Source: Parapedobacter pyrenivorans (GTDB lineage: Bacteria > Bacteroidota > Bacteroidia > Sphingobacteriales > Sphingobacteriaceae). From it: a DNA stretch of 64,000 nt. The position numbers were made by a program, and so were the translations under genes. Location of the stretch: NCBI RefSeq assembly GCF_014636865.1, contig NZ_BMER01000006.1:186001-250000 (forward strand), given 5' to 3'. This document shows positions 1 to 64,000 of the stretch, one piece after another. The notes below the pieces were generated by a model that saw only the letters and a program-made list of their open reading frames with translations, did no database searches and was not told the DNA's origin. Every line of letters starts with the position of its first letter. Within the stretch, counting starts at the first letter, position 1.

Positions 1-777
1 GCCCTTGATAACCCATTCGATACCGCCAAGGATATGCTGCCTAAACTCCTCGTCCATATAATCCTCCTTGCCATGGCCCAGCGAGGTATACCACGACCGG
101 CCACCGTCAAATTCGTGGCACCAAACAGACGGGAAAACGTCGCCAAACGTATCCAATCGACGGGTATCTTCACCATCCAATGTTGTAGCATCATTTACCG
201 CCACAACATGCAGGTTGACATTCATTTGCTTGAGATAGTAGAACTCGTCACCCTTCACCCGCACCCATTTCCTCGGCACATGGGCTACCGATGGGTGTTT
301 GGCGTCGATCACATTTACCGTAAATGGTTGGAATTTGTCGTGCCAATAAAATGTAGCGCCCAGCAGTTGCTTAAACCACTTCCACTTCCGCTCGGTACCC
401 GAGGCCGAATGAATACCGACAAAACCACCCCCTGCTTGAATATAACGCATCAATGCCACCCGTTGTGCATCGGTATCAAAAACGTCATTATTCGTATTCG
501 AGAATACCAATGCGTCATATTGCTGCAGATTTTCGTCGGTAAACACCGCGGGATCGTCGGTCGCATCAACAGCAAATCCGTGTTGTTGGCCCAAGGCTTT
601 TAAAGCAATCACGGAGTTTTCGATGTTGTCATGCACAAACCCTACGCCATTTTTGGTATATACCAATATCTTGATTTTTTTCCAGTTTGTTGATTGCGCA
701 ACGAGCATATTGGATAGTAATAGTCCCAAGAAAAACAGAACTATGCTCATTATTCGCGGAATTGATCTTAATCTCAT
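1..777 (-). CDS. ThuA-domain protein, partial (3' end outside window)
   Basis: The reading frame is open from the ATG at 777 to the window edge, giving 259 residues with no stop. After a signal peptide (hydrophobic core followed by NMLVAQ) comes a ThuA-like fold (glutamine amidotransferase-like): KILVYTKNGVGFVH at the start, AGGGFVGIHSAS in the middle and WYTSLGHGKEDY near the end. In this family such proteins occur in sugar-catabolic loci; the reaction is not established. It lies downstream of the DUF6807 gene on the same strand, 37 bases from its stop, so the two are probably cotranscribed. An in-frame ATG at 786 is an alternative start. The family call is firm; the function is unknown. Confidence 0.8.
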   Translation of the reverse strand, partial: MRLRSIPRIMSIVLFFLGLLLSNMLVAQSTNWKKIKILVYTKNGVGFVHDNIENSVIALKALGQQHGFAVDATDDPAVFTDENLQQYDALVFSNTNNDVFDTDAQRVALMRYIQAGGGFVGIHSASGTERKWKWFKQLLGATFYWHDKFQPFTVNVIDAKHPSVAHVPRKWVRVKGDEFYYLKQMNVNLHVVAVNDATTLDGEDTRRLDTFGDVFPSVWCHEFDGGRSWYTSLGHGKEDYMDEEFRQHILGGIEWVIKG

Positions 778-814
778 GGTGATCATAAAAATTATCGGTT
801 AAACACTATCGGTC

Positions 815-1786
815 CTATTTGGCGAAAGATTGCCAAATCTGCTCTGCTTCATTGGCCGACAACACGCCATCAAAAATAACGAGCCGGTATTGTAAGGTAT
901 AGGTATGGCCAGTTTCCAATAACCAGTCCATATTTTTTGTAGGCGAAAAATTAAAAAACTGGTCTCCCCTACCGCCATTGGCATCCTCGGGCCATACCCG
1001 TATCGGCTCCGGGAAATTGTAATTCTCAGGATGCGAAAGAAAGAGCACACCGCCTTCAGCATCTCCAAGTTGACCCGACATAATGGCCCAGCGTTCCAAG
1101 GATCCATCTGCCTCTTTACGGCTTTTACCACTGGATGTCAGCACACTACTATTCATATTGGTCCATTCCGGCGTAGCCCTGAATCCCAATCCGGCATACC
1201 GGTATTCCTTCAATATGACATCCGTATCAGTTACCGGCGTCAGCGTAGAGCGGATATCACATAGGTACCTATTTCCATCCAATTGAGTGACCACAATCCG
1301 CCAGTTTTCTCTCATAATTACGGTTTCGGTATCGCCATCGAAGATAACATGGTCGTGTATCGCTTCAAATCCCGCCTCTTTCTTATTCTGGAAGACATCT
1401 TTAAATTCCACGAATCGCACCGTGCCTTTTTTATCACCGATGTTCCACAGGTCGTATAACTTGCCCTTGTACTCCACGTGCGTCCACGGGTTCCACAGGC
1501 CATAATGGTGGTAATGATCAGCGGGCTGTATGGTGGTAAGAACTTTGCCCGACAGGGTCTGCAGGGGATGGATATAACCGGCACGGCCATATGACGCATC
1601 CACTCCTTTTGGGGGCGCTTTCACGGTGTAGCGATAACTAAGCAATGGCTTTCCTTCCGGGTTTTTCAATACCAGTTCATCCGCGCCTTTATCCACTGAA
1701 TAGGATTTACCTTGATTGGATACCTGTCCCATCACATATGCGGAGCCAGCACATAGCAAAAAGGTCGTCACAATGGTCTTCAACAT
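815..1786 (-). CDS. DUF6807 (PmoA-like) secreted protein
   Basis: A 323-residue protein starting at MLKTIVTTFLLC, which gives a clean signal peptide ending VMGQ; an upstream ATG at 1831 would spoil it. The motif DHYHHYGLWNPWTH near residue 90 and the surrounding beta-rich sequence are typical of the family called DUF6807 or methane oxygenase PmoA-like. The PmoA name is historical and does not imply methane oxidation. Family members in Bacteroidetes sit beside dehydrogenases and ThuA proteins in sugar-degradation loci, and here the ThuA gene follows directly. The His-rich motif could bind a metal or a sugar, which is inference. Substrate unknown. Confidence 0.75.
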   Translation of the reverse strand: MLKTIVTTFLLCAGSAYVMGQVSNQGKSYSVDKGADELVLKNPEGKPLLSYRYTVKAPPKGVDASYGRAGYIHPLQTLSGKVLTTIQPADHYHHYGLWNPWTHVEYKGKLYDLWNIGDKKGTVRFVEFKDVFQNKKEAGFEAIHDHVIFDGDTETVIMRENWRIVVTQLDGNRYLCDIRSTLTPVTDTDVILKEYRYAGLGFRATPEWTNMNSSVLTSSGKSRKEADGSLERWAIMSGQLGDAEGGVLFLSHPENYNFPEPIRVWPEDANGGRGDQFFNFSPTKNMDWLLETGHTYTLQYRLVIFDGVLSANEAEQIWQSFAK

Positions 1787-2003
1787 GAGCAATGATAGAT
1801 TTATAACGTATTTCAGCAATAAAGTTATCAAAATCCGGTTGATAACGGAAAATTAATGGGCAACTCGCGCCCCATTCATACATATATGGTCATTTAAGCG
1901 CTATTCAACCGGTATACTAAAATGATGGCTGGGATACATGGAGGCTAGGCTGCCTGCTCAACTTTTAGCAGTGACTGGCGGTAATTGGCACACCGACTGT
2001 CAA
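1787..2003. other. Intergenic gap, no gene seen
   Basis: This 217-base stretch separates the DUF6807 gene from the M14 peptidase gene. It must hold the DUF6807 promoter, but I see no clear TAnnTTTG element. A 7-base inverted repeat (GTAATTG/CAATTAC, 1981-2007) straddles the M14 stop codon; without a T-run it is not a convincing terminator. Confidence 0.4.
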
Positions 2004-3479
2004 TTACTGCACGTAATTCTTAAACACTTCAACTGGTGTTGCAGAAAGATCGATTAGGTATCCGTTGACAACAGCATAGGCTGGCACCCCATTTCTTGCC
2101 AGAAAAAAATTCGCCGCACGGCCCAGGTTGGGACTGGCAGGACTGGGCGCCTGCTGATTGAAAACCACCAACGGCAAACCATGATGCCGCTCATCCGGCA
2201 TGTCCGCCAGTTGGATGGCACAATATCCTTGACGTAAAAATCCCATAGCCTGTTCCAACGAAACATCGTCGATGCTGTTAAACACTGTTGGATAGATTTT
2301 ACCGGGCAGGAAATGATATCCTTCGGCATCCAGTTCGGTATAACCATAGTTTTCTGCCAAATCACCCACATCCGTGATACGTGACCGTACATAGTAATCG
2401 TGTCCATCAGTCTGTTCATCCCGATTGATGGATAGGTCTATTTTATAACCAATCGAATCCCTGGAAGCGCCCACATGGCGCAAGAGTACGTCTGAAAGTT
2501 TCGAATCGCTGAAGGGAATGGTTTCATATTCATTGATGTCATACTGGGCAAAGCTATTTTGGGCAATTTCGACCAATGCATTGAGGATAATAATGAAATT
2601 GAGTTTACGGATAAACTGTTTCTCAGGGTCCCCTTTGTACCCCCCCGATTCAATAAGTACCGTGCTCGCACCCCAGCTTTGGAAATTATCTCCAAAGGCC
2701 CTTGGCGAATACGTATCATCATATTTCGCTACGCCACCCGGTACGTACCCCTGCAATATCCGATTCATACTCACTGCAATCTGCATGGCACTGCCACGCA
2801 CATCATTGATGTCGCGCTCCGCATTATAGGCGGGGGCCAAGAGCGCGATGGTAACCGGATTCGGCGTACCCGGCACATTATAGTAAATATTCATGTCGTG
2901 GAGATTGAATGCGTAACTGGGCTGAACGGTCTTGGCAACATCAATCAATATCCGCCCCTCTACCGTAGCACCTGAGCGCGCATCACGGTTCAGGTCTACA
3001 TCCATTGCATTGCGGCGAGTGTACACATCTGCTCCATCTGGATTAAGCATCGGGATAAAATAGAGGCTGGTTTGTGTTTTCAGCAAATTACGTATACTAT
3101 CCAGGCCGTCACCCGTTGCTTCCAAGAAATTGAAAAGATCCATCAAGGCCATGGTTGCTGTAGGCTCATTGCCATGCATTTGTGACCAAAGCATCACCCG
3201 CTTTGGGCCTGTACCATATTGCAATTGGTAAATCGGCTTCTTAAGCACCGAAATACCCAACTGAGTCACATCAAAGACAGCGCTACCTCGCCGCCCGAGA
3301 ATCAATGGTTCGATATCCGCATGTTTGAATCGACGGTTCGTAATCGACTGTTCACGATAGGTTTCAAATGCATTCGCGAGCATGGCCGTATCCGGCACAT
3401 AAGTAATCCGGCTCTGACCGATGCCTTGGCAGGCAGTCGTCATTAATATCACCGTAAACAGATAGATGGTGTACCTCAT
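2004..3479 (-). CDS. M14-family zinc carboxypeptidase, exported
   Basis: A 491-residue protein with an N-terminal signal containing ILMTTACQG, so possibly a lipoprotein. The zinc site is visible: His102 and Glu105 in MHGNEP, then His194 in NLHD. Glu277 in VLIESGGYKG is the likely catalytic base. The M14 fold takes up the first two thirds; the last 180 residues are an accessory domain I do not recognise. The start codon overlaps the ldcA stop by four bases (ATGA), so the two genes are translationally linked. M14 enzymes of the MpaA type cut murein peptides, and the LdcA neighbour makes a murein-peptide role attractive, but a general peptidase is equally allowed by the sequence. Confidence 0.85.
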   Translation of the reverse strand: MRYTIYLFTVILMTTACQGIGQSRITYVPDTAMLANAFETYREQSITNRRFKHADIEPLILGRRGSAVFDVTQLGISVLKKPIYQLQYGTGPKRVMLWSQMHGNEPTATMALMDLFNFLEATGDGLDSIRNLLKTQTSLYFIPMLNPDGADVYTRRNAMDVDLNRDARSGATVEGRILIDVAKTVQPSYAFNLHDMNIYYNVPGTPNPVTIALLAPAYNAERDINDVRGSAMQIAVSMNRILQGYVPGGVAKYDDTYSPRAFGDNFQSWGASTVLIESGGYKGDPEKQFIRKLNFIIILNALVEIAQNSFAQYDINEYETIPFSDSKLSDVLLRHVGASRDSIGYKIDLSINRDEQTDGHDYYVRSRITDVGDLAENYGYTELDAEGYHFLPGKIYPTVFNSIDDVSLEQAMGFLRQGYCAIQLADMPDERHHGLPLVVFNQQAPSPASPNLGRAANFFLARNGVPAYAVVNGYLIDLSATPVEVFKNYVQ

Positions 3480-4489
3480 GTCGAAAAAATATGCTCCAAT
3501 ACCGTGATCGTTCCCTGACTTGCATCCATACGGACCTTTGCTCCCACCGGCAAGATAAACTGCTCATCCATATGACCGATCAGCGCACCCTGGTAAGCGG
3601 GGATACCCAACGGTTTAATGTAGTCGTCCAATATCTGTTCCAATGTCAACGAATTACCCGGATTTTTCGCTTCACAATCTGAGCATCGTCCAAAAACAAA
3701 TCCCTTGATTTTTTGAAGCGCTCCAGATAGAGCCAATTGGCTGAACATCCGGTCTATTCGATAGGGTTCTTCGCCAATGTCCTCGAGAAACAGGATACTA
3801 TTGTTAAAGTCAGGGTAGTACCTAGACCCCGCCATACCCGTCAACACCGTGAGATTGCCGCCCAGGAGCTTGCCATCGGCCGTTCCCGGCGTAAGCGTCC
3901 GAATCCGATTTTGCGCTGCCGCATATACCGGTGGCTTACCGCTAAAGAACAACTGTTCAAACTGATTGACCACCATGGGTGTCCAACGGCTGTTCGCCAC
4001 GGCACCATGGAATGTGACCAAGCCGGTTTGTGTAAAGATGGCTTGATGAAAAGCCGTTATGTCACTATAACCGAGAAAAATCTTGGAATTGCGCGCGATG
4101 AGTCCGTAGTCTAGTTTATCCAGCAACCTAGCAGCTCCCGAGCCTCCCCGGAGACACACAATAGCCTTTATTTCCGGATTGCTGAACATCCCATGGAGGT
4201 CCGCTAACCGCTCCTCATCTTTTCCCGCTAGATAGCCGTATTTTTTACCTACGTGTTTCCCCCACTGAAGACGAAGACCCAATATCTTTATGTTATTCTC
4301 AGCGATGGCATATCCCTCATCGTCAACCAACGCCGACGATGGGGTGATGATGCCCACAGTATCCCCCCGGCTAATCACCGGAGGATGTATAACCGGCAAA
4401 TGATGATTGCCAACAACGCGACCGCCTGAGGAGATGGGTAGGGATGCCATGCCCAAACCCAATGTTTTGATGAATGTTCGTTTATCCAT
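3476..4489 (-). CDS. ldcA: LD-carboxypeptidase, S66 family, exported form
   Basis: A 337-residue member of the S66 peptidases, which remove the terminal D-Ala from murein tetrapeptides. The nucleophile is Ser142 in LGYSD; the Glu is in LFLEDIGEEPYRID and the His in LIGHMDEQF, completing the Ser-Glu-His set. The start chosen is the ATG at 4489 because it gives MDKRTFIKTLGLG, a Tat-like signal in which KR replaces the twin arginine. The frame stays open to 4642, but that extension runs into pyrC. The E. coli enzyme is cytosolic, so an export signal is notable. It lies 19 bases after pyrC and overlaps the M14 gene, forming a three-gene operon. Confidence 0.88.
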   Translation of the reverse strand: MDKRTFIKTLGLGMASLPISSGGRVVGNHHLPVIHPPVISRGDTVGIITPSSALVDDEGYAIAENNIKILGLRLQWGKHVGKKYGYLAGKDEERLADLHGMFSNPEIKAIVCLRGGSGAARLLDKLDYGLIARNSKIFLGYSDITAFHQAIFTQTGLVTFHGAVANSRWTPMVVNQFEQLFFSGKPPVYAAAQNRIRTLTPGTADGKLLGGNLTVLTGMAGSRYYPDFNNSILFLEDIGEEPYRIDRMFSQLALSGALQKIKGFVFGRCSDCEAKNPGNSLTLEQILDDYIKPLGIPAYQGALIGHMDEQFILPVGAKVRMDASQGTITVLEHIFST

Positions 4490-4508
4490 ATTCCCTTTAC
4501 AAAAGATC

Positions 4509-5843
4509 CTATCGGTCAAACAATAATCGTTGCCCACTGCCTCTTTCCAAGAGAACGCCCTGTTCGTATACGAGATTACCAGACACCCAAGTATGGGTAA
4601 TGGTCGATTTAAACGTGTGTCCTTCAAAAGGTGACCAGCCACATTTGGATAGGATATTCCCCTTGCTAACCGTGTAGGGTTTATTCAAGTCAACCAATAC
4701 GATATCCGCCCAATAACCTTCGCGGATAAACCCACGCTGGTCGACCTGAAAACATGTAGCCACATCATGAGCAGTCTTTTGCACCAGCTGCTCGAGTGTC
4801 AGCTTGCCATCATGGTGCATATCCAATAACGCCTGCAAGGCGTGCTGCACCAATGGACCGCCCGATGGTGCCTGTAAATAGGCCTGGGATTTTTCAGCCA
4901 GTGTATGGGGAGCATGGTCAGTGGCAATCACGTCTATCCGGCCATCCAGCACAGCCTGCAATATCCCTTCGCGGTCGGCGGCCGTTTTTACCGCTGGATT
5001 CCATTTGATGAAATTACCCTTTTTTGCATAGTCAGCATCGCTGAACCACAGGTGATGCACACACGCTTCCGCAGTAATTCGCTTCTTGGCCAACGGCACA
5101 TCCTTTTCAAACAGGTCGGCCTCCTTGGCGGTCGAAATATGCAAGACATGCAAGCGCGAGCCGTGCTTCTTAGCCAGCTCTACCGCACGGGAAGAGGAGA
5201 TATAACAAGCCTCTGCCGATCGGATAAGCGGATGCATATCAACGGAGAGGTTATCCCCGTGTGTAGCTTTATACATCGCTGTATTTTGCCTAATGGTTCG
5301 CTCATCCTCACAATGAGTAGCAACCAATACAGGGGAATTGGCGAAAATACCTTCCAAAGTATGCTCGTCGTCCACCAACATATTACCCGTAGAAGAACCC
5401 ATAAAGACCTTGATACCGCACACATCGCGTGGAGACGTTCGTAATACTTCGTCTAGGTTGTCATTGGCGGCCCCCATATAAAAGGAATAATTGGCCAAAG
5501 ACCGATCCGCAGCGATGTCATATTTATCTTGAAGGAGTTGTTGTGTAAGCGCGTTGGGTACCGTATTGGGCATTTCCATAAAGGATGTGGTGCCGCCGGC
5601 CACCGCCGCGCGGCTCTCATGCCAGATATCAGCTTTATGGGTTAGCCCTGGTTCACGGAAATGCACTTGATCATCGATCAAACCAGGAAATAGGTGTAAG
5701 CCTTCGGCATTGACTTCGGTATCGGCCGATGTCGAGATTTCGGGGGCTATCTTTTCAATCCTCCCGTCGGAAATCAATACATCGGCACTGATCGTTCTTC
5801 CTTCGTTAACAATAGTAGCGGCTTTAATAAGGGTTATCGGCAT
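4509..5843 (-). CDS. pyrC: Dihydroorotase
   Basis: A 444-residue amidohydrolase of the type that interconverts carbamoyl-aspartate and dihydroorotate in pyrimidine synthesis. The metal ligands are seen in DDQVHFREPG (the HxR motif), the lysine in CGIKVFMGSS, histidines in ATHCED and HVLHIST, and the catalytic aspartate in VIATDHAPH. Length and motif order fit class I bacterial dihydroorotase; allantoinase is related, but FREPG and the cytosolic N-terminus favour PyrC. It is the first gene of an operon with ldcA and the M14 peptidase. A TAnnTTTG element at 5860-5867 lies just upstream. Confidence 0.9.
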   Translation of the reverse strand: MPITLIKAATIVNEGRTISADVLISDGRIEKIAPEISTSADTEVNAEGLHLFPGLIDDQVHFREPGLTHKADIWHESRAAVAGGTTSFMEMPNTVPNALTQQLLQDKYDIAADRSLANYSFYMGAANDNLDEVLRTSPRDVCGIKVFMGSSTGNMLVDDEHTLEGIFANSPVLVATHCEDERTIRQNTAMYKATHGDNLSVDMHPLIRSAEACYISSSRAVELAKKHGSRLHVLHISTAKEADLFEKDVPLAKKRITAEACVHHLWFSDADYAKKGNFIKWNPAVKTAADREGILQAVLDGRIDVIATDHAPHTLAEKSQAYLQAPSGGPLVQHALQALLDMHHDGKLTLEQLVQKTAHDVATCFQVDQRGFIREGYWADIVLVDLNKPYTVSKGNILSKCGWSPFEGHTFKSTITHTWVSGNLVYEQGVLLERGSGQRLLFDR

Positions 5844-5859
5844 GCTTATGGCTTTTTAG

Positions 5860-5867
5860 CAAAGATA
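5860..5867 (-). promoter_or_regulatory. Possible -7 element for pyrC
   Basis: On the minus strand the sequence is TATCTTTG, a full match to the Bacteroidetes -7 consensus TAnnTTTG. It lies 17 bases before the pyrC ATG, so the leader would be very short. I do not see a well-spaced -33 TTG, which lowers confidence. Confidence 0.4.
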
Positions 5868-5900
5868 CATAAATAGGGCAACATACGATGGCTCCACTTC

Positions 5901-7436
5901 CTACTGAATCCGGTCTTTTACCGGCACTGGGTGTATTTTGACGTGGTTATCGCTGAATGCCTGGATCAATCGAAAAGTTTCCGGTATCGTTTCACCCATC
6001 CGGTCAATCGTTTCCCCGGGGATAGTTGACCTACTGAATGGAACTACTTTGACATATTCCTGAATTTCACCGACATTCCTTCCATATTTATAAGCATACG
6101 TAAAGCGCCCCTGTTCATCTGTTTTTATCCGGTTATTGTGTTTATTAGGCACGGTAATATAAAACTCACTGCTATCCATGCTACCCTGCGGGTTAAAGCG
6201 CGACGCATCAGCAAGGTATCCATACAGTTCGGCAGCTACATTTTCTGCCGGATCGATGATATGTATTTCTCGCCGCATCACGTGCCGGTATACATATGCC
6301 CCATTTCGTTGGTAATTGTACAACTCATCCAATTTACTGCGGATTGCCTTGATAAGGTAAGGGTAATGGGTACAACCCAATACCAAAGCCTTTAATGGTT
6401 GCGCATCCGGTGCCTTCCGCAACTGTTCCAACAATGAAACTAAATGGTAACGCACGTAGTTATCGGTCGAATTGATCTGGAGCACATCGCAATCATCGCG
6501 GTCGGCAGCATCACACAGCATCTTGTTTGCCGTAAAATCAAAGCGATAACTATCCATCAGTGATTTATCAATCGGATGTTGCAGATGGCTCAAGGAAGGG
6601 CCAAGGTAATCTTCCCGTGGCTGATCCGCATCGTAATCGATAAAACCGGGCTCCTGATCCACGGCTTCTGCAACGCCATACCCACCTTGGTTATAGACCT
6701 GGATTTCACCGCGGTAGCCCAGCTGTTGTTTGAGCGCTAGTATGGTATTCTCATAGCCCTTGGAGGCAATCGTGCCCACCGTAGCGAAGACGCCGATCGT
6801 GCCGCTCTCGGCTTTGTCGAATACTTCAAGTACCCCCCTCGAGCCAGCGTCGATTACGCCAATCACCGGAATATCCAAACCCGATCGATCGATAAGCTTT
6901 TGGACGTGGTCCTTTGCATAGGCTGTAGCTGTATTACAGGCAATAACGATGGCTTTTACCGGCTTCTTGTCGGTCAGAAAACCAGTGGAGGACGCTTGGG
7001 GATAATAGTTGTTGGATAGCAGAAATTGGACGTCTTTCAAGACGTGCTCAACGAGTAATTCAGATTTGCTTTCACTGTAGTAATTGCCATACGGCATGTT
7101 TGCCTGATCGGCGAGGTAAATGAATCGTTCCCTGCTGAAATCGGATACACCATCCGCACTGTCGAGCTGACTTTGGTTGCTGTGTGCATCATACCGCACC
7201 AGCGCATCCATCACAGTGAGCCCACCGGTACCTGAATCGAAGATACCGATAGGCAAGGTTGGATCTGATGCATCATAATGCTTAACATCGACATAATAAA
7301 AACTGGATGAATCCACCAAAATGGCGTAGGTCATCGGATCAAGGTCGGCTGTGGCATTTGCCCGCTCGTTCTGTTCAATACAGGATAAAAGCAGCAATGC
7401 TAAGGGGGCAAGGATTACATATTGGACAATCTTCAT
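5901..7436 (-). CDS. Glutamate racemase-like lipoprotein with insertion and C-terminal extension
   Basis: A 511-residue homologue of MurI, which is normally a cytosolic enzyme of about 270 residues making D-glutamate for murein. Starting at the ATG at 7436, the N-terminus is MKIVQYVILAPLALLLLSC, a lipoprotein signal with its Cys at 19. The racemase motifs follow: Asp67 in IFDSGTGGL, a first catalytic Cys near 166 in VIACNTATA, and a second near 355 in LGCTHYPYL. All key residues are present. The two cysteines are about 190 residues apart against about 110 in MurI, so there is an insert of roughly 80 residues, and about 100 extra residues follow the racemase part. It has its own strong promoter. 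It is probably an envelope racemase or a binding protein derived from one. Confidence 0.8.
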   Translation of the reverse strand: MKIVQYVILAPLALLLLSCIEQNERANATADLDPMTYAILVDSSSFYYVDVKHYDASDPTLPIGIFDSGTGGLTVMDALVRYDAHSNQSQLDSADGVSDFSRERFIYLADQANMPYGNYYSESKSELLVEHVLKDVQFLLSNNYYPQASSTGFLTDKKPVKAIVIACNTATAYAKDHVQKLIDRSGLDIPVIGVIDAGSRGVLEVFDKAESGTIGVFATVGTIASKGYENTILALKQQLGYRGEIQVYNQGGYGVAEAVDQEPGFIDYDADQPREDYLGPSLSHLQHPIDKSLMDSYRFDFTANKMLCDAADRDDCDVLQINSTDNYVRYHLVSLLEQLRKAPDAQPLKALVLGCTHYPYLIKAIRSKLDELYNYQRNGAYVYRHVMRREIHIIDPAENVAAELYGYLADASRFNPQGSMDSSEFYITVPNKHNNRIKTDEQGRFTYAYKYGRNVGEIQEYVKVVPFSRSTIPGETIDRMGETIPETFRLIQAFSDNHVKIHPVPVKDRIQ

Positions 7437-7453
7437 GATGAGCTTGACATACA

Positions 7454-7485
7454 CAAACTTAGCTAAACCCGTCATGAAAAGCAAA
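7454..7485 (-). promoter_or_regulatory. Promoter of the racemase-like lipoprotein gene
   Basis: On the minus strand, TTTG (7482-7485) is followed after 20 bases by TAAGTTTG (7454-7461). Both elements match the Bacteroidetes primary sigma factor consensus (TTTG, 17-23 bases, TAnnTTTG). The -7 box ends 17 bases before the ATG at 7436. Confidence 0.65.
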
Positions 7486-7543
7486 GGGTACCAAGACAAA
7501 ATCTCGGCACCTTTCAATTGACTTTTGATTTTATTATTATACC

Positions 7544-8035
7544 CTATAAAGGTAGGTTGGCCATAAATTGCACGTTTAGTGCTCCGACATTCAGTCCAAC
7601 CATAAAAGAGGGCATGGTCGGGGCAAATACCCACGCATTGTGGCTTCGATACACATATCCCCGCCGGTAGGGGTCATAGTATGTACAGTATGCTGGGAAA
7701 TAAACGTATTCCGAACGGTGGTGAAACCGCTTACCATAGTACCAAGCGTCGTGGTCGCGATAATGGTGCCTTTTCTGCTTCGCATACTTGCGGTATTCTC
7801 GATCGCGTTTCTCGTAATACTTGTGATATGCTCGATCGCGCTTTTCATAATACTTCTGAGAAGACCGATCATACCTATCGTGCTTATGAAACGCTTTGTC
7901 TTGCTTGCGATACTGCTTGGCATACTCCTTCTTGTGCTTCCCTTGATGGCCTTCACCCCGTCGCTGGGCATTGGCTTCCAAGCCCGTGCCCAAGATAAAC
8001 GCTAAGGCAGCAATTCCGATCACTAATTTTTTCAT
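7544..8035 (-). CDS. Small secreted Tyr/His/Arg/Lys-rich protein, function unknown
   Basis: A 163-residue protein starting at MKKLVIGIAALAFILGTG, with a signal peptide ending ANAQ. Residues 25-100 are almost all Lys, Arg, His, Tyr, Asp and Glu, with a repeated unit KYYEKRDR and close variants. The C-terminal part (YFPAYCTYYDPYRRGYVY) resembles the aromatic tails of small Bacteroidetes envelope proteins. The frame is open to 8128, but that extension would overlap mutS and hide the signal peptide. It is not obviously linked to mutS or to the racemase gene. Binding of metals, polyanions or the cell wall is plausible from composition, but nothing proves it. Confidence 0.65.
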   Translation of the reverse strand: MKKLVIGIAALAFILGTGLEANAQRRGEGHQGKHKKEYAKQYRKQDKAFHKHDRYDRSSQKYYEKRDRAYHKYYEKRDREYRKYAKQKRHHYRDHDAWYYGKRFHHRSEYVYFPAYCTYYDPYRRGYVYRSHNAWVFAPTMPSFMVGLNVGALNVQFMANLPL

Positions 8036-8124
8036 GGCGTCAATCTTTACGTAAAACATACAAACTATTACCTCTAGGACAGCAGAAGTAGTGCCAAGGT
8101 TTAAACACGGTTGGAAATCCCTAC

Positions 8125-10788
8125 TCAATTCTTCAGCAACCGCTGAATCTCATCGAGTTTCATCAATGCTTCTACCGGCGTAAGTGTATTCACATCCAGG
8201 TTATTGAGCATATCCCGGATTTTAACAAGGACGGGATCATCTATGGAGAACATTTGCAATTGGTATGCTTGCTTTTGGATTTTCTTGATACTATCCTTGA
8301 TACGTTCACCCCCCGTACGCTCCTGCTCCAGCCGTTTGAGGATTTCGTTCGCCCGTTGCAGTAGCTTAGGTGGCATTCCTGCTAGTTTGGCTACGTGGAT
8401 ACCAAAACTATGCTCACTGCCACCCGGTACCAGTTTACGCAGAAATATCACTTTGTTGGCAACCTCTTTCACTGAAACGTTGTAGTTCTTAATCCGTGGA
8501 AAGGACGTTGCCAGTTCATTCAATTCATGGTAGTGTGTGGCAAAAAGCGTCTTTGCCCTCGCCACGGGATGGCCATGAAGGTATTCCGCAATCGCCCAGG
8601 CAATGGATATACCATCGTAGGTGCTGGTACCCCGACCAATTTCATCGAGTAGGATGAGACTCCTTTCGGAAAGGTTGTTCATGATGCTCGCCGTCTCATT
8701 CATCTCCACCATGAATGTCGACTCGCCCGACGACAGGTTGTCTGAAGCGCCGACACGGGTGAATATCTTATCCACCAATCCAATCCGCGCTTCTTTCGCT
8801 GGCACAAAGCTTCCCATCTGCGCCATGAGCACAATCAATCCGGTTTGGCGCAATAGGGCAGACTTGCCGGCCATGTTCGGTCCCGTAATGATGATGATCT
8901 GCTGGGTTTCACTATCCAGGAAGACATCGTTGGTAATATAATCTTCGCCTATGGGCAAGTTTTGCTCGATGACCGGATGGCGGCCACCTTTGATATCAAG
9001 AGCATTGCTTTGGTTGATTTCGGGCCTCACATAGTGGTTCTTTTCAGCAATCAACGCAAAATTAAGCAATACATCGAGCTTGGCCACCAGCTGTGCATTG
9101 TGCTGGATAGGCTTAATATATTCGGCGACAGCAGCAACCAGTTCTCCATAAAGCCGGGCTTCCAGCACATGGATTTTCTCTTCGGCACCAAGTATCTGTT
9201 CCTCATATTCCTTGAGTTCCTCGGTAATGTATCGCTCGGCATTCACTAATGTCTGTTTCCGCACCCATTCGGCGGGTACCTTATCCTTGTGGGCATTGGT
9301 GACTTCCAAGTAATACCCAAAGACGTTGTTGAATGCAATCTTCAATGACGGAATACCCGTAGCATCGGCTTCGCGCTTTTGGATCTCCAGAAGGTAATCC
9401 TTGCCTCCAAAGGCCACCTTTCTCAGCTTATCCAAATCGGCGTTTACACCGGCGGCGATTACATTACCCTTGGTTATCAATACGGGTGGTTCCGCATTCA
9501 ACTGCGCATCGATACGTTCACGGATAAGTGTACAGGAATTTAATTGGTCGGCAATGATTTTCAGTGCGGCTACAGTGGCACCACCGATAAGCGCTTTCAA
9601 CCGATCAACCGCAAATAACGCGCGTTTGAGCTGGATCACTTCCCTCGGATTGGCTTTTTGAAGTCCAACCTTGCTGATGAGCCGCTCCAGATCACCAATT
9701 TGTTTGATTTCCTGCATCAACTCCGTCCGGAGATCTTTGTGGCTATATAGGTAATCAACCACGTCATGCCGCTCCGTTATCGCGCTTTCATGTTTCAACG
9801 GCATAACCATCCATCGCTTAAGCAACCGAGCACCCATTGGTGTGGCCGTTTGGTCAAGCACATCGGCTAATGTCACTGCCTGTTCATTAGCTGATGTCAC
9901 CAATTCGAGATTACGGATGGTAAAGCGGTCCAGCCACATGTAGGTTTCTTCCTCAATGCGCGAAATATTAGCGATATGCTGCAGGTTGCGGTGTTCGGTC
10001 TCATTGAGGTAATGCAATGCCACCCCCGCAGCAACGATACCCAACGGTAGGCGGTCGATCCCGAAGCCTTTCAACGACTTGACTTCAAAGTGCTTGAGTA
10101 GCGCTTCAATGGCATAGTCGCCCGTATACGGCCATTCATCGAGGGTGTACGTATAGAAATGAGACCCAAACTCCTCCACAAACGCCTTGTACTGGCGTTT
10201 ACCCATGATAACTTCGGTTGGCTTGAATCCTTGGAGCAATTTATCGGCATAGGCGGGCGAACCCTGCGCCACCAGAAACTCACCGGTGGAAATATCAAGA
10301 AACGCAACGCCGACAGCCTGTTTATCGAAAAAAACAGAAGCGAGGTAATTATTAGACTTTTGCTGGACGATATTGTCGCCGTAAGACACGCCTGGCGTTA
10401 CCAATTCGGTGACTCCCCTTTTGACGATGGTCTTGGTCATCTTGGGGTCTTCCAACTGGTCGCATATTGCCACGCGCTGCCCAGCACGCACCAATTTGGG
10501 AAGGTATGTTTCGAGGGAGTGGTGCGGAAAACCTGCCAATGCTGTTTCCGATTCGCTACCATTGCCCCGCTTGGTCAGCACAATGCCAAGGATACCTGCT
10601 GCCTTCACCGCATCCTCGCCAAACGTCTCATAAAAATCACCCACACGAAAGAGCAATAGTGCTCCAGGGTATTTCACCTTGATGCTGTTGTATTGTTGCA
10701 TCAATGGGGTTTCTTTCTTTGCTGCCTTTGCCAACGTCGGTTTTTTTTGCGTGGCCGTAAAAATAGGATTATTGGGGCGCTTTGACAA
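8125..10788 (-). CDS. mutS: DNA mismatch repair ATPase MutS
   Basis: An 887-residue MutS1 protein. It recognises mismatches and small loops and recruits MutL using ATP. The mismatch-reading Phe-x-Glu motif is Phe52-Glu54 in GDFYETF. The core and clamp domains follow, then the ATPase with Walker A GPNMAGKS near residue 636, [14 protein letters not shown] as Walker B and signature, and FATHYHEL as the H-loop. Full length for the family. The start gives a 30-residue basic leader, common in Bacteroidetes; the ATG of MQQYNS is a shorter alternative. It is transcribed away from mtgA, with 32 bases between the two start codons. Confidence 0.97.
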
Positions 10789-10807
10789 GTTTCAATTTGT
10801 ATATTCG
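10781..10807 (+). promoter_or_regulatory. Possible promoter of mtgA
   Basis: TTTG (10781-10784) is followed after 15 bases by TATATTCG (10800-10807), a seven-of-eight match to TAnnTTTG. Spacing is slightly short and the leader would be under ten bases. The 13-mer TGTATATTCGCAT recurs upstream of msrB at 29069-29081, which supports the box being real. Confidence 0.4.
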
Positions 10808-10820
10808 CATTACAGAAACG

Positions 10821-11555
10821 ATGACCATCAAGCGAAAACTAAAAAAAAAGACCCGGAGAAAAATCCAGTTCATACCTGCTATCAGGAATGTATACCTGCG
10901 GTGGACCTTACGGATAATCCTGTATTTTGTTGCGATTACCGTGGGTTGGGTGATTGTCTTACGCTTCATCAATCCGCCCATCACTTGGTTAATGATACAA
11001 CGCGGGTTTGAGCGTCAAAGCGACGGCAAAGCGTGGAAAATCACAAAAAAGTGGGTACGTTACGAAGACCTTTCAGATAATCTGAAGCGCGCCGCAATTG
11101 CGGGCGAAGATGCCCGATTCATGGAACATTGGGGGCTCGATCGTGCTGCCATTGCTAATGCCTATCAACGCAACAAGGATGGGGGCAGGTTGCGCGGCGG
11201 TAGTACCATCAGCCAGCAAACCGCCAAGAATGTATTTCTTTGGCCAAGACGCTCGTGGATAAGGAAAGGGTTTGAAACCTATTTTACGTTATTGATTGAA
11301 TTCTTTTGGGGCAAAAAACGGATTCTTGAAGTTTACCTCAACGTCATTGAAACCGGCGATGGATTATACGGAGCCGAAGCCGCTGCACAGCATTATCATG
11401 GGAAATCAGCCCAAAGCCTTACCAAGCGCCAAGCAGCGCTCCTGATTGCCGTACTCCCGAATCCGCGACGTTGGTCGCCGGCAAAACCAACGGCATTCAT
11501 CAACCGCAAGGCGAATACGATTGTACGGTATATGGAATACAGCAAAATTCCATAA
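10821..11555 (+). CDS. mtgA: Monofunctional peptidoglycan glycosyltransferase
   Basis: A 244-residue GT51 enzyme that polymerises lipid II into glycan strands at the outer face of the inner membrane. A very basic N-terminus (KRKLKKKTRRK) is followed by one membrane segment at about residues 27-50. The catalytic Glu96 is in AGEDARFMEHWGLD; the other conserved motifs are RGGSTISQQTAKN, KRILEVYLNVIE and GAEAAAQHY. There is no transpeptidase domain, so it is MtgA and not a class A PBP. The ATG at 10821 is chosen over the in-frame start at 10782, which would lie inside mutS. It ends two bases before the stop of a convergent gene. Confidence 0.93.
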   Translation: MTIKRKLKKKTRRKIQFIPAIRNVYLRWTLRIILYFVAITVGWVIVLRFINPPITWLMIQRGFERQSDGKAWKITKKWVRYEDLSDNLKRAAIAGEDARFMEHWGLDRAAIANAYQRNKDGGRLRGGSTISQQTAKNVFLWPRRSWIRKGFETYFTLLIEFFWGKKRILEVYLNVIETGDGLYGAEAAAQHYHGKSAQSLTKRQAALLIAVLPNPRRWSPAKPTAFINRKANTIVRYMEYSKIP

Positions 11556-11557
11556 CC

Positions 11558-12013
11558 TTACAAAAAAACCTGCGCATGCCAGCTTTCTTTTAGCGGTACT
11601 TCCCAATGAGTTTCCAGTTCGGGATAAGAAGTAATCAGGTTGTTGAAGACGATGGTATCATCGGTCACTTCACCGGTAGCGATTAGTTGCTCAAACTCAT
11701 GGCGTGGGGCAACGAGTATCTGGTCTCCCTTCCGGTAAGCCAGCTGTAGGCGGTCGAAAAGGTTAAGACCGGTTTCCCTTTCGATTTCTTTAAGCAGGTA
11801 CACCGATTTGTCAATCGAGCATCCTGTCGGCGGGGCAATGGCATCATCCACCATCAGGATAACAAAGCGATCATAACGGATCTCGGCCGTTGCAGCTAAG
11901 GACCTACCATGTGCTTTCCACTCGGCCGTGAAGCGTGCTAATTTGTCCTGTGCCTTTGCCTTGTCGGTAGCCGTCATTTGCCGATCGGCCTGATAAATCC
12001 AAATACGTTGCAT
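11558..12013 (-). CDS. Conserved Bacteroidetes protein of unknown function, last gene of the respiratory cluster
   Basis: A 151-residue soluble protein starting at MQRIWIYQADRQMTATD. It has no signal peptide or membrane segment. Its features (WIYQA at the start, IRYDRFVILMVDD, GCSIDKSVYLLKEIE, a terminal WEVPLKESWH) match a family widespread in Bacteroidetes that is often labelled ABC transporter ATPase; no Walker motif is present, so that name is not supported. It follows the DUF420 gene and overlaps nothing once the ATG at 12013 is used. Position at the end of the cytochrome oxidase cluster allows an assembly role, but this is inference from context only. Confidence 0.75.
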   Translation of the reverse strand: MQRIWIYQADRQMTATDKAKAQDKLARFTAEWKAHGRSLAATAEIRYDRFVILMVDDAIAPPTGCSIDKSVYLLKEIERETGLNLFDRLQLAYRKGDQILVAPRHEFEQLIATGEVTDDTIVFNNLITSYPELETHWEVPLKESWHAQVFL

Positions 12014-12033
12014 AATAAGGCAAAGGTACGAAT

Positions 12034-12579
12034 TTAGGTGTAATAAGGTGAAATCATCAGGTACACCACCACACCGGAAACCGCCACATATAACCAAAGA
12101 GGGAACGTATACCTGGCCAGCCTTCGATGTCGTACAAAATCGCCTGAGAAACCACGTACGAATGTAATCAGTACAAAAGGAATGACAATGATGGAAAGCA
12201 AAATATGGGAAATCAGGATGAAGAAATATAGGTAGCGGACAACTCCCTCACCGCCAAATGGGGTGGATTCAGCAGTCATGTGGTAGGCTACATACATCAG
12301 TAAAAATGCTGCCGAACATCCGATACATACCTTCACAAGTCGCTCATGTAATTTACGTTTCCCATTTCGGACCGCCACCACGGCTGATATCAACAGAATA
12401 GCAGTTAAGCCATTGATGGCCGCATAGATTGGGGGCAAAAAGGTCAATGGCGTCACGTCGTAACCCAAATCCCGTAAATTGACGCCAAACAGGATAGCTA
12501 CCACCAATGGGATGGATACCGAAAGGACGATGATCCATCTTTGGTATTTTCGCTCCATCGAATTATTCGTTACATTCAT
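12034..12579 (-). CDS. DUF420 membrane protein, probable cytochrome oxidase accessory
   Basis: A 181-residue protein with five predicted membrane segments. Conserved polar residues lie in or near them: His in KLHERLVK, YVAYHMTAES, ISHILLSI and RHRRLARYT. This pattern is that of DUF420 proteins (YozB/CtaM-like), which in Firmicutes are needed for maturation of heme A-containing oxidases. It sits directly after the SCO gene in the oxidase cluster, 13 bases downstream, which fits an assembly role here. The exact step is not shown by the sequence. Confidence 0.8.
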   Translation of the reverse strand: MNVTNNSMERKYQRWIIVLSVSIPLVVAILFGVNLRDLGYDVTPLTFLPPIYAAINGLTAILLISAVVAVRNGKRKLHERLVKVCIGCSAAFLLMYVAYHMTAESTPFGGEGVVRYLYFFILISHILLSIIVIPFVLITFVRGFSGDFVRHRRLARYTFPLWLYVAVSGVVVYLMISPYYT

Positions 12580-12592
12580 TATGCTAGTCTAT

Positions 12593-13303
12593 TTAATATG
12601 GGCTTGCTTCGCGGATTTCCTGTACCAGCAATAGTTTCAACTCATCGATCAACCGATCAATTTCCTTTTTGTGATTGACATCATAGTACCCGCGTATGCG
12701 CCGATGGGAATCCACCAATATCAGGGAAGAACTATGGATGAAGCTCGCTGGCCGTGTGGTATCTTGAACGGCATCCACCAAAAACCCGTTGCGCGCAATA
12801 TCATAGACATCGTCCTTTCCTGTAGTCAGGAAATGCCATTTCTTGGTGGCAGGTTGGTAGGCTTCCGCATATTTCCTCAACACATCTGGCGTATCGTAGA
12901 CCGTATCCACCGTGATGGTATAAAAATTTACCATTCCATTAGCGGAAAACCGATCGGCTACCCGATTCATCTCATCATTCATGTGCGCACAAAAGGTAGC
13001 GCAGCGTGTATAGAAAAAATTAACCACGGCTATGCCGGTATCGTTGGCCAGCACCGTCACGGGTCTCCCCTGCTGGTCGGTCAACGAAAAGGGTTCGATC
13101 TGATGAAAGAGCGTATCCGGCACCTGTTTGCCCATCCGGTTACTGAATGTGCCGGTCAAAACCTTCTCACCGTAAATGGGGAGTTTTTGATACCGGTTTT
13201 CACCTTTTTTCTCCAGCAAATAATATAAAAATCCTGGCAAGATCAAAATGACCGCCAGGATTACAATTTTCTTCAAGCCACTGGCTTGTGCAGCAGTCCC
13301 CAT
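12593..13303 (-). CDS. SCO1/SenC-type copper chaperone
   Basis: A 236-residue membrane-anchored thioredoxin-fold protein. One N-terminal membrane segment (IVILAVILILPGFLYYLL) is followed by the periplasmic domain, with the copper-binding pair in TRCATFCAHM (CxxxC) and the distal His in ASFIHSSSLILVD. SCO proteins deliver copper to the CuA site of oxidase subunit II; the CuA subunit is encoded in the same cluster. The start codon overlaps the stop of the subunit IV gene by one base. All three copper ligands are present, so it is likely active. Confidence 0.9.
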   Translation of the reverse strand: MGTAAQASGLKKIVILAVILILPGFLYYLLEKKGENRYQKLPIYGEKVLTGTFSNRMGKQVPDTLFHQIEPFSLTDQQGRPVTVLANDTGIAVVNFFYTRCATFCAHMNDEMNRVADRFSANGMVNFYTITVDTVYDTPDVLRKYAEAYQPATKKWHFLTTGKDDVYDIARNGFLVDAVQDTTRPASFIHSSSLILVDSHRRIRGYYDVNHKKEIDRLIDELKLLLVQEIREASPY

Positions 13304-13683
13304 TAAGGATTAGCCCAAGACGGGAACGAGTGGTAGTGTGTATTCAGGTATCCACCCTCCGTAAGCATCAACGCGATGAAATAAAGGATGAACAAGAAGA
13401 CGACGGCAACAGACATAATAAATCCAAACGTCTCAAACTTGAGGTGCATGAAATACGCGACAATGTAGTACGCCTTGAGCAGGGTGAGTGCGATATAAAC
13501 AACGTTTACGCCAATACCCTTTTGTACGATGCCACCGTGCACCAACACCAAGGCAATGAAAAATTCCAATGCCGTGAGCGCGAGGAGGTAGAAAAACACC
13601 CGCCAAATCTTACCCTTGGTCATACCCTCGTGGTGCTGCCCTTCTTCGTGCCCTACCGTATGATCGTGATGTTGAGAAGCCAT
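13303..13683 (-). CDS. Cytochrome c oxidase subunit IV (caa3/bo3 type)
   Basis: A 126-residue protein with a His-rich N-terminus (SQHHDHTVGHEEGQHHEG) and three membrane segments, the middle one containing LLKAYYIVAYFMHLKFE, the typical signature of prokaryotic oxidase subunit IV. It has no cofactor ligands and is thought to stabilise the complex. It lies between subunit III and SCO genes, overlapping the latter by one base. The His-rich tail could bind metal, but it is also seen in the oxidase subunit I of this cluster and may be a lineage habit. Confidence 0.85.
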   Translation of the reverse strand: MASQHHDHTVGHEEGQHHEGMTKGKIWRVFFYLLALTALEFFIALVLVHGGIVQKGIGVNVVYIALTLLKAYYIVAYFMHLKFETFGFIMSVAVVFLFILYFIALMLTEGGYLNTHYHSFPSWANP

Positions 13684-13706
13684 AGTCTAATAATGCGTTA
13701 AATTAA

Positions 13707-14435
13707 TTATACCAAATAAAAGAACGTAAATACAAATACCCATACCAAATCGACAAAGTGCCAGTAGAGGCCTACTTTCTCCACCATCAAATAAGAGCCC
13801 CGGCGCTCAAACGTGTTGGCTAGCGTCATCCCCAAAATAATGATATTCAGCAATATGCCGATAGATACGTGGAATCCGTGAAATCCGGTGATGGTGAAGA
13901 AAAGGTTGGCAAACTGCAATGCCGATACCTCCGAAATTTCCTTAGTAAAATAAGGCGCAAGCGTCACTTCAGGCGAAACACCTTCCTGAAACGGAATGCT
14001 TCCCCACCAAAAACCTGCATGATGAAGGTGTGTCCACTCAAGAGCCTGACATCCGACAAACATCAAGCCGCCGATAATCGTCGCAATCATCCACCCCACC
14101 ACTTCCTTCTTCGCATTGCGATGTCCAGCTTCCACGGCAAGAACCATCGTCACCGAGCTCATGATGAGAATAAAGGTCATAATCCCCACGAATACCAGCG
14201 GGAAACCGGTATCGGCTATAAAAGGAATAGACTGGAATAACTTATCCGGATCGGGCCATGTCATGTGGGCAAAGCGCTGTGAGCCGTAGTAGATCAAAAA
14301 CGCCGAAAATGTAAAAGCATCGGACGTAAGGAAAAACCACATCATGATCTTGCCATACTCCACATTGAAAGGCGACCTACCACCGTTCCATCGTCCGGTT
14401 TTTACCTTATCTAATTCCGTTACAGTTGTACTCAT
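13707..14435 (-). CDS. ctaE: Cytochrome c oxidase subunit III (first copy in chromosome order)
   Basis: A 242-residue protein with about six membrane segments. Features of subunit III are GKIMMWFFLTSDAFTF, ALEWTHL, TGFHGFHVSIGILL and YWHFVDLVWVFVFTFFYLV. Subunit III binds lipid and protects the proton-uptake path of subunit I. A second, shorter subunit III-like gene lies immediately upstream, seven bases from this start, and such a pair is usual in Bacteroidetes oxidase operons. This one is closer to full-length subunit III. Confidence 0.9.
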   Translation of the reverse strand: MSTTVTELDKVKTGRWNGGRSPFNVEYGKIMMWFFLTSDAFTFSAFLIYYGSQRFAHMTWPDPDKLFQSIPFIADTGFPLVFVGIMTFILIMSSVTMVLAVEAGHRNAKKEVVGWMIATIIGGLMFVGCQALEWTHLHHAGFWWGSIPFQEGVSPEVTLAPYFTKEISEVSALQFANLFFTITGFHGFHVSIGILLNIIILGMTLANTFERRGSYLMVEKVGLYWHFVDLVWVFVFTFFYLV

Positions 14436-14442
14436 TGTTCAG

Positions 14443-15033
14443 TTATTGGTTCAAAAGTAAAAAAACATAAATATAAATCCACAAAATACCCAGAAAATGC
14501 CAAAACAAGGCAGCTAGGTCCATCCGAAAAACATTACTAACCTGGTTCACCCCGCTGATACGCCCCACCAACGCGCGCACCAATACGATGATTCCCGCAA
14601 GGATATGAGCAAGATGCATACCGGTAAACACATAGATGAACGATTGGGATGCGTTGTTATTCACAAATACGACCCCTCTGCTGCTGAGCACACCCCATGC
14701 ATATACCTGTATTGCAAAAAAGCCAAACCCCAATATGAGTGTTGCTACAAGCAGCAGCTTTTGTCGGGCAAATTGTGTTTTCTTTGCCGCGATATACGCC
14801 AATTGCATCGTTACACTGCTCAATATAATCAATAACGTACTGTAGATAAATGCGTGGGGCAACAAGGTTTTGATTCCCTTGTCGACACCGCCGGCCGTAT
14901 ACACGATAAATCCGCTTGACAGTGCCGCAAACATCATAAACATCCCGATCATGCCCAGCCACAGGTTGAATTTCTTCGCCTTCTGCTGTGCCAGATCTTC
15001 CTTATTTTGGGTATATTGTACCATGGCTATCAT
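14443..15033 (-). CDS. Cytochrome c oxidase subunit III-like protein (second copy)
   Basis: A 196-residue protein with five membrane segments; TGMHLAHILAGIIVL and DLAALFWHFLGILWIYIYVFLLL are the subunit III signatures. It is shorter than the neighbour at 13707. The start codon ATG at 15033 overlaps the stop of the heme O synthase gene by four bases; an ATG at 15024 (MVQYTQNKEDL) is an equally good alternative. Whether both subunit III proteins sit in the same oxidase, or this one is a distinct accessory chain, cannot be told from sequence. Confidence 0.85.
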   Translation of the reverse strand: MIAMVQYTQNKEDLAQQKAKKFNLWLGMIGMFMMFAALSSGFIVYTAGGVDKGIKTLLPHAFIYSTLLIILSSVTMQLAYIAAKKTQFARQKLLLVATLILGFGFFAIQVYAWGVLSSRGVVFVNNNASQSFIYVFTGMHLAHILAGIIVLVRALVGRISGVNQVSNVFRMDLAALFWHFLGILWIYIYVFLLLNQ

Positions 15034-16022
15034 AACGCGTTAAAATCAAATAGCAAAACCAACTGAATCAGTGGCAGGTAAAAAAATGAGGTAAACATGA
15101 CCTTGCGTGCCGACACCAAATCGCATTTCAGGAACAATTTCAGTCCGTACCAGCTAAACAGCAACGCACCTGCCAGCGAAACCAATGAAACGACTATCCC
15201 CCCAAATCCAAAATAATAGGGAAGCAAGCTCACCGGAATCATCAGCAACGTAGAGAAAAGCACCATGAATGCAGACACCTTATCGCGCCGGGTGGTAGGC
15301 AGCAACCTGAATCCGGCCCGCTTATAGTCATCGTCAAGCACCCATGCTATCCCCCAAAAATGCGGGAATTGCCAGACAAACTGGATGACAAATAACACCA
15401 GCGGAATAATAACAATCGCCGCCGCGTTAGATTGACTATAAGCAGCCAAATCATCTTGGCTGAAAGCGGCGTAATAACCGATCAGCGGCGGCAATGCACC
15501 AGGGAAAGCACCGACAAACACGGCTATCGGTGACTTCTGCTTCAACGGCGTATAAACAAAAGCGTATAGAATAATCGAAAATACAGACAATACACCGGCC
15601 ATAAAATTTAGGGTTACCAGTGTATAAGTACCTATAATTCCCATCAACAAACTTAACACCAGTGCTTGGCCCGTGGTCATCCGACCCGCAGGAATCGGCC
15701 GTTCAGCGGTACGTTTCATCAGCTTGTCCAGATCACGCTCAATGATCTCATTAAAACCATTTGCAGACCCGGTAACCAAAAAACCACCAACCGTCAAAAT
15801 CACCCAATTAATCCAATTGATATCACCCTGTTGTTTACTGCCAATAAGGAACGCAATGGACGCCGAGAATACGACCGTCATGGTAAGCCGCATCTTGACC
15901 AATTGCTTCATATCTGCTACAAACTGCGTAATCTCAGCAACTACCGCAGCCCTTTGATGTTTTTGCACAACAACATTCCCACCTTGTTTCTTGGCCCGCA
16001 TGTCATTATCCGATATCTTCAT
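15030..16022 (-). CDS. ctaB: Protoheme IX farnesyltransferase (heme O synthase)
   Basis: A 330-residue UbiA-family prenyltransferase that adds a farnesyl group to heme B, giving heme O. The active-site aspartates are in NEIIERDLDKLMKRTAERPI, with the second conserved region around GIAWVLDDDYKRAGFRLLP. About nine membrane segments follow a 40-residue soluble leader. It lies between the heme A synthase and subunit III genes, so both steps of heme A synthesis are made with the oxidase. ctaB and cyoE are two names for the same function. Confidence 0.95.
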   Translation of the reverse strand: MKISDNDMRAKKQGGNVVVQKHQRAAVVAEITQFVADMKQLVKMRLTMTVVFSASIAFLIGSKQQGDINWINWVILTVGGFLVTGSANGFNEIIERDLDKLMKRTAERPIPAGRMTTGQALVLSLLMGIIGTYTLVTLNFMAGVLSVFSIILYAFVYTPLKQKSPIAVFVGAFPGALPPLIGYYAAFSQDDLAAYSQSNAAAIVIIPLVLFVIQFVWQFPHFWGIAWVLDDDYKRAGFRLLPTTRRDKVSAFMVLFSTLLMIPVSLLPYYFGFGGIVVSLVSLAGALLFSWYGLKLFLKCDLVSARKVMFTSFFYLPLIQLVLLFDFNAL

Positions 16023-16041
16023 TCACTCCCTTTCAAAATTG

Positions 16042-17100
16042 TCAAATCTTCTTTCTTGCCATTTTACTCAATAGCAGCACCAGGTAATACTGTGTACCAA
16101 ACAGCAGACACGCCAGCACCAAATGCGCGGTCTGCGCGAAGGGCGGAATGTCAAAGTAACCCAGCACCAATGCACTAATCAGCTGCAGAATCAACAGCAC
16201 CAAGAGCAGATTCGTGAATCTGCTTTGATGCGTATTGGAAGCAAACCGCGAGCGAACCACAAAGAACAGCAACACAATCGCGATTGCCGATACCAATGCC
16301 AAACTGCGGTGTATATCAAACACCTCACCTACTTCCCCCAACCATTCGCTCCGATCGGGCACATCAGCAGCAGCCGAAATCATATCGATCTCTTCCCGTA
16401 CGCCCGTACCAATAGCCACTTGTAACACAATCAATAGCAGCGAAAAAATCGCCAGTACTTTTATCCCTCGGGACGTATGGTTAATCAACAGATCCTTATC
16501 CCGCAGAGAACGTGCCTTGAAGTAGGTATAAATGCTTATACCCAGAATGACCAGCGCCAATAACATGTGTACCGTGATAATCCAAGGCATCAGGTTCGTG
16601 GATACAACGATGGATCCCAACCAAGCCTGGTACCCGATAGCAATCACGTTGATCACGCTCCAGACGAAAATAGATCGCTTTGTTTTAAAGAACGTAAAGG
16701 AAAAGATCGCACAAAGCAACAGTAAGACCCCAGTTACTGCTCCAACCAGCCGATTGACATACTCCGTCCATGTTTTCGCAGCATTGAACTCCTCATGCTG
16801 CAAAATGCTTTTATCACTCCGGATGCGTTCAGCGAGCTCTTTGTTGCCGAATCGGTCCAGCATGGATGCAAACCGCTCGTTCTTCGCCTTTCTACCTGCA
16901 ATGTATTTTTCTTCATATCCCGCCGGTAGCTGCGCTTCCTCCGTAGGTGGCACCAATCGGTCGAAACACTTGGGCCAGTCGGGACACCCCATCCCAGACC
17001 CGGTACTACGTACGATACCACCAGCAAGAATCACCATGAACAACGAAATAATCGAAATCTTGTTGATCCATAAAAACCTTCGTTCGGCAGGTGGCAGCAT
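16042..17100 (-). CDS. ctaA: Heme A synthase, COX15/CtaA family
   Basis: A 352-residue protein with eight predicted membrane segments that oxidises the C8 methyl of heme O to the formyl group of heme A. The COX15 signatures are GGIVRSTGSGMGCPDWPKCF, EYVNRLVGAVTG with its His-lacking first helix partner, and DIHRSLALVSA, HLVLACLLFG nearby. The cysteine pair in the first outer loop (GCPDWPKC) is typical. It lies six bases after ctaD and 19 before ctaB, within the oxidase operon. Activity is expected because conserved ligands are in place. Confidence 0.93.
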   Translation of the reverse strand: MLPPAERRFLWINKISIISLFMVILAGGIVRSTGSGMGCPDWPKCFDRLVPPTEEAQLPAGYEEKYIAGRKAKNERFASMLDRFGNKELAERIRSDKSILQHEEFNAAKTWTEYVNRLVGAVTGVLLLLCAIFSFTFFKTKRSIFVWSVINVIAIGYQAWLGSIVVSTNLMPWIITVHMLLALVILGISIYTYFKARSLRDKDLLINHTSRGIKVLAIFSLLLIVLQVAIGTGVREEIDMISAAADVPDRSEWLGEVGEVFDIHRSLALVSAIAIVLLFFVVRSRFASNTHQSRFTNLLLVLLILQLISALVLGYFDIPPFAQTAHLVLACLLFGTQYYLVLLLSKMARKKI

Positions 17101-17106
17101 GTCCTG

Positions 17107-18999
17107 TTATTCCGTCTCCTTCTCCGGCAATGGTTTATTCGCCAGCTCCCATTCACGTTGAATGCGCTCAGCTTCGGGATTCCCCTCAAAATCATGCGGC
17201 AAATTCGAACTCATCGTTTCGGAAAACGGAACCGTCTGCGGGATGAAATCTTCATCATGCCCCGGCTTGCTGTAATCATACGGCCATCGGTAAACCGTTG
17301 GAATCTCGCCTGGCCAGTTACCATGGATGTGTTTCACCGGAGTCGTCCATTCGAGGGTATTTGATCCCCAAGGATTCTGCGGAGCTACCTTGCCAAACCG
17401 CATCGAAGTAAAGAAGTTCCACAGGAAAGCCAGCTGGCCCAATCCGGCAATAATCGCCGACCACGTGATAAATATATTTACAGACACCCATTTCTCCATA
17501 AACGGAAATTCCGTAAAGGCATAATACCTACGGGGAACCCCGTCGATCCCCATGAAGTGCATGGGGAAAAACACGAAATATGCCCCCACAAAGGTGAGCC
17601 AGAAGTGCAGGTAACCCAATTTCTCGTCCATCATCCGGCCAAACATCTTCGGATACCAATGGTACACCCCGCATAACATCCCGAATATCGAAGCAGACCC
17701 CATTACCAAATGGAAGTGAGCCACCACGAAATAGGTATCGTGCAGGTTAATATCCAACGCCGAATTACCAACATACAATCCGGTCAATCCACCGGAGATG
17801 AAGAACGACACCATGCCGATGGCAAACAACATTGCTGGCGTAAACCGGATATTACCCCGCCACAGCGTAGCGAGGTAGTTAAATGATTTCACAGCCGATG
17901 GGACCGCAATAATCAATGTCGTAATCATAAACACCCCACCCAGAAACGGATTCATACCCGTCACAAACATATGGTGCCCCCACACGATGAACGAAAGCAC
18001 GGTAATGCCGACTAGGGAATAGACCATGGCGTGGTATCCGAAAATAGGTTTACGCGAATTGGTCGAAATAACCTCAGAGGTCAAGCCAAGCGCAGGCATC
18101 AATACGATATAAACCTCAGGATGCCCCAAAAACCAAAATAAATGCTGGAACAAAATGGGGCTCCCGCCTTCATTGGGCAAAATCTGACCTTGAATGACCA
18201 GATCAGACAAGTAGAAACTGGTTCCGAAGCTACGGTCAAAGATCAGCAACACAACCGCAGATACCAACACCGGAAATGACAATAGTCCGACGATCGCTGT
18301 CAAGAAAAACGCCCAAATCGTCAAGGGCATTTTCCAAAGATCCATGCCTTTTGTACGCATGTTCAATATCGTACTGATATAGTTGGTACCACCGAGTACC
18401 TGTGATATGATAAACATCACCATACTCGTCAACCACAAGGTCATACCCAGGCCTGATCCGCTGATGGCCTTCGGTACTGCAGATAGCGGCGGGTAAATCG
18501 TCCACCCTGCACTCGCCGGACCGCTTTCGACAAAAAACGAAGAAATCATAACCACGCAGGCGGCGAAGAAGAACCAGTACGACAGCATGTTCATGAATGG
18601 CGATGCCATATCCCGCGCTCCCAATTGATAAGGTATCAACAAGTTACTGAATGTACCACTTAGTCCCGCTGTAAGTACGAAGAAGACCATGATGGTGCCG
18701 TGTATAGTCACCAACGCCAGAAAAAACTCCGGATTGATTCGTCCGCCCTCAGCCCACTTACTACCCAGGAACAATTCCAAAATCGGAAACGATTTATCGG
18801 GCCAAGCCAATTGGAGCCTGAACAATATGGATAGCACCATGGCAAATACCGCCATGATAATACCAGTAATCAGAAACTGCTTAGCGATCATTTTATGATC
18901 CTGACTAAATACATATTTAGTCCAGAATGACTCATGGTGATGCCCATGTCCATCGTGGTGATCTAAACTATGCGTGTCTGCGCTTGCTATATTTGACAT
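17107..18999 (-). CDS. ctaD: Cytochrome c oxidase subunit I
   Basis: A 630-residue catalytic subunit of an aa3-type heme-copper oxidase. The heme a ligand is in TIHGTIMVFF, the CuB His and cross-linked Tyr in LGHPEVYIVL, the other CuB histidines in GHHMFVTG, and the heme a3 and a ligands in VAHFHLVMG. The Glu of HPEVY places it with A1-type oxidases. The N-terminus is His-rich (HSLDHHDGHGHHHE), before the first membrane segment. It follows ctaC by 35 bases. It reduces oxygen to water with proton pumping, taking electrons from CuA of subunit II. Confidence 0.97.
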   Translation of the reverse strand: MSNIASADTHSLDHHDGHGHHHESFWTKYVFSQDHKMIAKQFLITGIIMAVFAMVLSILFRLQLAWPDKSFPILELFLGSKWAEGGRINPEFFLALVTIHGTIMVFFVLTAGLSGTFSNLLIPYQLGARDMASPFMNMLSYWFFFAACVVMISSFFVESGPASAGWTIYPPLSAVPKAISGSGLGMTLWLTSMVMFIISQVLGGTNYISTILNMRTKGMDLWKMPLTIWAFFLTAIVGLLSFPVLVSAVVLLIFDRSFGTSFYLSDLVIQGQILPNEGGSPILFQHLFWFLGHPEVYIVLMPALGLTSEVISTNSRKPIFGYHAMVYSLVGITVLSFIVWGHHMFVTGMNPFLGGVFMITTLIIAVPSAVKSFNYLATLWRGNIRFTPAMLFAIGMVSFFISGGLTGLYVGNSALDINLHDTYFVVAHFHLVMGSASIFGMLCGVYHWYPKMFGRMMDEKLGYLHFWLTFVGAYFVFFPMHFMGIDGVPRRYYAFTEFPFMEKWVSVNIFITWSAIIAGLGQLAFLWNFFTSMRFGKVAPQNPWGSNTLEWTTPVKHIHGNWPGEIPTVYRWPYDYSKPGHDEDFIPQTVPFSETMSSNLPHDFEGNPEAERIQREWELANKPLPEKETE

Positions 19000-19034
19000 A
19001 TCTGTGTATTAAATACGTTATTCCCTAATCTTCT

Positions 19035-20354
19035 CTAATTAGCATTCGCCAATAAACTGGCATCAGCTTCGTTATCGCCTGTCTGTGACAGCTTGAATTC
19101 TTTCCTTAAGTCCTCGGTAAAGAAATACGGTTGCTCGTTAAGCCATGCTTGGTACTCTTTTTCCGTCACTACCCGTACCTTCTTTTGCATATTCCAGTGA
19201 CCTCCACCGCAAATCTTATTACATAGCATTACGAAATCGTAATTATAATCTCCCAATTTATCACGCATTTCTTCCGTCGTCATCGTTGCCGTAAACTGGA
19301 AATAGGTTTTCATGCCCGGTACGGCATTCATCTGCACCCGGAAATCCGGAATATAAAAACTATGCAGAATATCCTTCGATCCGATTTGGAAGCGAACGGG
19401 TTTGTTCACCGGGATAACGATCTCGCTGCCCAGTTGGTCATCCCAACTGTTCTTATCATTGAAATCAATGCCTAAGCCATTCAGCGGAGTAGTCAGCCGG
19501 TAATTCCGCTCGCCGATTTTCCCATCACGACCGGGATACCTTACCGTCCAAGCAAACTGCTCACCAACAACTTCGATCAGGATGGCATTCTTTTGGTCCT
19601 CCTCAGACACGTTGGTAATCGAACGCCAGGTAAAGAACCCGAATAGCACGAGTACGGTCAATGTCACCGCCGGAATAATCGTCCAGATTTTTTCAAGCGT
19701 ATTGTTGTGCGGATAGAAATAGGCCTTCCTCGTTGGTCTTTCACGGTAGATGTATGCAAAGGAAAACATCGCAATGTGCATAACCACCAACACCACTGTA
19801 CAAATGATCGTTGTGATAATAAACATGGTGTCAATACGAGCGCCATGCTCCGTTGCCGCTGCCTTAAATGATTGCGCACCGTGGTGCACGTATGACCAAT
19901 ACACGCCATACAATCCCAAGACCAGCGCGACGATAAACATTTGGGCATTGAAATTACGCATGTAAAGCGTGGTATCCTTGCCGTTCATTCGCCGTGTAAG
20001 TTCATACACTTGAATGATCTTGCCGATGACCCCAACCAATACGCAAATCAAAAATACCAGTAACAACCCGTAAAAGAAATTCATATACACCTGCGGATCA
20101 AGGTTTACGCCACTATCATCCGTAGTTGCTTCCGGCGTGGAACCGGTACGTGCGGCAGGTGCCGCGCTAGTAGCCGCCGTGTCGGCTGCAGCCGCGGTCG
20201 TATCAACGCTTGCTGTATCTGCCACAACCGTCGTGTCCGACGCTTGTAACGAAGTATCTGCTTCCTGCGAAAATACGCGGTCAGATAGCCCTACCGCCAC
20301 AATGAATGCCAGTACGAAGACTGTCTTAAACTTGATATTTTTTATAAAGCTCAT
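19035..20354 (-). CDS. ctaC: Cytochrome c oxidase subunit II with CuA site
   Basis: A 439-residue protein. A signal peptide is followed by a low-complexity stretch of Ala, Thr and Asp (residues 30-80), three hydrophobic segments where subunit II usually has two, and the periplasmic CuA domain. The CuA ligands are the first His in DILHSFYIPDFRVQMN and the motif LCNKICGGGHWNM (CxxxC, H, M). There is no fused cytochrome c domain, so electrons probably come from the ACIII hemes or a separate cytochrome. It lies 81 bases after actF, with no separate promoter evident. Confidence 0.95.
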   Translation of the reverse strand: MSFIKNIKFKTVFVLAFIVAVGLSDRVFSQEADTSLQASDTTVVADTASVDTTAAAADTAATSAAPAARTGSTPEATTDDSGVNLDPQVYMNFFYGLLLVFLICVLVGVIGKIIQVYELTRRMNGKDTTLYMRNFNAQMFIVALVLGLYGVYWSYVHHGAQSFKAAATEHGARIDTMFIITTIICTVVLVVMHIAMFSFAYIYRERPTRKAYFYPHNNTLEKIWTIIPAVTLTVLVLFGFFTWRSITNVSEEDQKNAILIEVVGEQFAWTVRYPGRDGKIGERNYRLTTPLNGLGIDFNDKNSWDDQLGSEIVIPVNKPVRFQIGSKDILHSFYIPDFRVQMNAVPGMKTYFQFTATMTTEEMRDKLGDYNYDFVMLCNKICGGGHWNMQKKVRVVTEKEYQAWLNEQPYFFTEDLRKEFKLSQTGDNEADASLLANAN

Positions 20355-20435
20355 TTCTAATTATATCGATTATCCGTTTCAATACCTTAGTCTCGGTCCG
20401 GTATGGCTGTCCCTTCACCGTACCGCTACCGTACC

Positions 20436-21671
20436 TCAAATCTGATGGTGTAAACTCTCTTCCAAAAAAGGATGCTTCACTGGTGCCAACGCATGCTTGC
20501 TCAATTTGTTGAGCACAAGGAAAGCAAAAAGCCCCACAAAACCCAGCGCCGCTCCAATTTCAATCCAGCCGAAGCCTCGGTGCATTTCCACCGTACCCGG
20601 CATAACCATGATGTAGTAGTCCAGCCAATGTCCCAGCAACAGCAGGATACATACAAACGCGAGAATCTTGCGACTGCGGACAAAATCCCTGTTGACCAAA
20701 ATTAATACCGGCGCAACGAAATTGATGACAATATTAATCCAAAACCAAGGCTTGTATTCCGGCTCCCAACGTTTATAAAAATAAACCGTCTCCTCGGGGA
20801 TATTAGCATACCAGATCAACATAAATTGCGCGAACCAAACATAGGTCCAGAAAATGGAAAATCCAAAAATCAACTTTCCAAGATCATGAAGGTGATTTTC
20901 GTTTACCCACGCCATATAACCTGATCGCTTCAGCAAAATGACAATCAATGTAATCACGCAGAGACTACTTACAAACATTGCCGCGAAATTATACCAACCA
21001 AACATGGTAGAAAACCAATGGGCTTCCAACGACATAATGGTATCAAATGACCAAATGGGTGAGGTAAACCCAAAAATCACCAAAAATATCGCGGATAACT
21101 TGAAGCTCTTTTTATAGGAATTGAGACTTCCGTGAAGATCCTCGCTATAAGAATATTTAGCCAATAACCATGCGCAGATGCTATAGGCACCCATAAAACC
21201 CACCTGCCTGACCAAAAAACTGGGTGCGTTGAGATAAGATGCCTTACCAGCGATGAGGGCATCATAATTTGGGCTATTCGGGTCGGTAAGCCCTTCCCCA
21301 TACCAATGGTGATAGAGGTTATGCGAAAACAATCCCGCAACAACAATCACCAGCAAAATCAACGATGCGATAGGCAATATATAAGCCATCGCCTGTGGTA
21401 TGCGGATCAATCCCGACGACCAGCCGGCCTGGGTCACATATTGCAACGCCAGAAAACATCCACCGGCTGCACATACGCCGGTAAAATAATATCCCATCAG
21501 TAGCAAGTTGGCATACGTACGCTCCACGGTGATATGATCGCTGGAGAGCAGGCCGATAGCTACGGTCACAATGCCGAGAGCGAGGGCGACCAAACTCACT
21601 ACCTTCGCCCGTCCTGTAAACGTAAATTGCTCGCTAAAGTTATAATCGTGATGATGACTATGAGTTCCCAT
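20436..21671 (-). CDS. actF: Alternative complex III subunit ActF (quinol-binding NrfD-like)
   Basis: A 411-residue protein with about ten membrane segments, related to ActC and to NrfD/PsrC. Alternative complex III oxidises menaquinol and reduces cytochrome c or a bound oxidase. Recognisable features are a His-rich start (THSHHHDYNFSEQ), FSIFWTYVWFAQFMLIWYAN, which recurs in ActF proteins, and the position as last act gene. The known complex contains both ActC and ActF in the membrane; which binds quinone in this organism is not shown by sequence. Confidence 0.9.
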   Translation of the reverse strand: MGTHSHHHDYNFSEQFTFTGRAKVVSLVALALGIVTVAIGLLSSDHITVERTYANLLLMGYYFTGVCAAGGCFLALQYVTQAGWSSGLIRIPQAMAYILPIASLILLVIVVAGLFSHNLYHHWYGEGLTDPNSPNYDALIAGKASYLNAPSFLVRQVGFMGAYSICAWLLAKYSYSEDLHGSLNSYKKSFKLSAIFLVIFGFTSPIWSFDTIMSLEAHWFSTMFGWYNFAAMFVSSLCVITLIVILLKRSGYMAWVNENHLHDLGKLIFGFSIFWTYVWFAQFMLIWYANIPEETVYFYKRWEPEYKPWFWINIVINFVAPVLILVNRDFVRSRKILAFVCILLLLGHWLDYYIMVMPGTVEMHRGFGWIEIGAALGFVGLFAFLVLNKLSKHALAPVKHPFLEESLHHQI

Positions 21672-21693
21672 TTAATATATAGCTGATATGATA

Positions 21694-22317
21694 TTATTTC
21701 TTTTGTAATTCCCTAACATACATGACCACTTTCCAGCGCTCCTCCGGCGACAATTGCGAAGCATGCGATCCCATCATGTTCAACCCGTAAGTAATGGTAT
21801 GGTATATTTTACCATCGTTCAGATCAGCCATCAACCCTCCTCTAGAAGAATTAATACCATCGGTACGAGCATAAGAAGGTGGCGGGGGAAAATTCTCCAA
21901 TTGGCGTGATTCAGCTTCCAGTGTACGATCCTTCGTAATCGAACCATCGCCGTGTCCCTCCGGGCCATGGCATACCGCACAGTAAACCTGGTAAAGGGCC
22001 TCACCCTGTGCCAGATTGGCCTCGGTACGTGCTAACGGGTTAATCAATTCAACACCGGCACGTTCGTAATCCGCTGTACTACTGGTGTAAGGAAACCGCT
22101 CAAATCCCACAGGAGTAGTACCCGCTGGGGGCATCTGCGCTGTCTTCCCGTCTGCAAAATTAGCATTGGGTTGGTCGGGGTTGTAGCCAATGGGATCATA
22201 CATATTTCGCGAAAATTCCCAGCCGCGGCTACGCGTTGTACCGTCTCCGCAGGAAGTCACCACTGCCGCAATTGCAACGGCCGCACCTACAGCGCCAAGA
22301 AGTTTCCTCTTATTCAT
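21694..22317 (-). CDS. actE: Alternative complex III monoheme cytochrome c, ActE
   Basis: A 207-residue lipoprotein cytochrome. The ATG at 22317 gives MNKRKLLGAVGAAVAIAAVVTSC, with a lipobox Cys at 23. One heme site, CAVCH, follows a Tyr-Gln rich helix (GEALYQVYCAVCHGPEG), with the distal Met expected in NMMGSHASQLS. ActE hands electrons outward from the complex in characterised relatives. The gene overlaps the actD stop by eight bases. The in-frame start at 22326 is less likely because it would deepen that overlap. Confidence 0.92.
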   Translation of the reverse strand: MNKRKLLGAVGAAVAIAAVVTSCGDGTTRSRGWEFSRNMYDPIGYNPDQPNANFADGKTAQMPPAGTTPVGFERFPYTSSTADYERAGVELINPLARTEANLAQGEALYQVYCAVCHGPEGHGDGSITKDRTLEAESRQLENFPPPPSYARTDGINSSRGGLMADLNDGKIYHTITYGLNMMGSHASQLSPEERWKVVMYVRELQKK

Positions 22318-22846
22318 AACTAACATATTTTCGTTCGTTGTACTTCACTTCAACAGCACCAGCTTCTTTCAGCAGGCTTTCAATCTTTCCGTGGTCTGCA
22401 TTATCGTTGGCATCGATCGCAATAATAAACCGATCGTCCGTAGCACGCAGGTCCATCACACGCGGCGCTCGCCCTGGAAACAAATGGTTACGGAAGAAAA
22501 AAGTAGCCACCATCCCCAATGCACAAAGTAGAATCGTCACCTCAAATGTAACCGGTACAAATGCTGGCAACGGAAGCGATGGCTTACCACCGATATTCAT
22601 CGGCCAGTCATAGGTCATGGTATAATAAAGCAGACTGAATCCGAGGCACGTACCTGTAATTCCGAAGCAGAAAGCCGCTATGGGTAGGCGCGAGGGCTTC
22701 ACCCCGAGCTTTGCTTCAATACCGTGTATAGGCATTGGGGTAAAGCAATCGTAGATACTGACGTTATTGGCTTGAAGCTTGTCAATCCCATCCATCATTT
22801 CGTCTGGATCGGCAAAACTTCCAATGATATACTTTATATTGCTCAT
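22310..22846 (-). CDS. actD: Alternative complex III membrane subunit ActD (DUF3341)
   Basis: A 178-residue protein with a cytosolic N-terminal domain (YIIGSFADPDEMMDGIDKLQ) and two membrane segments (IAAFCFGITGTCLGFSLLYY and EVTILLCALGMVATFFF), then a short tail. This is the DUF3341 architecture of ActD, which has no cofactor and helps hold the complex together. HGIEAKLG and a conserved SRLP turn precede the first helix. It lies four bases after actC and overlaps actE. Confidence 0.92.
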   Translation of the reverse strand: MSNIKYIIGSFADPDEMMDGIDKLQANNVSIYDCFTPMPIHGIEAKLGVKPSRLPIAAFCFGITGTCLGFSLLYYTMTYDWPMNIGGKPSLPLPAFVPVTFEVTILLCALGMVATFFFRNHLFPGRAPRVMDLRATDDRFIIAIDANDNADHGKIESLLKEAGAVEVKYNERKYVSYE

Positions 22847-22850
22847 GGCA

Positions 22851-24332
22851 CTATTTCGTTTCTAATTCGTTAATTTCCTTTTCGGTCACCGAGTCGTATT
22901 TACCAAGCGAGTTTTTGAAGAACGTCACCTGTTCGGCGTCCAAATGTCCTTCTCTTATCAACTTAGCCTTCTGTTGTAAGCTCGCACTTTTCAGCAACAG
23001 CTTCACCTCCGCAATAGCAATACCCGGCAGGAAACGAAGGAACAACAGGAATAATGTGAAAAACACCCCGATGGAACCCACAAAGATACCCACGTCTACC
23101 CATGTTGGATAAAACATCGCCCAGCTGGATGGAATATAATCACGGTGCAGCGACGTAACAATAATTACGAAACGCTCAAACCACATCCCGATGTTGACCA
23201 CAATGGAGAGCACCCAAGAAATCGGAATACTGGTACGAATCCGCTTAAACCAAAACAACTGCGGCGAAATCACGTTGCAGGTCATCATAGTCCAGTAAGC
23301 CCACCAATAGGGGCCTGCAATCCGGTTCGAAAACGCATACATCTCATACTCCGATCCCGAATACCACGCAATGAATAGCTCTGTTAAATAGGCGATACCC
23401 ACAATCGAACCCGTTGCCAAGATGATCTTGTTCATGGATTCGATATGGAACATGGTGATGTAATTTTCAAAGTTGAGCACTTTACGCATCACCAATAATA
23501 ACGTTTGTACCATTGCGAAACCGGAGAAAATAGCCCCAGCGACAAAATACGGCGGAAAAATGGTGGTATGCCATCCTGGAATCACCGATGTGGCAAAGTC
23601 CATGGATACAATGGTGTGTACCGAAAGTACCAATGGAGTAGAAATACCCGCAAGAATCAACGATACGATTTCAAATCGCTGCCATGTTTTTACCGAACCG
23701 TTCCAACCAAATGACATGATGGAATATATCCTTCTTTTCAGTCCCGCAGCACGATCGCGTACGGAAGCAATATCCGGTAATAAGCCGCAATACCAAAACA
23801 CAAGGGATACCGTGAAGTATGTCGAAATCGCAAATGCATCCCACACCAGTGGCGAATTAAAGTTAACCCAAAGTGAGCCGAATTGGTTGGGCAAAGGGAA
23901 AATCCAATAAGCGAGCCAAGGGCGCCCCATGTGTGCTACCACATAGGTAGCCGCGCAAATCACGGCGAAAATCGTCATGGCCTCCGCGGAACGATTGATG
24001 GAATTACGCCAATTCTGGCGGAAAAGTAAGAGTACCGCCGAAATCAACGTACCCGCGTGACCGATACCTACCCACCACACAAAGTCGGTGATATCCCACG
24101 CCCAACCCACGGTCTTGTTCAGCCCCCAGGCACCGATACCGGTCCAAAATGTGTACCCCACACTCACCACCCACAGCGAAGCCCCCAACGCCGCCATAAT
24201 AAAGCCAATCCACCAAGCCTTATTGGGCTTATTCTCCACCGGCAGCAGGATATCGTCCGTCACCTTGGCATAGGTGATGTCTTTACCGGTTACTAATGGT
24301 TCCCTTAATATTGATTCGTTATGCGATGACAT
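22851..24332 (-). CDS. actC: Alternative complex III membrane subunit ActC (NrfD/PsrC-like)
   Basis: A 493-residue protein with about ten membrane segments of the NrfD/PsrC family, the quinol-handling membrane subunit of ACIII. Family features include [29 protein letters not shown] (shown in part), [16 protein letters not shown]-like helix and [19 protein letters not shown]. It lies 24 bases after actB. Paired with ActF it would form the membrane core; the Fe-S clusters of ActB dock on its outer face. Confidence 0.92.
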
Positions 24333-24356
24333 AGTCTATTATTTCAAAGAATTTGA

Positions 24357-27300
24357 TTAAGCGTCAAACGTATTTCTCACTTTCGTCATGTATCCGATAC
24401 CCGGCTGCACGTTGATCTCCTCCAACACATAATATATACGCTCATTCCTCAACGCCTTGGATACTTCCGAGTCCGGGTCGTTGGCATCACCAAAGATGAT
24501 GGCATTGGCCGAGCACGCCGAAGCACAAGCCAACTTGATATCGCCGTCCTTCAACGGCCGCTTTTCGATCTTAGCCTGAAGCTTACCGGCTTGGATACGC
24601 TGGATACACATGGAACATTTTTCCATCACCCCACGTGAACGTGAAACCACATCCGGATTCAACACCAACTGGGTAAACTCATTATTCAGGTAGTTATCAA
24701 AGCGTGAGTCGTTCCAATAGTTAAACCAGTTGAAACGGCGAACTTTGTATGGGCAGTTGTTCGCGCAATAGCGCGTCCCAAAGCACCGGTTGTATGCCAT
24801 ATGATTCAACCCTTCTGACGAGTGTACGGTAGCCAATACCGGGCAAACCGTTTCACAAGGCGCATGCTCACAATGCTGGCACAGCATCGGCTGATGGACA
24901 ACAGAAACGCTTTCCATATCATCCAAGCGGCGGATGTCATCTTCCTTGGTGTACGCTTCGCCGTCTTGTTCTATCGAATAATACCGATCGATACGAATCC
25001 AATGCATTTCGCGGCGGCGACGCACCTCGTCGCGGCCCACTACCGGTATGTTGTTCTCGATATTACAGGCTACAATACAAGAGCCGCATCCGGTGCAGGC
25101 ATTCAGGTCGATCGCCATTACCCACTTGTGGCCGGGCTGCTCGTACTTGTTCCAAAGGTCATACGTCTTGTGCTTATCCGTCCATCTTCCAGCATTGTGA
25201 CCCGGTTCTTCCTGGTATTTGGTAAAGGTTGTCTCCCGGATTACATTACGTCCTTCAATCGTATGGTGGGTCTGCGTCTGGGCTAATTCATAAGTACCAC
25301 CTGCTTTCGTCAATTTCGCAGTGGTATTGAATTGTAGGGTGCCATTTTGTAATCTCGCGAAAGGATATGCGTTTTTGCCGACGTCGTTTCCTGCTTTACC
25401 GATTTTGGTATGACCGTAACCCAGTGCTATAGAGACCGTCCCCATCGCTTGGCCGGGTTGCATCAGCACCGGTAATGTCACTTTGTACCCGTTCTCGCCC
25501 TCCACTTCCACCAAGCTATTCTCGCCTAAGCCCAAAGATTCGGCGAATTTCGGATTCAGCGCCGCGTAATTATCCCATGTTACTTTCGATACCGGATCTG
25601 GCAACTCATGTAGGTACGCGTTGTTCCCTTGCTTGCCGTCCTTCAGCGCCACACTTTGGTAAAGTTGCACTTCAACGTCCTTAGCCAACGCCTTGCTGTA
25701 CGTTGCAATGGCGTCCGCTACGGCACCCAAAGTGGCTGTATCGAACGTATACGCCGCCGCGGGCTGGTCGCCCTTGTATTCAAATCCGGTCTGCAACACG
25801 TCTTTCCACGTCTTGCTGCTTCCGGCCAGAAGCTGTTGCTCCCAATTAGTTTTCACAAAGGTGTAGTAATCAGTTTTTTCACCCGCCCATAACAACAAGC
25901 TCTGCTCGGCCTGACGGGTGTTGTATACCGGATTGATGGTAGGCTGAACGATGGTATAATAACCACCACGTGGTTGTGCATCGCCCCAAGACTCCAAGAA
26001 ATTGTGATTAGGTGCAATGGCATCCAGCGCTGAAGCCGTTTCATCCGCCCGGTCAGCAAACGAAAGTTTGAACTTGATTTTGTCAAGTGCCTCCGTTACC
26101 GCTCCTGCATTGGCGTATTCATATAAGGGGTTAGCATTCAAAAAGAACGCCACATCCACATCACCCCGATTGGCTTCAGCTAAAAACGCTGCGAACGCCT
26201 CATCATCGCCTTTATAGTGATAAGAAGGATTATCGAGATCAATCGTGCTACCGTAGCTTTGCAGTGCAACGTTGATGGCATTTGTCAACGTTTGTAGTGC
26301 AATGTCATTGGAACCAGAAACAACAACGGCTCGACCTTGCGCTTGCTGTAGCTCTTGAGCAACCAGTTTCAGTGCGGTTTGCGCCTTTTGGTTGGTGTTG
26401 AGCGCCCCCGGCAGGTTGCTGCCTGTAATTGTATTATAGAGTCCGATCAGCAACGGCCCTTCTTCTGAAGGCTTAATCGCTATCCGTACGTCCGCGTTCG
26501 TACCCGTCAGACTCATGCCTCCTTCAAACTGGATATGGCGTGACATCTTGCCTTTTTTAAGGCTCTTATAATCGCGATTGGCTATGTATTGCTGCGTATG
26601 CTCTTCACCACTCAACCACGTGCCTAGAAAATCAGCAGCCACACTGACAATGACATCCGCATTATCGAACCGGTAATGGGGTACCACAGCTTTACCAAAA
26701 GTACGCGCATTAGCTTTAATAATCGCACTATAAGAAACCGCATCTACCTCAATCAACCTCGTTGTCGGATACTTTTCAGTAAAGCGGGCAATTGCGGCGA
26801 TGGTCGATGGGCTGTTGATGGTGGAGGCGATGATGCGGACTTGCTTTCCGGCCGTATTGGCGGCGCCCAAAGCAGTGACTACATGCGTATCGAGCTCATC
26901 CCATGATATATCGGCGCCGTTAAACTGAGGCCCCTTAAGCTTAGACTGATCATAAAGGTCCAATATGGATGCCTGCGCAGCTGCATCGGTACCGCAATTC
27001 AACCCCACCGCGGCAGGATTAGCCTCTAACAAGATAGGGCGGCCTTCACGAGTCCTGACCAATACGCTCTGCCCTTTGAAGCTGGATGCATAGAAATTGG
27101 GGATGCCGGGAGTTATCTCCTCCGGCTTAATCAAGTATGGGACGGCCTTGTGCACCGGTGTACGATTACATGCTGCCAAGGTAACGGCGCCCAGTCCGAA
27201 TCCCAACGCCTTCAAGAAATCACGACGCGGCGTTTTCGTGCTCAAACCGGCTTCATTCAAAACATCTTCTACAGGAATTGGTTCGGCAAATTCGCCATTG

Positions 27301-27371
27301 CTGTTCTTTATGAAAGCCGGCGTTTGCTGCAATTCTTCCAAACCTTTCCAATATTTCTTGTTGCTATCCAT
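24357..27371 (-). CDS. actB: Alternative complex III iron-sulfur subunit ActB (fused molybdopterin-like and ferredoxin parts)
   Basis: A 1004-residue protein. The first 730 residues resemble molybdopterin oxidoreductases but in this family bind no Mo cofactor. The last 250 are a ferredoxin-like domain with four cysteine groups: CTGCGSCIVAC near residue 757, CQHCEHAPCETVCP, CFGTRYCANNCP and CSMC, enough for one 3Fe-4S and three 4Fe-4S clusters as known for ActB. A twin-arginine-like signal (TPRRDFLKALGFG) lies at residues 48-60, followed by a lipobox-like TLAAC, so export by Tat and lipid anchoring are likely. It lies between actA and actC. Confidence 0.95.
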   Translation of the reverse strand: MDSNKKYWKGLEELQQTPAFIKNSNGEFAEPIPVEDVLNEAGLSTKTPRRDFLKALGFGLGAVTLAACNRTPVHKAVPYLIKPEEITPGIPNFYASSFKGQSVLVRTREGRPILLEANPAAVGLNCGTDAAAQASILDLYDQSKLKGPQFNGADISWDELDTHVVTALGAANTAGKQVRIIASTINSPSTIAAIARFTEKYPTTRLIEVDAVSYSAIIKANARTFGKAVVPHYRFDNADVIVSVAADFLGTWLSGEEHTQQYIANRDYKSLKKGKMSRHIQFEGGMSLTGTNADVRIAIKPSEEGPLLIGLYNTITGSNLPGALNTNQKAQTALKLVAQELQQAQGRAVVVSGSNDIALQTLTNAINVALQSYGSTIDLDNPSYHYKGDDEAFAAFLAEANRGDVDVAFFLNANPLYEYANAGAVTEALDKIKFKLSFADRADETASALDAIAPNHNFLESWGDAQPRGGYYTIVQPTINPVYNTRQAEQSLLLWAGEKTDYYTFVKTNWEQQLLAGSSKTWKDVLQTGFEYKGDQPAAAYTFDTATLGAVADAIATYSKALAKDVEVQLYQSVALKDGKQGNNAYLHELPDPVSKVTWDNYAALNPKFAESLGLGENSLVEVEGENGYKVTLPVLMQPGQAMGTVSIALGYGHTKIGKAGNDVGKNAYPFARLQNGTLQFNTTAKLTKAGGTYELAQTQTHHTIEGRNVIRETTFTKYQEEPGHNAGRWTDKHKTYDLWNKYEQPGHKWVMAIDLNACTGCGSCIVACNIENNIPVVGRDEVRRRREMHWIRIDRYYSIEQDGEAYTKEDDIRRLDDMESVSVVHQPMLCQHCEHAPCETVCPVLATVHSSEGLNHMAYNRCFGTRYCANNCPYKVRRFNWFNYWNDSRFDNYLNNEFTQLVLNPDVVSRSRGVMEKCSMCIQRIQAGKLQAKIEKRPLKDGDIKLACASACSANAIIFGDANDPDSEVSKALRNERIYYVLEEINVQPGIGYMTKVRNTFDA

Positions 27372-27419
27372 TTAAGCTATATCTTAAGTATTGCGTAGTC
27401 TGTATACGTATTTTTATCA

Positions 27420-28712
27420 TTAATAATGGCACTTGCCACATTCCAATCCACCAAGCATGGCCGCGGTTACCTTTTCGCCTTTCTTCAATTGCTCGTGTGC
27501 CGCGATCAACTGGTCATAATAGGCATTGTCCTCGTGGTTGACCTCGGTCTCCTTATGACAGTCAATGCACCATTTCATGGTAAGCGGCGAATACTGATAT
27601 ACTTCTGCCATCGTCTCAATCGGGCCATGACAAGTCTGGCACTCCACGCCGGCTACCACAACGTGCTGTGAATGGTTGAAATAAGCAAAATCAGGCAGGT
27701 TGTGGATACGTACCCATTCAATGGGACGTTGATTCGGACCATATTCCATGGTTTCGGGGTCATAATCCAACGCACGGTAGATCTTAGCAATCTCCGGCGA
27801 CAACTCACCGTCGTACTTATCACTCGCCGTAATGGCCTTGTGGCAGTTCATACACACGTTGGCCGAAGGGATGGATGCGTTCTTGGATTTATAAGCTCCA
27901 CCGTGGCAATATTGGCAATCGATCTGGTTAACACCAGCATGCAGCTGGTGGGAAAATTTGATGGGCTGCACGGGTTGATACCCTTCATGCACGCCCACGT
28001 TCCACAAGGTTTTCCATCCTGCAGAACCAAGAAAAATGACCACCAGCAGCACGGTAAAAAATACCAATTTTTTATTCTTGGCCAGCTTCTTCAACTTGCC
28101 GAGATAGTCTTTGCCCGGTGCGGCGGTTGCTGCGGCTGCCGGAATCAGACTTTTATTCGTATCGATAACCCGCTCCAAGGTGCGGATGACTTTATTGAGC
28201 ACCAAAATAACCGCAAAGGCCAAAATGATAACCGCTACCAATCCGATAATCATAAAGTTGCTCGCATCACCGCTAGCGCCCGATGCAGCTCCACCAGGGC
28301 CCGTGGCCCCTCCCCCTCCAGCATCGGCTGTTGCCTTTTTCGTCTCTTCCGACGTGATATAAGCGAGTACGTTTTTTATATCGTCGTCAGAAAGCGTTGG
28401 GAACGATGACATCATAGCGTTCGGAAACTGTGCATCCAACTCTAATGCTATAGGATCGCCCGAGGCAATCATCGCCGGGGCATTGTGAACCCACTTCAAC
28501 AACCATGCTTCTTCACGCCTTTCGTTTACCCCGGCCAATTCCGGCCCCAAGAACTTACCAAACACCTTGTGGCAGGAAGAACAATTGGCCTTGAAAATTG
28601 TCTCGCCTGCCTTCGGATCCTGAGCTTGCAACGAAGAAACCGCAAACAACAACACCAACGCAACGGATAACGGCTTGGCAAATCTTTCAAAAACTAATGA
28701 GATATTTCTCAT
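27420..28712 (-). CDS. actA: Alternative complex III multiheme cytochrome c, ActA, with six heme sites
   Basis: A 430-residue protein starting at MRNISLVFERFAKPL, with a signal peptide ending LQAQ. Six CxxCH sites are seen: CSSCH at residues 44-48, then CQYCH, CMNCH, CQTCH, CIDCH and CGKCH in the C-terminal 200 residues. An N-terminal monoheme domain (to about 130), a Gly/Ala linker and two hydrophobic segments precede the pentaheme ActA domain. The pentaheme part is the known ActA core; the sixth heme looks like a fused class I cytochrome. It is the first gene of the respiratory cluster, with its promoter at 28796. The frame is open to 28796, but the signal peptide fixes the start at 28712. 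Confidence 0.93.
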   Translation of the reverse strand: MRNISLVFERFAKPLSVALVLLFAVSSLQAQDPKAGETIFKANCSSCHKVFGKFLGPELAGVNERREEAWLLKWVHNAPAMIASGDPIALELDAQFPNAMMSSFPTLSDDDIKNVLAYITSEETKKATADAGGGGATGPGGAASGASGDASNFMIIGLVAVIILAFAVILVLNKVIRTLERVIDTNKSLIPAAAATAAPGKDYLGKLKKLAKNKKLVFFTVLLVVIFLGSAGWKTLWNVGVHEGYQPVQPIKFSHQLHAGVNQIDCQYCHGGAYKSKNASIPSANVCMNCHKAITASDKYDGELSPEIAKIYRALDYDPETMEYGPNQRPIEWVRIHNLPDFAYFNHSQHVVVAGVECQTCHGPIETMAEVYQYSPLTMKWCIDCHKETEVNHEDNAYYDQLIAAHEQLKKGEKVTAAMLGGLECGKCHY

Positions 28713-28795
28713 ATTGAGCACTTTATACTGATTATGATGAATGTAACAATTTGGGCAATCTGAATCAATGGAACTACACCCCCTTAATAATGCCA

Positions 28796-28828
28796 CAAAA
28801 GTATAACTTATTGCCGTATCGGTGACAA
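28796..28828 (-). promoter_or_regulatory. Promoter of the act-cta respiratory cluster
   Basis: On the minus strand TTG (28826-28828) is followed after 22 bases by TACTTTTG (28796-28803), a full match to TAnnTTTG with accepted spacing. The leader to the actA ATG at 28712 would be about 75 bases. No comparable promoter is evident further down the 16-gene cluster. Confidence 0.65.
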
Positions 28829-29125
28829 TCGGATGACTGAATTTAATAATTTATAATCGTTCTAAATTGATCAAAATAGGCGATTACAGCCCGTATAGTA
28901 TATTTTACGGGAATCTTCATTACCTATCCTACAGTTGATCGTTTTCTATTGTTTTGCTTTTTGATTTTTTTTGATTACTATCCTATAGGGTGTATCGAAG
29001 ACACCCCCGTGGCGACCGCAGTCCGTCAACTTTGTACGTGCTGGTCCAAACTTTTTTGCGATAAAAGATGTATATTCGCATACGGGGCTTATCGGTTAGT
29101 CCTTACAGGCAAATGATTGTTTCTT
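28829..29125. other. Divergent intergenic region between actA and msrB
   Basis: About 300 AT-rich bases without a credible gene. A hairpin GGGTGT-ATCGAAG-ACACCC lies at 28988-29006. TATATTCG at 29071-29078 is a plausible -7 box for msrB (seven of eight), sharing the 13-mer TGTATATTCGCAT with the mtgA promoter region, but a well-spaced -33 is not seen. Nothing else was recognised. Confidence 0.4.
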
Positions 29126-29626
29126 ATGCGTTATATTTGGTTCACTTTGGCGCTCCTGCCCTTACACATTGCATGTGGACAGACCGCCGCACAACGGGAT
29201 AGTCGGCACCGACCCGGCGATTCCGAAAATGCTTCAATTGAAAACAAAATGGATACGGCAAAATACAACAAATTAACACCCGAAGAGGAGTACATTATCA
29301 TTCATAAGGGTACCGAAAGGCCATTTACGGGCGCATTACTCAACAATAAGGCAGAAGGCCTTTATGTCTGTAAGCGCTGTGATACGCCGCTCTACCGTTC
29401 AGACAGTAAATTCGAATCCCACTGCGGCTGGCCAAGTTTCGACGACGAAATCGAAGGTGCTGTAAAACGCGTCACGGACGCCGATGGCCGGCGCACAGAA
29501 ATCCTATGTGCCAACTGTGGGGGGCATTTGGGGCACGTCTTTATCGGTGAACGATTTACCGCGAAAAATACGCGCCATTGTGTCAACTCCCTGTCGATGA
29601 AGTTTGTACCAACGAAGACTCCCTGA
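29126..29626 (+). CDS. msrB: Peptide-methionine (R)-S-oxide reductase MsrB, lipoprotein form
   Basis: A 166-residue protein. The ATG at 29126 gives [19 protein letters not shown], a lipoprotein signal with its Cys at 18; a TTG at 29117 is in frame but not needed. The MsrB domain has both zinc-binding pairs (CKRC and CANC), HCGWPSF, GHLGHVF, and the catalytic Cys152 in [10 protein letters not shown]. It would repair methionine-R-sulfoxides in envelope proteins, which is unlike the usual cytosolic MsrB. Its last 44 bases overlap the end of the convergent lacI-type gene. Position next to the respiratory cluster may reflect a need to repair oxidised envelope proteins (inference). Confidence 0.93.
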
Positions 29627-30602
29627 TAATTAATTCCGAAGGCAGCATCACTTGCTTCGGCCCCTTTTCCTTACCGTCGAGCTGATTGAGCAGGATGTTA
29701 ATCAGTTCGCTGGCAATTGCTTCGATAGGTTGGGATACCGCCGTAATGGTGGGCGTAAACAGCTTGAAGAGTGTGTGATCATCATACGATACCACGGCCG
29801 GAAACGGCAGATTGTACTGTTTGATTGCCTTCAGGCCTGCAATCGCCAGGTAATTGGTGGCAAAGAAAACCGCATCAGGCTGCTGATCTTCCAAAAACGC
29901 ACGAAAATCATCGATAACGGTCTGCTCATCATCATGAAGGTTAACCTTTTTCACATAGGGCTGTAGCTTATAGATATCGATTGCGCGCATGTAACCGTTC
30001 ATGCGATCCCGCATTTGTGTCTGGGCGGAATAGAGCGTAATCATCGCAATACGCCTGCATCCCTGCTGGGCAAGGTGGGCAGTGGCATCATAGGCACCGC
30101 GCACGTTGTCTGTAATCACGTGGTTACTATCCAATCCAGGGATATAACGGTCAAACAAAACCAATGGCAATTGGCTATGCTGCAATGACTCAATGGTATC
30201 GCGCACGCCTTCGGACGGGGTGACGATATAGCCATCAACGTGGCGATCTCGAAAAAGCTGGATGAGTTCGATGGCTTTATCCGGCTGGTTGTCCGTACTG
30301 CAATAGATAATCCGATACCCCCTGCTATACGCTTTAGCTTCAATCAGGCGTGCAATATTGGCGAAAAAAGGGTTCGAAATGTCTTCGATGACTAGACCAA
30401 TAATTTTCGTTTTGCCTGTACGCAAGCTTTTCGCCAGTTCATTAGGCTTGTAACCCACCTTTTGGACGTAATCGAGTACCCGCTTAGTCAATCCTTCGCT
30501 GATGCGCTTCTCCTTGGCTTTGTCATTAAGAATGAAAGACACGGTGGTAACCGATATTCCCAAATCCTTCGCGATGTCACTGATAAGTATTTTTTTTTTC
30601 AT
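29583..30602 (-). CDS. LacI-family transcriptional regulator
   Basis: A 339-residue regulator. The N-terminal helix-turn-helix ([20 protein letters not shown]) and hinge helix ([15 protein letters not shown]) are followed by a periplasmic-binding-protein-like sensor domain ([20 protein letters not shown] onward). It is divergent from the GH92 gene, 151 bases apart, and most likely controls that gene in response to a sugar, as is common for LacI-mannosidase pairs in Bacteroidetes. A perfect inverted repeat at 30670-30688 in the shared region is a candidate operator. Its 3' end overlaps msrB by 44 bases on the other strand. Confidence 0.92.
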
Positions 30603-30669
30603 TTTAGCAATAGGTGCTTAATGTTTAGCGATGGCGCAAACCTATGGATTTTTCAGTCAAGTCTGGCAA

Positions 30670-30688
30670 ATTAATTCATAAAATTAAT
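30670..30688. promoter_or_regulatory. Inverted repeat between lacI-type gene and GH92 gene, possible operator
   Basis: ATTAATT-CATAA-AATTAAT is a perfect 7-5-7 inverted repeat in the 151-base divergent region, 68 bases from the regulator start and 66 from the GH92 start. LacI proteins bind palindromes of about this size. It lacks the central CG common in LacI operators and is AT-only apart from one base, so chance is a real possibility. Confidence 0.4.
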
Positions 30689-30753
30689 GGTCCTTTTTGG
30701 AATAATAAATTAGCTTTACAACAAATTAAGGTATCCACTTTTTTGAAACAAAC

Positions 30754-32997
30754 ATGCTAAAGCGTTTAAGCATTTCTGGGATTCTCTCCCTCTTGTGTGT
30801 CCTTTCTTGGGCACAGGATTCGTTGATTTCCTATGTTGATCCCTTCATCGGCACCGGTGGTCACGGCCATACATTCCCGGGCGCTACGGTACCTTTCGGA
30901 ATGGTTCAGTTAAGTCCCGATAATGGTCGCGAAGGCTGGGATTGGTGTAGCGGCTATCATTATACTGACAGCCTCATCGCTGGATTTAGCCATATGCACC
31001 TCAGCGGCACGGGCATCGGCGATTGGCTGGACATTTCCGTAATGCCATTGGTAGAACCACTCGCCGACACGGCAAAAACGTTGAAAGTACCCTTTAAACA
31101 TGCCAATGAATCCGCTTCACCCGGATATTACAGGGTTATATTAGACAATGGTATCCATGCCGAGTTGACCGCGAGCAGCCGGTGCGGCCTCCATCGTTAC
31201 ACCTTTCCCCAAGGGAGTACACCAACCGTTCGCGTCGACCTGGCTTTTCATATGAATTGGGACAGCCCAACCGAAACCCACATCAGCGTACTGAACGACA
31301 GCACGATCATTGGTTACCGGTATTCAACAGGATGGGCCGAAACCCAGCGGGTGTATTTCGCGGCCCGGACCTCTGCTCCAATCTACAAAACCATTCTCCA
31401 TGACGGAGAATCTGCATCGGACATGACCGACATGGCCGAAACCTACGACAACGGCAGCGGCGTATCCGCCCAACTACTATTTGACAGCACCGCAAATCGA
31501 ACCATCCAACTAAAAGTAGCTTTATCGACAACCAGCTATCAAAAGGCCCTGATAGCACTAGGGGAAGTCCAGGGGTGGGATTTCGATAACGTCCGTAAAG
31601 CCGCCGAAAACCAATGGGAGATGGAATTAAAAAAAGTCCAGATCACAACAGCTGATAAGAAATTAAAACGCATATTCTACACGGCACTTTACCATACGGC
31701 CATTGCCCCTACCCTATATTCGGATGCGGATAGCGAGTATCAAAATGCGAAAGGTGACATCCGGTCCATGGCCGATGGGGCCAGCCGCTACACCCTCTTC
31801 TCACTTTGGGATACCTTTCGCGCACTGAAACCACTGTTTACCCTCACCCAACCCGAAAAATACACGGATATGCTCAACAGCATGCTGGCTTTCCATGATG
31901 AAAACGGCCTGCTCCCGGTCTGGGACCTCAGCACCTGGGAGACCAATACGATGACGGGCTACCACGCCATTCCGGTGCTCGCCGACGCAATACTCAAGGA
32001 CTGGCCGGGACTGGATGCCGAACGAGCATACCAGGCCATGTTAAAAAGCGCCTATCAGGATATACGCGGCGTGCCGGATTACATCGAATACGGCTACCTG
32101 CCCCAAGATAAGGCGGGTGGCAGTGTGACCATTACGCTGGAATACGCGTTTGACGATTGGTGCATCGCCCAGGTTGCCAAAAAACTCGGCAAAACAGCGG
32201 ACCATGCCACCTTCATGAACCGGGCAAAATCTTATGCCAATCTATTCGATGCACAAACGGGCTTCATGCGCGCCAAAAATTCAGATGGCCTGTTTGTGGA
32301 ACCGTTTGATCCTTTTTGGTCGGAGCACGACTTCGACAAAAGCCAGTATATCGAGGGTAACGCCTGGCAGCATTCATTTTTTGTTCCCCATGACGTACAC
32401 GGACTGGCAGCCCACTATGGCGGCACTGAGGGACTCAGCAGGAAGCTTGATGAGCTGTTCACCGCCCCCTCCGAGATGCACGGCGAAAACATCTCTCCAG
32501 ATGCGAGCGGTTTCATCGGACAATATGCACATGGCAATGAACCCAGCCACCATATCGCCTATCTGTATAACTTCATCGGAGAGGCTTGGAAAACACAGGA
32601 GCGCGTACGCCAGATTGTGGATTCCATGTATCACGACGGGCCCGATGGGTATGCGGGCAACGAAGACGCCGGACAAATGAGTGCCTGGGCAGTATGGAGT
32701 ATCGCCGGCCTATACCCCGTGAATCCCGCCAGCGGCGAATATATCTTTGGAAGTCCGATTGCCGATGAAACCAACTTTATGCTTCCCAATGGTAGGGAAT
32801 TCACCATCCGTACGGTCAATAACGATGAGCGGAATCCCTACATCCAATCCGTGACACTGAACGGAAAACCTTACGAAAACACCTATATCCGGCATGATGA
32901 ACTATGCAATGGAGGCGAACTGGTCTTCAGGATGGGACCGAAGCCCAACAAACGTTTTGGGCGGAAAGCCGAAAGCTGGCCGGGCATGGAGCACTAA
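30754..32997 (+). CDS. GH92 alpha-mannosidase, secreted
   Basis: A 747-residue glycoside hydrolase of family 92, which in Bacteroidetes are calcium-dependent exo-alpha-mannosidases acting with inversion. A signal peptide ends LSWAQ. The family pattern is clear: SYVDPFIGTGGHGHTFPGA at the start, CSGYHYTD and GFSHMHLSGTG, TLFSLWDTFRALKPL in the middle, GGSVTITLEYAFDDWCIAQ and PFGNEP-like GNEPSHHIAYLYNF near the end, then GYAGNEDAGQMSAWAVW. The region SPDNGREGWDW and the catalytic Glu/Asp set appear intact. It is divergent from a LacI regulator and is not joined to a SusC/SusD pair. Linkage specificity cannot be told from sequence. Confidence 0.95.
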   Translation: MLKRLSISGILSLLCVLSWAQDSLISYVDPFIGTGGHGHTFPGATVPFGMVQLSPDNGREGWDWCSGYHYTDSLIAGFSHMHLSGTGIGDWLDISVMPLVEPLADTAKTLKVPFKHANESASPGYYRVILDNGIHAELTASSRCGLHRYTFPQGSTPTVRVDLAFHMNWDSPTETHISVLNDSTIIGYRYSTGWAETQRVYFAARTSAPIYKTILHDGESASDMTDMAETYDNGSGVSAQLLFDSTANRTIQLKVALSTTSYQKALIALGEVQGWDFDNVRKAAENQWEMELKKVQITTADKKLKRIFYTALYHTAIAPTLYSDADSEYQNAKGDIRSMADGASRYTLFSLWDTFRALKPLFTLTQPEKYTDMLNSMLAFHDENGLLPVWDLSTWETNTMTGYHAIPVLADAILKDWPGLDAERAYQAMLKSAYQDIRGVPDYIEYGYLPQDKAGGSVTITLEYAFDDWCIAQVAKKLGKTADHATFMNRAKSYANLFDAQTGFMRAKNSDGLFVEPFDPFWSEHDFDKSQYIEGNAWQHSFFVPHDVHGLAAHYGGTEGLSRKLDELFTAPSEMHGENISPDASGFIGQYAHGNEPSHHIAYLYNFIGEAWKTQERVRQIVDSMYHDGPDGYAGNEDAGQMSAWAVWSIAGLYPVNPASGEYIFGSPIADETNFMLPNGREFTIRTVNNDERNPYIQSVTLNGKPYENTYIRHDELCNGGELVFRMGPKPNKRFGRKAESWPGMEH

Positions 32998-33003
32998 GAA
33001 AAA

Positions 33004-33029
33004 AAGCCGGGCACGAATGTGCCCGGCTT
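33004..33029 (-). terminator. Rho-independent terminator of pnp
   Basis: A perfect 11-base stem AAGCCGGGCAC/GTGCCCGGCTT with a four-base loop. On the minus strand it is followed by a run of T (TTTTTTTC), so it ends pnp. On the plus strand it is followed by CAGATC, so it is weaker for the convergent GH92 gene, though it may serve both. Confidence 0.85.
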
Positions 33030-33056
33030 CAGATCGTTTTGACAAACGGAGCGTTT

Positions 33057-35198
33057 TTACACTTCCTCTTTCTTTTCCGGCTTTGGTAGCAATGCCTTGC
33101 GCGAAAGTTTCAATTTGCCTTGTTTATCGACATCCATCAGCTTTACCTTGACAATATCACCGACATTGAAGATGCCATCCATCGTTTCAAACCGCTTCCA
33201 ATCGATTTCAGAGATGTGGAGCAAGCCGTCCTTACCGGGGATAATCTCGATAAACGCCCCGAATGGCATGATGGATTTCACCTTACCTTCATAGATTTCA
33301 CCTACTTCGGGTTTGGCAGCAATGGCCTTGATGCGTCGTACCGCGTCATCAATGGAAGCCTTGTCGTCTGCGAATACCTGTACCACGCCTTTATTATCGA
33401 TTTCCTCGATCGCAATGGTCGCTCCGGTCTCGCGTTGCATCTCCTGAATGATCTTACCGCCGGGTCCGATCACTGCACCGATAAACTCCTTATCGATCGT
33501 GAAGCTTACAATGCGTGGCGCATGCGGTTTGTAGTCGGCACGCGGCCCGGTAAGGGTTTTCGCCATCTCACCCAGAATATGTAAACGGGCTTCCTTTGCC
33601 TGTTCCAATGCTTGGGTAAGGACTTCCCATTTCAGCCCGTTAATTTTCAGGTCCATCTGGCAGCCCACAATTCCCTTCTCAGTACCAGTCACCTTAAAAT
33701 CCATGTCACCGAGGTGATCCTCGTCGCCCAGGATATCACTCAATATCGCATATTTACCGGTCTTTTCATCCGTAATCAAGCCCATGGCGATGCCCGAAAC
33801 AGGCGCCTTGATTTTGATCCCGGCATCCATGAGGGCCAATGCGCCCGCACATACGGTAGCCATCGATGACGAACCGTTTGATTCGAGGATATCTGAAACT
33901 ATGCGGATGGTATACGGATTCTCATCCCCTGTAGGCAGCACTTGTTTCAAGGAGCGCATGGCCAGGTTACCATGGCCTACTTCCCGACGGCCAGGCCCCC
34001 TGTTTGGGCGCACTTCGCCTACAGAAAAAGCGGGGAAATTATAATGCAGAAGGAATTTGTTATAGCCATGGATAAATGCCCCATCAATCATTTGCTCGTC
34101 GTCTTTGGCACCTAATGTCACCGAAGTGAGGGATTGGGTTTCTCCACGGGTGAATACCGCTGAGCCATGTGCTGCAGGCAGGTAATCCACTTCACTCCAT
34201 ATAGGGCGTACCGTACGGGAATCCCGTCCGTCAAGCCGGATACCCTCGTTCAGTATCAGGTTGCGTATCGCTTCGTATTGTACATCGTGGTAATATTTCT
34301 TAATCAAGAATGCGGTATCGTCATTGATTTCTTCTTCACCGTACGCCGCCGATACAAATTCGCTCCCGATTTGCTTGAACTGCTCGCTGCGTTCATGCTT
34401 GGCCGAAGCAGCTTTGGCCACCGCATAAACCTTATCATAAGTAGCGGCAAAAATCTGATCACGCAACTCGGGGTTACTTGGCTCGTGGCTATATACCCGT
34501 TTGGTCGTCTTTCCGACCAATTCGGCTAATTCCACCTGGGCCTGCACCTGCTTTTTGATAAACTGGTGGGCATATTCGATGGCTTCCACCATCTCGGCCT
34601 CGGCGATTTCCTTAGCCTCCCCTTCCACCATCACGATATCCTTGGCAGAACCCGCAACGATAAACTCCAGAGTTGCGCGTTCCAGTTCGCTCATTAGTGG
34701 GTTGACCACCAATTGGCCATCGATCTTGGCTACGCGGACCTCCGAAATCGGGCCATTGAACGGAATGTCTGACACAGCGATGGCAGCCGAAGCAGCCAAT
34801 CCCGCCAGGGCATCCGGCATGATGTCTTTATCGGCGGATATCAGTGATATCATTACCTGCGTATCGGCATGATAGTCCTCGGGGAACAGTGGCCTCAGCG
34901 CACGGTCTACCAACCTCGAAATAAGGATTTCATAATCCGACAGGCGTGCCTCACGACGCAAAAAACCTCCCGGGATACGCCCGGCTGCAGCATATTTTTC
35001 CTGGTAATCTACCGAAAGCGGCAAAAAGTCCGCTCCGGGTTTGGGTTCCTGTGCGGAAACCACTGTGGCAAGCAGCATGGTGTTCCCCTGCTTCACCACC
35101 ACCGAGCCATCAGCCTGTTTAGCCAATTTTCCGGTGGAAAGCTCGATTTGGCGTCCTGCGCCCATATCGATCGTTGTTTTGATTTCGTTGTAACTCAT
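33057..35198 (-). CDS. pnp: Polyribonucleotide nucleotidyltransferase (PNPase)
   Basis: A 713-residue phosphorolytic 3'-5' exoribonuclease. Order of domains: first RNase PH-like domain ([36 protein letters not shown]), alpha-helical linker, second RNase PH-like domain ([35 protein letters not shown]), KH domain with [11 protein letters not shown], and S1 domain ([19 protein letters not shown]). The ATG at 35198 ([13 protein letters not shown]) fits family N-termini better than the frame's upstream start at 35240. The arrangement rpsO then pnp is conserved in many bacteria; here each has its own promoter and terminator. Confidence 0.97.
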
Positions 35199-35272
35199 TT
35201 GTTGTTTACATTCGATGTGCTGTTCATCTTTACGCAACACACCATTATTATAATAGACTTTTACTTTGCGTG

Positions 35273-35280
35273 CAAACTTA
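35273..35280 (-). promoter_or_regulatory. -7 element of pnp promoter
   Basis: On the minus strand TAAGTTTG matches TAnnTTTG exactly, 75 bases before the pnp ATG. It lies just downstream of the rpsO terminator, and a -33 element would fall inside that hairpin, where no TTG is obvious. The -7 match and location still make it the best candidate. Confidence 0.5.
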
Positions 35281-35290
35281 CAAAAAATAA

Positions 35291-35320
35291 AAAGCCATCC
35301 GCCAGCCGGCGGATGGCTTT
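35291..35320 (-). terminator. Rho-independent terminator of rpsO
   Basis: A perfect 13-base stem AAAGCCATCCGCC/GGCGGATGGCTTT with loop AGCC. On the minus strand it is followed by TTATTTTTTG. It lies 21 bases beyond the rpsO stop, so it separates rpsO from pnp. Confidence 0.88.
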
Positions 35321-35341
35321 ATTCAAAATTTTACCTGAAAG

Positions 35342-35620
35342 CTATTTGATGATATCCCGCAAGCCCAATGCCTTGATGACAGCACGATACCGTGTAATAT
35401 CCTTATGGAAAAGATATTTCAATAAAGCACGGCGCTTACCAACCAGCTTCTGCAATGAACGCTGGGTAGCAAAGTCTTTCCTGTTCGATTTCAAATGCCC
35501 GGTCAGGTGGGCAATCCGTTTGGTAAATAAAGCCACCTGTCCTTCGGCAGAACCGGTGTTGGTTGCGTTTCCCGCAAATTCGGCGAAGATATCCGCCTTG
35601 TACTCTTTACTTAAATACAT
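35342..35620 (-). CDS. rpsO: 30S ribosomal protein S15
   Basis: A 92-residue protein of normal length for S15, which binds 16S rRNA early in small-subunit assembly. The core pattern GSAEGQVALFTKRIAHLTGHLK, DFATQRSLQKLVGKRRALLKYL is typical. It is followed by a strong terminator and preceded by a good promoter at 35666. The next gene in its direction is pnp, the classic neighbour. S15 often regulates its own mRNA in other bacteria; I cannot see a clear leader structure here. Confidence 0.97.
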   Translation of the reverse strand: MYLSKEYKADIFAEFAGNATNTGSAEGQVALFTKRIAHLTGHLKSNRKDFATQRSLQKLVGKRRALLKYLFHKDITRYRAVIKALGLRDIIK

Positions 35621-35665
35621 TACTTGAATAATATTAAAGCGTGATTAAATAAAATTAATTGCGCG

Positions 35666-35696
35666 CAAAGGTAACCGTAATTTTATTAAGAACCAA
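35666..35696 (-). promoter_or_regulatory. Promoter of rpsO
   Basis: On the minus strand TTG (35694-35696) is followed after 20 bases by TACCTTTG (35666-35673), a full match to the Bacteroidetes consensus. The leader to the ATG at 35620 would be about 40 bases. Confidence 0.7.
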
Positions 35697-35711
35697 GGAA
35701 ATCTTTGTCCC

Positions 35712-36923
35712 TCACACCTTAATATAGATCTTCTTCTTATCCAACACGTAGCAAATGCCCCAGCAAACGGCCAAAAATGCCAGGGCATAACAAAACGACC
35801 CCACCTCAGGTGGGCCTGGCACCTGCGCGCATACCTCCGTGTAAAACCAACGAAGCGGCGTGGTATACAGGTCATCGCCCGCATCGTTTATCCCTACGGG
35901 AATGCGTATCAACCCCAACAATCGCGGCAGCGCCCCGCTTAGCACGAAAATAAATAACGGATTCTTGCCAAAGACATCAAAAAACCGCGTGAGCCAATTT
36001 CGTACACCCAGCACCTCGATAAACCAGATCATCGAACCGATCGCAGACAGCGCCAACCCACTGGTGTAAAGCACATATGAACTTGTCCATATCTTTTTGT
36101 TGATGGGAAAACCCAGGCCCCAGAATAACCCCAGTAACGAAAGCAATACCGCCGTTACAAGCAAGCCCGCCAGCATCTTATAAATGGGTTCACCGGAAAC
36201 CTCCAATTTCGGCCATAGCCATTCCACCCTACCTTGCAAGCGGATGTATTTCCCGGTCAGGTAACCCAGTACCACCTGCACGATAGCCGGCAGCGTACTC
36301 ATCAAGCCTTCCGGATCAAAGGGCACGCCTTCACCTTTATATAGGTGGGCAACGCCCAGCACCCGCTTGTCGACATCGGTGCCAAACCAGCCGGCCAAGC
36401 TGTACGGATCATTCCCACCGAACATCACGCAGAGCAGCCAGTATACCAATAACAGCACAGCCGAAACCGCAATAACCGATTTTTCCTTCAGGTAGTACAC
36501 CATGATGGAAGCGAAGCAGTAGGCCAGCGCAATGCGCTGCAGTACTCCAAAAATACGGATACCCCATTCGGGATCATCGGGATTCACCCAATGCCTGAAT
36601 ACCAAGGCATCGCCTTGCCACTGCACGAACGGCCACCAATTGAGGAACAATCCGATACCGAAAATCAGCACGGTTCGCTTCAGCACCTTTTGCCAGAATA
36701 TCCGGTCGCCCGACTCGCGCAACCGCGGCATCACAAAGGCTAAGGCATTGCCCACCGCAAAAAGAAAAAACGGAAACACCAGATCTGTAGGGGTAAGCCC
36801 ATGCCACTCGGCATGGGCCAACGGTGAGAATAAATGCGACCAGCTCCCGGGGTTGTTCACCAAAATCATCAATGCCACCGTGGCGCCACGAAATACATCA
36901 AGAGAATAATACCGTTTATTCAT
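35712..36923 (-). CDS. DUF5009/HGSNAT-like membrane acyltransferase
   Basis: A 403-residue protein with about ten membrane segments. The start MNKRYYSLDVFRGATVALMI, with the family signature LDVFRG, and LTPTDLVFPFFLFAVGNALAF place it in the DUF5009 group related to heparan-alpha-glucosaminide N-acetyltransferase. Human HGSNAT moves acetyl groups across a membrane onto terminal glucosamine. In Bacteroidetes such genes occur near glycan-use loci; substrate here is unknown. The ATG at 36923 is chosen since the open frame above it runs into the methyltransferase gene. It lies ten bases after that gene, so the two form an operon. Confidence 0.85.
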   Translation of the reverse strand: MNKRYYSLDVFRGATVALMILVNNPGSWSHLFSPLAHAEWHGLTPTDLVFPFFLFAVGNALAFVMPRLRESGDRIFWQKVLKRTVLIFGIGLFLNWWPFVQWQGDALVFRHWVNPDDPEWGIRIFGVLQRIALAYCFASIMVYYLKEKSVIAVSAVLLLVYWLLCVMFGGNDPYSLAGWFGTDVDKRVLGVAHLYKGEGVPFDPEGLMSTLPAIVQVVLGYLTGKYIRLQGRVEWLWPKLEVSGEPIYKMLAGLLVTAVLLSLLGLFWGLGFPINKKIWTSSYVLYTSGLALSAIGSMIWFIEVLGVRNWLTRFFDVFGKNPLFIFVLSGALPRLLGLIRIPVGINDAGDDLYTTPLRWFYTEVCAQVPGPPEVGSFCYALAFLAVCWGICYVLDKKKIYIKV

Positions 36924-36933
36924 TTTCAACTTA

Positions 36934-37692
36934 TTAAATTGTCCCCACAAATAATCGCGTCTTATAGGAAAGCCGTACCTCGCCACTTTCCTGATGCGCG
37001 TCAAATAAGGCGGTCAATGACGCCAATACTTCAGGCAAGATTGGCGAACTTTCATCCGGCATGAAGGAATAAGAGAGCGTACGACCTCGCAACTGCTCAT
37101 AGGTCAGAAAATCCACATGTCCAAAAACCCGATATACTGGAATTACGGGGGCGAAAAAAGACAGCACGTCTTCCGTACTCATTTTCCGTTGGCTCACATT
37201 CAGGTAATCTACCGCATAGGTGCGGATAAACCGTTCATATTCCACCTCGAAAGGACTGTCTGTATTTCTCAAGTTCCAAACGATAGCCACCTGCGGAGCA
37301 TTACGGCCCACACGTCTAAATTCGGCCTTCGCCTTCACCGGATCAAACCAGTGAAAAGCTTGTGCAGAAACAATAACATCTACTGAATGATCGGGCAATC
37401 CCGTCGATTCGGCTGTACCATCCTGGAATATGCACCGTTCAAATCCCGCCAATCGCCGGATCGCAATCTGCCGCATATAGGGGTTGGGCTCCACCACATA
37501 AACCAGATTGCCCCATGCAGCCACCTGCTCCGTAAAGATTCCGGTACCCGCAGCGATGTCGGCGATAACATGGTTGGCCTGGATTGGAATCGATGCCTGC
37601 AGAAAATCAATCAGTGCCTCCGGATAGTTCGGACGGAACTTATCGTAGTTCTCTGCTCTATAAGAAAACCGGCGCACACTATCTTGTTGCAT
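36934..37692 (-). CDS. Class I SAM-dependent methyltransferase, substrate unknown
   Basis: A 252-residue protein with a Rossmann methyltransferase fold. The SAM-binding loop is IADIAAGTGIFTEQ at about residues 44-57, the acidic end of strand 2 is VVEPNPYMR, and motif III-IV is VDVIVSAQAFHWFDP. AQAFHWF is typical of the family to which plant and yeast trans-aconitate-like and YafE-type methyltransferases belong, with no single substrate. The ATG at 37692 is used; a TTG six bases upstream is also in frame. It lies upstream of the acyltransferase gene by ten bases. Confidence 0.85.
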   Translation of the reverse strand: MQQDSVRRFSYRAENYDKFRPNYPEALIDFLQASIPIQANHVIADIAAGTGIFTEQVAAWGNLVYVVEPNPYMRQIAIRRLAGFERCIFQDGTAESTGLPDHSVDVIVSAQAFHWFDPVKAKAEFRRVGRNAPQVAIVWNLRNTDSPFEVEYERFIRTYAVDYLNVSQRKMSTEDVLSFFAPVIPVYRVFGHVDFLTYEQLRGRTLSYSFMPDESSPILPEVLASLTALFDAHQESGEVRLSYKTRLFVGTI

Positions 37693-37861
37693 AAGCAAAA
37701 CTTTGAGCGATAAGCAGTTTGATTGATTTTATCCACTACGGAGTAAAAGTATATAAATAGTTCGAAAAATCATTTGGATTCGTGGTTGATACGGCAATAT
37801 CGCCAACATTTAAAAACATAATAATCTAATTATCAACAATACACATATTCTTACTATTTTT

Positions 37862-37913
37862 TTTTAAAAAGTATTGGATTAATACAATATCAATTTATTA
37901 AGTTTGCATTAGT
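37862..37913 (+). promoter_or_regulatory. P1: shared two-block promoter ahead of the ROK regulator
   Basis: TTTTAAAAAGT (37862-37872) and TTTATTAAGTTTG (37894-37906) are separated by 21 bases. The second block contains TAAGTTTG, a perfect -7 box, and TTG at 37874-37876 is a -33 candidate 22 bases before it. TTTATTA is repeated directly at 37913-37919. The same two blocks precede SusC of loci 2 and 3. The GTG start of the ROK gene is 36 bases downstream. Confidence 0.65.
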
Positions 37914-37942
37914 TTATTACAAATAGCCAATTAAGATAACTT

Positions 37943-39145
37943 GTGAAGATCCAGCGTCAAGATCAATTAAAGAAAGCCGTATTCAAATTGCTTTATTACA
38001 AAGGAGCCTTATCGCTAGCCGAGATGAGCACGTACACGGGAAAAAGCGTACCTAATATTACCAGCATCATGAATGGACTGATGAAGGAAGGGTACGTCGT
38101 GGAGCATGGTTTGGCGCCTTCCACCGGTGGCCGGCGAGCATTGAAATACCGGCTGAACAAAAAGATGAAGAAATACATCGTTGCCGTGGCAATGGATCAG
38201 TTCATCACCCGTATTGCGATCTACAATTTAGTGAATGAGGTCGCATATCCAGAGACCGCCTTTTCACTGTCTTTGCAGGATAATCCCAAGGCTTTTGAGC
38301 AATTATGCGTTGCCATCGAACGGTATATCACCGCTTCCAATATCCGAGCGGCTCATATCATGGGCGTTGGCATCGGCATGCCGGGGTTCATTGACATCGA
38401 AAATGGCGTCAATGCTTCGTTTTTGACAAGCAACGATAGCATGGGCCTGCGCGACCGGCTGGCCCAGCGATTGGGGATGCCTATATTCATTGAAAACGAT
38501 TCCAGTTCCATCGCCATTGCCGAATTGCATTTCGGCGCCGCCAAAGACATGCAAGATGTCATGGTCGTCAATATGGGCTGGGGCATCGGGCTGGGAATGA
38601 TCGTGAACGGAAGCCTTTTCCGCGGGCACAATGGCTATGCAGGCGAATTCAGTCACATCCCCTTATCACACACGAATAAACTCTGTTCCTGTGGCAAGCG
38701 CGGTTGCCTGGAAGTAGACGCGTCGCTGCTGGTAGCCGTTGAAAATGCCAAACAAGCCATAGCAAATGGCACGACATCGAGCCTGCAAAAACTTTTTGCC
38801 GACAACAGCAAGGCCGAAGGTGACCACCTTATTGATGCGGCGCGCAAGGGCGATCAATTGGCGGTAGCCTCCCTTTCCGATGCTGCCTTTATGATGGGCA
38901 AAGGCATCGCTACCCTCATCCATATCATGAATCCTGAACGCGTGATACTAAGCGGCAGGGGCGCCGCGACGGGAAAACTACTCCTCCCCCCGGTACAACG
39001 TGCCATTAATGAATTCTGCATCCCGAAGCTCGTTGAGAACACATCGGTAGTGGTCTCGGGATTGGGTTATCAAGCCGAGTTATTGGGTGCCGCGAGCTTA
39101 GTGATTGAAAACAGTCAATTGGAAGAACAACCTTTTCTAAACTAG
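37943..39145 (+). CDS. ROK-family transcriptional regulator (NagC/XylR type)
   Basis: A 400-residue regulator. The GTG start gives MKIQRQDQLKKAVFKLLY, a winged helix-turn-helix of about 75 residues (SLAEMSTYTGKSVPNITSIM), then a ROK sugar-binding domain with GVGIGMPGFIDIENG, FIENDSSSIAIAE, YAGEFSHI and the zinc motif CSCGKRGCLE. The phosphate-binding loop reads NMGWGIGLGM where active ROK kinases have a Gly-Thr-Gly pattern, so it is a sensor, not a kinase. Upstream lies P1; downstream SusC and SusD follow with a 140-base gap and no clear promoter, so all three are probably one transcript. It is the best candidate to control the three SusC/SusD loci. Confidence 0.92.
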   Translation: MKIQRQDQLKKAVFKLLYYKGALSLAEMSTYTGKSVPNITSIMNGLMKEGYVVEHGLAPSTGGRRALKYRLNKKMKKYIVAVAMDQFITRIAIYNLVNEVAYPETAFSLSLQDNPKAFEQLCVAIERYITASNIRAAHIMGVGIGMPGFIDIENGVNASFLTSNDSMGLRDRLAQRLGMPIFIENDSSSIAIAELHFGAAKDMQDVMVVNMGWGIGLGMIVNGSLFRGHNGYAGEFSHIPLSHTNKLCSCGKRGCLEVDASLLVAVENAKQAIANGTTSSLQKLFADNSKAEGDHLIDAARKGDQLAVASLSDAAFMMGKGIATLIHIMNPERVILSGRGAATGKLLLPPVQRAINEFCIPKLVENTSVVVSGLGYQAELLGAASLVIENSQLEEQPFLN

Positions 39146-39285
39146 ATAATTAACCACATTTCTAATTAAAAACCAATCAGCACATTCATTTAAACACACA
39201 CATTCATTTTAATTATCCGACCGCTGTCAACGACAGTTTCTTTCAATTCAATCAATCAAATTATGGACTTTAACCAATTTACAAC

Positions 39286-42200
39286 ATGAGAAATTTGTAC
39301 ATGAAATGCTGTGTCATGGCCCTTGCACTGCTCGGTGCAGCACTGGGTGTTCATGCACAGACATCCATCACCGGAACCGTAATGGATGCCAACGGACCTG
39401 TCGCAGGAGTAACGGTGCAGGTACAGGCCACCAGTCGCGGTACACAGACCGATGCCGACGGACATTATTCAATCGAAGCTTCTACCGGAGAAACCCTCCA
39501 ATTTAGCGCATTGGGGTATGTCACGCAATCTATCCCGGTAGGCACATCCAGTATCATCAGCGTCACACTGGAAGTAGCCAGCGGCGAAATCGGCGAGGTA
39601 GTCGTTACCGCCCTCGGTGTTAAAAGAGACAAAAAATCGATTGGCTATGCCGTACAACAAATAAAAGCCGATGATATCACGATTGCAGCCCCTGTCGATC
39701 TCGCACAAGGGCTTCCGGGCAAAATAGCCGGCCTCAATATTTCCACTAGCAATGGGCTGAGCAACGCTTCTTCCCGAATTGTCATCAGGGGCAACAATTC
39801 CGTTACCGGAAATAACCAACCCTTGATCGTGGTTGACGGAGCCATTATCGACAATCGGCCCGTTGCGCAATCCAACATCGAGGTTACGGATGGAATCCGG
39901 GATTGGGGAAATTACCTGAGCTACCTAAACATGGACAACATTGAAAGTGTATCTGTATTGAAGGGTCCCAATGCTGCGGCTTTATATGGTGCTCGCGGAG
40001 CGAACGGCGTCATCCTGATTACCAGCAAAAAGGGCATGAAACAGGAAGGGCTGGGATTGAGCTATAATGTAACGAGTAATTTCACGAATGTGTTCCGTTT
40101 CCAGGACATACAAAATGAGTATGGTGGTGGTTTTGCTGCAGGTTTGTGGACGGCAAATCCCGAATTGCCTAAAACTGCTTCGGGAGAATTCTACCTCCCT
40201 ACGCTATATGGCGGTTCTAGCTATGGTAATGGCGGCACCGGCATCGGTGGCTATCACGGCACGATACCGGGAGGTTTCAACACCTGGGATATCTTTAGTT
40301 GGTTTGGCGCGAGTGCCTCTTGGGGCCCAAGACTCGATGGACAGATGGTTCGTTGGTGGGATGGCGAATTGAGGCCATATTCACCGCAACCCGACAACCG
40401 GATGGCATATTATAGGCAGGGCAACGAAACCACCCATAATGTATCCTTTTCGGCAGGTGGCGACTATGGAACGGTACGGCTGTCTGCTTCCCGAACAGAC
40501 GGCACCGCCGTGGTCCCCAATACCAATAATAACAACTCCAATATCGCACTAGGATCAAATTTAAAAATATCCAAAGCCCTCAGTGCCGAAATCAATGTGG
40601 CTTATAATCAAAGTAACCGGCTAAACACCCCTGAAATAGGCACGAATAACTCCTGGGGAAAGTTTTCCGTCTACGGAATGTCTAGGGAGTATCGACCACT
40701 CGAGTACCAGTATTACAAAAACCCCGATGGATCGAAGTTCGATTTCGGATCCGCTTATCCCCAGCAGGAATACAGCCGCGATCTATACTGGCATTTTTAT
40801 GAAAAAAACAGCACACTGAATCGGGATGAATTGATTTCAACTGTTAAACTCAATGCCGAAATCACGCCTTGGCTGAATGCATTCGTAAGAACTTCTGCCA
40901 ATTTGATATCTTCTAAATTTGAGGTTGTCAACAATGTTCCCAATCCCGACAAAGTATCCGATGGCCGGTATGAAAAGCAACTCGACAAGGATAAATTGCT
41001 CAATACCGACATCATGGTAACAGCTCACAAAGAAAACCTGTTTACCGATGGATTCAATGCGAGCGCTTCCGGGATGTTCAATTTGTATTCCAATAATTCA
41101 AGCGGGATGATCGGCGTAAATGACGGTACATTTATCGTACCAGGTGTATATTCGTTAGGAAATATACTGGCAACAGACCGTACGAACCCTGATCTTTATT
41201 CCGTGACTGAAAGAAGGTATCATGTAGAATCACAATCACTCTTGGGAATTCTGAATTTGAGCTACAACGACTACCTATTTCTGGATCTAACGGGCAGGAA
41301 TGACATCAATTCAACATTGACCAAGCGTAAGAATTCGACATTTTATCCGGCAGCTAGTCTTAGTTTTGTATTTACCGATGCGTTTAATATGAGCAGCAAG
41401 GCATTCTCTTACGGCAAACTCCGTTTAGCCTATGGTGAAAGTGCCAATGCAACGGATCCCTACAAGTTGGGTTTTACTTATGATGTCAGTTCTTTTGGCG
41501 GCGTACCGACCAATTCCATCCCTGAGACACTAAGTCCGGAGGAACTGGGATTCCAGACATCACAATCCATTGAAGTCGGTGCCAGTTTAGGGTTTCTCAA
41601 TGATCGGATCAACCTTGACTTCACGTATTACAGTATCCGTTCACAAAATCAAATTCTATCTGCTGACATTGCACCTTCATCCGGTGCCAAAGGAATCACC
41701 TTCAATTCCGGTGAGTTGACAAACAAAGGTATCGAGTTTATCGTCAATGCTGCGGTGGTACAAAGCCCCAACTTTAGTTGGAGCCTTTCGTTGAATGGTG
41801 CAAGAAACGAGAACAAAGTAGTTGCCTTGGCACCGGGGATACGGGAATTACGGATAGCGGACGTATTCGGAAATCTCGGTGTATTTATGCGGGTCACGCC
41901 TGGAGATTCTTACGGAACCATTTTTGGAACTGACTTCGTACGCGATGCAGACGGCAACAAAATCATTCGGAATGTCGTCGATGCAGACGGAGTTGTACGG
42001 GGTACCCGATATGAGATTACTAACGATCCCGTAGCCATCGGCAATGCCGCTCCTAAGCTAACAGGTGGTTTGGGCAACACGTTGCGCTATAAGAATTTCA
42101 GCTTATACGGAATGGTCGATTTCAAAATCGGTGGCGATATCTATTCGTTCGATCACTCTACCGCCATGGGTAGTGGCATCTCCCCCGCCACGCTAGTGGA

Positions 42201-42639
42201 AAGGAACGGTGGCGGACTACCCTATACCTTCCCCGACGGGACAACCGCAAATGTTGGTGTCATTATGGAAGGATATAATGACGATGATGATAAAATGAAT
42301 GACCGCGTTGTCCATCCGATTTATGAGTATGCTGGTTCCTACACTGGCTGGACGCATATAAACCGGCCCAGGAGCCTGTCGGTATTCGAAAACACCTGGG
42401 TAAAAATGCGGGAAATTGCGCTGTCTTATAACCTCCCTCAAAAATTGATACAACGTTCGGGCGTCTTCCAGGGTCTGCAAGTTTCCTTCATCGGCCGAAA
42501 CCTATTTTACTTTTACTCAAGCCTACCCGACCACTTGAATCCCGAAGCCATCAATGGGACAGGGAATGGACAAGGCTTACAATGGTCCGGCATGCCTAGC
42601 ATCCGTTCACTTGGTTTTGGTTTGAAAGCGCAATTCTAA
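39286..42639 (+). CDS. SusC/RagA-family TonB-linked outer membrane protein, locus 1
   Basis: A 1117-residue outer membrane transporter. A signal peptide ending GVHAQ is followed by a carboxypeptidase-regulatory-like domain (TGTVMDANGPVAGVTVQVQA), a TonB-box region (GEVVVTALGVKRDKK), a plug (about residues 120-245, with VDGAIIDNRP and GPNAAALYGARGANGVILIT) and a beta barrel ending in KAQF, with the terminal Phe needed for barrel insertion. It works with the SusD lipoprotein encoded 19 bases downstream to import a large ligand across the outer membrane. The ligand is unknown; no hydrolase gene is in this locus. The leader holds a direct repeat CACATTCATTT (39181 and 39199) and a short hairpin CTGTC-AAC-GACAG. 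Confidence 0.95.
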   Translation: MRNLYMKCCVMALALLGAALGVHAQTSITGTVMDANGPVAGVTVQVQATSRGTQTDADGHYSIEASTGETLQFSALGYVTQSIPVGTSSIISVTLEVASGEIGEVVVTALGVKRDKKSIGYAVQQIKADDITIAAPVDLAQGLPGKIAGLNISTSNGLSNASSRIVIRGNNSVTGNNQPLIVVDGAIIDNRPVAQSNIEVTDGIRDWGNYLSYLNMDNIESVSVLKGPNAAALYGARGANGVILITSKKGMKQEGLGLSYNVTSNFTNVFRFQDIQNEYGGGFAAGLWTANPELPKTASGEFYLPTLYGGSSYGNGGTGIGGYHGTIPGGFNTWDIFSWFGASASWGPRLDGQMVRWWDGELRPYSPQPDNRMAYYRQGNETTHNVSFSAGGDYGTVRLSASRTDGTAVVPNTNNNNSNIALGSNLKISKALSAEINVAYNQSNRLNTPEIGTNNSWGKFSVYGMSREYRPLEYQYYKNPDGSKFDFGSAYPQQEYSRDLYWHFYEKNSTLNRDELISTVKLNAEITPWLNAFVRTSANLISSKFEVVNNVPNPDKVSDGRYEKQLDKDKLLNTDIMVTAHKENLFTDGFNASASGMFNLYSNNSSGMIGVNDGTFIVPGVYSLGNILATDRTNPDLYSVTERRYHVESQSLLGILNLSYNDYLFLDLTGRNDINSTLTKRKNSTFYPAASLSFVFTDAFNMSSKAFSYGKLRLAYGESANATDPYKLGFTYDVSSFGGVPTNSIPETLSPEELGFQTSQSIEVGASLGFLNDRINLDFTYYSIRSQNQILSADIAPSSGAKGITFNSGELTNKGIEFIVNAAVVQSPNFSWSLSLNGARNENKVVALAPGIRELRIADVFGNLGVFMRVTPGDSYGTIFGTDFVRDADGNKIIRNVVDADGVVRGTRYEITNDPVAIGNAAPKLTGGLGNTLRYKNFSLYGMVDFKIGGDIYSFDHSTAMGSGISPATLVERNGGGLPYTFPDGTTANVGVIMEGYNDDDDKMNDRVVHPIYEYAGSYTGWTHINRPRSLSVFENTWVKMREIALSYNLPQKLIQRSGVFQGLQVSFIGRNLFYFYSSLPDHLNPEAINGTGNGQGLQWSGMPSIRSLGFGLKAQF

Positions 42640-42658
42640 CTTATTAATTAGATTAAAC

Positions 42659-44254
42659 ATGAAATCAATATATATCAAAAGAATAGGGCTCCCGATAGCG
42701 TTGGCCTGTTCATTAGCGATGTCTTCCTGCGAACGGGATTTCGGGGATATCAACGAACCTTGGGACAACCGGGTATATGCCGCCAAGATACCGGAATTGT
42801 ATAATGGCATTGCTTCTTCCATGCAGGAAGGCGGCCGGGGATTATTCTCATCGTTCCTTTATCAAAACACCCAGTTGGCAGCCAACTATGCCTCTTCGGG
42901 TTACCGGCTCGACAACACGGTTGGAGGTATTTGGGAAAATTACTATTTCGCCCTTACCGATTTCAGAAAGGCCCTTGACTTGATCGATGAAACGCCCGAC
43001 GCCCAATCGTATACCAACGTCCGGGCAATGCTCACCACGTTGATGGCTTTTAAAACACTACGGGCCACGACGTGGTTTGGGGATATACCCTACTCCGAGG
43101 CCGGCAAGGCTTATTTGGGAGCCGAGTACTACACACCGTTGTATGATGGCCAAGAAGCCATTTTTTCTGCGGCTTTGGCCGATTTGAAATGGGCAGTTGA
43201 TAATTTTAGCGATGCCGCTGATCAAGTTTCGCTAGGTGCTTACGAAACCCTGCTACACGGCGATCTTTCGCAATGGACCAAACTAGCGAACTCGTTGCGA
43301 TTGAGGTATGCGTTGGTCATGTATGAAAAAAATCCGACGGCCGCCAATGCCGTTATTTCAGAAGTAATCAACCAGCCCATGCTCGAACCCGATGAATACA
43401 TGGGAATTGATCCAACGCTACTCGGCATGGAGTTAAACAGAGGTCCCTCTTTCCGGGGAAATGCCTATGTGCGCCTCGGTTCCACCATGTGGGGTGCTAT
43501 GTCCAGCAACAATGCGGTGGATGGATCTGGAATTTTTGATTTACGTGCAAAAATCTTCTTTGAGCCAAACAGCGATGGCCAATGGAAACCATTCCCTCAA
43601 AACCCTCCAAACGGTACAGCGGCAGAGACCGACAACGGTACGGGGGGAAATGACCCTTATGCGGAAGCTAGGTTAACCACGTGGGAGCCTACAGGACAAT
43701 ACCTGTATTCGCCGCTGAATGTCTATTATGTCAACGACAGGACATTCCCTGATCTGCTCATTACAGGATCTGAAGTCAGTTTTCTGAAAGCAGAAGTGTA
43801 TAATAGAGGTATCGGAGGCGTAACCGCAAATGCAGCAACAGCGCAACAGTTTTACGAGGACGGCATTACGTCTTCGGTCAAATTCTGGCATAAACTGGCC
43901 AATGGCTCCGGAATTTGGGCGGTCGGCAAACCAGCCGCAGAACCTTCCGCTTCCGACTTGGAAGCCATGCTTTCAAACCCGGCCGTTGCCTATAGTGCCA
44001 ACCCAGCTGATGCGTTAGCTCAAATCTACAAGCAAGAATGGATCGCACTGTTCCATCAGCCATTCGATGCGTGGACGTTGAAACGCAGAACCGGCAATGC
44101 CACACCGAATGTACCATTGGCTGGTACTGATGAAACGGCCGATTTAAACCGCCTGACCTATCCAACGGCTGAAAACACGTCCAATCATGACAATTGGGTA
44201 GCCGCAACGGGAGGAACTGACGACCAAGCGAAAAAACCTTGGTTTATGCCGTAA
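42659..44254 (+). CDS. SusD/RagB-family lipoprotein, locus 1
   Basis: A 531-residue surface lipoprotein. The signal MKSIYIKRIGLPIALACSLA ends in a lipobox with its Cys at 24 (AMSSC), then FGDINEPWDN, which replaces the NTDPN of many relatives. The SusD helical repeats follow, with LTTLMAFKTLRATTWFGDIPYSEA, SQWTKLANSLRLRYALVM and the C-terminal QEWIALFHQPFDAWTLKRRTG, typical of the family. It covers the SusC barrel and captures the ligand. Its gene follows SusC directly and is followed by a strong hairpin. Confidence 0.93.
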   Translation: MKSIYIKRIGLPIALACSLAMSSCERDFGDINEPWDNRVYAAKIPELYNGIASSMQEGGRGLFSSFLYQNTQLAANYASSGYRLDNTVGGIWENYYFALTDFRKALDLIDETPDAQSYTNVRAMLTTLMAFKTLRATTWFGDIPYSEAGKAYLGAEYYTPLYDGQEAIFSAALADLKWAVDNFSDAADQVSLGAYETLLHGDLSQWTKLANSLRLRYALVMYEKNPTAANAVISEVINQPMLEPDEYMGIDPTLLGMELNRGPSFRGNAYVRLGSTMWGAMSSNNAVDGSGIFDLRAKIFFEPNSDGQWKPFPQNPPNGTAAETDNGTGGNDPYAEARLTTWEPTGQYLYSPLNVYYVNDRTFPDLLITGSEVSFLKAEVYNRGIGGVTANAATAQQFYEDGITSSVKFWHKLANGSGIWAVGKPAAEPSASDLEAMLSNPAVAYSANPADALAQIYKQEWIALFHQPFDAWTLKRRTGNATPNVPLAGTDETADLNRLTYPTAENTSNHDNWVAATGGTDDQAKKPWFMP

Positions 44255-44304
44255 TTAACGGTCTGCGATTAACAACTAATCGCAGGATCCATACCTTTTA
44301 AAAC

Positions 44305-44342
44305 AAGCAAAGATGGCGGCAAAATTGCCGCCGTCTTTGCTT
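44305..44342 (+). terminator. Stem-loop after locus 1 SusD, probable terminator
   Basis: A long, nearly perfect stem AAGCAAAGATGGCGGCA paired with TGCCGCCGTCTTTGCTT, one G-T pair, tiny loop. It is followed by AGGTTAACC, without a T-run, so it may be a terminator of poor efficiency or an mRNA-stability element that holds SusD expression above the next gene. Confidence 0.6.
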
Positions 44343-44431
44343 AGGTTAACCAGTTAATCATCACAGTGTTTCTATGTTACTGTAGCATGTTCCAGCATCT
44401 TATCGTCTAACAAAAAAACAACCAACTGATT

Positions 44432-44935
44432 ATGAAATTGAAAAAGAATTTATGCGCACCGATATTGATCTTATTCATTAGCACAGTGCTCATCGTATCT
44501 TGCAAAAAAGAGAAATTAACAAACCTGACCCCCGATAACCTCACCGAATGTCCTACCTGCGAGACCCAATTCAGGGAATCGGTACGCTTAGAAGGAGCGC
44601 GGGTCGAACATGGCAACGCCATGGTATTCCAGTACAAAAATTACTGGTCATCAGATCGTTCCACAGGAGCGCCCTACACCGGCTTATTCTTTGAAGTTCA
44701 CGAAGGTCAGTCTTTTTTCGATTTTGATGAAAATACGATTGCCAGTGAAAAGGCGGTACACATAACGATGTGTCCATTTTGCAATACCATCCCGCTAAAA
44801 CCGGTTGGCGGCAAACTAAAAGGGAAACTGGTCGATAAAAACCGATGGTTGGTAGAAGCGGCTGTAGTACTGGCTGCGCCCGATGGAAGCGTTTTTGACA
44901 CCCTTGCCTTTAAGCATTACTTTACGCGAAACTAG
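44432..44935 (+). CDS. Small lipoprotein with two CxxC motifs, function unknown
   Basis: A 167-residue protein. The signal MKLKKNLCAPILILFISTVL leads to a lipobox LIVSC with its Cys at 24. The mature part has two Cys pairs, ECPTCETQF near residue 37 and MCPFCNTIP near residue 112, and is otherwise beta-rich (GLFFEVHEGQSFFDF, KLKGKLVDKNRWLVEAAVVL). I do not recognise the family. The paired CxxC motifs could bind a metal or form disulfides. It follows SusC/SusD of locus 1 on the same strand after a stem-loop; it is the only other gene there and may help bind the same ligand (inference). Confidence 0.7.
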   Translation: MKLKKNLCAPILILFISTVLIVSCKKEKLTNLTPDNLTECPTCETQFRESVRLEGARVEHGNAMVFQYKNYWSSDRSTGAPYTGLFFEVHEGQSFFDFDENTIASEKAVHITMCPFCNTIPLKPVGGKLKGKLVDKNRWLVEAAVVLAAPDGSVFDTLAFKHYFTRN

Positions 44936-45353
44936 CCCCCAGCGTGAGATAGATCAACTCGCCGCACACAATAGGCTTGCTATCTTTCAAGAATAAAAGA
45001 AAGAACCCCTTATCCTGCCTCAAGTGGGATCAAGGACTGTTATGAGCGATACATCCGATACAAATATATAATTTAATACTGTAAATCAGACAATTACATT
45101 ATCTTAATAATTTTTTTTAAAAAGTTATTACAAAAAACACGTATTTTTATTAAGTTTGTACTAATAAATATTATTCAAGGCGCTTAGCCTTGATCGTTAA
45201 CCAATTTGAAACCCTCCCATTAAATTTGAGTGGTAGGTGATTTAACGTAAAAAGTAGTTTATGAAGCGGCAAACATGACACTGCGAACTGCCCAACTGAT
45301 GTAATGACAAGTGCAACATTAAACACCCGATAATCTCATTAAAAACAAAAAGT
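44936..45353. other. Intergenic region before locus 2 SusC
   Basis: About 420 bases without a gene. The first 170 show nothing recognised. P2 lies at 45115-45168. The transcript would then have a leader of about 180 bases, starting with a hairpin CAAGGC-GCTTA-GCCTTG at 45176-45192. A leader this long is unusual beside loci 1 and 3 and could be regulated or hold a small RNA. Confidence 0.4.
45115..45168 (+). promoter_or_regulatory. P2: shared two-block promoter with palindrome ahead of locus 2 SusC
   Basis: TTTTAAAAAGT (45115-45125) and TTTATTAAGTTTG (45146-45158) are 20 bases apart, as in P1 and P3. TAAGTTTG (45151-45158) is a perfect -7 box. Here the second block is part of a perfect inverted repeat, TTTATTA (45146-45152), nine bases, TAATAAA (45162-45168), placed over the -7 box, as expected of a repressor site. 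Confidence 0.65.
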
Positions 45354-48300
45354 ATGGAAATTAAACGTTTACAAAAACAATGCATCACAACATTGATTGC
45401 ATGGTGCATTGCCATCGCATCTTTTGCTCAGGGAGCCATAACAGGTACCGTCACAGACGGCACCCAACCACTCCCTGGCGTCAGTGTCACGGTAAAAGGC
45501 ACTAACCGCGGAACAGCGACCAACGGAGAAGGTGAATTCACGATAAGCGCTGCGACTGGCGAAATTATCCTGTTTAGCATGATTGGTTATACTTCAAAAG
45601 AGATCGAGATCGTTTCTCAACGAAACATCGACGTCATTTTGGAATTAACTACAGGGAGTCTCGAAGAGGTAGTTGTCACCGGGCTTGGCGAGTCTAGGGA
45701 ACGACGGCAGCTTGGATATTCGATGACACAAATTTCAGGCGAAGACATTGCCAAGACAAATGCCATTAACCCAATCGCAGCTTTGCAAGGTATGGTTCCG
45801 GGAATGCAGGTTAACGTCGGTACCGGCGGGCCTCAGGCTACTCCCCGATTTCTCATCAGGGGGGCTGGTTCATTGGATCCGTATGGAAACACGCCCCTCA
45901 TTGTAGTAGATGGAATCATAATGGATGACGATGTCGTTCTTCCAAACAGAGGCAGCGAACAAGATTTTGGTAATATTCTGAAAAATTTCAATTTGGATGA
46001 TATTGAGTCCATATCGGTGCTTAACGGCGGTTCAGTAACTGCGTTATACGGGAGCCGCGCGAGTAACGGCGTCATACTAATCACCACCAAGAAAGGATAT
46101 TCGCAAAGGGGAATTGGCGTATCGTTTACGCATACCCAAGGATTCGACGATCCCTATGCGACGGTTGACTTTCAAGACAAATACGGAACGGGCCAACTTC
46201 CAAACCAAACTTATCAAGCTGATAATGATGGCATTGAAATACTGCCCAGCAATCTTTTTGGCTGGAGTTTTGGGCCTGCTTTCGACAGCCGAAGGATAAA
46301 GGACCCTGCAGGTCATGAAATGCTATTCCAACCAAACAATGACATCCTGGATCTTTACGAAACCGGCCGTTACGTTAATTCCAACCTTGCGCTTTCAGGC
46401 GGAAACGAGCAAACTACCTTCCGGATTTCGTATTCGAATTCCTATTCCAAAGGTGTCGTCCCTAAAAATCGATTTGACAGAAATAGTATTGCGCTGCGCG
46501 CAACGCACCGGATCCGTAATGCAGTAATTCTTGACGCGGGTGCAACTTATGTGGGCAGCAACAGTTTTAATCCAAATCGCTCGGGCGGTGGCAACAACCT
46601 GATGTATGGGCTGACTTGGGGCATGCCCCGCGAATATGACCTATTGTATTGGAAGGATCAGTACCTTGATCCGGTAAACGGGGGGACAAGTGATCTCGAT
46701 CCAACAGCTTCACAGGGGGTCTTCTTTACCCTATATGAGCAGCAACAAAGGCAAAAAGAGGAGAATTTTAGGGGCAATATCAATGCGCGAATCAACTTTA
46801 CAGATTGGATTCAGCTCGAAAATAACTTCAGCGTTAATTTGCTGTCGGTGGGAAATGAGCAAAAAACCCGGGGGCAGAACGATGGATTTAATGGAGGAAG
46901 CTATAGTACAAATCAATTCCGCGTATTGCAAAGCCGATATAGAAGCAATCTAAACCTAACCAAAAAATATGGGGATTACGAGGTATTGATTCAAGGCGGT
47001 GCGGAATTAAATCGCTCAGAAGCAAAGGGACTTAATGCCTGGACAAATGGCATGCGTATCCCCGATATCTTTAGGCTATCAAACTCAACGAATGCCATTG
47101 GCTTCTCGGAAAGAAAGCCTGCGATTGCTCAAAGCTTCTCTCTTTTCTTTCAGGGCGCATTAACCTATAAGAATTGGCTCACGCTCAACCTTTACGGCCG
47201 TAATGATTGGGATTCAACCTTATTATATCCAGATGAAAGCGGAACCTATCAGTATTTCTATCCGGGCATGGACCTTGCCTGGACTTTCCATGAAGCCCTT
47301 CGCCTACCTTCAAACGTGTTCGATTTCGCAAAACTACGTTTTTCATATAATCAAGTAGGAAAAGGAACCGATCCCTATCGCGCAATGACTGGCTATTACC
47401 TACCTCAAGGCAATTATATCAGTGCTGAACACGGAGAAATCACACGTTACGGATTTGATTCAAACAACCTGGGAAACAGGAATCTGGTTCCTGAAAGAAG
47501 CTCAACCTGGGAAGCGGGCACCGAAATGAAATTACTGCGTAACCGCCTGGGTCTGGATTTCACATTCTATCAAAAGAATACAAAGGACCAGATTATCAAT
47601 TTACCAGTCGCACAAGAATCCGGTGTCAGCAACGCTTTGATCAACAGCGGGCATATCCGAAATCAAGGTATCGAAGCCCGCATCTATGCTACTCCGATAG
47701 AGAAGAATTACTTTTCCTGGAATGTCGCGTTAAACTATACGCGTAATCGAAGCAAGATTATTGATTTGGCGCCAGGGGTCACGGTAGCTGGTTTGGAAGG
47801 GGACGATGGTATTCGTGCCATAGCAGAGATCGGAGGCGAGTATGGCATCATGGTAGCGCCCTACGGGCATGCAAGGTTTCAAGCACGTGACGCAGAAGGA
47901 AATCCCATTGACCACCCGAGCAATGGCAAGTTTGTTATGTCACCCACCGCAACAGGCGCCTATTACCTCCGATCTCAAAACTATGCTCAGGGCTTAGAAC
48001 GTGAAGTTAAAATCGGATCAACCATGCCTAAATTCCTGGGGAGCCTAGTTAACACCTTTAATTACAAAAACTTCTCATTAAGCGTTATGCTTGATGCCAA
48101 ATTTGGCGGATATGTTTGGTCTCCAACCCATCACTATGGCTCTCAAACCGGCCAAATAGCAAGCACGTTGTGGGGTAGAAAGGGTGAAGAAGGGGGCGTA
48201 AGTTATACCGATGCTAATGGAGATGAGGCGTGGGGTCTTATTCCTGATGGAGTTTTTGCGCAGGGAACACTAATCAATGGACAAGACGTTAGTGGATTAA

Positions 48301-48656
48301 CTTATCAAGAAACGATCGATATGGGATTGAAAAACCCGATGCCCACCTGGGCATTTTATAACAATTCATTTAACTGGGCAAATGGAATCCGTGAGCGGGC
48401 TGCATTCGAGTCATCTTGGGTAATGGTGCGAGATGTTTCGGTGAGTTATGACCTGCCACGGGAAACGGCAGCCAGAATAAAACTAAACAATCTGCGGCTG
48501 ACATTAACCGGAAGGAATTTAGGTTACCTATATAACAACCTGCCCAATAATATTAATCCGGAGGACCTTCGTACAACCGGCGCTACCGCGGCATTCCTCG
48601 GTGGCGGTACGCCGCTCATCCGAAATTTTGCAATCACGGTAAACACGAATTTTTAA
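45354..48656 (+). CDS. SusC/RagA-family TonB-linked outer membrane protein, locus 2
   Basis: A 1100-residue transporter with the same plan as the locus 1 SusC: signal peptide ending SFAQ, carboxypeptidase-like domain (GTVTDGTQPLPGVSVTVKG), a box EEVVVTGLGESRER, plug with VDGIIMDDDVVLPN and GSRASNGVILITTKKG, and a barrel ending TVNTNF. It pairs with the SusD encoded 20 bases downstream. Neighbouring genes encode a GH29 fucosidase and esterases, so a fucosylated, possibly acylated glycan is the likely ligand (inference). Sampled lines of this gene are less GC-rich than the hydrolase genes downstream. Confidence 0.95.
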   Translation: MEIKRLQKQCITTLIAWCIAIASFAQGAITGTVTDGTQPLPGVSVTVKGTNRGTATNGEGEFTISAATGEIILFSMIGYTSKEIEIVSQRNIDVILELTTGSLEEVVVTGLGESRERRQLGYSMTQISGEDIAKTNAINPIAALQGMVPGMQVNVGTGGPQATPRFLIRGAGSLDPYGNTPLIVVDGIIMDDDVVLPNRGSEQDFGNILKNFNLDDIESISVLNGGSVTALYGSRASNGVILITTKKGYSQRGIGVSFTHTQGFDDPYATVDFQDKYGTGQLPNQTYQADNDGIEILPSNLFGWSFGPAFDSRRIKDPAGHEMLFQPNNDILDLYETGRYVNSNLALSGGNEQTTFRISYSNSYSKGVVPKNRFDRNSIALRATHRIRNAVILDAGATYVGSNSFNPNRSGGGNNLMYGLTWGMPREYDLLYWKDQYLDPVNGGTSDLDPTASQGVFFTLYEQQQRQKEENFRGNINARINFTDWIQLENNFSVNLLSVGNEQKTRGQNDGFNGGSYSTNQFRVLQSRYRSNLNLTKKYGDYEVLIQGGAELNRSEAKGLNAWTNGMRIPDIFRLSNSTNAIGFSERKPAIAQSFSLFFQGALTYKNWLTLNLYGRNDWDSTLLYPDESGTYQYFYPGMDLAWTFHEALRLPSNVFDFAKLRFSYNQVGKGTDPYRAMTGYYLPQGNYISAEHGEITRYGFDSNNLGNRNLVPERSSTWEAGTEMKLLRNRLGLDFTFYQKNTKDQIINLPVAQESGVSNALINSGHIRNQGIEARIYATPIEKNYFSWNVALNYTRNRSKIIDLAPGVTVAGLEGDDGIRAIAEIGGEYGIMVAPYGHARFQARDAEGNPIDHPSNGKFVMSPTATGAYYLRSQNYAQGLEREVKIGSTMPKFLGSLVNTFNYKNFSLSVMLDAKFGGYVWSPTHHYGSQTGQIASTLWGRKGEEGGVSYTDANGDEAWGLIPDGVFAQGTLINGQDVSGLTYQETIDMGLKNPMPTWAFYNNSFNWANGIRERAAFESSWVMVRDVSVSYDLPRETAARIKLNNLRLTLTGRNLGYLYNNLPNNINPEDLRTTGATAAFLGGGTPLIRNFAITVNTNF

Positions 48657-48675
48657 CCGTTAAAGTTTAACAACC

Positions 48676-50370
48676 ATGAAACGATCTTTAAAATATACCA
48701 CTTATCTGCTCTTTTTCACTTTACTTTTTAGTGCAGCGTGTAGCAAGAAAGATTTTGCAGAATATAATACCGATCCGGATGCCGTGGTCGATATCACGCT
48801 ACAACCACTGTTTGCGCGGGCGGTAACCTATGCGCATGATAACGACTTCGAAGCGTTCTATGATAATTACAACTTCATTCCAAGATGGTCCAGAGCGTTT
48901 CTCCAGCGAACAGGCAATGGCATCACGGTTTCTGAATCAGCGGCAAATACCAATAACCGGTATGGACGGTTCTACGGTGGTGTCGGGCCATTGTTGGTAG
49001 ATATCCAACAACTTGTCGATAAAATGCCTGAAGAAGAAAAAGCGCGTTACATTTACATGCGTACCATTCCTACCATTCTTAAAGTGTATTACGCGTGGTA
49101 TGTTTCCGATGTAAACGGCAGCTTAGCATACACAGAAGCATTCGGAGCGCGTTATGGGGGTACGCTTACACCGACATATGAAGCCCAAAGCGAATTGTAT
49201 ACTATTTTTGATCAAGAATTAAAAGAAGCTGTCAACATCCTTAAAACAACCCAACCGGTTGAGCAATTCAGCTATGAAAACAGCGACCTCTATTTCCAAG
49301 GCGATATCGGCAAATGGGTGAAAGCAGCAAATTCACTCCGACTGGCAATTGCATTGCGCCTGTCTAAACGGGATCCGCAACGCATGGCGAGCATCGTGCA
49401 GGAGGTGCTCGCTGATGACGGGGGTGTAATCAACAGCGCGGAAGAAGCATGGGTATTTTATCCCGGCGCGGGATTTACCGGAGGTGGCAACTGGAACATT
49501 ACCGGAAACGGCAGGGCCTTCGTAGGTGATCATGACGTAGTTGACTACATGTGGAATAATCAAGACCCGCGCCTCCGATTTTTCTTCGTTAAAAACATGT
49601 GGAGTGAAGAAAATTTCGAAATCGCCAAACAACAAGGCGTCATACCGGCAAATGCGACATTTGATACCAGAAGATATTACGGCCAGTACTCCAGCCCTGC
49701 TTCTCCCGAAGATCCTGCCAAAATTCGCTTTTTCAGCCCATTACAAATAGAAAACGGTGAAGAAGAAATCACGCTGGATACGGTATCTCGTATTCAAGAT
49801 CGCCTCTTCCAGCCGGAAAATAATGGAGGTACCGGAATGGGCACCATGCCTGTAATCACCTATGCAGACGTATGCTTCATGCGGGCTGAGTTTGCACAAC
49901 GCGGAATGACTGGCGAAAACGCCGAAGAATGGTATTACAAAGGCATAGAAGCATCGCTACGGTTTTACGATGACGCAGCCGACCGAGCCATGGTATATGA
50001 CTACTCACCGTTAACCGATGAAGAAATTGCTAATTTCAAAAGTCAGCCAGCTATCGAGTTTGATCCAGCAAGAGGCTTAGAACAAATTATCATGCAGGCG
50101 TACCTAAATTTTTTCAGAAATTATAACGAAGCTTGGGCCATCGTCAAAAGAACGGGGATGCCTAATGCCAATACGGCTATTGCCTTTGAGCCTTGGTTTG
50201 TTGACAACCAGCCAATTCAGATGCCCCGGCGATTTGTCATTAATTATCCGTTGGCCGGTGACTATAATTATCAAAACCGGTTCGACGCGGTGGAAGAAAT
50301 GCGACAGGATCCAGATTTTGGTGAACCAACCAGCATCCTTGGGCGAGTCTGGTGGGATCAATCGGAGTAA
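48676..50370 (+). CDS. SusD/RagB-family lipoprotein, locus 2
   Basis: A 564-residue lipoprotein; the signal ends in a lipobox FSAAC with its Cys at 22, followed by KKDFAEYNTDPDAVVD, a standard SusD start. Motifs include YYAWYVSDVNGSLAYTEAFG, KWVKAANSLRLAIALRLSK and QAYLNFFRNYNEAWAIVKRTG. It belongs to the SusD/RagB group that pairs with SusC. A perfect 17-base terminator follows its stop by 21 bases, cutting it off from the redoxin gene. Confidence 0.93.
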   Translation: MKRSLKYTTYLLFFTLLFSAACSKKDFAEYNTDPDAVVDITLQPLFARAVTYAHDNDFEAFYDNYNFIPRWSRAFLQRTGNGITVSESAANTNNRYGRFYGGVGPLLVDIQQLVDKMPEEEKARYIYMRTIPTILKVYYAWYVSDVNGSLAYTEAFGARYGGTLTPTYEAQSELYTIFDQELKEAVNILKTTQPVEQFSYENSDLYFQGDIGKWVKAANSLRLAIALRLSKRDPQRMASIVQEVLADDGGVINSAEEAWVFYPGAGFTGGGNWNITGNGRAFVGDHDVVDYMWNNQDPRLRFFFVKNMWSEENFEIAKQQGVIPANATFDTRRYYGQYSSPASPEDPAKIRFFSPLQIENGEEEITLDTVSRIQDRLFQPENNGGTGMGTMPVITYADVCFMRAEFAQRGMTGENAEEWYYKGIEASLRFYDDAADRAMVYDYSPLTDEEIANFKSQPAIEFDPARGLEQIIMQAYLNFFRNYNEAWAIVKRTGMPNANTAIAFEPWFVDNQPIQMPRRFVINYPLAGDYNYQNRFDAVEEMRQDPDFGEPTSILGRVWWDQSE

Positions 50371-50391
50371 TGATAGTTGGCTGCTAATACC

Positions 50392-50428
50392 AATTTAATC
50401 TGCCCGCGTGACGCGGGCAGATTAAATT
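50392..50428 (+). terminator. Rho-independent terminator after locus 2 SusD
   Basis: A perfect 17-base stem, AATTTAATCTGCCCGCG paired with CGCGGGCAGATTAAATT, loop TGA, then TTTTATCTTTAT. This is one of the strongest hairpins in the window. It should end or strongly attenuate the SusC/SusD transcript before the redoxin gene. Confidence 0.88.
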
Positions 50429-50467
50429 TTTTATCTTTATGCATAAAATGACGGAGGAAACATTCAA

Positions 50468-51067
50468 ATGGTGATTTTAAAAAATTATCCCCCGTTTATT
50501 TTTCCGGCCCTAGCTTGCTTGCTATTATGGATGACCATGTCAGGAACTGCAAGATCGCAACCCGTACCAATCGCCGGGCTCACGCTTACCGACATTCGAA
50601 CGGGCAGTTCTTGGGTCGTTTCAACCGGCGCTGATTCGGCGACGGCTTTTGTGTTCCTATCGCCGGAGTGCCCACTATGTCAGCTATATACCAAAACCCT
50701 CAATGAACTATCTGCGAAATACCAAAGTCAAATCCGGTTTATCGGCATTTTCCCCGGAAATTCCTATTCCCGCGAAGAAATTTTAGCTTTTGCGTCCAAA
50801 TACCAATTGCAAATACCCATTTTTTCGGACCCCGATTTCTCGGCTACGAAGGCATTGGATGTAACCATTACACCGACCGCCGTATTCGTTAAACACAGTA
50901 GACTCCTATACTTTGGAGCAATAGATAATTGGGCATCCGATGTTGGAAAAAAACGCACCCTGATCACTGAGCGGTATCTTGCCGATGCGATCGATCAAAG
51001 TCTATCGCATCAAATCGTTACCGTAGCCCGTACCGAGCCAATCGGTTGTGTACTTAATATGTATTGA
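50468..51067 (+). CDS. Secreted redoxin (AhpC/TSA, TlpA-like) with CPLC active site
   Basis: A 199-residue thioredoxin-fold protein. A hydrophobic N-terminus (FPALACLLLWMTM, then ARSQ) suggests export. The redox site is CPLC in FLSPECPLCQLYTKTL; the cis-Pro loop is TITPTAVFV. The tail EPIGCVLNMY carries a third Cys. A GGAGGA sequence lies 9 bases before the ATG, an unusually good Shine-Dalgarno site for this organism. It ends one base before the cytochrome/monooxygenase gene, so the two are tightly linked. It could reduce or protect that protein's thiols or support its copper loading. Such redoxin-cytochrome pairs occur in Bacteroidetes and Planctomycetes, with no established role. Confidence 0.85.
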   Translation: MVILKNYPPFIFPALACLLLWMTMSGTARSQPVPIAGLTLTDIRTGSSWVVSTGADSATAFVFLSPECPLCQLYTKTLNELSAKYQSQIRFIGIFPGNSYSREEILAFASKYQLQIPIFSDPDFSATKALDVTITPTAVFVKHSRLLYFGAIDNWASDVGKKRTLITERYLADAIDQSLSHQIVTVARTEPIGCVLNMY

Positions 51068-51068
51068 C

Positions 51069-52382
51069 ATGCTTTTTGTTTGGTTATTTTGCTTCCTACT
51101 ACTTGCGAACCACATCCAAGCACAGACCTATTATCAGGATGTGGAACCGATCATCACCTCCAAGTGCTCACCCTGTCATCGGCCCGGCGAAGCTGCTCCG
51201 TTTACGTTGACCTCTTTCGAAGACGTGGCCAAACGCACCAATTTCATCAAAAAAGTAGTCGAAACACGGTACATGCCTCCGTGGCAAGCCGACAACGGCT
51301 ATGTGCACTTTGCCAATGATAGATCACTAACTTCCGAAGAAATCGAAACGATTGTTAAATGGATTGATAAAGGGGCGAGAGAAGGAAAAAAAACAAAAAA
51401 CATCCAATCACAAGACGTGTACAATGTAACCGGCTATGGCCGTTCACCAGACCTTACATTCACTGCCCTCGATACGTTTATCGTCAAAGGAAACAACACC
51501 GAACGTTTCGTCGAATTTAAAATACCCTTCGAATTAGACAAACCATTCAATGTTGAAGCGATTGAATTTTACAGCAACAACAAACGCCTTATTCATCATG
51601 TCAATTATGCCGTACAGGTAATTGCTGACACTACCATCGATATTCATCAAGCACCGTCTTTCGCCAATTATACCGATGGCGGAAAATTATACAACGACCC
51701 TTACGGAATTTTCAAGAAGGATTTGGCCTATTACGGGGGATGGATACCTGGCGCTTCATTCGAAACGTATCCGGCGAATGTAGGATGGGTATTGCCCAAA
51801 CGCGGCGTGATTCTTATGACTGTCCACTTTTCACCAACACCGGTAGATGAAATTTCCATCAACGGCATCAATCTTTTCTTTACAGATAGACCGATTGAAC
51901 GCGAGGTAACCGTCGTTAGCTTCGGATCTGGTGGATTGGGTGAAAATGATATCCGCCCGCTTTTCTTCATGATCCCTGCCGACAAGGTCACCGAGTATTC
52001 ACTTAAATTCACCAACCCAAAAGAGGATTTGTCTTTGCTTTATATCTGGCCGCACATGCACTATATCGGCAAATCGTTCAAAGCCTATTTTACAACAGCG
52101 GCACAGGATACCGTTCCTTTAGTAAACATCCCCAACTGGGACTACCGATGGCAGGAGATGTATCGCTATAAAACGTTTATGAAAATCCCAAAAGGGTCCA
52201 CCATCCATATGGAATGCGCCTACGATAATACGGCAGAAAATCCTTTTAATCCGTTCAGCCCACCACAGCCCATATTTTCCTATTCCAATATGAAGTCTGA
52301 TCAGGAAATGATGACACTCTTGTTGTTATATATTCCCTACCGAGAGAACGATGAATTTTTAACTACCGATAATCCTCATTAA
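51069..52382 (+). CDS. Secreted monoheme cytochrome c fused to a type II copper monooxygenase-like domain
   Basis: A 437-residue exported protein. A signal peptide ends IQAQ. A class I-type heme site CSPCH (33-37) with PFTLTSFEDV and RYMPPWQA forms the first 100 residues. The rest resembles the peptidylglycine alpha-hydroxylating/dopamine beta monooxygenase fold. Candidate ligands of the first copper are His176, His177 (LIHHVNY) and His253 (MTVHFSP); of the second, His329, His331 (PHMHYIG) and Met381 (HMECAYDN). All six are present. The heme could replace ascorbate as electron donor (inference). The ATG at 51069 is chosen over a GTG in frame at 51048. The stop is two bases from the fucosidase gene, so it is in one operon with the glycan enzymes. 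Confidence 0.85.
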   Translation: MLFVWLFCFLLLANHIQAQTYYQDVEPIITSKCSPCHRPGEAAPFTLTSFEDVAKRTNFIKKVVETRYMPPWQADNGYVHFANDRSLTSEEIETIVKWIDKGAREGKKTKNIQSQDVYNVTGYGRSPDLTFTALDTFIVKGNNTERFVEFKIPFELDKPFNVEAIEFYSNNKRLIHHVNYAVQVIADTTIDIHQAPSFANYTDGGKLYNDPYGIFKKDLAYYGGWIPGASFETYPANVGWVLPKRGVILMTVHFSPTPVDEISINGINLFFTDRPIEREVTVVSFGSGGLGENDIRPLFFMIPADKVTEYSLKFTNPKEDLSLLYIWPHMHYIGKSFKAYFTTAAQDTVPLVNIPNWDYRWQEMYRYKTFMKIPKGSTIHMECAYDNTAENPFNPFSPPQPIFSYSNMKSDQEMMTLLLLYIPYRENDEFLTTDNPH

Positions 52383-52384
52383 TC

Positions 52385-53848
52385 ATGCGAATAACCAAAT
52401 GCTATTGCTCCTCCGCCATAGGCTTTCTAATGCTCTGCTGTCTTCCTCTGTTGTCGACAGCCCAGCACCACAACGTCTCGGCAGGTTACGTCCCCCCTTC
52501 CGACCCCTTGGTGCAGCAAAATCTCGCCGAGTGGCAGGACCTTAAATTCGGACTCTTCATGCATTGGGGCACGTACAGCCAATGGGGCATCGTGGAAAGC
52601 TGGAGTCTTTGCCCGGAAGACGAAGGATGGACCGTGAGGCGTGGGCCTCATGCCGAAAACTACTTTGATTACGTCAAGGCCTATGAAAACCTGCAGACAA
52701 CGTTCAATCCCGTCCTATTCAATCCTGAAAAATGGGCCGAAGCAGCCAAACAGGCGGGTATGAAATACGTGGTTTTCACCACCAAACACCACGATGGCTT
52801 TGCGATGTTTGACACCAAGTACAGCGACTATAAAATCACCGACCCGAAAACGCCTTTTTCTAAGCATCCAAAAGCCAATGTGGCCAAAGAGGTTTTCAGT
52901 GCTTTTCGCACCGATGGCTTTAAGATCGGTGCTTACTTTTCGAAACCCGACTGGCACGCTGACGACTACTGGTGGCCTTATTTTCCGCCCAAAGACCGCA
53001 ATGTCAACTATGATCCGGTTAACTATCCGGAACGTTGGGAAAACTTTAAGAATTTTACTTACAATCAGATCGAAGAGCTGATGACCAGTTACGGCAAAAT
53101 GGATATCCTTTGGCTAGACGGTGGTTGGGTGCGCCCCTTTGCGACCATCGATACGACCGTGGAATGGCAGCGCACCATCAAAGTCGAACAAGATATCGAC
53201 ATGGCGCGCATCGCAAAGATGGCGCGTGGCCATCAGCCGGGCTTGCTCGTGGTAGATCGCACCGTGCCCGGCGAATTTGAAAACTACGTGACACCCGAGC
53301 AGCAAGTACCCTCCGAACCACTCGACATCCCCTGGGAAAGTTGCCTCACTATGGGCAACTCGTGGAGCTATGTACCCAATGATACCTATAAGCCCGCCCG
53401 CCAAATTATACATACCCTCGTCAAGATCGTCTCCAGAGGCGGAAACTACCTATTGAATATTGGTCCGAGCCCCGAAGGCGATTGGGATCCGGATGCGTAT
53501 GACCGGCTGAAAGCCGTGGGCGAATGGATGGCCATCAACGGCGAGGGAATTTACAGTACGCGGACAATAGAGCCTTATGCCCAAGACAACATCTATTATA
53601 CCCAACACAAAAATGGCCAAACCAGCTACGCCTTTTTACTATCCGGAAGCGACAGTGATGCAATCCAACTCCCATCCACCATCCAACTGGCTCTGCCGAA
53701 CGGCACCCCGGTCAAACGGGTAGAAATTCTCGGATTGGGTAAGGTAAAATTTAAAATTAAGGAGAATACATTGGAAATCACCGTTCCCGATAGTGTTCGT
53801 ACCCATGCGGATTTGCACTATGCCGCGGTCATCAAATTAAGTCATTGA
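52385..53848 (+). CDS. GH29 alpha-L-fucosidase, secreted
   Basis: A 487-residue glycoside hydrolase of family 29, which removes terminal alpha-linked fucose with retention. A signal peptide ends LLSTAQ. The barrel has GLFMHWGTYSQWGIVES, FTTKHHDGFAMFDTKYSDY and DILWLDGGW, in which Asp245 is the expected nucleophile. The last 100 residues form the usual beta-sandwich. The start overlaps nothing and is two bases after the copper-monooxygenase stop. It is followed after 19 bases by an esterase-like gene, all on the plus strand. Linkage preference is unknown. Confidence 0.93.
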   Translation: MRITKCYCSSAIGFLMLCCLPLLSTAQHHNVSAGYVPPSDPLVQQNLAEWQDLKFGLFMHWGTYSQWGIVESWSLCPEDEGWTVRRGPHAENYFDYVKAYENLQTTFNPVLFNPEKWAEAAKQAGMKYVVFTTKHHDGFAMFDTKYSDYKITDPKTPFSKHPKANVAKEVFSAFRTDGFKIGAYFSKPDWHADDYWWPYFPPKDRNVNYDPVNYPERWENFKNFTYNQIEELMTSYGKMDILWLDGGWVRPFATIDTTVEWQRTIKVEQDIDMARIAKMARGHQPGLLVVDRTVPGEFENYVTPEQQVPSEPLDIPWESCLTMGNSWSYVPNDTYKPARQIIHTLVKIVSRGGNYLLNIGPSPEGDWDPDAYDRLKAVGEWMAINGEGIYSTRTIEPYAQDNIYYTQHKNGQTSYAFLLSGSDSDAIQLPSTIQLALPNGTPVKRVEILGLGKVKFKIKENTLEITVPDSVRTHADLHYAAVIKLSH

Positions 53849-53867
53849 ACACATCAAACATCCAATC

Positions 53868-56414
53868 ATGTCAATTCGTCCCCTTTTATTGCGAATCGGT
53901 TGCTCAGTTATCACAGTATCCCTAGCTTTCGCTGCACTATACGCGCAGACGACCCACCGGTTTACGGAGGGCCTCTCCGTACAGGCACCGGCCAACTATG
54001 GCCGCGAGGCAGTTTATACCGACGTACTGCTATGGCATTATTACCAGGGTGACATCAGCACACCTAAACCGGGACAATCTATCGGTGAATCCGACACCGA
54101 GGAACCTTTAGTATGGACACCAGTGGCCGCCGACACATCGGGGTTCTTCCGACCCCAAGCCGGCGTAGGAGGAAATCTCAATAGTCCCAATAACCCCGCA
54201 GGCCCCGGACGGATAGACCGCCAGACAACTTCTGCGCGACAACCTGCCCCGCAACGGCGAAGATGGGGCCCGGCTTACCTGTATCTCACCTATCAGTCGG
54301 CCAAAGCACAATCCGCGGTACTCAACATCCGTGGAAACAGTGCGGTTCTGATCAACGGCGAACTACACGCGGGCGATCCCTACCGCATGGGATGGATGCA
54401 CATACCCCTGCAGTTGAAAAAGGGATTGAACGAGTTTTATGTGCGCGGTTTGTTTGTTGCCGCAACGCTCGATTTCCCTGCCAAACCGACCTACCTGGAT
54501 ACCGACGATCTTACCCTGCCCGACATTGTACAGGGAAAAGATAAAAGCAGTTTGCTAGCGGGCGTGGTGATCATCAACGCTTCATCAAAAAACTTGGTTG
54601 GTTTGACCATCGGCAGCACTACACAAGGGCAGAAGGCCGGAGCAGACGTACCGGCTATCCCCCCTTACAGCACACGCAAGATCGCCGTGCCGATCAACGC
54701 ATCTATGGTGACGGAAACCGGCGATGTACAAAGCCAGATCACACTCAGCCAAAAAGGAAAGGCCCTTGACCAACGGGAATTGTCCTTACGCAGTGTGGAA
54801 CCGACCGTACCTTACCGGGTTACTTTCGTCAGCGAAATCGATGGCACCATTCAATATTATGCGGTAAACCCTGCAACAGGGGGCGAAAAACCCGGCGATG
54901 CGCTGTTCCTTTCGGTTCATGGCGCGGGCGTGGAGGCGATCGGTCAGGCGCAAGCCTACCAATCCAAAGATTGGGGTACATTGGTGGCACCCACCAACCG
55001 CCGACCTCGTGGATTCAATTGGGAGGATTGGGGGCGTCTCGATGCGCTCGAAGTGCTGGCGCTGGCCAAAGAAGCCCTCAAACCGGATACCCAGCGCATT
55101 TACCTGACCGGACACTCCATGGGTGGTCACGGCACCTGGTTTTTGGGAGCAACCTACCCGGACAAATGGGCTGCCATTGCCCCTTGTGCTGGTTATCCAA
55201 CCCTGATGGGCTACGGCTCTGCCGACGGGCTAATACCCGAACAAGGGCACAACACCCTGGAAAACCTATTGCTCCGTTCCAGTAACCAAAGCAATGTCCC
55301 TGCTTATGCGACCAACTACAGACCGCTTGGTGTGTATGTGTTGCATGGGGATGCCGATCGCACCGTACCGGTCTCCTATGCGCGCCAAATGCGCGACACG
55401 CTTGGCAGGTTTCACCCTAACTTCAGCTACTACGAATATCCCGGCGGCTCGCATTGGTACAGCAACGAAAGCGTCGACTGGAAACCCCTATTTGACTACT
55501 TCAGCTGGCACAAACGTAAGGTCGATACGGCGGTGCATCACATCGACTTCATTACGTCCAACCCCGGTATTTCCGCTTCATACTACTGGGCAACAATCTA
55601 CCAACAGCAGACCCCACTCGAATACGCACGGATTATTTTGGATCGCAACCTGCAGACGGGCGAGATAACAGGAACCACGGAAAACGCCGATTTGCTCCAG
55701 CTTGACGTCAGCGCATTTGCTGCAGGCCAGTCGCTCACCATCCGGCTGGACAGCCTCCCCCCGGTCGAGATTGTTCGGTCGTCGGGCGAAACATCCCTAT
55801 TCCTGAAAAAATCGGACAATAGCTGGCAACGCATCGATCAGCCCGGTCTTGACGAAAAGGGGCCGCACCGTAACGGGACGTTCAAGGAGGCCTTCAACCA
55901 CCGCATGGTTTACGTCTACGGCACCAAAGGAAACGCCCTGGAGAACCAATGGGCGCTGGAAAAGGTACGTTACGATGCCGAATCCTGGTATTACCGGGGC
56001 AACGGCGCTTTTGATATCATACCGGATCACGCGTTTAAACCGGAAGACTATGCCGACCGGAACATTATTCTTATCGGCAATGCTAATACCAATAGCGTTT
56101 GGAACACATTGCTAGCCGATTGCCCCATTCAAGTGAGTTCCGGCAACTTGATAATTGGTAAACAGCACGTCTCCGGAACCGACCTGGGGGGCTATTTTAC
56201 CTGGAAAATACCGGGAAGTAATACGCGTACCGTCGGCGTCATCACCGGAACCGGTTTAAAAGGTATGCAGGCTGCCACAGCCAACCAATATTTTGCCGGC
56301 GCTAGTGGATTTCCGGATTATTTATTTTTCAGCATCGATATGCTCACCAAAGGTCCTGAAGGCATTTTAGGTGCTGGCTTTTATGACAACAATTGGCAAA
56401 TCAGCAAGAACTAA
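53868..56414 (+). CDS. Large secreted alpha/beta hydrolase (esterase or peptidase type)
   Basis: An 848-residue protein with signal peptide ending ALYAQ. The first 270 residues are a beta-rich region (YLYLTYQSAKAQSAVLNIRG), possibly a sugar-binding module. The hydrolase domain is at about 300-560: nucleophile Ser417 in LTGHSMGGHGTW, Asp in LHGDADRTVPVSYA and His in YPGGSHWYSN. After that comes 280 residues I do not recognise. It is closest in outline to PHB depolymerase/prolyl oligopeptidase-like esterases. In this locus it may remove acyl groups from the glycan. The downstream gene begins nine bases after its stop and encodes a related hydrolase. Confidence 0.8.
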   Translation: MSIRPLLLRIGCSVITVSLAFAALYAQTTHRFTEGLSVQAPANYGREAVYTDVLLWHYYQGDISTPKPGQSIGESDTEEPLVWTPVAADTSGFFRPQAGVGGNLNSPNNPAGPGRIDRQTTSARQPAPQRRRWGPAYLYLTYQSAKAQSAVLNIRGNSAVLINGELHAGDPYRMGWMHIPLQLKKGLNEFYVRGLFVAATLDFPAKPTYLDTDDLTLPDIVQGKDKSSLLAGVVIINASSKNLVGLTIGSTTQGQKAGADVPAIPPYSTRKIAVPINASMVTETGDVQSQITLSQKGKALDQRELSLRSVEPTVPYRVTFVSEIDGTIQYYAVNPATGGEKPGDALFLSVHGAGVEAIGQAQAYQSKDWGTLVAPTNRRPRGFNWEDWGRLDALEVLALAKEALKPDTQRIYLTGHSMGGHGTWFLGATYPDKWAAIAPCAGYPTLMGYGSADGLIPEQGHNTLENLLLRSSNQSNVPAYATNYRPLGVYVLHGDADRTVPVSYARQMRDTLGRFHPNFSYYEYPGGSHWYSNESVDWKPLFDYFSWHKRKVDTAVHHIDFITSNPGISASYYWATIYQQQTPLEYARIILDRNLQTGEITGTTENADLLQLDVSAFAAGQSLTIRLDSLPPVEIVRSSGETSLFLKKSDNSWQRIDQPGLDEKGPHRNGTFKEAFNHRMVYVYGTKGNALENQWALEKVRYDAESWYYRGNGAFDIIPDHAFKPEDYADRNIILIGNANTNSVWNTLLADCPIQVSSGNLIIGKQHVSGTDLGGYFTWKIPGSNTRTVGVITGTGLKGMQAATANQYFAGASGFPDYLFFSIDMLTKGPEGILGAGFYDNNWQISKN

Positions 56415-56422
56415 CAACGGTC

Positions 56423-57568
56423 ATGAATCACTACCCGTTAACTATTTATGCCGCAGCGTGCCTGAGTTTGATAACCGGCGCAACTGCCCAGACCCCACAG
56501 GAGGCACTCCGTCAAGCCAAGGCAGTATATCGGCCAGTAGCCGAACAACAATGGGCTCATAAACAAATCATCTATCCCGAAGACTCTGCCATTCTCCGCT
56601 TCGAATATAAAATCTTCGGCGAGAAGCCGGCCGATGGGCGTAGCCTCTATATCAGCATGCATGGCGGTGGTAATACGCGACCCGAAGTCAACGATAAACA
56701 ATGGAGCAACCAACAGTCGCTGTACGCACCCAAAGAAGGCGTATACGTAGCACCACGTGCTCCCACCAATACATGGATGCTGTGGCACGAAAATCACATC
56801 GACAACCTGTTTGATGAGCTGATCAAAACAGCCATTGTCATGGAGGATGTCAACCCCAACAAAGTGTACCTGTTGGGATACTCTGCCGGGGGTGACGGCA
56901 CCTTTCAGCTCGCGCCACGGATGGCCGATCGCTGGGCCGCGGCTTCGATGATGGCCGGGCACCCTGGCGATGCCCCTATCCTCAACTTACGTAACCTGCC
57001 GTTTGCCATATTCATGGGCGGACAGGATGCCGCCTATAACCGCAACGGATTGGCCGCCGAATGGGAAAAGAAATTGGATAGCCTGCAACAAAACGATCCG
57101 GGGGGCTACCTCCATCTGGTTAAGATTTACCCCGAAGACGGTCACTGGATGCAACGCAAAGACACCATTGCCATCGACTGGATGGCAGGCTACAATCGCA
57201 AACCCAATCCGGATAAAGTGATCTGGGTACAGGATGACCGATTGCACGACCGGTTCTATTGGCTGGGCGTACCAGTGGACCAGGCCGCCACCGGAAAAAA
57301 ACTGGTCGCTTTGGTCAACAAACAGACCATCACAATCGAGCACAACGACTACGACACGTTTTACATTTACTTAAATGACGGGCTGATTAATTTAAACAAA
57401 CCCATCAAGGTACTTTTTGAAGGAAAGCAGCTTTTTAAAGGGAAGATCAGGCGCGATCAGCAGTTGACTAACGAAACAGCCAAACTATTGGATGAAGGGA
57501 GAGTAGCCATTGGCCAACTTCGCTATGACAAGGGTAAAATAACGCAAGTAACACCTGGCGAACCCTAA
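56423..57568 (+). CDS. Secreted alpha/beta hydrolase, esterase-like
   Basis: A 381-residue protein; the ATG at 56423 gives a signal peptide ending TGATAQ, and the in-frame start at 56393 would overlap the preceding gene. The nucleophile is Ser154 in LLGYSAGGDGTFQ, the oxyanion region is SMHGGGNTR, the acid is likely in MGGQDAAYNRNG, and the His in YPEDGHWMQRKD. It is shorter than its neighbour and related only in the hydrolase part. It is probably a feruloyl/acetyl esterase-like enzyme or peptidase; the substrate is not evident. It ends the locus 2 gene block. Confidence 0.8.
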   Translation: MNHYPLTIYAAACLSLITGATAQTPQEALRQAKAVYRPVAEQQWAHKQIIYPEDSAILRFEYKIFGEKPADGRSLYISMHGGGNTRPEVNDKQWSNQQSLYAPKEGVYVAPRAPTNTWMLWHENHIDNLFDELIKTAIVMEDVNPNKVYLLGYSAGGDGTFQLAPRMADRWAAASMMAGHPGDAPILNLRNLPFAIFMGGQDAAYNRNGLAAEWEKKLDSLQQNDPGGYLHLVKIYPEDGHWMQRKDTIAIDWMAGYNRKPNPDKVIWVQDDRLHDRFYWLGVPVDQAATGKKLVALVNKQTITIEHNDYDTFYIYLNDGLINLNKPIKVLFEGKQLFKGKIRRDQQLTNETAKLLDEGRVAIGQLRYDKGKITQVTPGEP

Positions 57569-57628
57569 CCTTAAAAACATATTTTTTTATCACTATAAAT
57601 CAAATATTTACAATATCTTATAGGCATA

Positions 57629-57691
57629 TTTTAAAAAGTTGTTTCATATATAGTTCTCATTTTATTAAGTTTGTATTAGCAATATGCTAAT
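57629..57691 (+). promoter_or_regulatory. P3: shared two-block promoter with palindrome ahead of locus 3 SusC
   Basis: TTTTAAAAAGT (57629-57639) and TTTATTAAGTTTG (57661-57673) are 21 bases apart. TAAGTTTG (57666-57673) is a perfect -7 box with TTG at 57639-57641 24 bases before it. Directly downstream is a perfect inverted repeat, ATTAGCA-ATA-TGCTAAT (57675-57691), near the expected transcript start, a typical repressor position. The SusC ATG is 55 bases further on. Confidence 0.65.
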
Positions 57692-57746
57692 CAATAGTTT
57701 ATCACTAAAAACCGCCGACTGGTCGTCAGTCCATAACTAGTTATAA

Positions 57747-60700
57747 ATGAAAAAGTACCTACTACAGAAGCCTCCGGCATTCACCAAAAAAATCCTATTA
57801 CTGATCTTAGGATTAAGTTTGGGTATCGATCTTTTCGCCCAAAACATCCAAATCAGTGGTCGGGTATTCGATGCGGCCGACAATAGCCCACTGACCGGCG
57901 TGTCAGTCTTGGTTAAAGGCACCAATACCGGCACAAACACCGATGCTTCAGGAAGTTTTGCCATCACGGCAGCCGGCGATGCGGTATTAGCGTTTTCTTT
58001 TTTGGGCTACCTTTCTCAGGAAATACCTGTAGACGGGCAAAAGCTATTGACCATCCGGTTACAGGCTGATCAAGCGCAGCTAGGTGAGGTCGTTGTTACG
58101 GCATTGGGAATCACGAAAGAAAAGAAAAGCCTGGGCTATTCCGTAACAGATATTAAAGGTGGCGATCTGTCCGTCACCAACGAAGTAAATCCCATCAACG
58201 CCCTGCAGGGTCGGGTAGCTGGTGTGCAAATCGACCAGGGAGCCGGAGGATTGTTCGGCAACTCCAAGATTTTAATCCGCGGAAACTCTACCCTAAGCAA
58301 CAACAACCAGCCTATTTTTGTAATCGACGGCGTCATTATGGACAATGACGTTTTTGGTGGGAATGGCCGCGATTTCGGCAATGACCTGAAAAACCTCAAT
58401 ATGGAGGACTTTGAAAGTGTGTCTATTTTAAAAGGTTCATCAGCTGCGGCATTATATGGCTCACGGGCGATCAACGGCGTAGTGTTGATCACGACAAAGA
58501 AAGGGCAGGCACGATCCGGATTGGGTGTGGAATTCAACCAGACGGTCAATATTTTCGACCCATATGCCGGACCGGATTTCCAAAATGTGTTTGGGGGAGG
58601 CACCAACGGTCCGTTTTTCACAGACTTCCGCGACCCTAATTACGATCCCGATAAGGCGTACTATACCAAGGTATTTCCCACAGATCCGGCAACGGGTAAG
58701 CCCTATATCGATGCAGGCCGAAACCGCGAATTGGAAAATTGGGGACCGCGGATGGAGGGGCAGGAAGTGTTGAATTATGACGGCACACCTACGCGCTACC
58801 TACCCCAACCCACTAATTTTCTCGATGCATTCCGCAAGGGTGTCGGATATAATACTAACGTCGCTGTGAGTGGCGGATCGGATCGTTCTACCTTACGGTT
58901 CTCCTACAATCGCAATGAAAGTAAGGGCATCGTTTATAATAACAACCTCGAAAAACATGCATTCAGCTTACGGGCAACGCATAAGCTGAACAATCGCATC
59001 AGCCTCGATGGCAGTGCCGATTATACCAGTTTCCGCGGGCTCAACCCGCCACGATTGGGTGGACTCGATTCGTATGCTTCCTACAACTACGGAAAGCTAT
59101 TCTCCTGGATGTTGCCCCGCAATTATGACACACGGTATTGGATGCAACGCGAACACTACACCAGTACCCTCGGTGGCGCACCAGACCGGGGCAATCCCGA
59201 CGAGATCAATCAAGCACCCGAAAGCCGCTTCTGGTTCAATCTTTTTGAAAATCAATACCTGCAACGCGAGCAAATGATCCGGGGGCGCCTAGCGGTAACC
59301 GCTTCCCTAACTGACTGGTCGAAATTAATCCTGGAAGGGAATTTCAACAACATCTATACAAAAACAGAAGAAAAAGAACTTGGTCAGGGACAAGATTTTA
59401 CCGGCGGACTTTACTCGCTAAGCAATGAAGTCAAAGAAAGCTATTTTCTGAAAGGAATGTTGACCGTAGATCGCACCCTCGCACCCGATCTGGAGCTGAG
59501 CGGTTACATCGGCGGTGAAATCCAACGCGCCGAAAATTCATTTACAAAAGGTTTTACGGATGGAGGGTTGAGTTATCCCGGCAACTATTTTCTGGAAAAT
59601 TCAGTCAATCAGCCCAAAACGGAAGGTGGAGTCACGTTTCGCAGGGGGTTCAATTCGCTGTATGCCAGCGCCGACTTCGCATACAAAAATCAACTCTTTC
59701 TACAGGGAACATGGCGGGGCGACTGGGCGTCGGCATTGACTTATTCGAATGGTACAGGCAATAATTTCTACAGTTACCCCGCTGCAAGCTTATCCTGGCT
59801 ATTTACGGAAACCTTCCAGCTGCCTGAATGGTTATCTTATGGCAAACTGCGCACCAATCTAGCTGCACTGGGTAGTGATGCGGATGTTTTTGTCATTAAT
59901 CCAGGTTTTGAAATCAGTGACTATACCCGCACCGGTAATGGACTGACGCTGCCGATATCGACTTTTGGTGACCGAAAAGTCCGCGCAGAAAACCTGAAAC
60001 CCGAACGGAAAATTGCCAAAGAAATCGGACTTGAAGCGCGCTTTCTCAACAGCCGCCTGGGGGTTGACTTCAGTTGGTACCAAGACAACACATATAATCA
60101 AATTGTAGATATTACAACACCGTTTGAATCGGGCGTAGATGCCATTCTAATTAACGCCGGAAACATTCAAAACAAAGGTATTGAGCTAGCTATCGATGCT
60201 GTACCGTTGCGCAGCGATAACTTCTCGTGGTCTACTGCTATCAACTATTCACGGAATCGCAATTTAATTGTTGAATTATACGAAGGCAGAAAGGAATTCA
60301 ATTTAGGGGCAAACATTGCGGAGATAAGCAGTTGGGCCATCGTCGGAAAATCATACGGAACCCTCCGGAGTACCATACAGGCCCGTAAATTTCAAGCCAC
60401 CGATGCATCGGGGAACCCGATAGATCATCCGAACAATGGTAAGAACGTGCTGGAATACCGTACGGATGCACGCGCCGCATTCCCGGCGCGCAGCAATACA
60501 ATCCAGGATATTGGCGACATCAACGCGAAATTTCGTGGCGGCTGGGATAACACCTTTCGTTATAAAAACCTCAGTCTGAATGTACTGGTGGATGCCAAAA
60601 TCGGGGGAGACTTCGTAATGGCCACCTACCGCTACGGCACGCATACCGGCGTGTTACCCAACACGCTGGTTGGCCGGGATCCGGAATACGGCGGCATCAC

Positions 60701-61175
60701 GTGGGTCAGCGCATGGGATGATCAAGAATACGACGATGGCATCATCCCAGATGGCGTATTCCCGCAAGGCTTCCAGGCACCACAGCCCGGTGGCGGACAA
60801 GCCAATGTGGGTGGTATGACCTACCAGGAAGCCTATGAGCAAGGACTCGTGGAGCCTACGCATGCGCCACACTACTATTACCGTTATGGGTCTTCTTCTA
60901 CCGGTGTGTCCGACTATTGGATATTCGAAAATTCCTGGGTCTCCCTTCGCCAAGTGGCACTAAGTTATACATTTCCACAGGCTTTTTGCCGAAAGCTAAA
61001 ACTTAATGCATTGAGTCTTGCCGTAATCGGACGCGATCTGCTGTATCTTTACAACAGCCTCCCCTACAATTACAACCCTGCTTCGAACAACTCGAACAAT
61101 ACGGCTTTTTATGGTGAAGAGGGCTTTTTACCAATGACGCGATCGTGGGCATTTACATTAAAGGTAGGATTCTAA
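57747..61175 (+). CDS. SusC/RagA-family TonB-linked outer membrane protein, locus 3
   Basis: An 1142-residue transporter. A signal peptide ending LFAQ is followed by a carboxypeptidase-like domain (GRVFDAADNSPLTGVSVLVKG), GEVVVTALGITKEKK, a plug with VIDGVIMDNDVFGG and GSSAAALYGSRAINGVVLIT, and a barrel ending TLKVGF. It is the most similar in N-terminal sequence to the locus 1 SusC. The SusD gene follows by 13 bases, and a GH18 gene after that, so a chitin-like or N-glycan-derived GlcNAc oligomer is a reasonable ligand (inference). Confidence 0.95.
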   Translation: MKKYLLQKPPAFTKKILLLILGLSLGIDLFAQNIQISGRVFDAADNSPLTGVSVLVKGTNTGTNTDASGSFAITAAGDAVLAFSFLGYLSQEIPVDGQKLLTIRLQADQAQLGEVVVTALGITKEKKSLGYSVTDIKGGDLSVTNEVNPINALQGRVAGVQIDQGAGGLFGNSKILIRGNSTLSNNNQPIFVIDGVIMDNDVFGGNGRDFGNDLKNLNMEDFESVSILKGSSAAALYGSRAINGVVLITTKKGQARSGLGVEFNQTVNIFDPYAGPDFQNVFGGGTNGPFFTDFRDPNYDPDKAYYTKVFPTDPATGKPYIDAGRNRELENWGPRMEGQEVLNYDGTPTRYLPQPTNFLDAFRKGVGYNTNVAVSGGSDRSTLRFSYNRNESKGIVYNNNLEKHAFSLRATHKLNNRISLDGSADYTSFRGLNPPRLGGLDSYASYNYGKLFSWMLPRNYDTRYWMQREHYTSTLGGAPDRGNPDEINQAPESRFWFNLFENQYLQREQMIRGRLAVTASLTDWSKLILEGNFNNIYTKTEEKELGQGQDFTGGLYSLSNEVKESYFLKGMLTVDRTLAPDLELSGYIGGEIQRAENSFTKGFTDGGLSYPGNYFLENSVNQPKTEGGVTFRRGFNSLYASADFAYKNQLFLQGTWRGDWASALTYSNGTGNNFYSYPAASLSWLFTETFQLPEWLSYGKLRTNLAALGSDADVFVINPGFEISDYTRTGNGLTLPISTFGDRKVRAENLKPERKIAKEIGLEARFLNSRLGVDFSWYQDNTYNQIVDITTPFESGVDAILINAGNIQNKGIELAIDAVPLRSDNFSWSTAINYSRNRNLIVELYEGRKEFNLGANIAEISSWAIVGKSYGTLRSTIQARKFQATDASGNPIDHPNNGKNVLEYRTDARAAFPARSNTIQDIGDINAKFRGGWDNTFRYKNLSLNVLVDAKIGGDFVMATYRYGTHTGVLPNTLVGRDPEYGGITWVSAWDDQEYDDGIIPDGVFPQGFQAPQPGGGQANVGGMTYQEAYEQGLVEPTHAPHYYYRYGSSSTGVSDYWIFENSWVSLRQVALSYTFPQAFCRKLKLNALSLAVIGRDLLYLYNSLPYNYNPASNNSNNTAFYGEEGFLPMTRSWAFTLKVGF

Positions 61176-61188
61176 ACAGTTTACAATT

Positions 61189-62874
61189 ATGAAGACATTC
61201 ATCAATTCTTATAAATTCGGTATCTGTCTGGTCTCCACCGTACTCTTGCTAAATGCCTGTACGAAGAACTTCGGTGATATGAATACCGATCCCAACTTGG
61301 TAACGAAACCCAACATGAAATTCCTATTTACCTTTACTGCAGATAAACTGCGTCCCTCGGGTACGGAATGGATTTGGGAAAGCCTGGAGCAACTAATGCG
61401 TTATACCCAGCAGGTGAGCGCAAGTCCTTATGAACTATCGGGCAGTATAAATACACGCTATCGTACCTATTATGCCGACATTCTTCCCAACCTGGTAGAG
61501 ATTCGGCACCAAATCGACCAAGAGCAAGATAAAGACCGGTATCAGAAAATGGGGGCAGTTACGTATATATTAGGTGTATATTATGGAATTCGGGTAACCG
61601 ACATGAATGGATCCATCCCCTATTCGGAGGCCATTTTGGCCCGGTACGAAGATAAATTCGATCCGCTATTCGATACCCAACAAACCCTGTTTACGCAGTG
61701 GCTGGGCGAATTGGATAACGCCATTCAAGTGCTATCCGACGCTAGCTTGCTCAATCAAGAGAGTTATGGTGATGCCGATATCTTTTACCAAAGCGATTGG
61801 GTAAAATGGATAAAGTTGGCCAATACGCTCAAGCTGCGGATTGCCGCACGTCTTGAAAACCAAGATAGCGAAGCAACGCGCCGGATCTTCCAACAAGTGA
61901 TGCAGGACGCCACCGGCCCCATTGACGGAGACGAGATGCAGCTGCAATACCTGAATCCCACGGACGCTTTTCTGGGTGCAGATGTGGATTATCGAAGCCG
62001 CCGCTATGCGAGCAGGCAAATGGTCCGTTTCATGAAAAAATCCGATGATCCGCGTATCCGGATATACTTCGATCAAAATGATTTGACAGGTTCGTTCCGA
62101 GATACACTTGCCAAATATAATGTTCAACTGCCGTCATTTATCGATCCGGATGACCCATTCGTTATGTATCAGGGCGGGCCTGCAGATTGGACGACCGACC
62201 AAAGTATCACCCAATGGATGAGTAATCCTTTTCAGGTAAGCCAATACAGCCGCTATTTCCTGATTTCACCGGTCAACAGACTTTTTTTATCCCCCAAACT
62301 AAACGGGGCTACCGGTAATGCTTTACATGTACTGGTATCCTACGCGGAAACCTGCTTTTATATCGCAGAAGGTATCCAAAAAGGCTATGGCGCAGGTATC
62401 GATACCAAAGGTTCCGTATCCGACTGGTACAACAAAGGCATTGCCTCCTCGATCCGTACAATGAACGAAGTTGCGCGGGAAGCCGGCTCAACGATGGCAT
62501 TCACGGGCGACGGGACGGCAGAAATCCAAGCCTACCAACAACATCCACAAGTCGCATTGGGATCTTCCAATGACTTGGAGCGCATTTATATCCAGCAGTA
62601 CCTTGCGTTTTTCCGCCTGCCCAATGAAGCCTACGTACTGTGCAGAAGAACAGGCTATCCCATTGCAGGATCGGCATATTATCCCATGGAATCCTTCACC
62701 GAACCAATTCCCCGACGCTTCGGGATCAACGATCCCGGTGAGGTTAATCGTGCAAATTGGGAAAGTGCTTATCAGGAGCAAGGCTTTACATTGCGTGCAG
62801 TTGATGCGCAGACACTGAGTGAGGAACGGGTATGGTATGATAAAAATGCCCCAACGTTTGGAGGTGGGAATTAA
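61189..62874 (+). CDS. SusD/RagB-family lipoprotein, locus 3
   Basis: A 561-residue lipoprotein; the signal ends in a lipobox LLNAC, with Cys at 24, and continues TKNFGDMNTDPNLVTKPN. Family motifs include YYGIRVTDMNGSIPYSEA, DWVKWIKLANTLKLRIAAR and IYIQQYLAFFRLPNEAYV. It shares the N-terminal NTDPN with the locus 2 SusD, but not with locus 1. The stop overlaps the start of the GH18 gene by one base (TAATG). Confidence 0.93.
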   Translation: MKTFINSYKFGICLVSTVLLLNACTKNFGDMNTDPNLVTKPNMKFLFTFTADKLRPSGTEWIWESLEQLMRYTQQVSASPYELSGSINTRYRTYYADILPNLVEIRHQIDQEQDKDRYQKMGAVTYILGVYYGIRVTDMNGSIPYSEAILARYEDKFDPLFDTQQTLFTQWLGELDNAIQVLSDASLLNQESYGDADIFYQSDWVKWIKLANTLKLRIAARLENQDSEATRRIFQQVMQDATGPIDGDEMQLQYLNPTDAFLGADVDYRSRRYASRQMVRFMKKSDDPRIRIYFDQNDLTGSFRDTLAKYNVQLPSFIDPDDPFVMYQGGPADWTTDQSITQWMSNPFQVSQYSRYFLISPVNRLFLSPKLNGATGNALHVLVSYAETCFYIAEGIQKGYGAGIDTKGSVSDWYNKGIASSIRTMNEVAREAGSTMAFTGDGTAEIQAYQQHPQVALGSSNDLERIYIQQYLAFFRLPNEAYVLCRRTGYPIAGSAYYPMESFTEPIPRRFGINDPGEVNRANWESAYQEQGFTLRAVDAQTLSEERVWYDKNAPTFGGGN

Positions 62875-63959
62875 TGCAAAAAAAACTCCTGTTACTTACG
62901 ACTTTGCTTGTCCTAGTCTCCCTTATCGGATTAGCCCAGACCCGCTCCGACTTTTCAGTCATTGCCTACTATACGGGCGACAGCGAAACCATTGACCGCT
63001 ATGAGGTCAGCAAACTCACGCATATCATTTTCAGCTTTGGTCACTTAAAAGAAGGCCGCTTCCACATCGATAATGCACGGGATACGGCTACTATCAAACA
63101 CCTTGTTTCACTAAAAAAACAGCATCCCCGGCTCAAAATCATGCTCTCGCTGGGCGGATGGGGCGGTTGTGAGCTCTGCTCGGATGTTTTTTCAACGGTC
63201 GAAGGGCGTGCGCAGTTTGCCCAATCCTTCAAAGCCGCGAATGACTATTTCGGCACCGATGGTCTCGATTTAGACTGGGAGTACCCGGCTATTGAAGGTC
63301 ACCCCGGCCATCCCTATAAACCTGAAGATCGGCCGAATTTCACGGCACTGGTCGTAGAGCTACGCCGCGTGCTGGGCGATCAACAGGAGTTGAGTTTCGC
63401 CGCTGGCGGATTCCAGCATTTTCTGGACGAATCGGTAGACTGGCAGAAAATCATGCCACTGCTGGACCGGGTTAATATCATGAGTTATGACTTGGTTAAC
63501 GGCTATGCCACCGTGACGGGCCACCACACGCCGCTATACAGTGTGCGACCGGGTGAAGAATCGACAGACCGGGCTGTACAATACCTGCTAAACTTGGGGG
63601 TACCGGCAAAAAAGCTGGTCATCGGCGCGGCATTTTACACCCGTATCTGGAAAAATGTAGCGGCAAAAGACGACGGACGGTATCAGGCGGGTGAACATAC
63701 CCGGGGGTATCCATTCAAGCAGTTTGAGACCCAGCTAACGCCAGAAAAAGGCTGGCAATACCATTACGACGAAAAAGCGCAGGCGCCTTACTGGTATAAC
63801 GCCAGGGAAAAGTTATATGCTACTGGTGACGATAGCCGTTCGGTACAAGCCAAAACCCGGTATGCGCATGACAACGGGCTTGGCGGCATCATGTTCTGGG
63901 AGCTTACGCTGGACAAGGAACGGGACGGTTTGCTGGATACAATCAATCCCAACAATTAG
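62874..63959 (+). CDS. GH18 chitinase-like glycoside hydrolase, secreted
   Basis: A 361-residue enzyme with a signal peptide ending LIGLAQ. GH18 motifs are SLGGWGG and DGLDLDWEYP, in which Glu136 is the catalytic acid and Asp132/Asp134 assist; NIMSYDLVNGY carries the conserved Tyr. This fits chitinases and chito-oligosaccharide-degrading enzymes, though endo-N-acetylglucosaminidases share the fold. Translation should be coupled to SusD through the overlapping TAATG. No carbohydrate-binding module is present. The 41 bases after it contain no feature I recognise. Confidence 0.92.
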   Translation: MQKKLLLLTTLLVLVSLIGLAQTRSDFSVIAYYTGDSETIDRYEVSKLTHIIFSFGHLKEGRFHIDNARDTATIKHLVSLKKQHPRLKIMLSLGGWGGCELCSDVFSTVEGRAQFAQSFKAANDYFGTDGLDLDWEYPAIEGHPGHPYKPEDRPNFTALVVELRRVLGDQQELSFAAGGFQHFLDESVDWQKIMPLLDRVNIMSYDLVNGYATVTGHHTPLYSVRPGEESTDRAVQYLLNLGVPAKKLVIGAAFYTRIWKNVAAKDDGRYQAGEHTRGYPFKQFETQLTPEKGWQYHYDEKAQAPYWYNAREKLYATGDDSRSVQAKTRYAHDNGLGGIMFWELTLDKERDGLLDTINPNN

Positions 63960-64000
63960 GCGATTGGCAAACCATCAGCACCGCTTCATCACCGGCAACA

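Follow-up and report, generated by a model that had tools for sequence, protein, structure and literature searches.

Type II copper monooxygenases have been studied mainly in animals, where they depend on ascorbate and make hormones and neurotransmitters; the substrates of PHM are peptides, that of DBM is a catecholamine. The Sus paradigm is largely hydrolytic. A copper oxygenase supplied by a heme domain is known from the LPMO/cellobiose dehydrogenase pairs. The P450 system of porphyran use is cytoplasmic. In Bacteroidota, this P450 demethylates 6-O-methyl-galactose (PMC10033563), so oxidation as such has a precedent in the sugar metabolism of this phylum.

In a stretch of 64,000 nt from the Parapedobacter pyrenivorans genome (5.9 Mb; contig NZ_BMER01000006.1, positions 186,001-250,000; hereafter the window), a gene for a cytochrome c fused to a copper core, here named CuMO, lies directly behind a sugar importer of the outer membrane. 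Its order relative to the importer recurs in dozens of loci, which suggests, from sequence, an oxygen-using step in glycan use. The fold, the heme module and the kind of locus are each known; their combination is new. An initial annotation of this DNA had regarded such an oxidative step, with electrons from an attached heme in place of ascorbate, as new for a Sus-type locus. The P450 precedent (PMC10033563) removes the novelty of oxidation as such; none of the matches listed from the open-licence literature is a type II copper monooxygenase in Bacteroidota sugar use.

Like DBH and PHM, CuMO has a two-domain beta core with a three-histidine and a two-histidine-plus-methionine copper site in the same order. 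It differs from both in being bacterial and Sus-linked, in having Trp327 where PHM has Arg240, and in sequence (10-14% identity in the structure matches). At its N-terminus CuMO has a c-type cytochrome, whereas DBH has a DOMON domain. The LPMO/cellobiose dehydrogenase pairs resemble the proposed arrangement in that a heme domain feeds a copper oxygenase. LPMOs have a fold and copper site other than those predicted for CuMO and cleave polymers outside the cell, whereas the substrate of CuMO is presumed to be small and periplasmic. Like the proposed CuMO, the porphyran P450 is a sugar-directed oxygenase of Bacteroidota glycan use; it employs ferredoxin and ferredoxin reductase (PMC10033563), whereas CuMO has copper ligands, an attached heme c and a signal peptide.

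Two proteins, from Planctomycetota (L065) and Pukyongia (L069), combine redoxin, heme domain and copper core in a single polypeptide, with the three domains in matching order and matching ligand motifs; in the window, redoxin and CuMO are separate genes. These fusions support a joint function of the two genes. No characterisation of such single-chain proteins was found in the literature searched, and the neighbours shown for L069 include no SusC/SusD label.

The four-gene unit and its copper protein

The features of the locus are collected in Table 1. SusD, redoxin, the cytochrome c/copper protein, GH29 and two esterase-like hydrolases follow one another on the + strand, as the initial annotation had it. 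Its spacing claim is also borne out: the ATG start codon of CuMO (51069) comes 1 nt after the redoxin stop, and CuMO ends 2 nt ahead of the GH29 start. That CuMO belongs to the operon agrees with this tight redoxin-CuMO-GH29 spacing, but less well with the 97-nt gap between SusD and redoxin, which contains a terminator-like hairpin. Another SusC/SusD pair also precedes the four-gene unit. The window thus holds the tandem SusC/SusD, glycosidases (GH29, GH18) and regulator (ROK) by which a PUL is recognised. A short gene between two SusCD blocks (44432-44935) encodes a protein that has a pair of CxxC motifs and no match in the Pfam scan. Genes resembling those of alternative complex III and cytochrome oxidase, judged by eye from translations, lie at 13707-28796.

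Table 1. Features of the Parapedobacter pyrenivorans locus (window positions; residue numbers are those of CuMO unless given for DBH)
Feature	Position	Strand	Basis
ROK-type regulator, NagC-like, under curated cutoff; upstream of cluster	37943..39145	+	
TonB-dependent transporter of SusC type, four-gene unit	45354..48656	+	ORF; position conserved across clade loci
SusD-like lipoprotein of the unit (PF12771, PF12741)	48676..50370	+	ORF, Pfam; SusD tree
Terminator-like 17-bp hairpin and T-run, SusD-redoxin gap	50392..50428	+	folding z -3.99
Redoxin, thioredoxin-like fold	50468..51067	+	predicted structure, conserved C68/C194
CuMO: cytochrome c fused to PHM/DBM-fold copper core	51069..52382	+	predicted structure, structural alignment
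Heme-binding CxxCH, residues 33-37	51165..51179	+	86/86 relatives
Copper core, residues 125-428	51441..52352	+	aligned to DBH and PHM
His176-His177, predicted CuH ligands (DBH His262/His263)	51594..51599	+	structural alignment, conservation
His253, predicted CuH ligand (DBH His333)	51825..51827	+	structural alignment, conservation
His329-Met-His331, predicted CuM ligands (DBH His412/His414)	52053..52061	+	structural alignment, conservation
Met414, predicted CuM ligand (DBH Met487)	52308..52310	+	86/86; placed from alignment ends
GH29 alpha-L-fucosidase (PF01120)	52385..53848	+	Pfam
848-aa esterase / prolyl-oligopeptidase-like hydrolase	53868..56414	+	
Dienelactone-hydrolase-like esterase	56426..57568	+	
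SusC of downstream pair	57747..61175	+	ORF; family by similarity to other SusCs
SusD of downstream pair	61189..62874	+	ORF; SusD tree
GH18 chitinase-type hydrolase	62874..63959	+	Pfam

Conservation was assessed in 86 distinct proteins from 100 stretches (the window and 99 fetched loci), which included every place that scored 400 bits or more in a family-wide and a phylum-wide search. Proteins were kept if longer than 300 aa, above 60 bits and distinct in their last 250 residues. Fifty of the 86, at 400 bits or more, are referred to as the clade, a cut set after a gap from 413 to 331 bits had been seen. Strains are not independent: L054/L064, L128/L129 and L131/L132 are nearly identical, and L058 and L062 share an assembly. 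Left out were the fragment L072, a split copy (L135, genome G195), and L065 and L073, for which longer antisense frames were chosen instead.

The predicted core of CuMO is a two-domain PHM/DBM fold. DBH and PHM lead the structure matches listed for it, and this match of the predicted fold is not due to chance. Pfam Cu2_monoox_C scores 22.6 on CuMO against a curated cutoff of 23; four relatives were also scanned, two of which lie above the cutoff (L065, 30.0; L045, 27.1) and two below it (L068, 22.2; L069, 19.5). His176, His177 and His253 align to the CuH ligands of PHM/DBH and are invariant in all 86 relatives, as are His329, His331 and Met414 of the CuM set. With both ligand sets present in a PHM/DBM-like predicted structure, the type II copper fold that had been claimed from the sequence is supported. 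Five of the six ligands originally named, the histidines, are retained; the sixth, Met381, is ruled out. Position 381 is Met in 9 and Ile in 32 of the 50 clade members, and in the other 36 relatives the five most frequent residues at this position do not include Met. Met414, within a QEMM motif, takes its place at DBH Met487, a correspondence taken from where the structural alignment ends (423 opposite DBH 496), not from a printed residue pair. An attached c-type heme, also claimed, is supported by the CxxCH motif: C33, C36, H37 and Met69 are each present in 86/86 relatives, Met69 being a candidate axial heme ligand.

The position of PHM Arg240, which binds the peptide carboxylate of the substrate, is Trp327 in CuMO, two residues ahead of the CuM ligand His329. 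Trp is found here in 50/50 clade members; this rules out CuMO as PHM proper and makes a peptidylglycine substrate unlikely. Trp327 is one of 29 positions at which one residue occurs in at least 47/50 of the Sus clade and at most 12/36 outside it. These clade-specific positions suggest a specialised pocket. Both CuMO and the redoxin start with ordinary signal peptides (by eye) without a lipobox, which points to a periplasmic location.

The predicted structure of the redoxin (pLDDT 89.6) is nearest to 2CVB (E-value = 2.1e-12), 2YWO and 3U5R. It has a thioredoxin-like fold and an N-terminal active cysteine, and lacks a conserved CxxC pair. C68 and the C-terminal C194 are each present in 57/57 redoxins, and C71, the second cysteine of CPLC, in 45/57 (Ser or Ala in the other 12). 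The description as a CPLC redoxin is therefore right for the first cysteine, but weakened for the pair. We propose that C68 and C194 may form the working cysteine pair.

A redoxin partner would also suit a CuMO that has retained the fold and serves as a copper-binding electron-transfer, copper-trafficking or peroxide-handling protein instead of an oxygenase. In one locus a CCP_MauG di-heme gene (L034:7411-9339; genome G046) directly precedes the copper-core gene, which would agree with such a role, and the literature searched yielded no activity for any member of the CuMO family. However, both copper sites, including His-X-His and Met of CuM, are invariant in 86/86 relatives and would not obviously be needed by a carrier; we consider this explanation very improbable.

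The hairpin of the window has counterparts within 120 nt after the SusD stop in 38/43 unit loci (32/43 by a different test), the means of shuffled sequences being 0.47/43 (mononucleotide) and 1.13/43 (neighbour-preserving swaps). A hairpin follows CuMO in 2/50 loci. Since a terminator-like hairpin recurs at this place in unit loci, expression after SusD may be attenuated, and the one at 50392-50428 probably lowers expression of the genes past SusD. As a special feature of the CuMO unit the hairpin is ruled out: 7/9 other SusDs in the same loci are followed by terminator-like hairpins.

Gene order among relatives

SusD lies one or two genes, and SusC two or three genes, upstream of CuMO on the same strand, each in 49/50 clade loci. 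SusD is found within three genes of CuMO in 50/50 clade loci versus 1/36 other relatives. The placement of SusD next to CuMO in the clade is not due to chance, and random placement of CuMO is ruled out within it. Redoxin adjoins CuMO in 44/50 clade loci and in 13/36 outside. Six clade CuMOs are without an adjacent redoxin, so gain or loss of one gene is not always accompanied by that of the other. The survey finds redoxin, cytochrome and SusC/SusD together and supports CuMO as a stable member of Sus-type loci across Sphingobacteriaceae, Chitinophagaceae and Ohtaekwangia. The annotation had also taken random neighbours in relatives as an argument against such a link. This is not the case in the clade of the window, but the sister groups place the pair by genes that look unrelated (by eye from translations); the redoxin-CuMO pair is therefore not intrinsically a glycan gene pair.

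In the phylogenetic tree the 50 CuMOs group as a single clade (SH-aLRT 99), and two changes account for the Sus label. Both the CuMO and the SusD tree are from quick searches with SH-aLRT only, and several branches are long. The nearest named relatives of the window CuMO are from Sphingobacterium. Nineteen distant stretches were added, and a CuMO frame was called in 18 of them (four without an upstream gene, at a contig end). They agree with the contrast between clade and outside: no SusD label occurs near the distant CuMO within the genes shown, by a profile that may miss remote SusD families. Besides L171, SusC-profile matches within three genes of CuMO outside the clade are found in L174, L176 and L177; in Pfam these three are DUF5686 with a carboxypeptidase-regulatory domain, and they lie on the opposite strand. 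L205 has a similar match, and the 547-aa neighbour in L177 is a beta-helix protein (Pfam). In L171, outside the clade, SusC-SusD stands ahead of CuMO, a second, independent Sus link. A 225-aa protein without a Pfam family (L171:3303-3980) is encoded there between SusD and the distant copper-core gene. L167 has SusCD on the opposite strand to CuMO.

A family-wide search gave some match in 51/399 genomes, in part to the heme domain alone; a score of 400 bits or more was reached at 39 places in 38 genomes, in addition to G195 with its gene in two pieces. This copper gene (L135) lies in two separate frames, the SusC-SusD-redoxin order being intact. In the phylum-wide search, 44/395 genomes gave some match, 8 of them at 400 bits or more. 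With so few genomes matching, and CuMO present in only two of the nine genomes searched of the window's own genus (the window genome and G002), its spread is patchy.

The SusDs of the unit fall into one clade in 49/50 cases (SH-aLRT 97; 17 other SusD proteins served as control), with the SusD of the downstream pair outside it, as its sister. Conversely, the unit SusD was searched against the 399 family genomes, scoring up to three candidates per genome, and 31 places reached at least 359 bits. Five of these, in G302, G215, G263, G085 and G200, come from genomes that lack a CuMO match, and neither redoxin nor CuMO was found near these SusDs in the fetched 20 kb. G302 has SusC-SusD-esterase-GH29, both redoxin and CuMO being absent; the order in G085 is GH3-GH29-SusC-SusD; in G215 and G263, SusC-SusD has no marker hydrolases alongside, and in G200 SusC is split over three frames. 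These genomes rule out that the unit SusD is exclusively tied to CuMO, and they indicate that the importer does not need it.

These five importers, which manage without the redoxin-CuMO pair, and the unrelated-looking neighbours outside the clade would also be expected if CuMO served general periplasmic redox housekeeping, such as the maturation or protection of a copper site or a cell-surface protein, its place behind SusD being an accident of linkage. Many non-Sus forms are longer (at least 500 aa in 19/36 outside the clade versus 0/50 inside), and L045, one of those scanned, has a type IX secretion tail. However, the linkage persists across several families while the outer genes change, and the 29 clade-specific positions suggest specialisation of the pocket. 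We regard the housekeeping explanation as improbable.

Proposed function and candidate substrates

We propose that CuMO works as a type II copper monooxygenase with the PHM/DBM fold, soluble in the periplasm. Through SusCD, the periplasm would receive a glycoside, a fragment of a glycan or a glycopeptide. A periplasmic donor, whose link to the respiratory cluster of the window is conjecture, would reduce the heme c domain of CuMO. This N-terminal monoheme cytochrome c would supply CuH with electrons, in place of or besides ascorbate. Oxygen bound at CuM would then hydroxylate a C-H bond of the substrate, possibly stripping an O- or N-alkyl cap. The redoxin would keep CuMO active, most probably by reducing thiols or by helping to load copper; breakdown of the oxidised substrate would be completed by the fucosidase, the esterases and other hydrolases. 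The computation bears out the fold, both ligand sets, the heme motif and a conserved gene order, whereas the location, the copper/oxygen chemistry, the electron flow from heme to copper, the role of the redoxin and the substrate are inferences. For a heme-fed, redoxin-supported periplasmic copper monooxygenase that hydroxylates material imported by SusCD, the chances appear evenly balanced. More tentatively, and with some doubt, SusC, SusD, redoxin and the cytochrome c/copper monooxygenase may constitute an undescribed, heme-wired periplasmic module that oxidises or uncaps an imported glycoconjugate.

If so, CuMO would be without precedent among the matches listed from the open-licence literature, both as a heme-wired protein of the PHM/DBM fold and as a protein of this fold in a glycan locus. 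A copper-based oxidative step would join the Sus paradigm, and certain SusCD loci would be predicted to be fully functional only with oxygen. The bacterial heme-bearing branch would offer a simple genetic system for the electron route to CuH and the need for ascorbate.

The genes near the clade CuMOs bear on the substrate. A ROK-type regulator is found in 43 of the 50 loci, GH29 in 28, PAP2 in 21, an FG-GAP/ASPIC protein in 20, GH3 in 17 and the 848-aa esterase type in 10; GH29 is absent from the fetched stretch in 22. The frequent ROK and GH29 genes favour a glycan over another substrate of a heme-fed copper monooxygenase, such as a peptide, a siderophore-like or an aromatic plant compound, beside which the hydrolases would merely be co-located. 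The peptide and catecholamine substrates of PHM and DBM would fit such a non-glycan substrate, and so would the ASPIC/UnbV-FG-GAP and PAP2 genes and the several units without any marker glycosidase. The importer would then be of SusD-like_2/RagB type, in keeping with the two Pfam families matched by the unit SusD. Trp327 speaks against peptidylglycine in particular, and we judge a non-glycan substrate to be unlikely, though a serious contender.

No set of glycosidases is constant among the loci. GH29, GH18, GH3, GH125 (L033, L054, L064) and GH20 (L033, opposite strand) occur near one clade locus or another, as does a BNR protein (L131). This mix would fit N-glycan-like material, and fucosylated N-glycans or glycopeptides are one candidate substrate. 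The window has a GH92 gene at 30754-32997, some 17.5 kb ahead of the redoxin gene; GH92 is also present at L188, which is without the redoxin-CuMO pair.

PAP2 (L055:14716-16029 and equivalents) often comes after the FG-GAP/ASPIC protein that directly follows the copper gene, and some of these loci also carry GH29. The one PAP2 protein tested matches a solved vanadium haloperoxidase (4CIT, E-value = 1.5e-142). By these assignments, a Sus locus with both PAP2 and CuMO combines metal redox enzymes of two predicted kinds.
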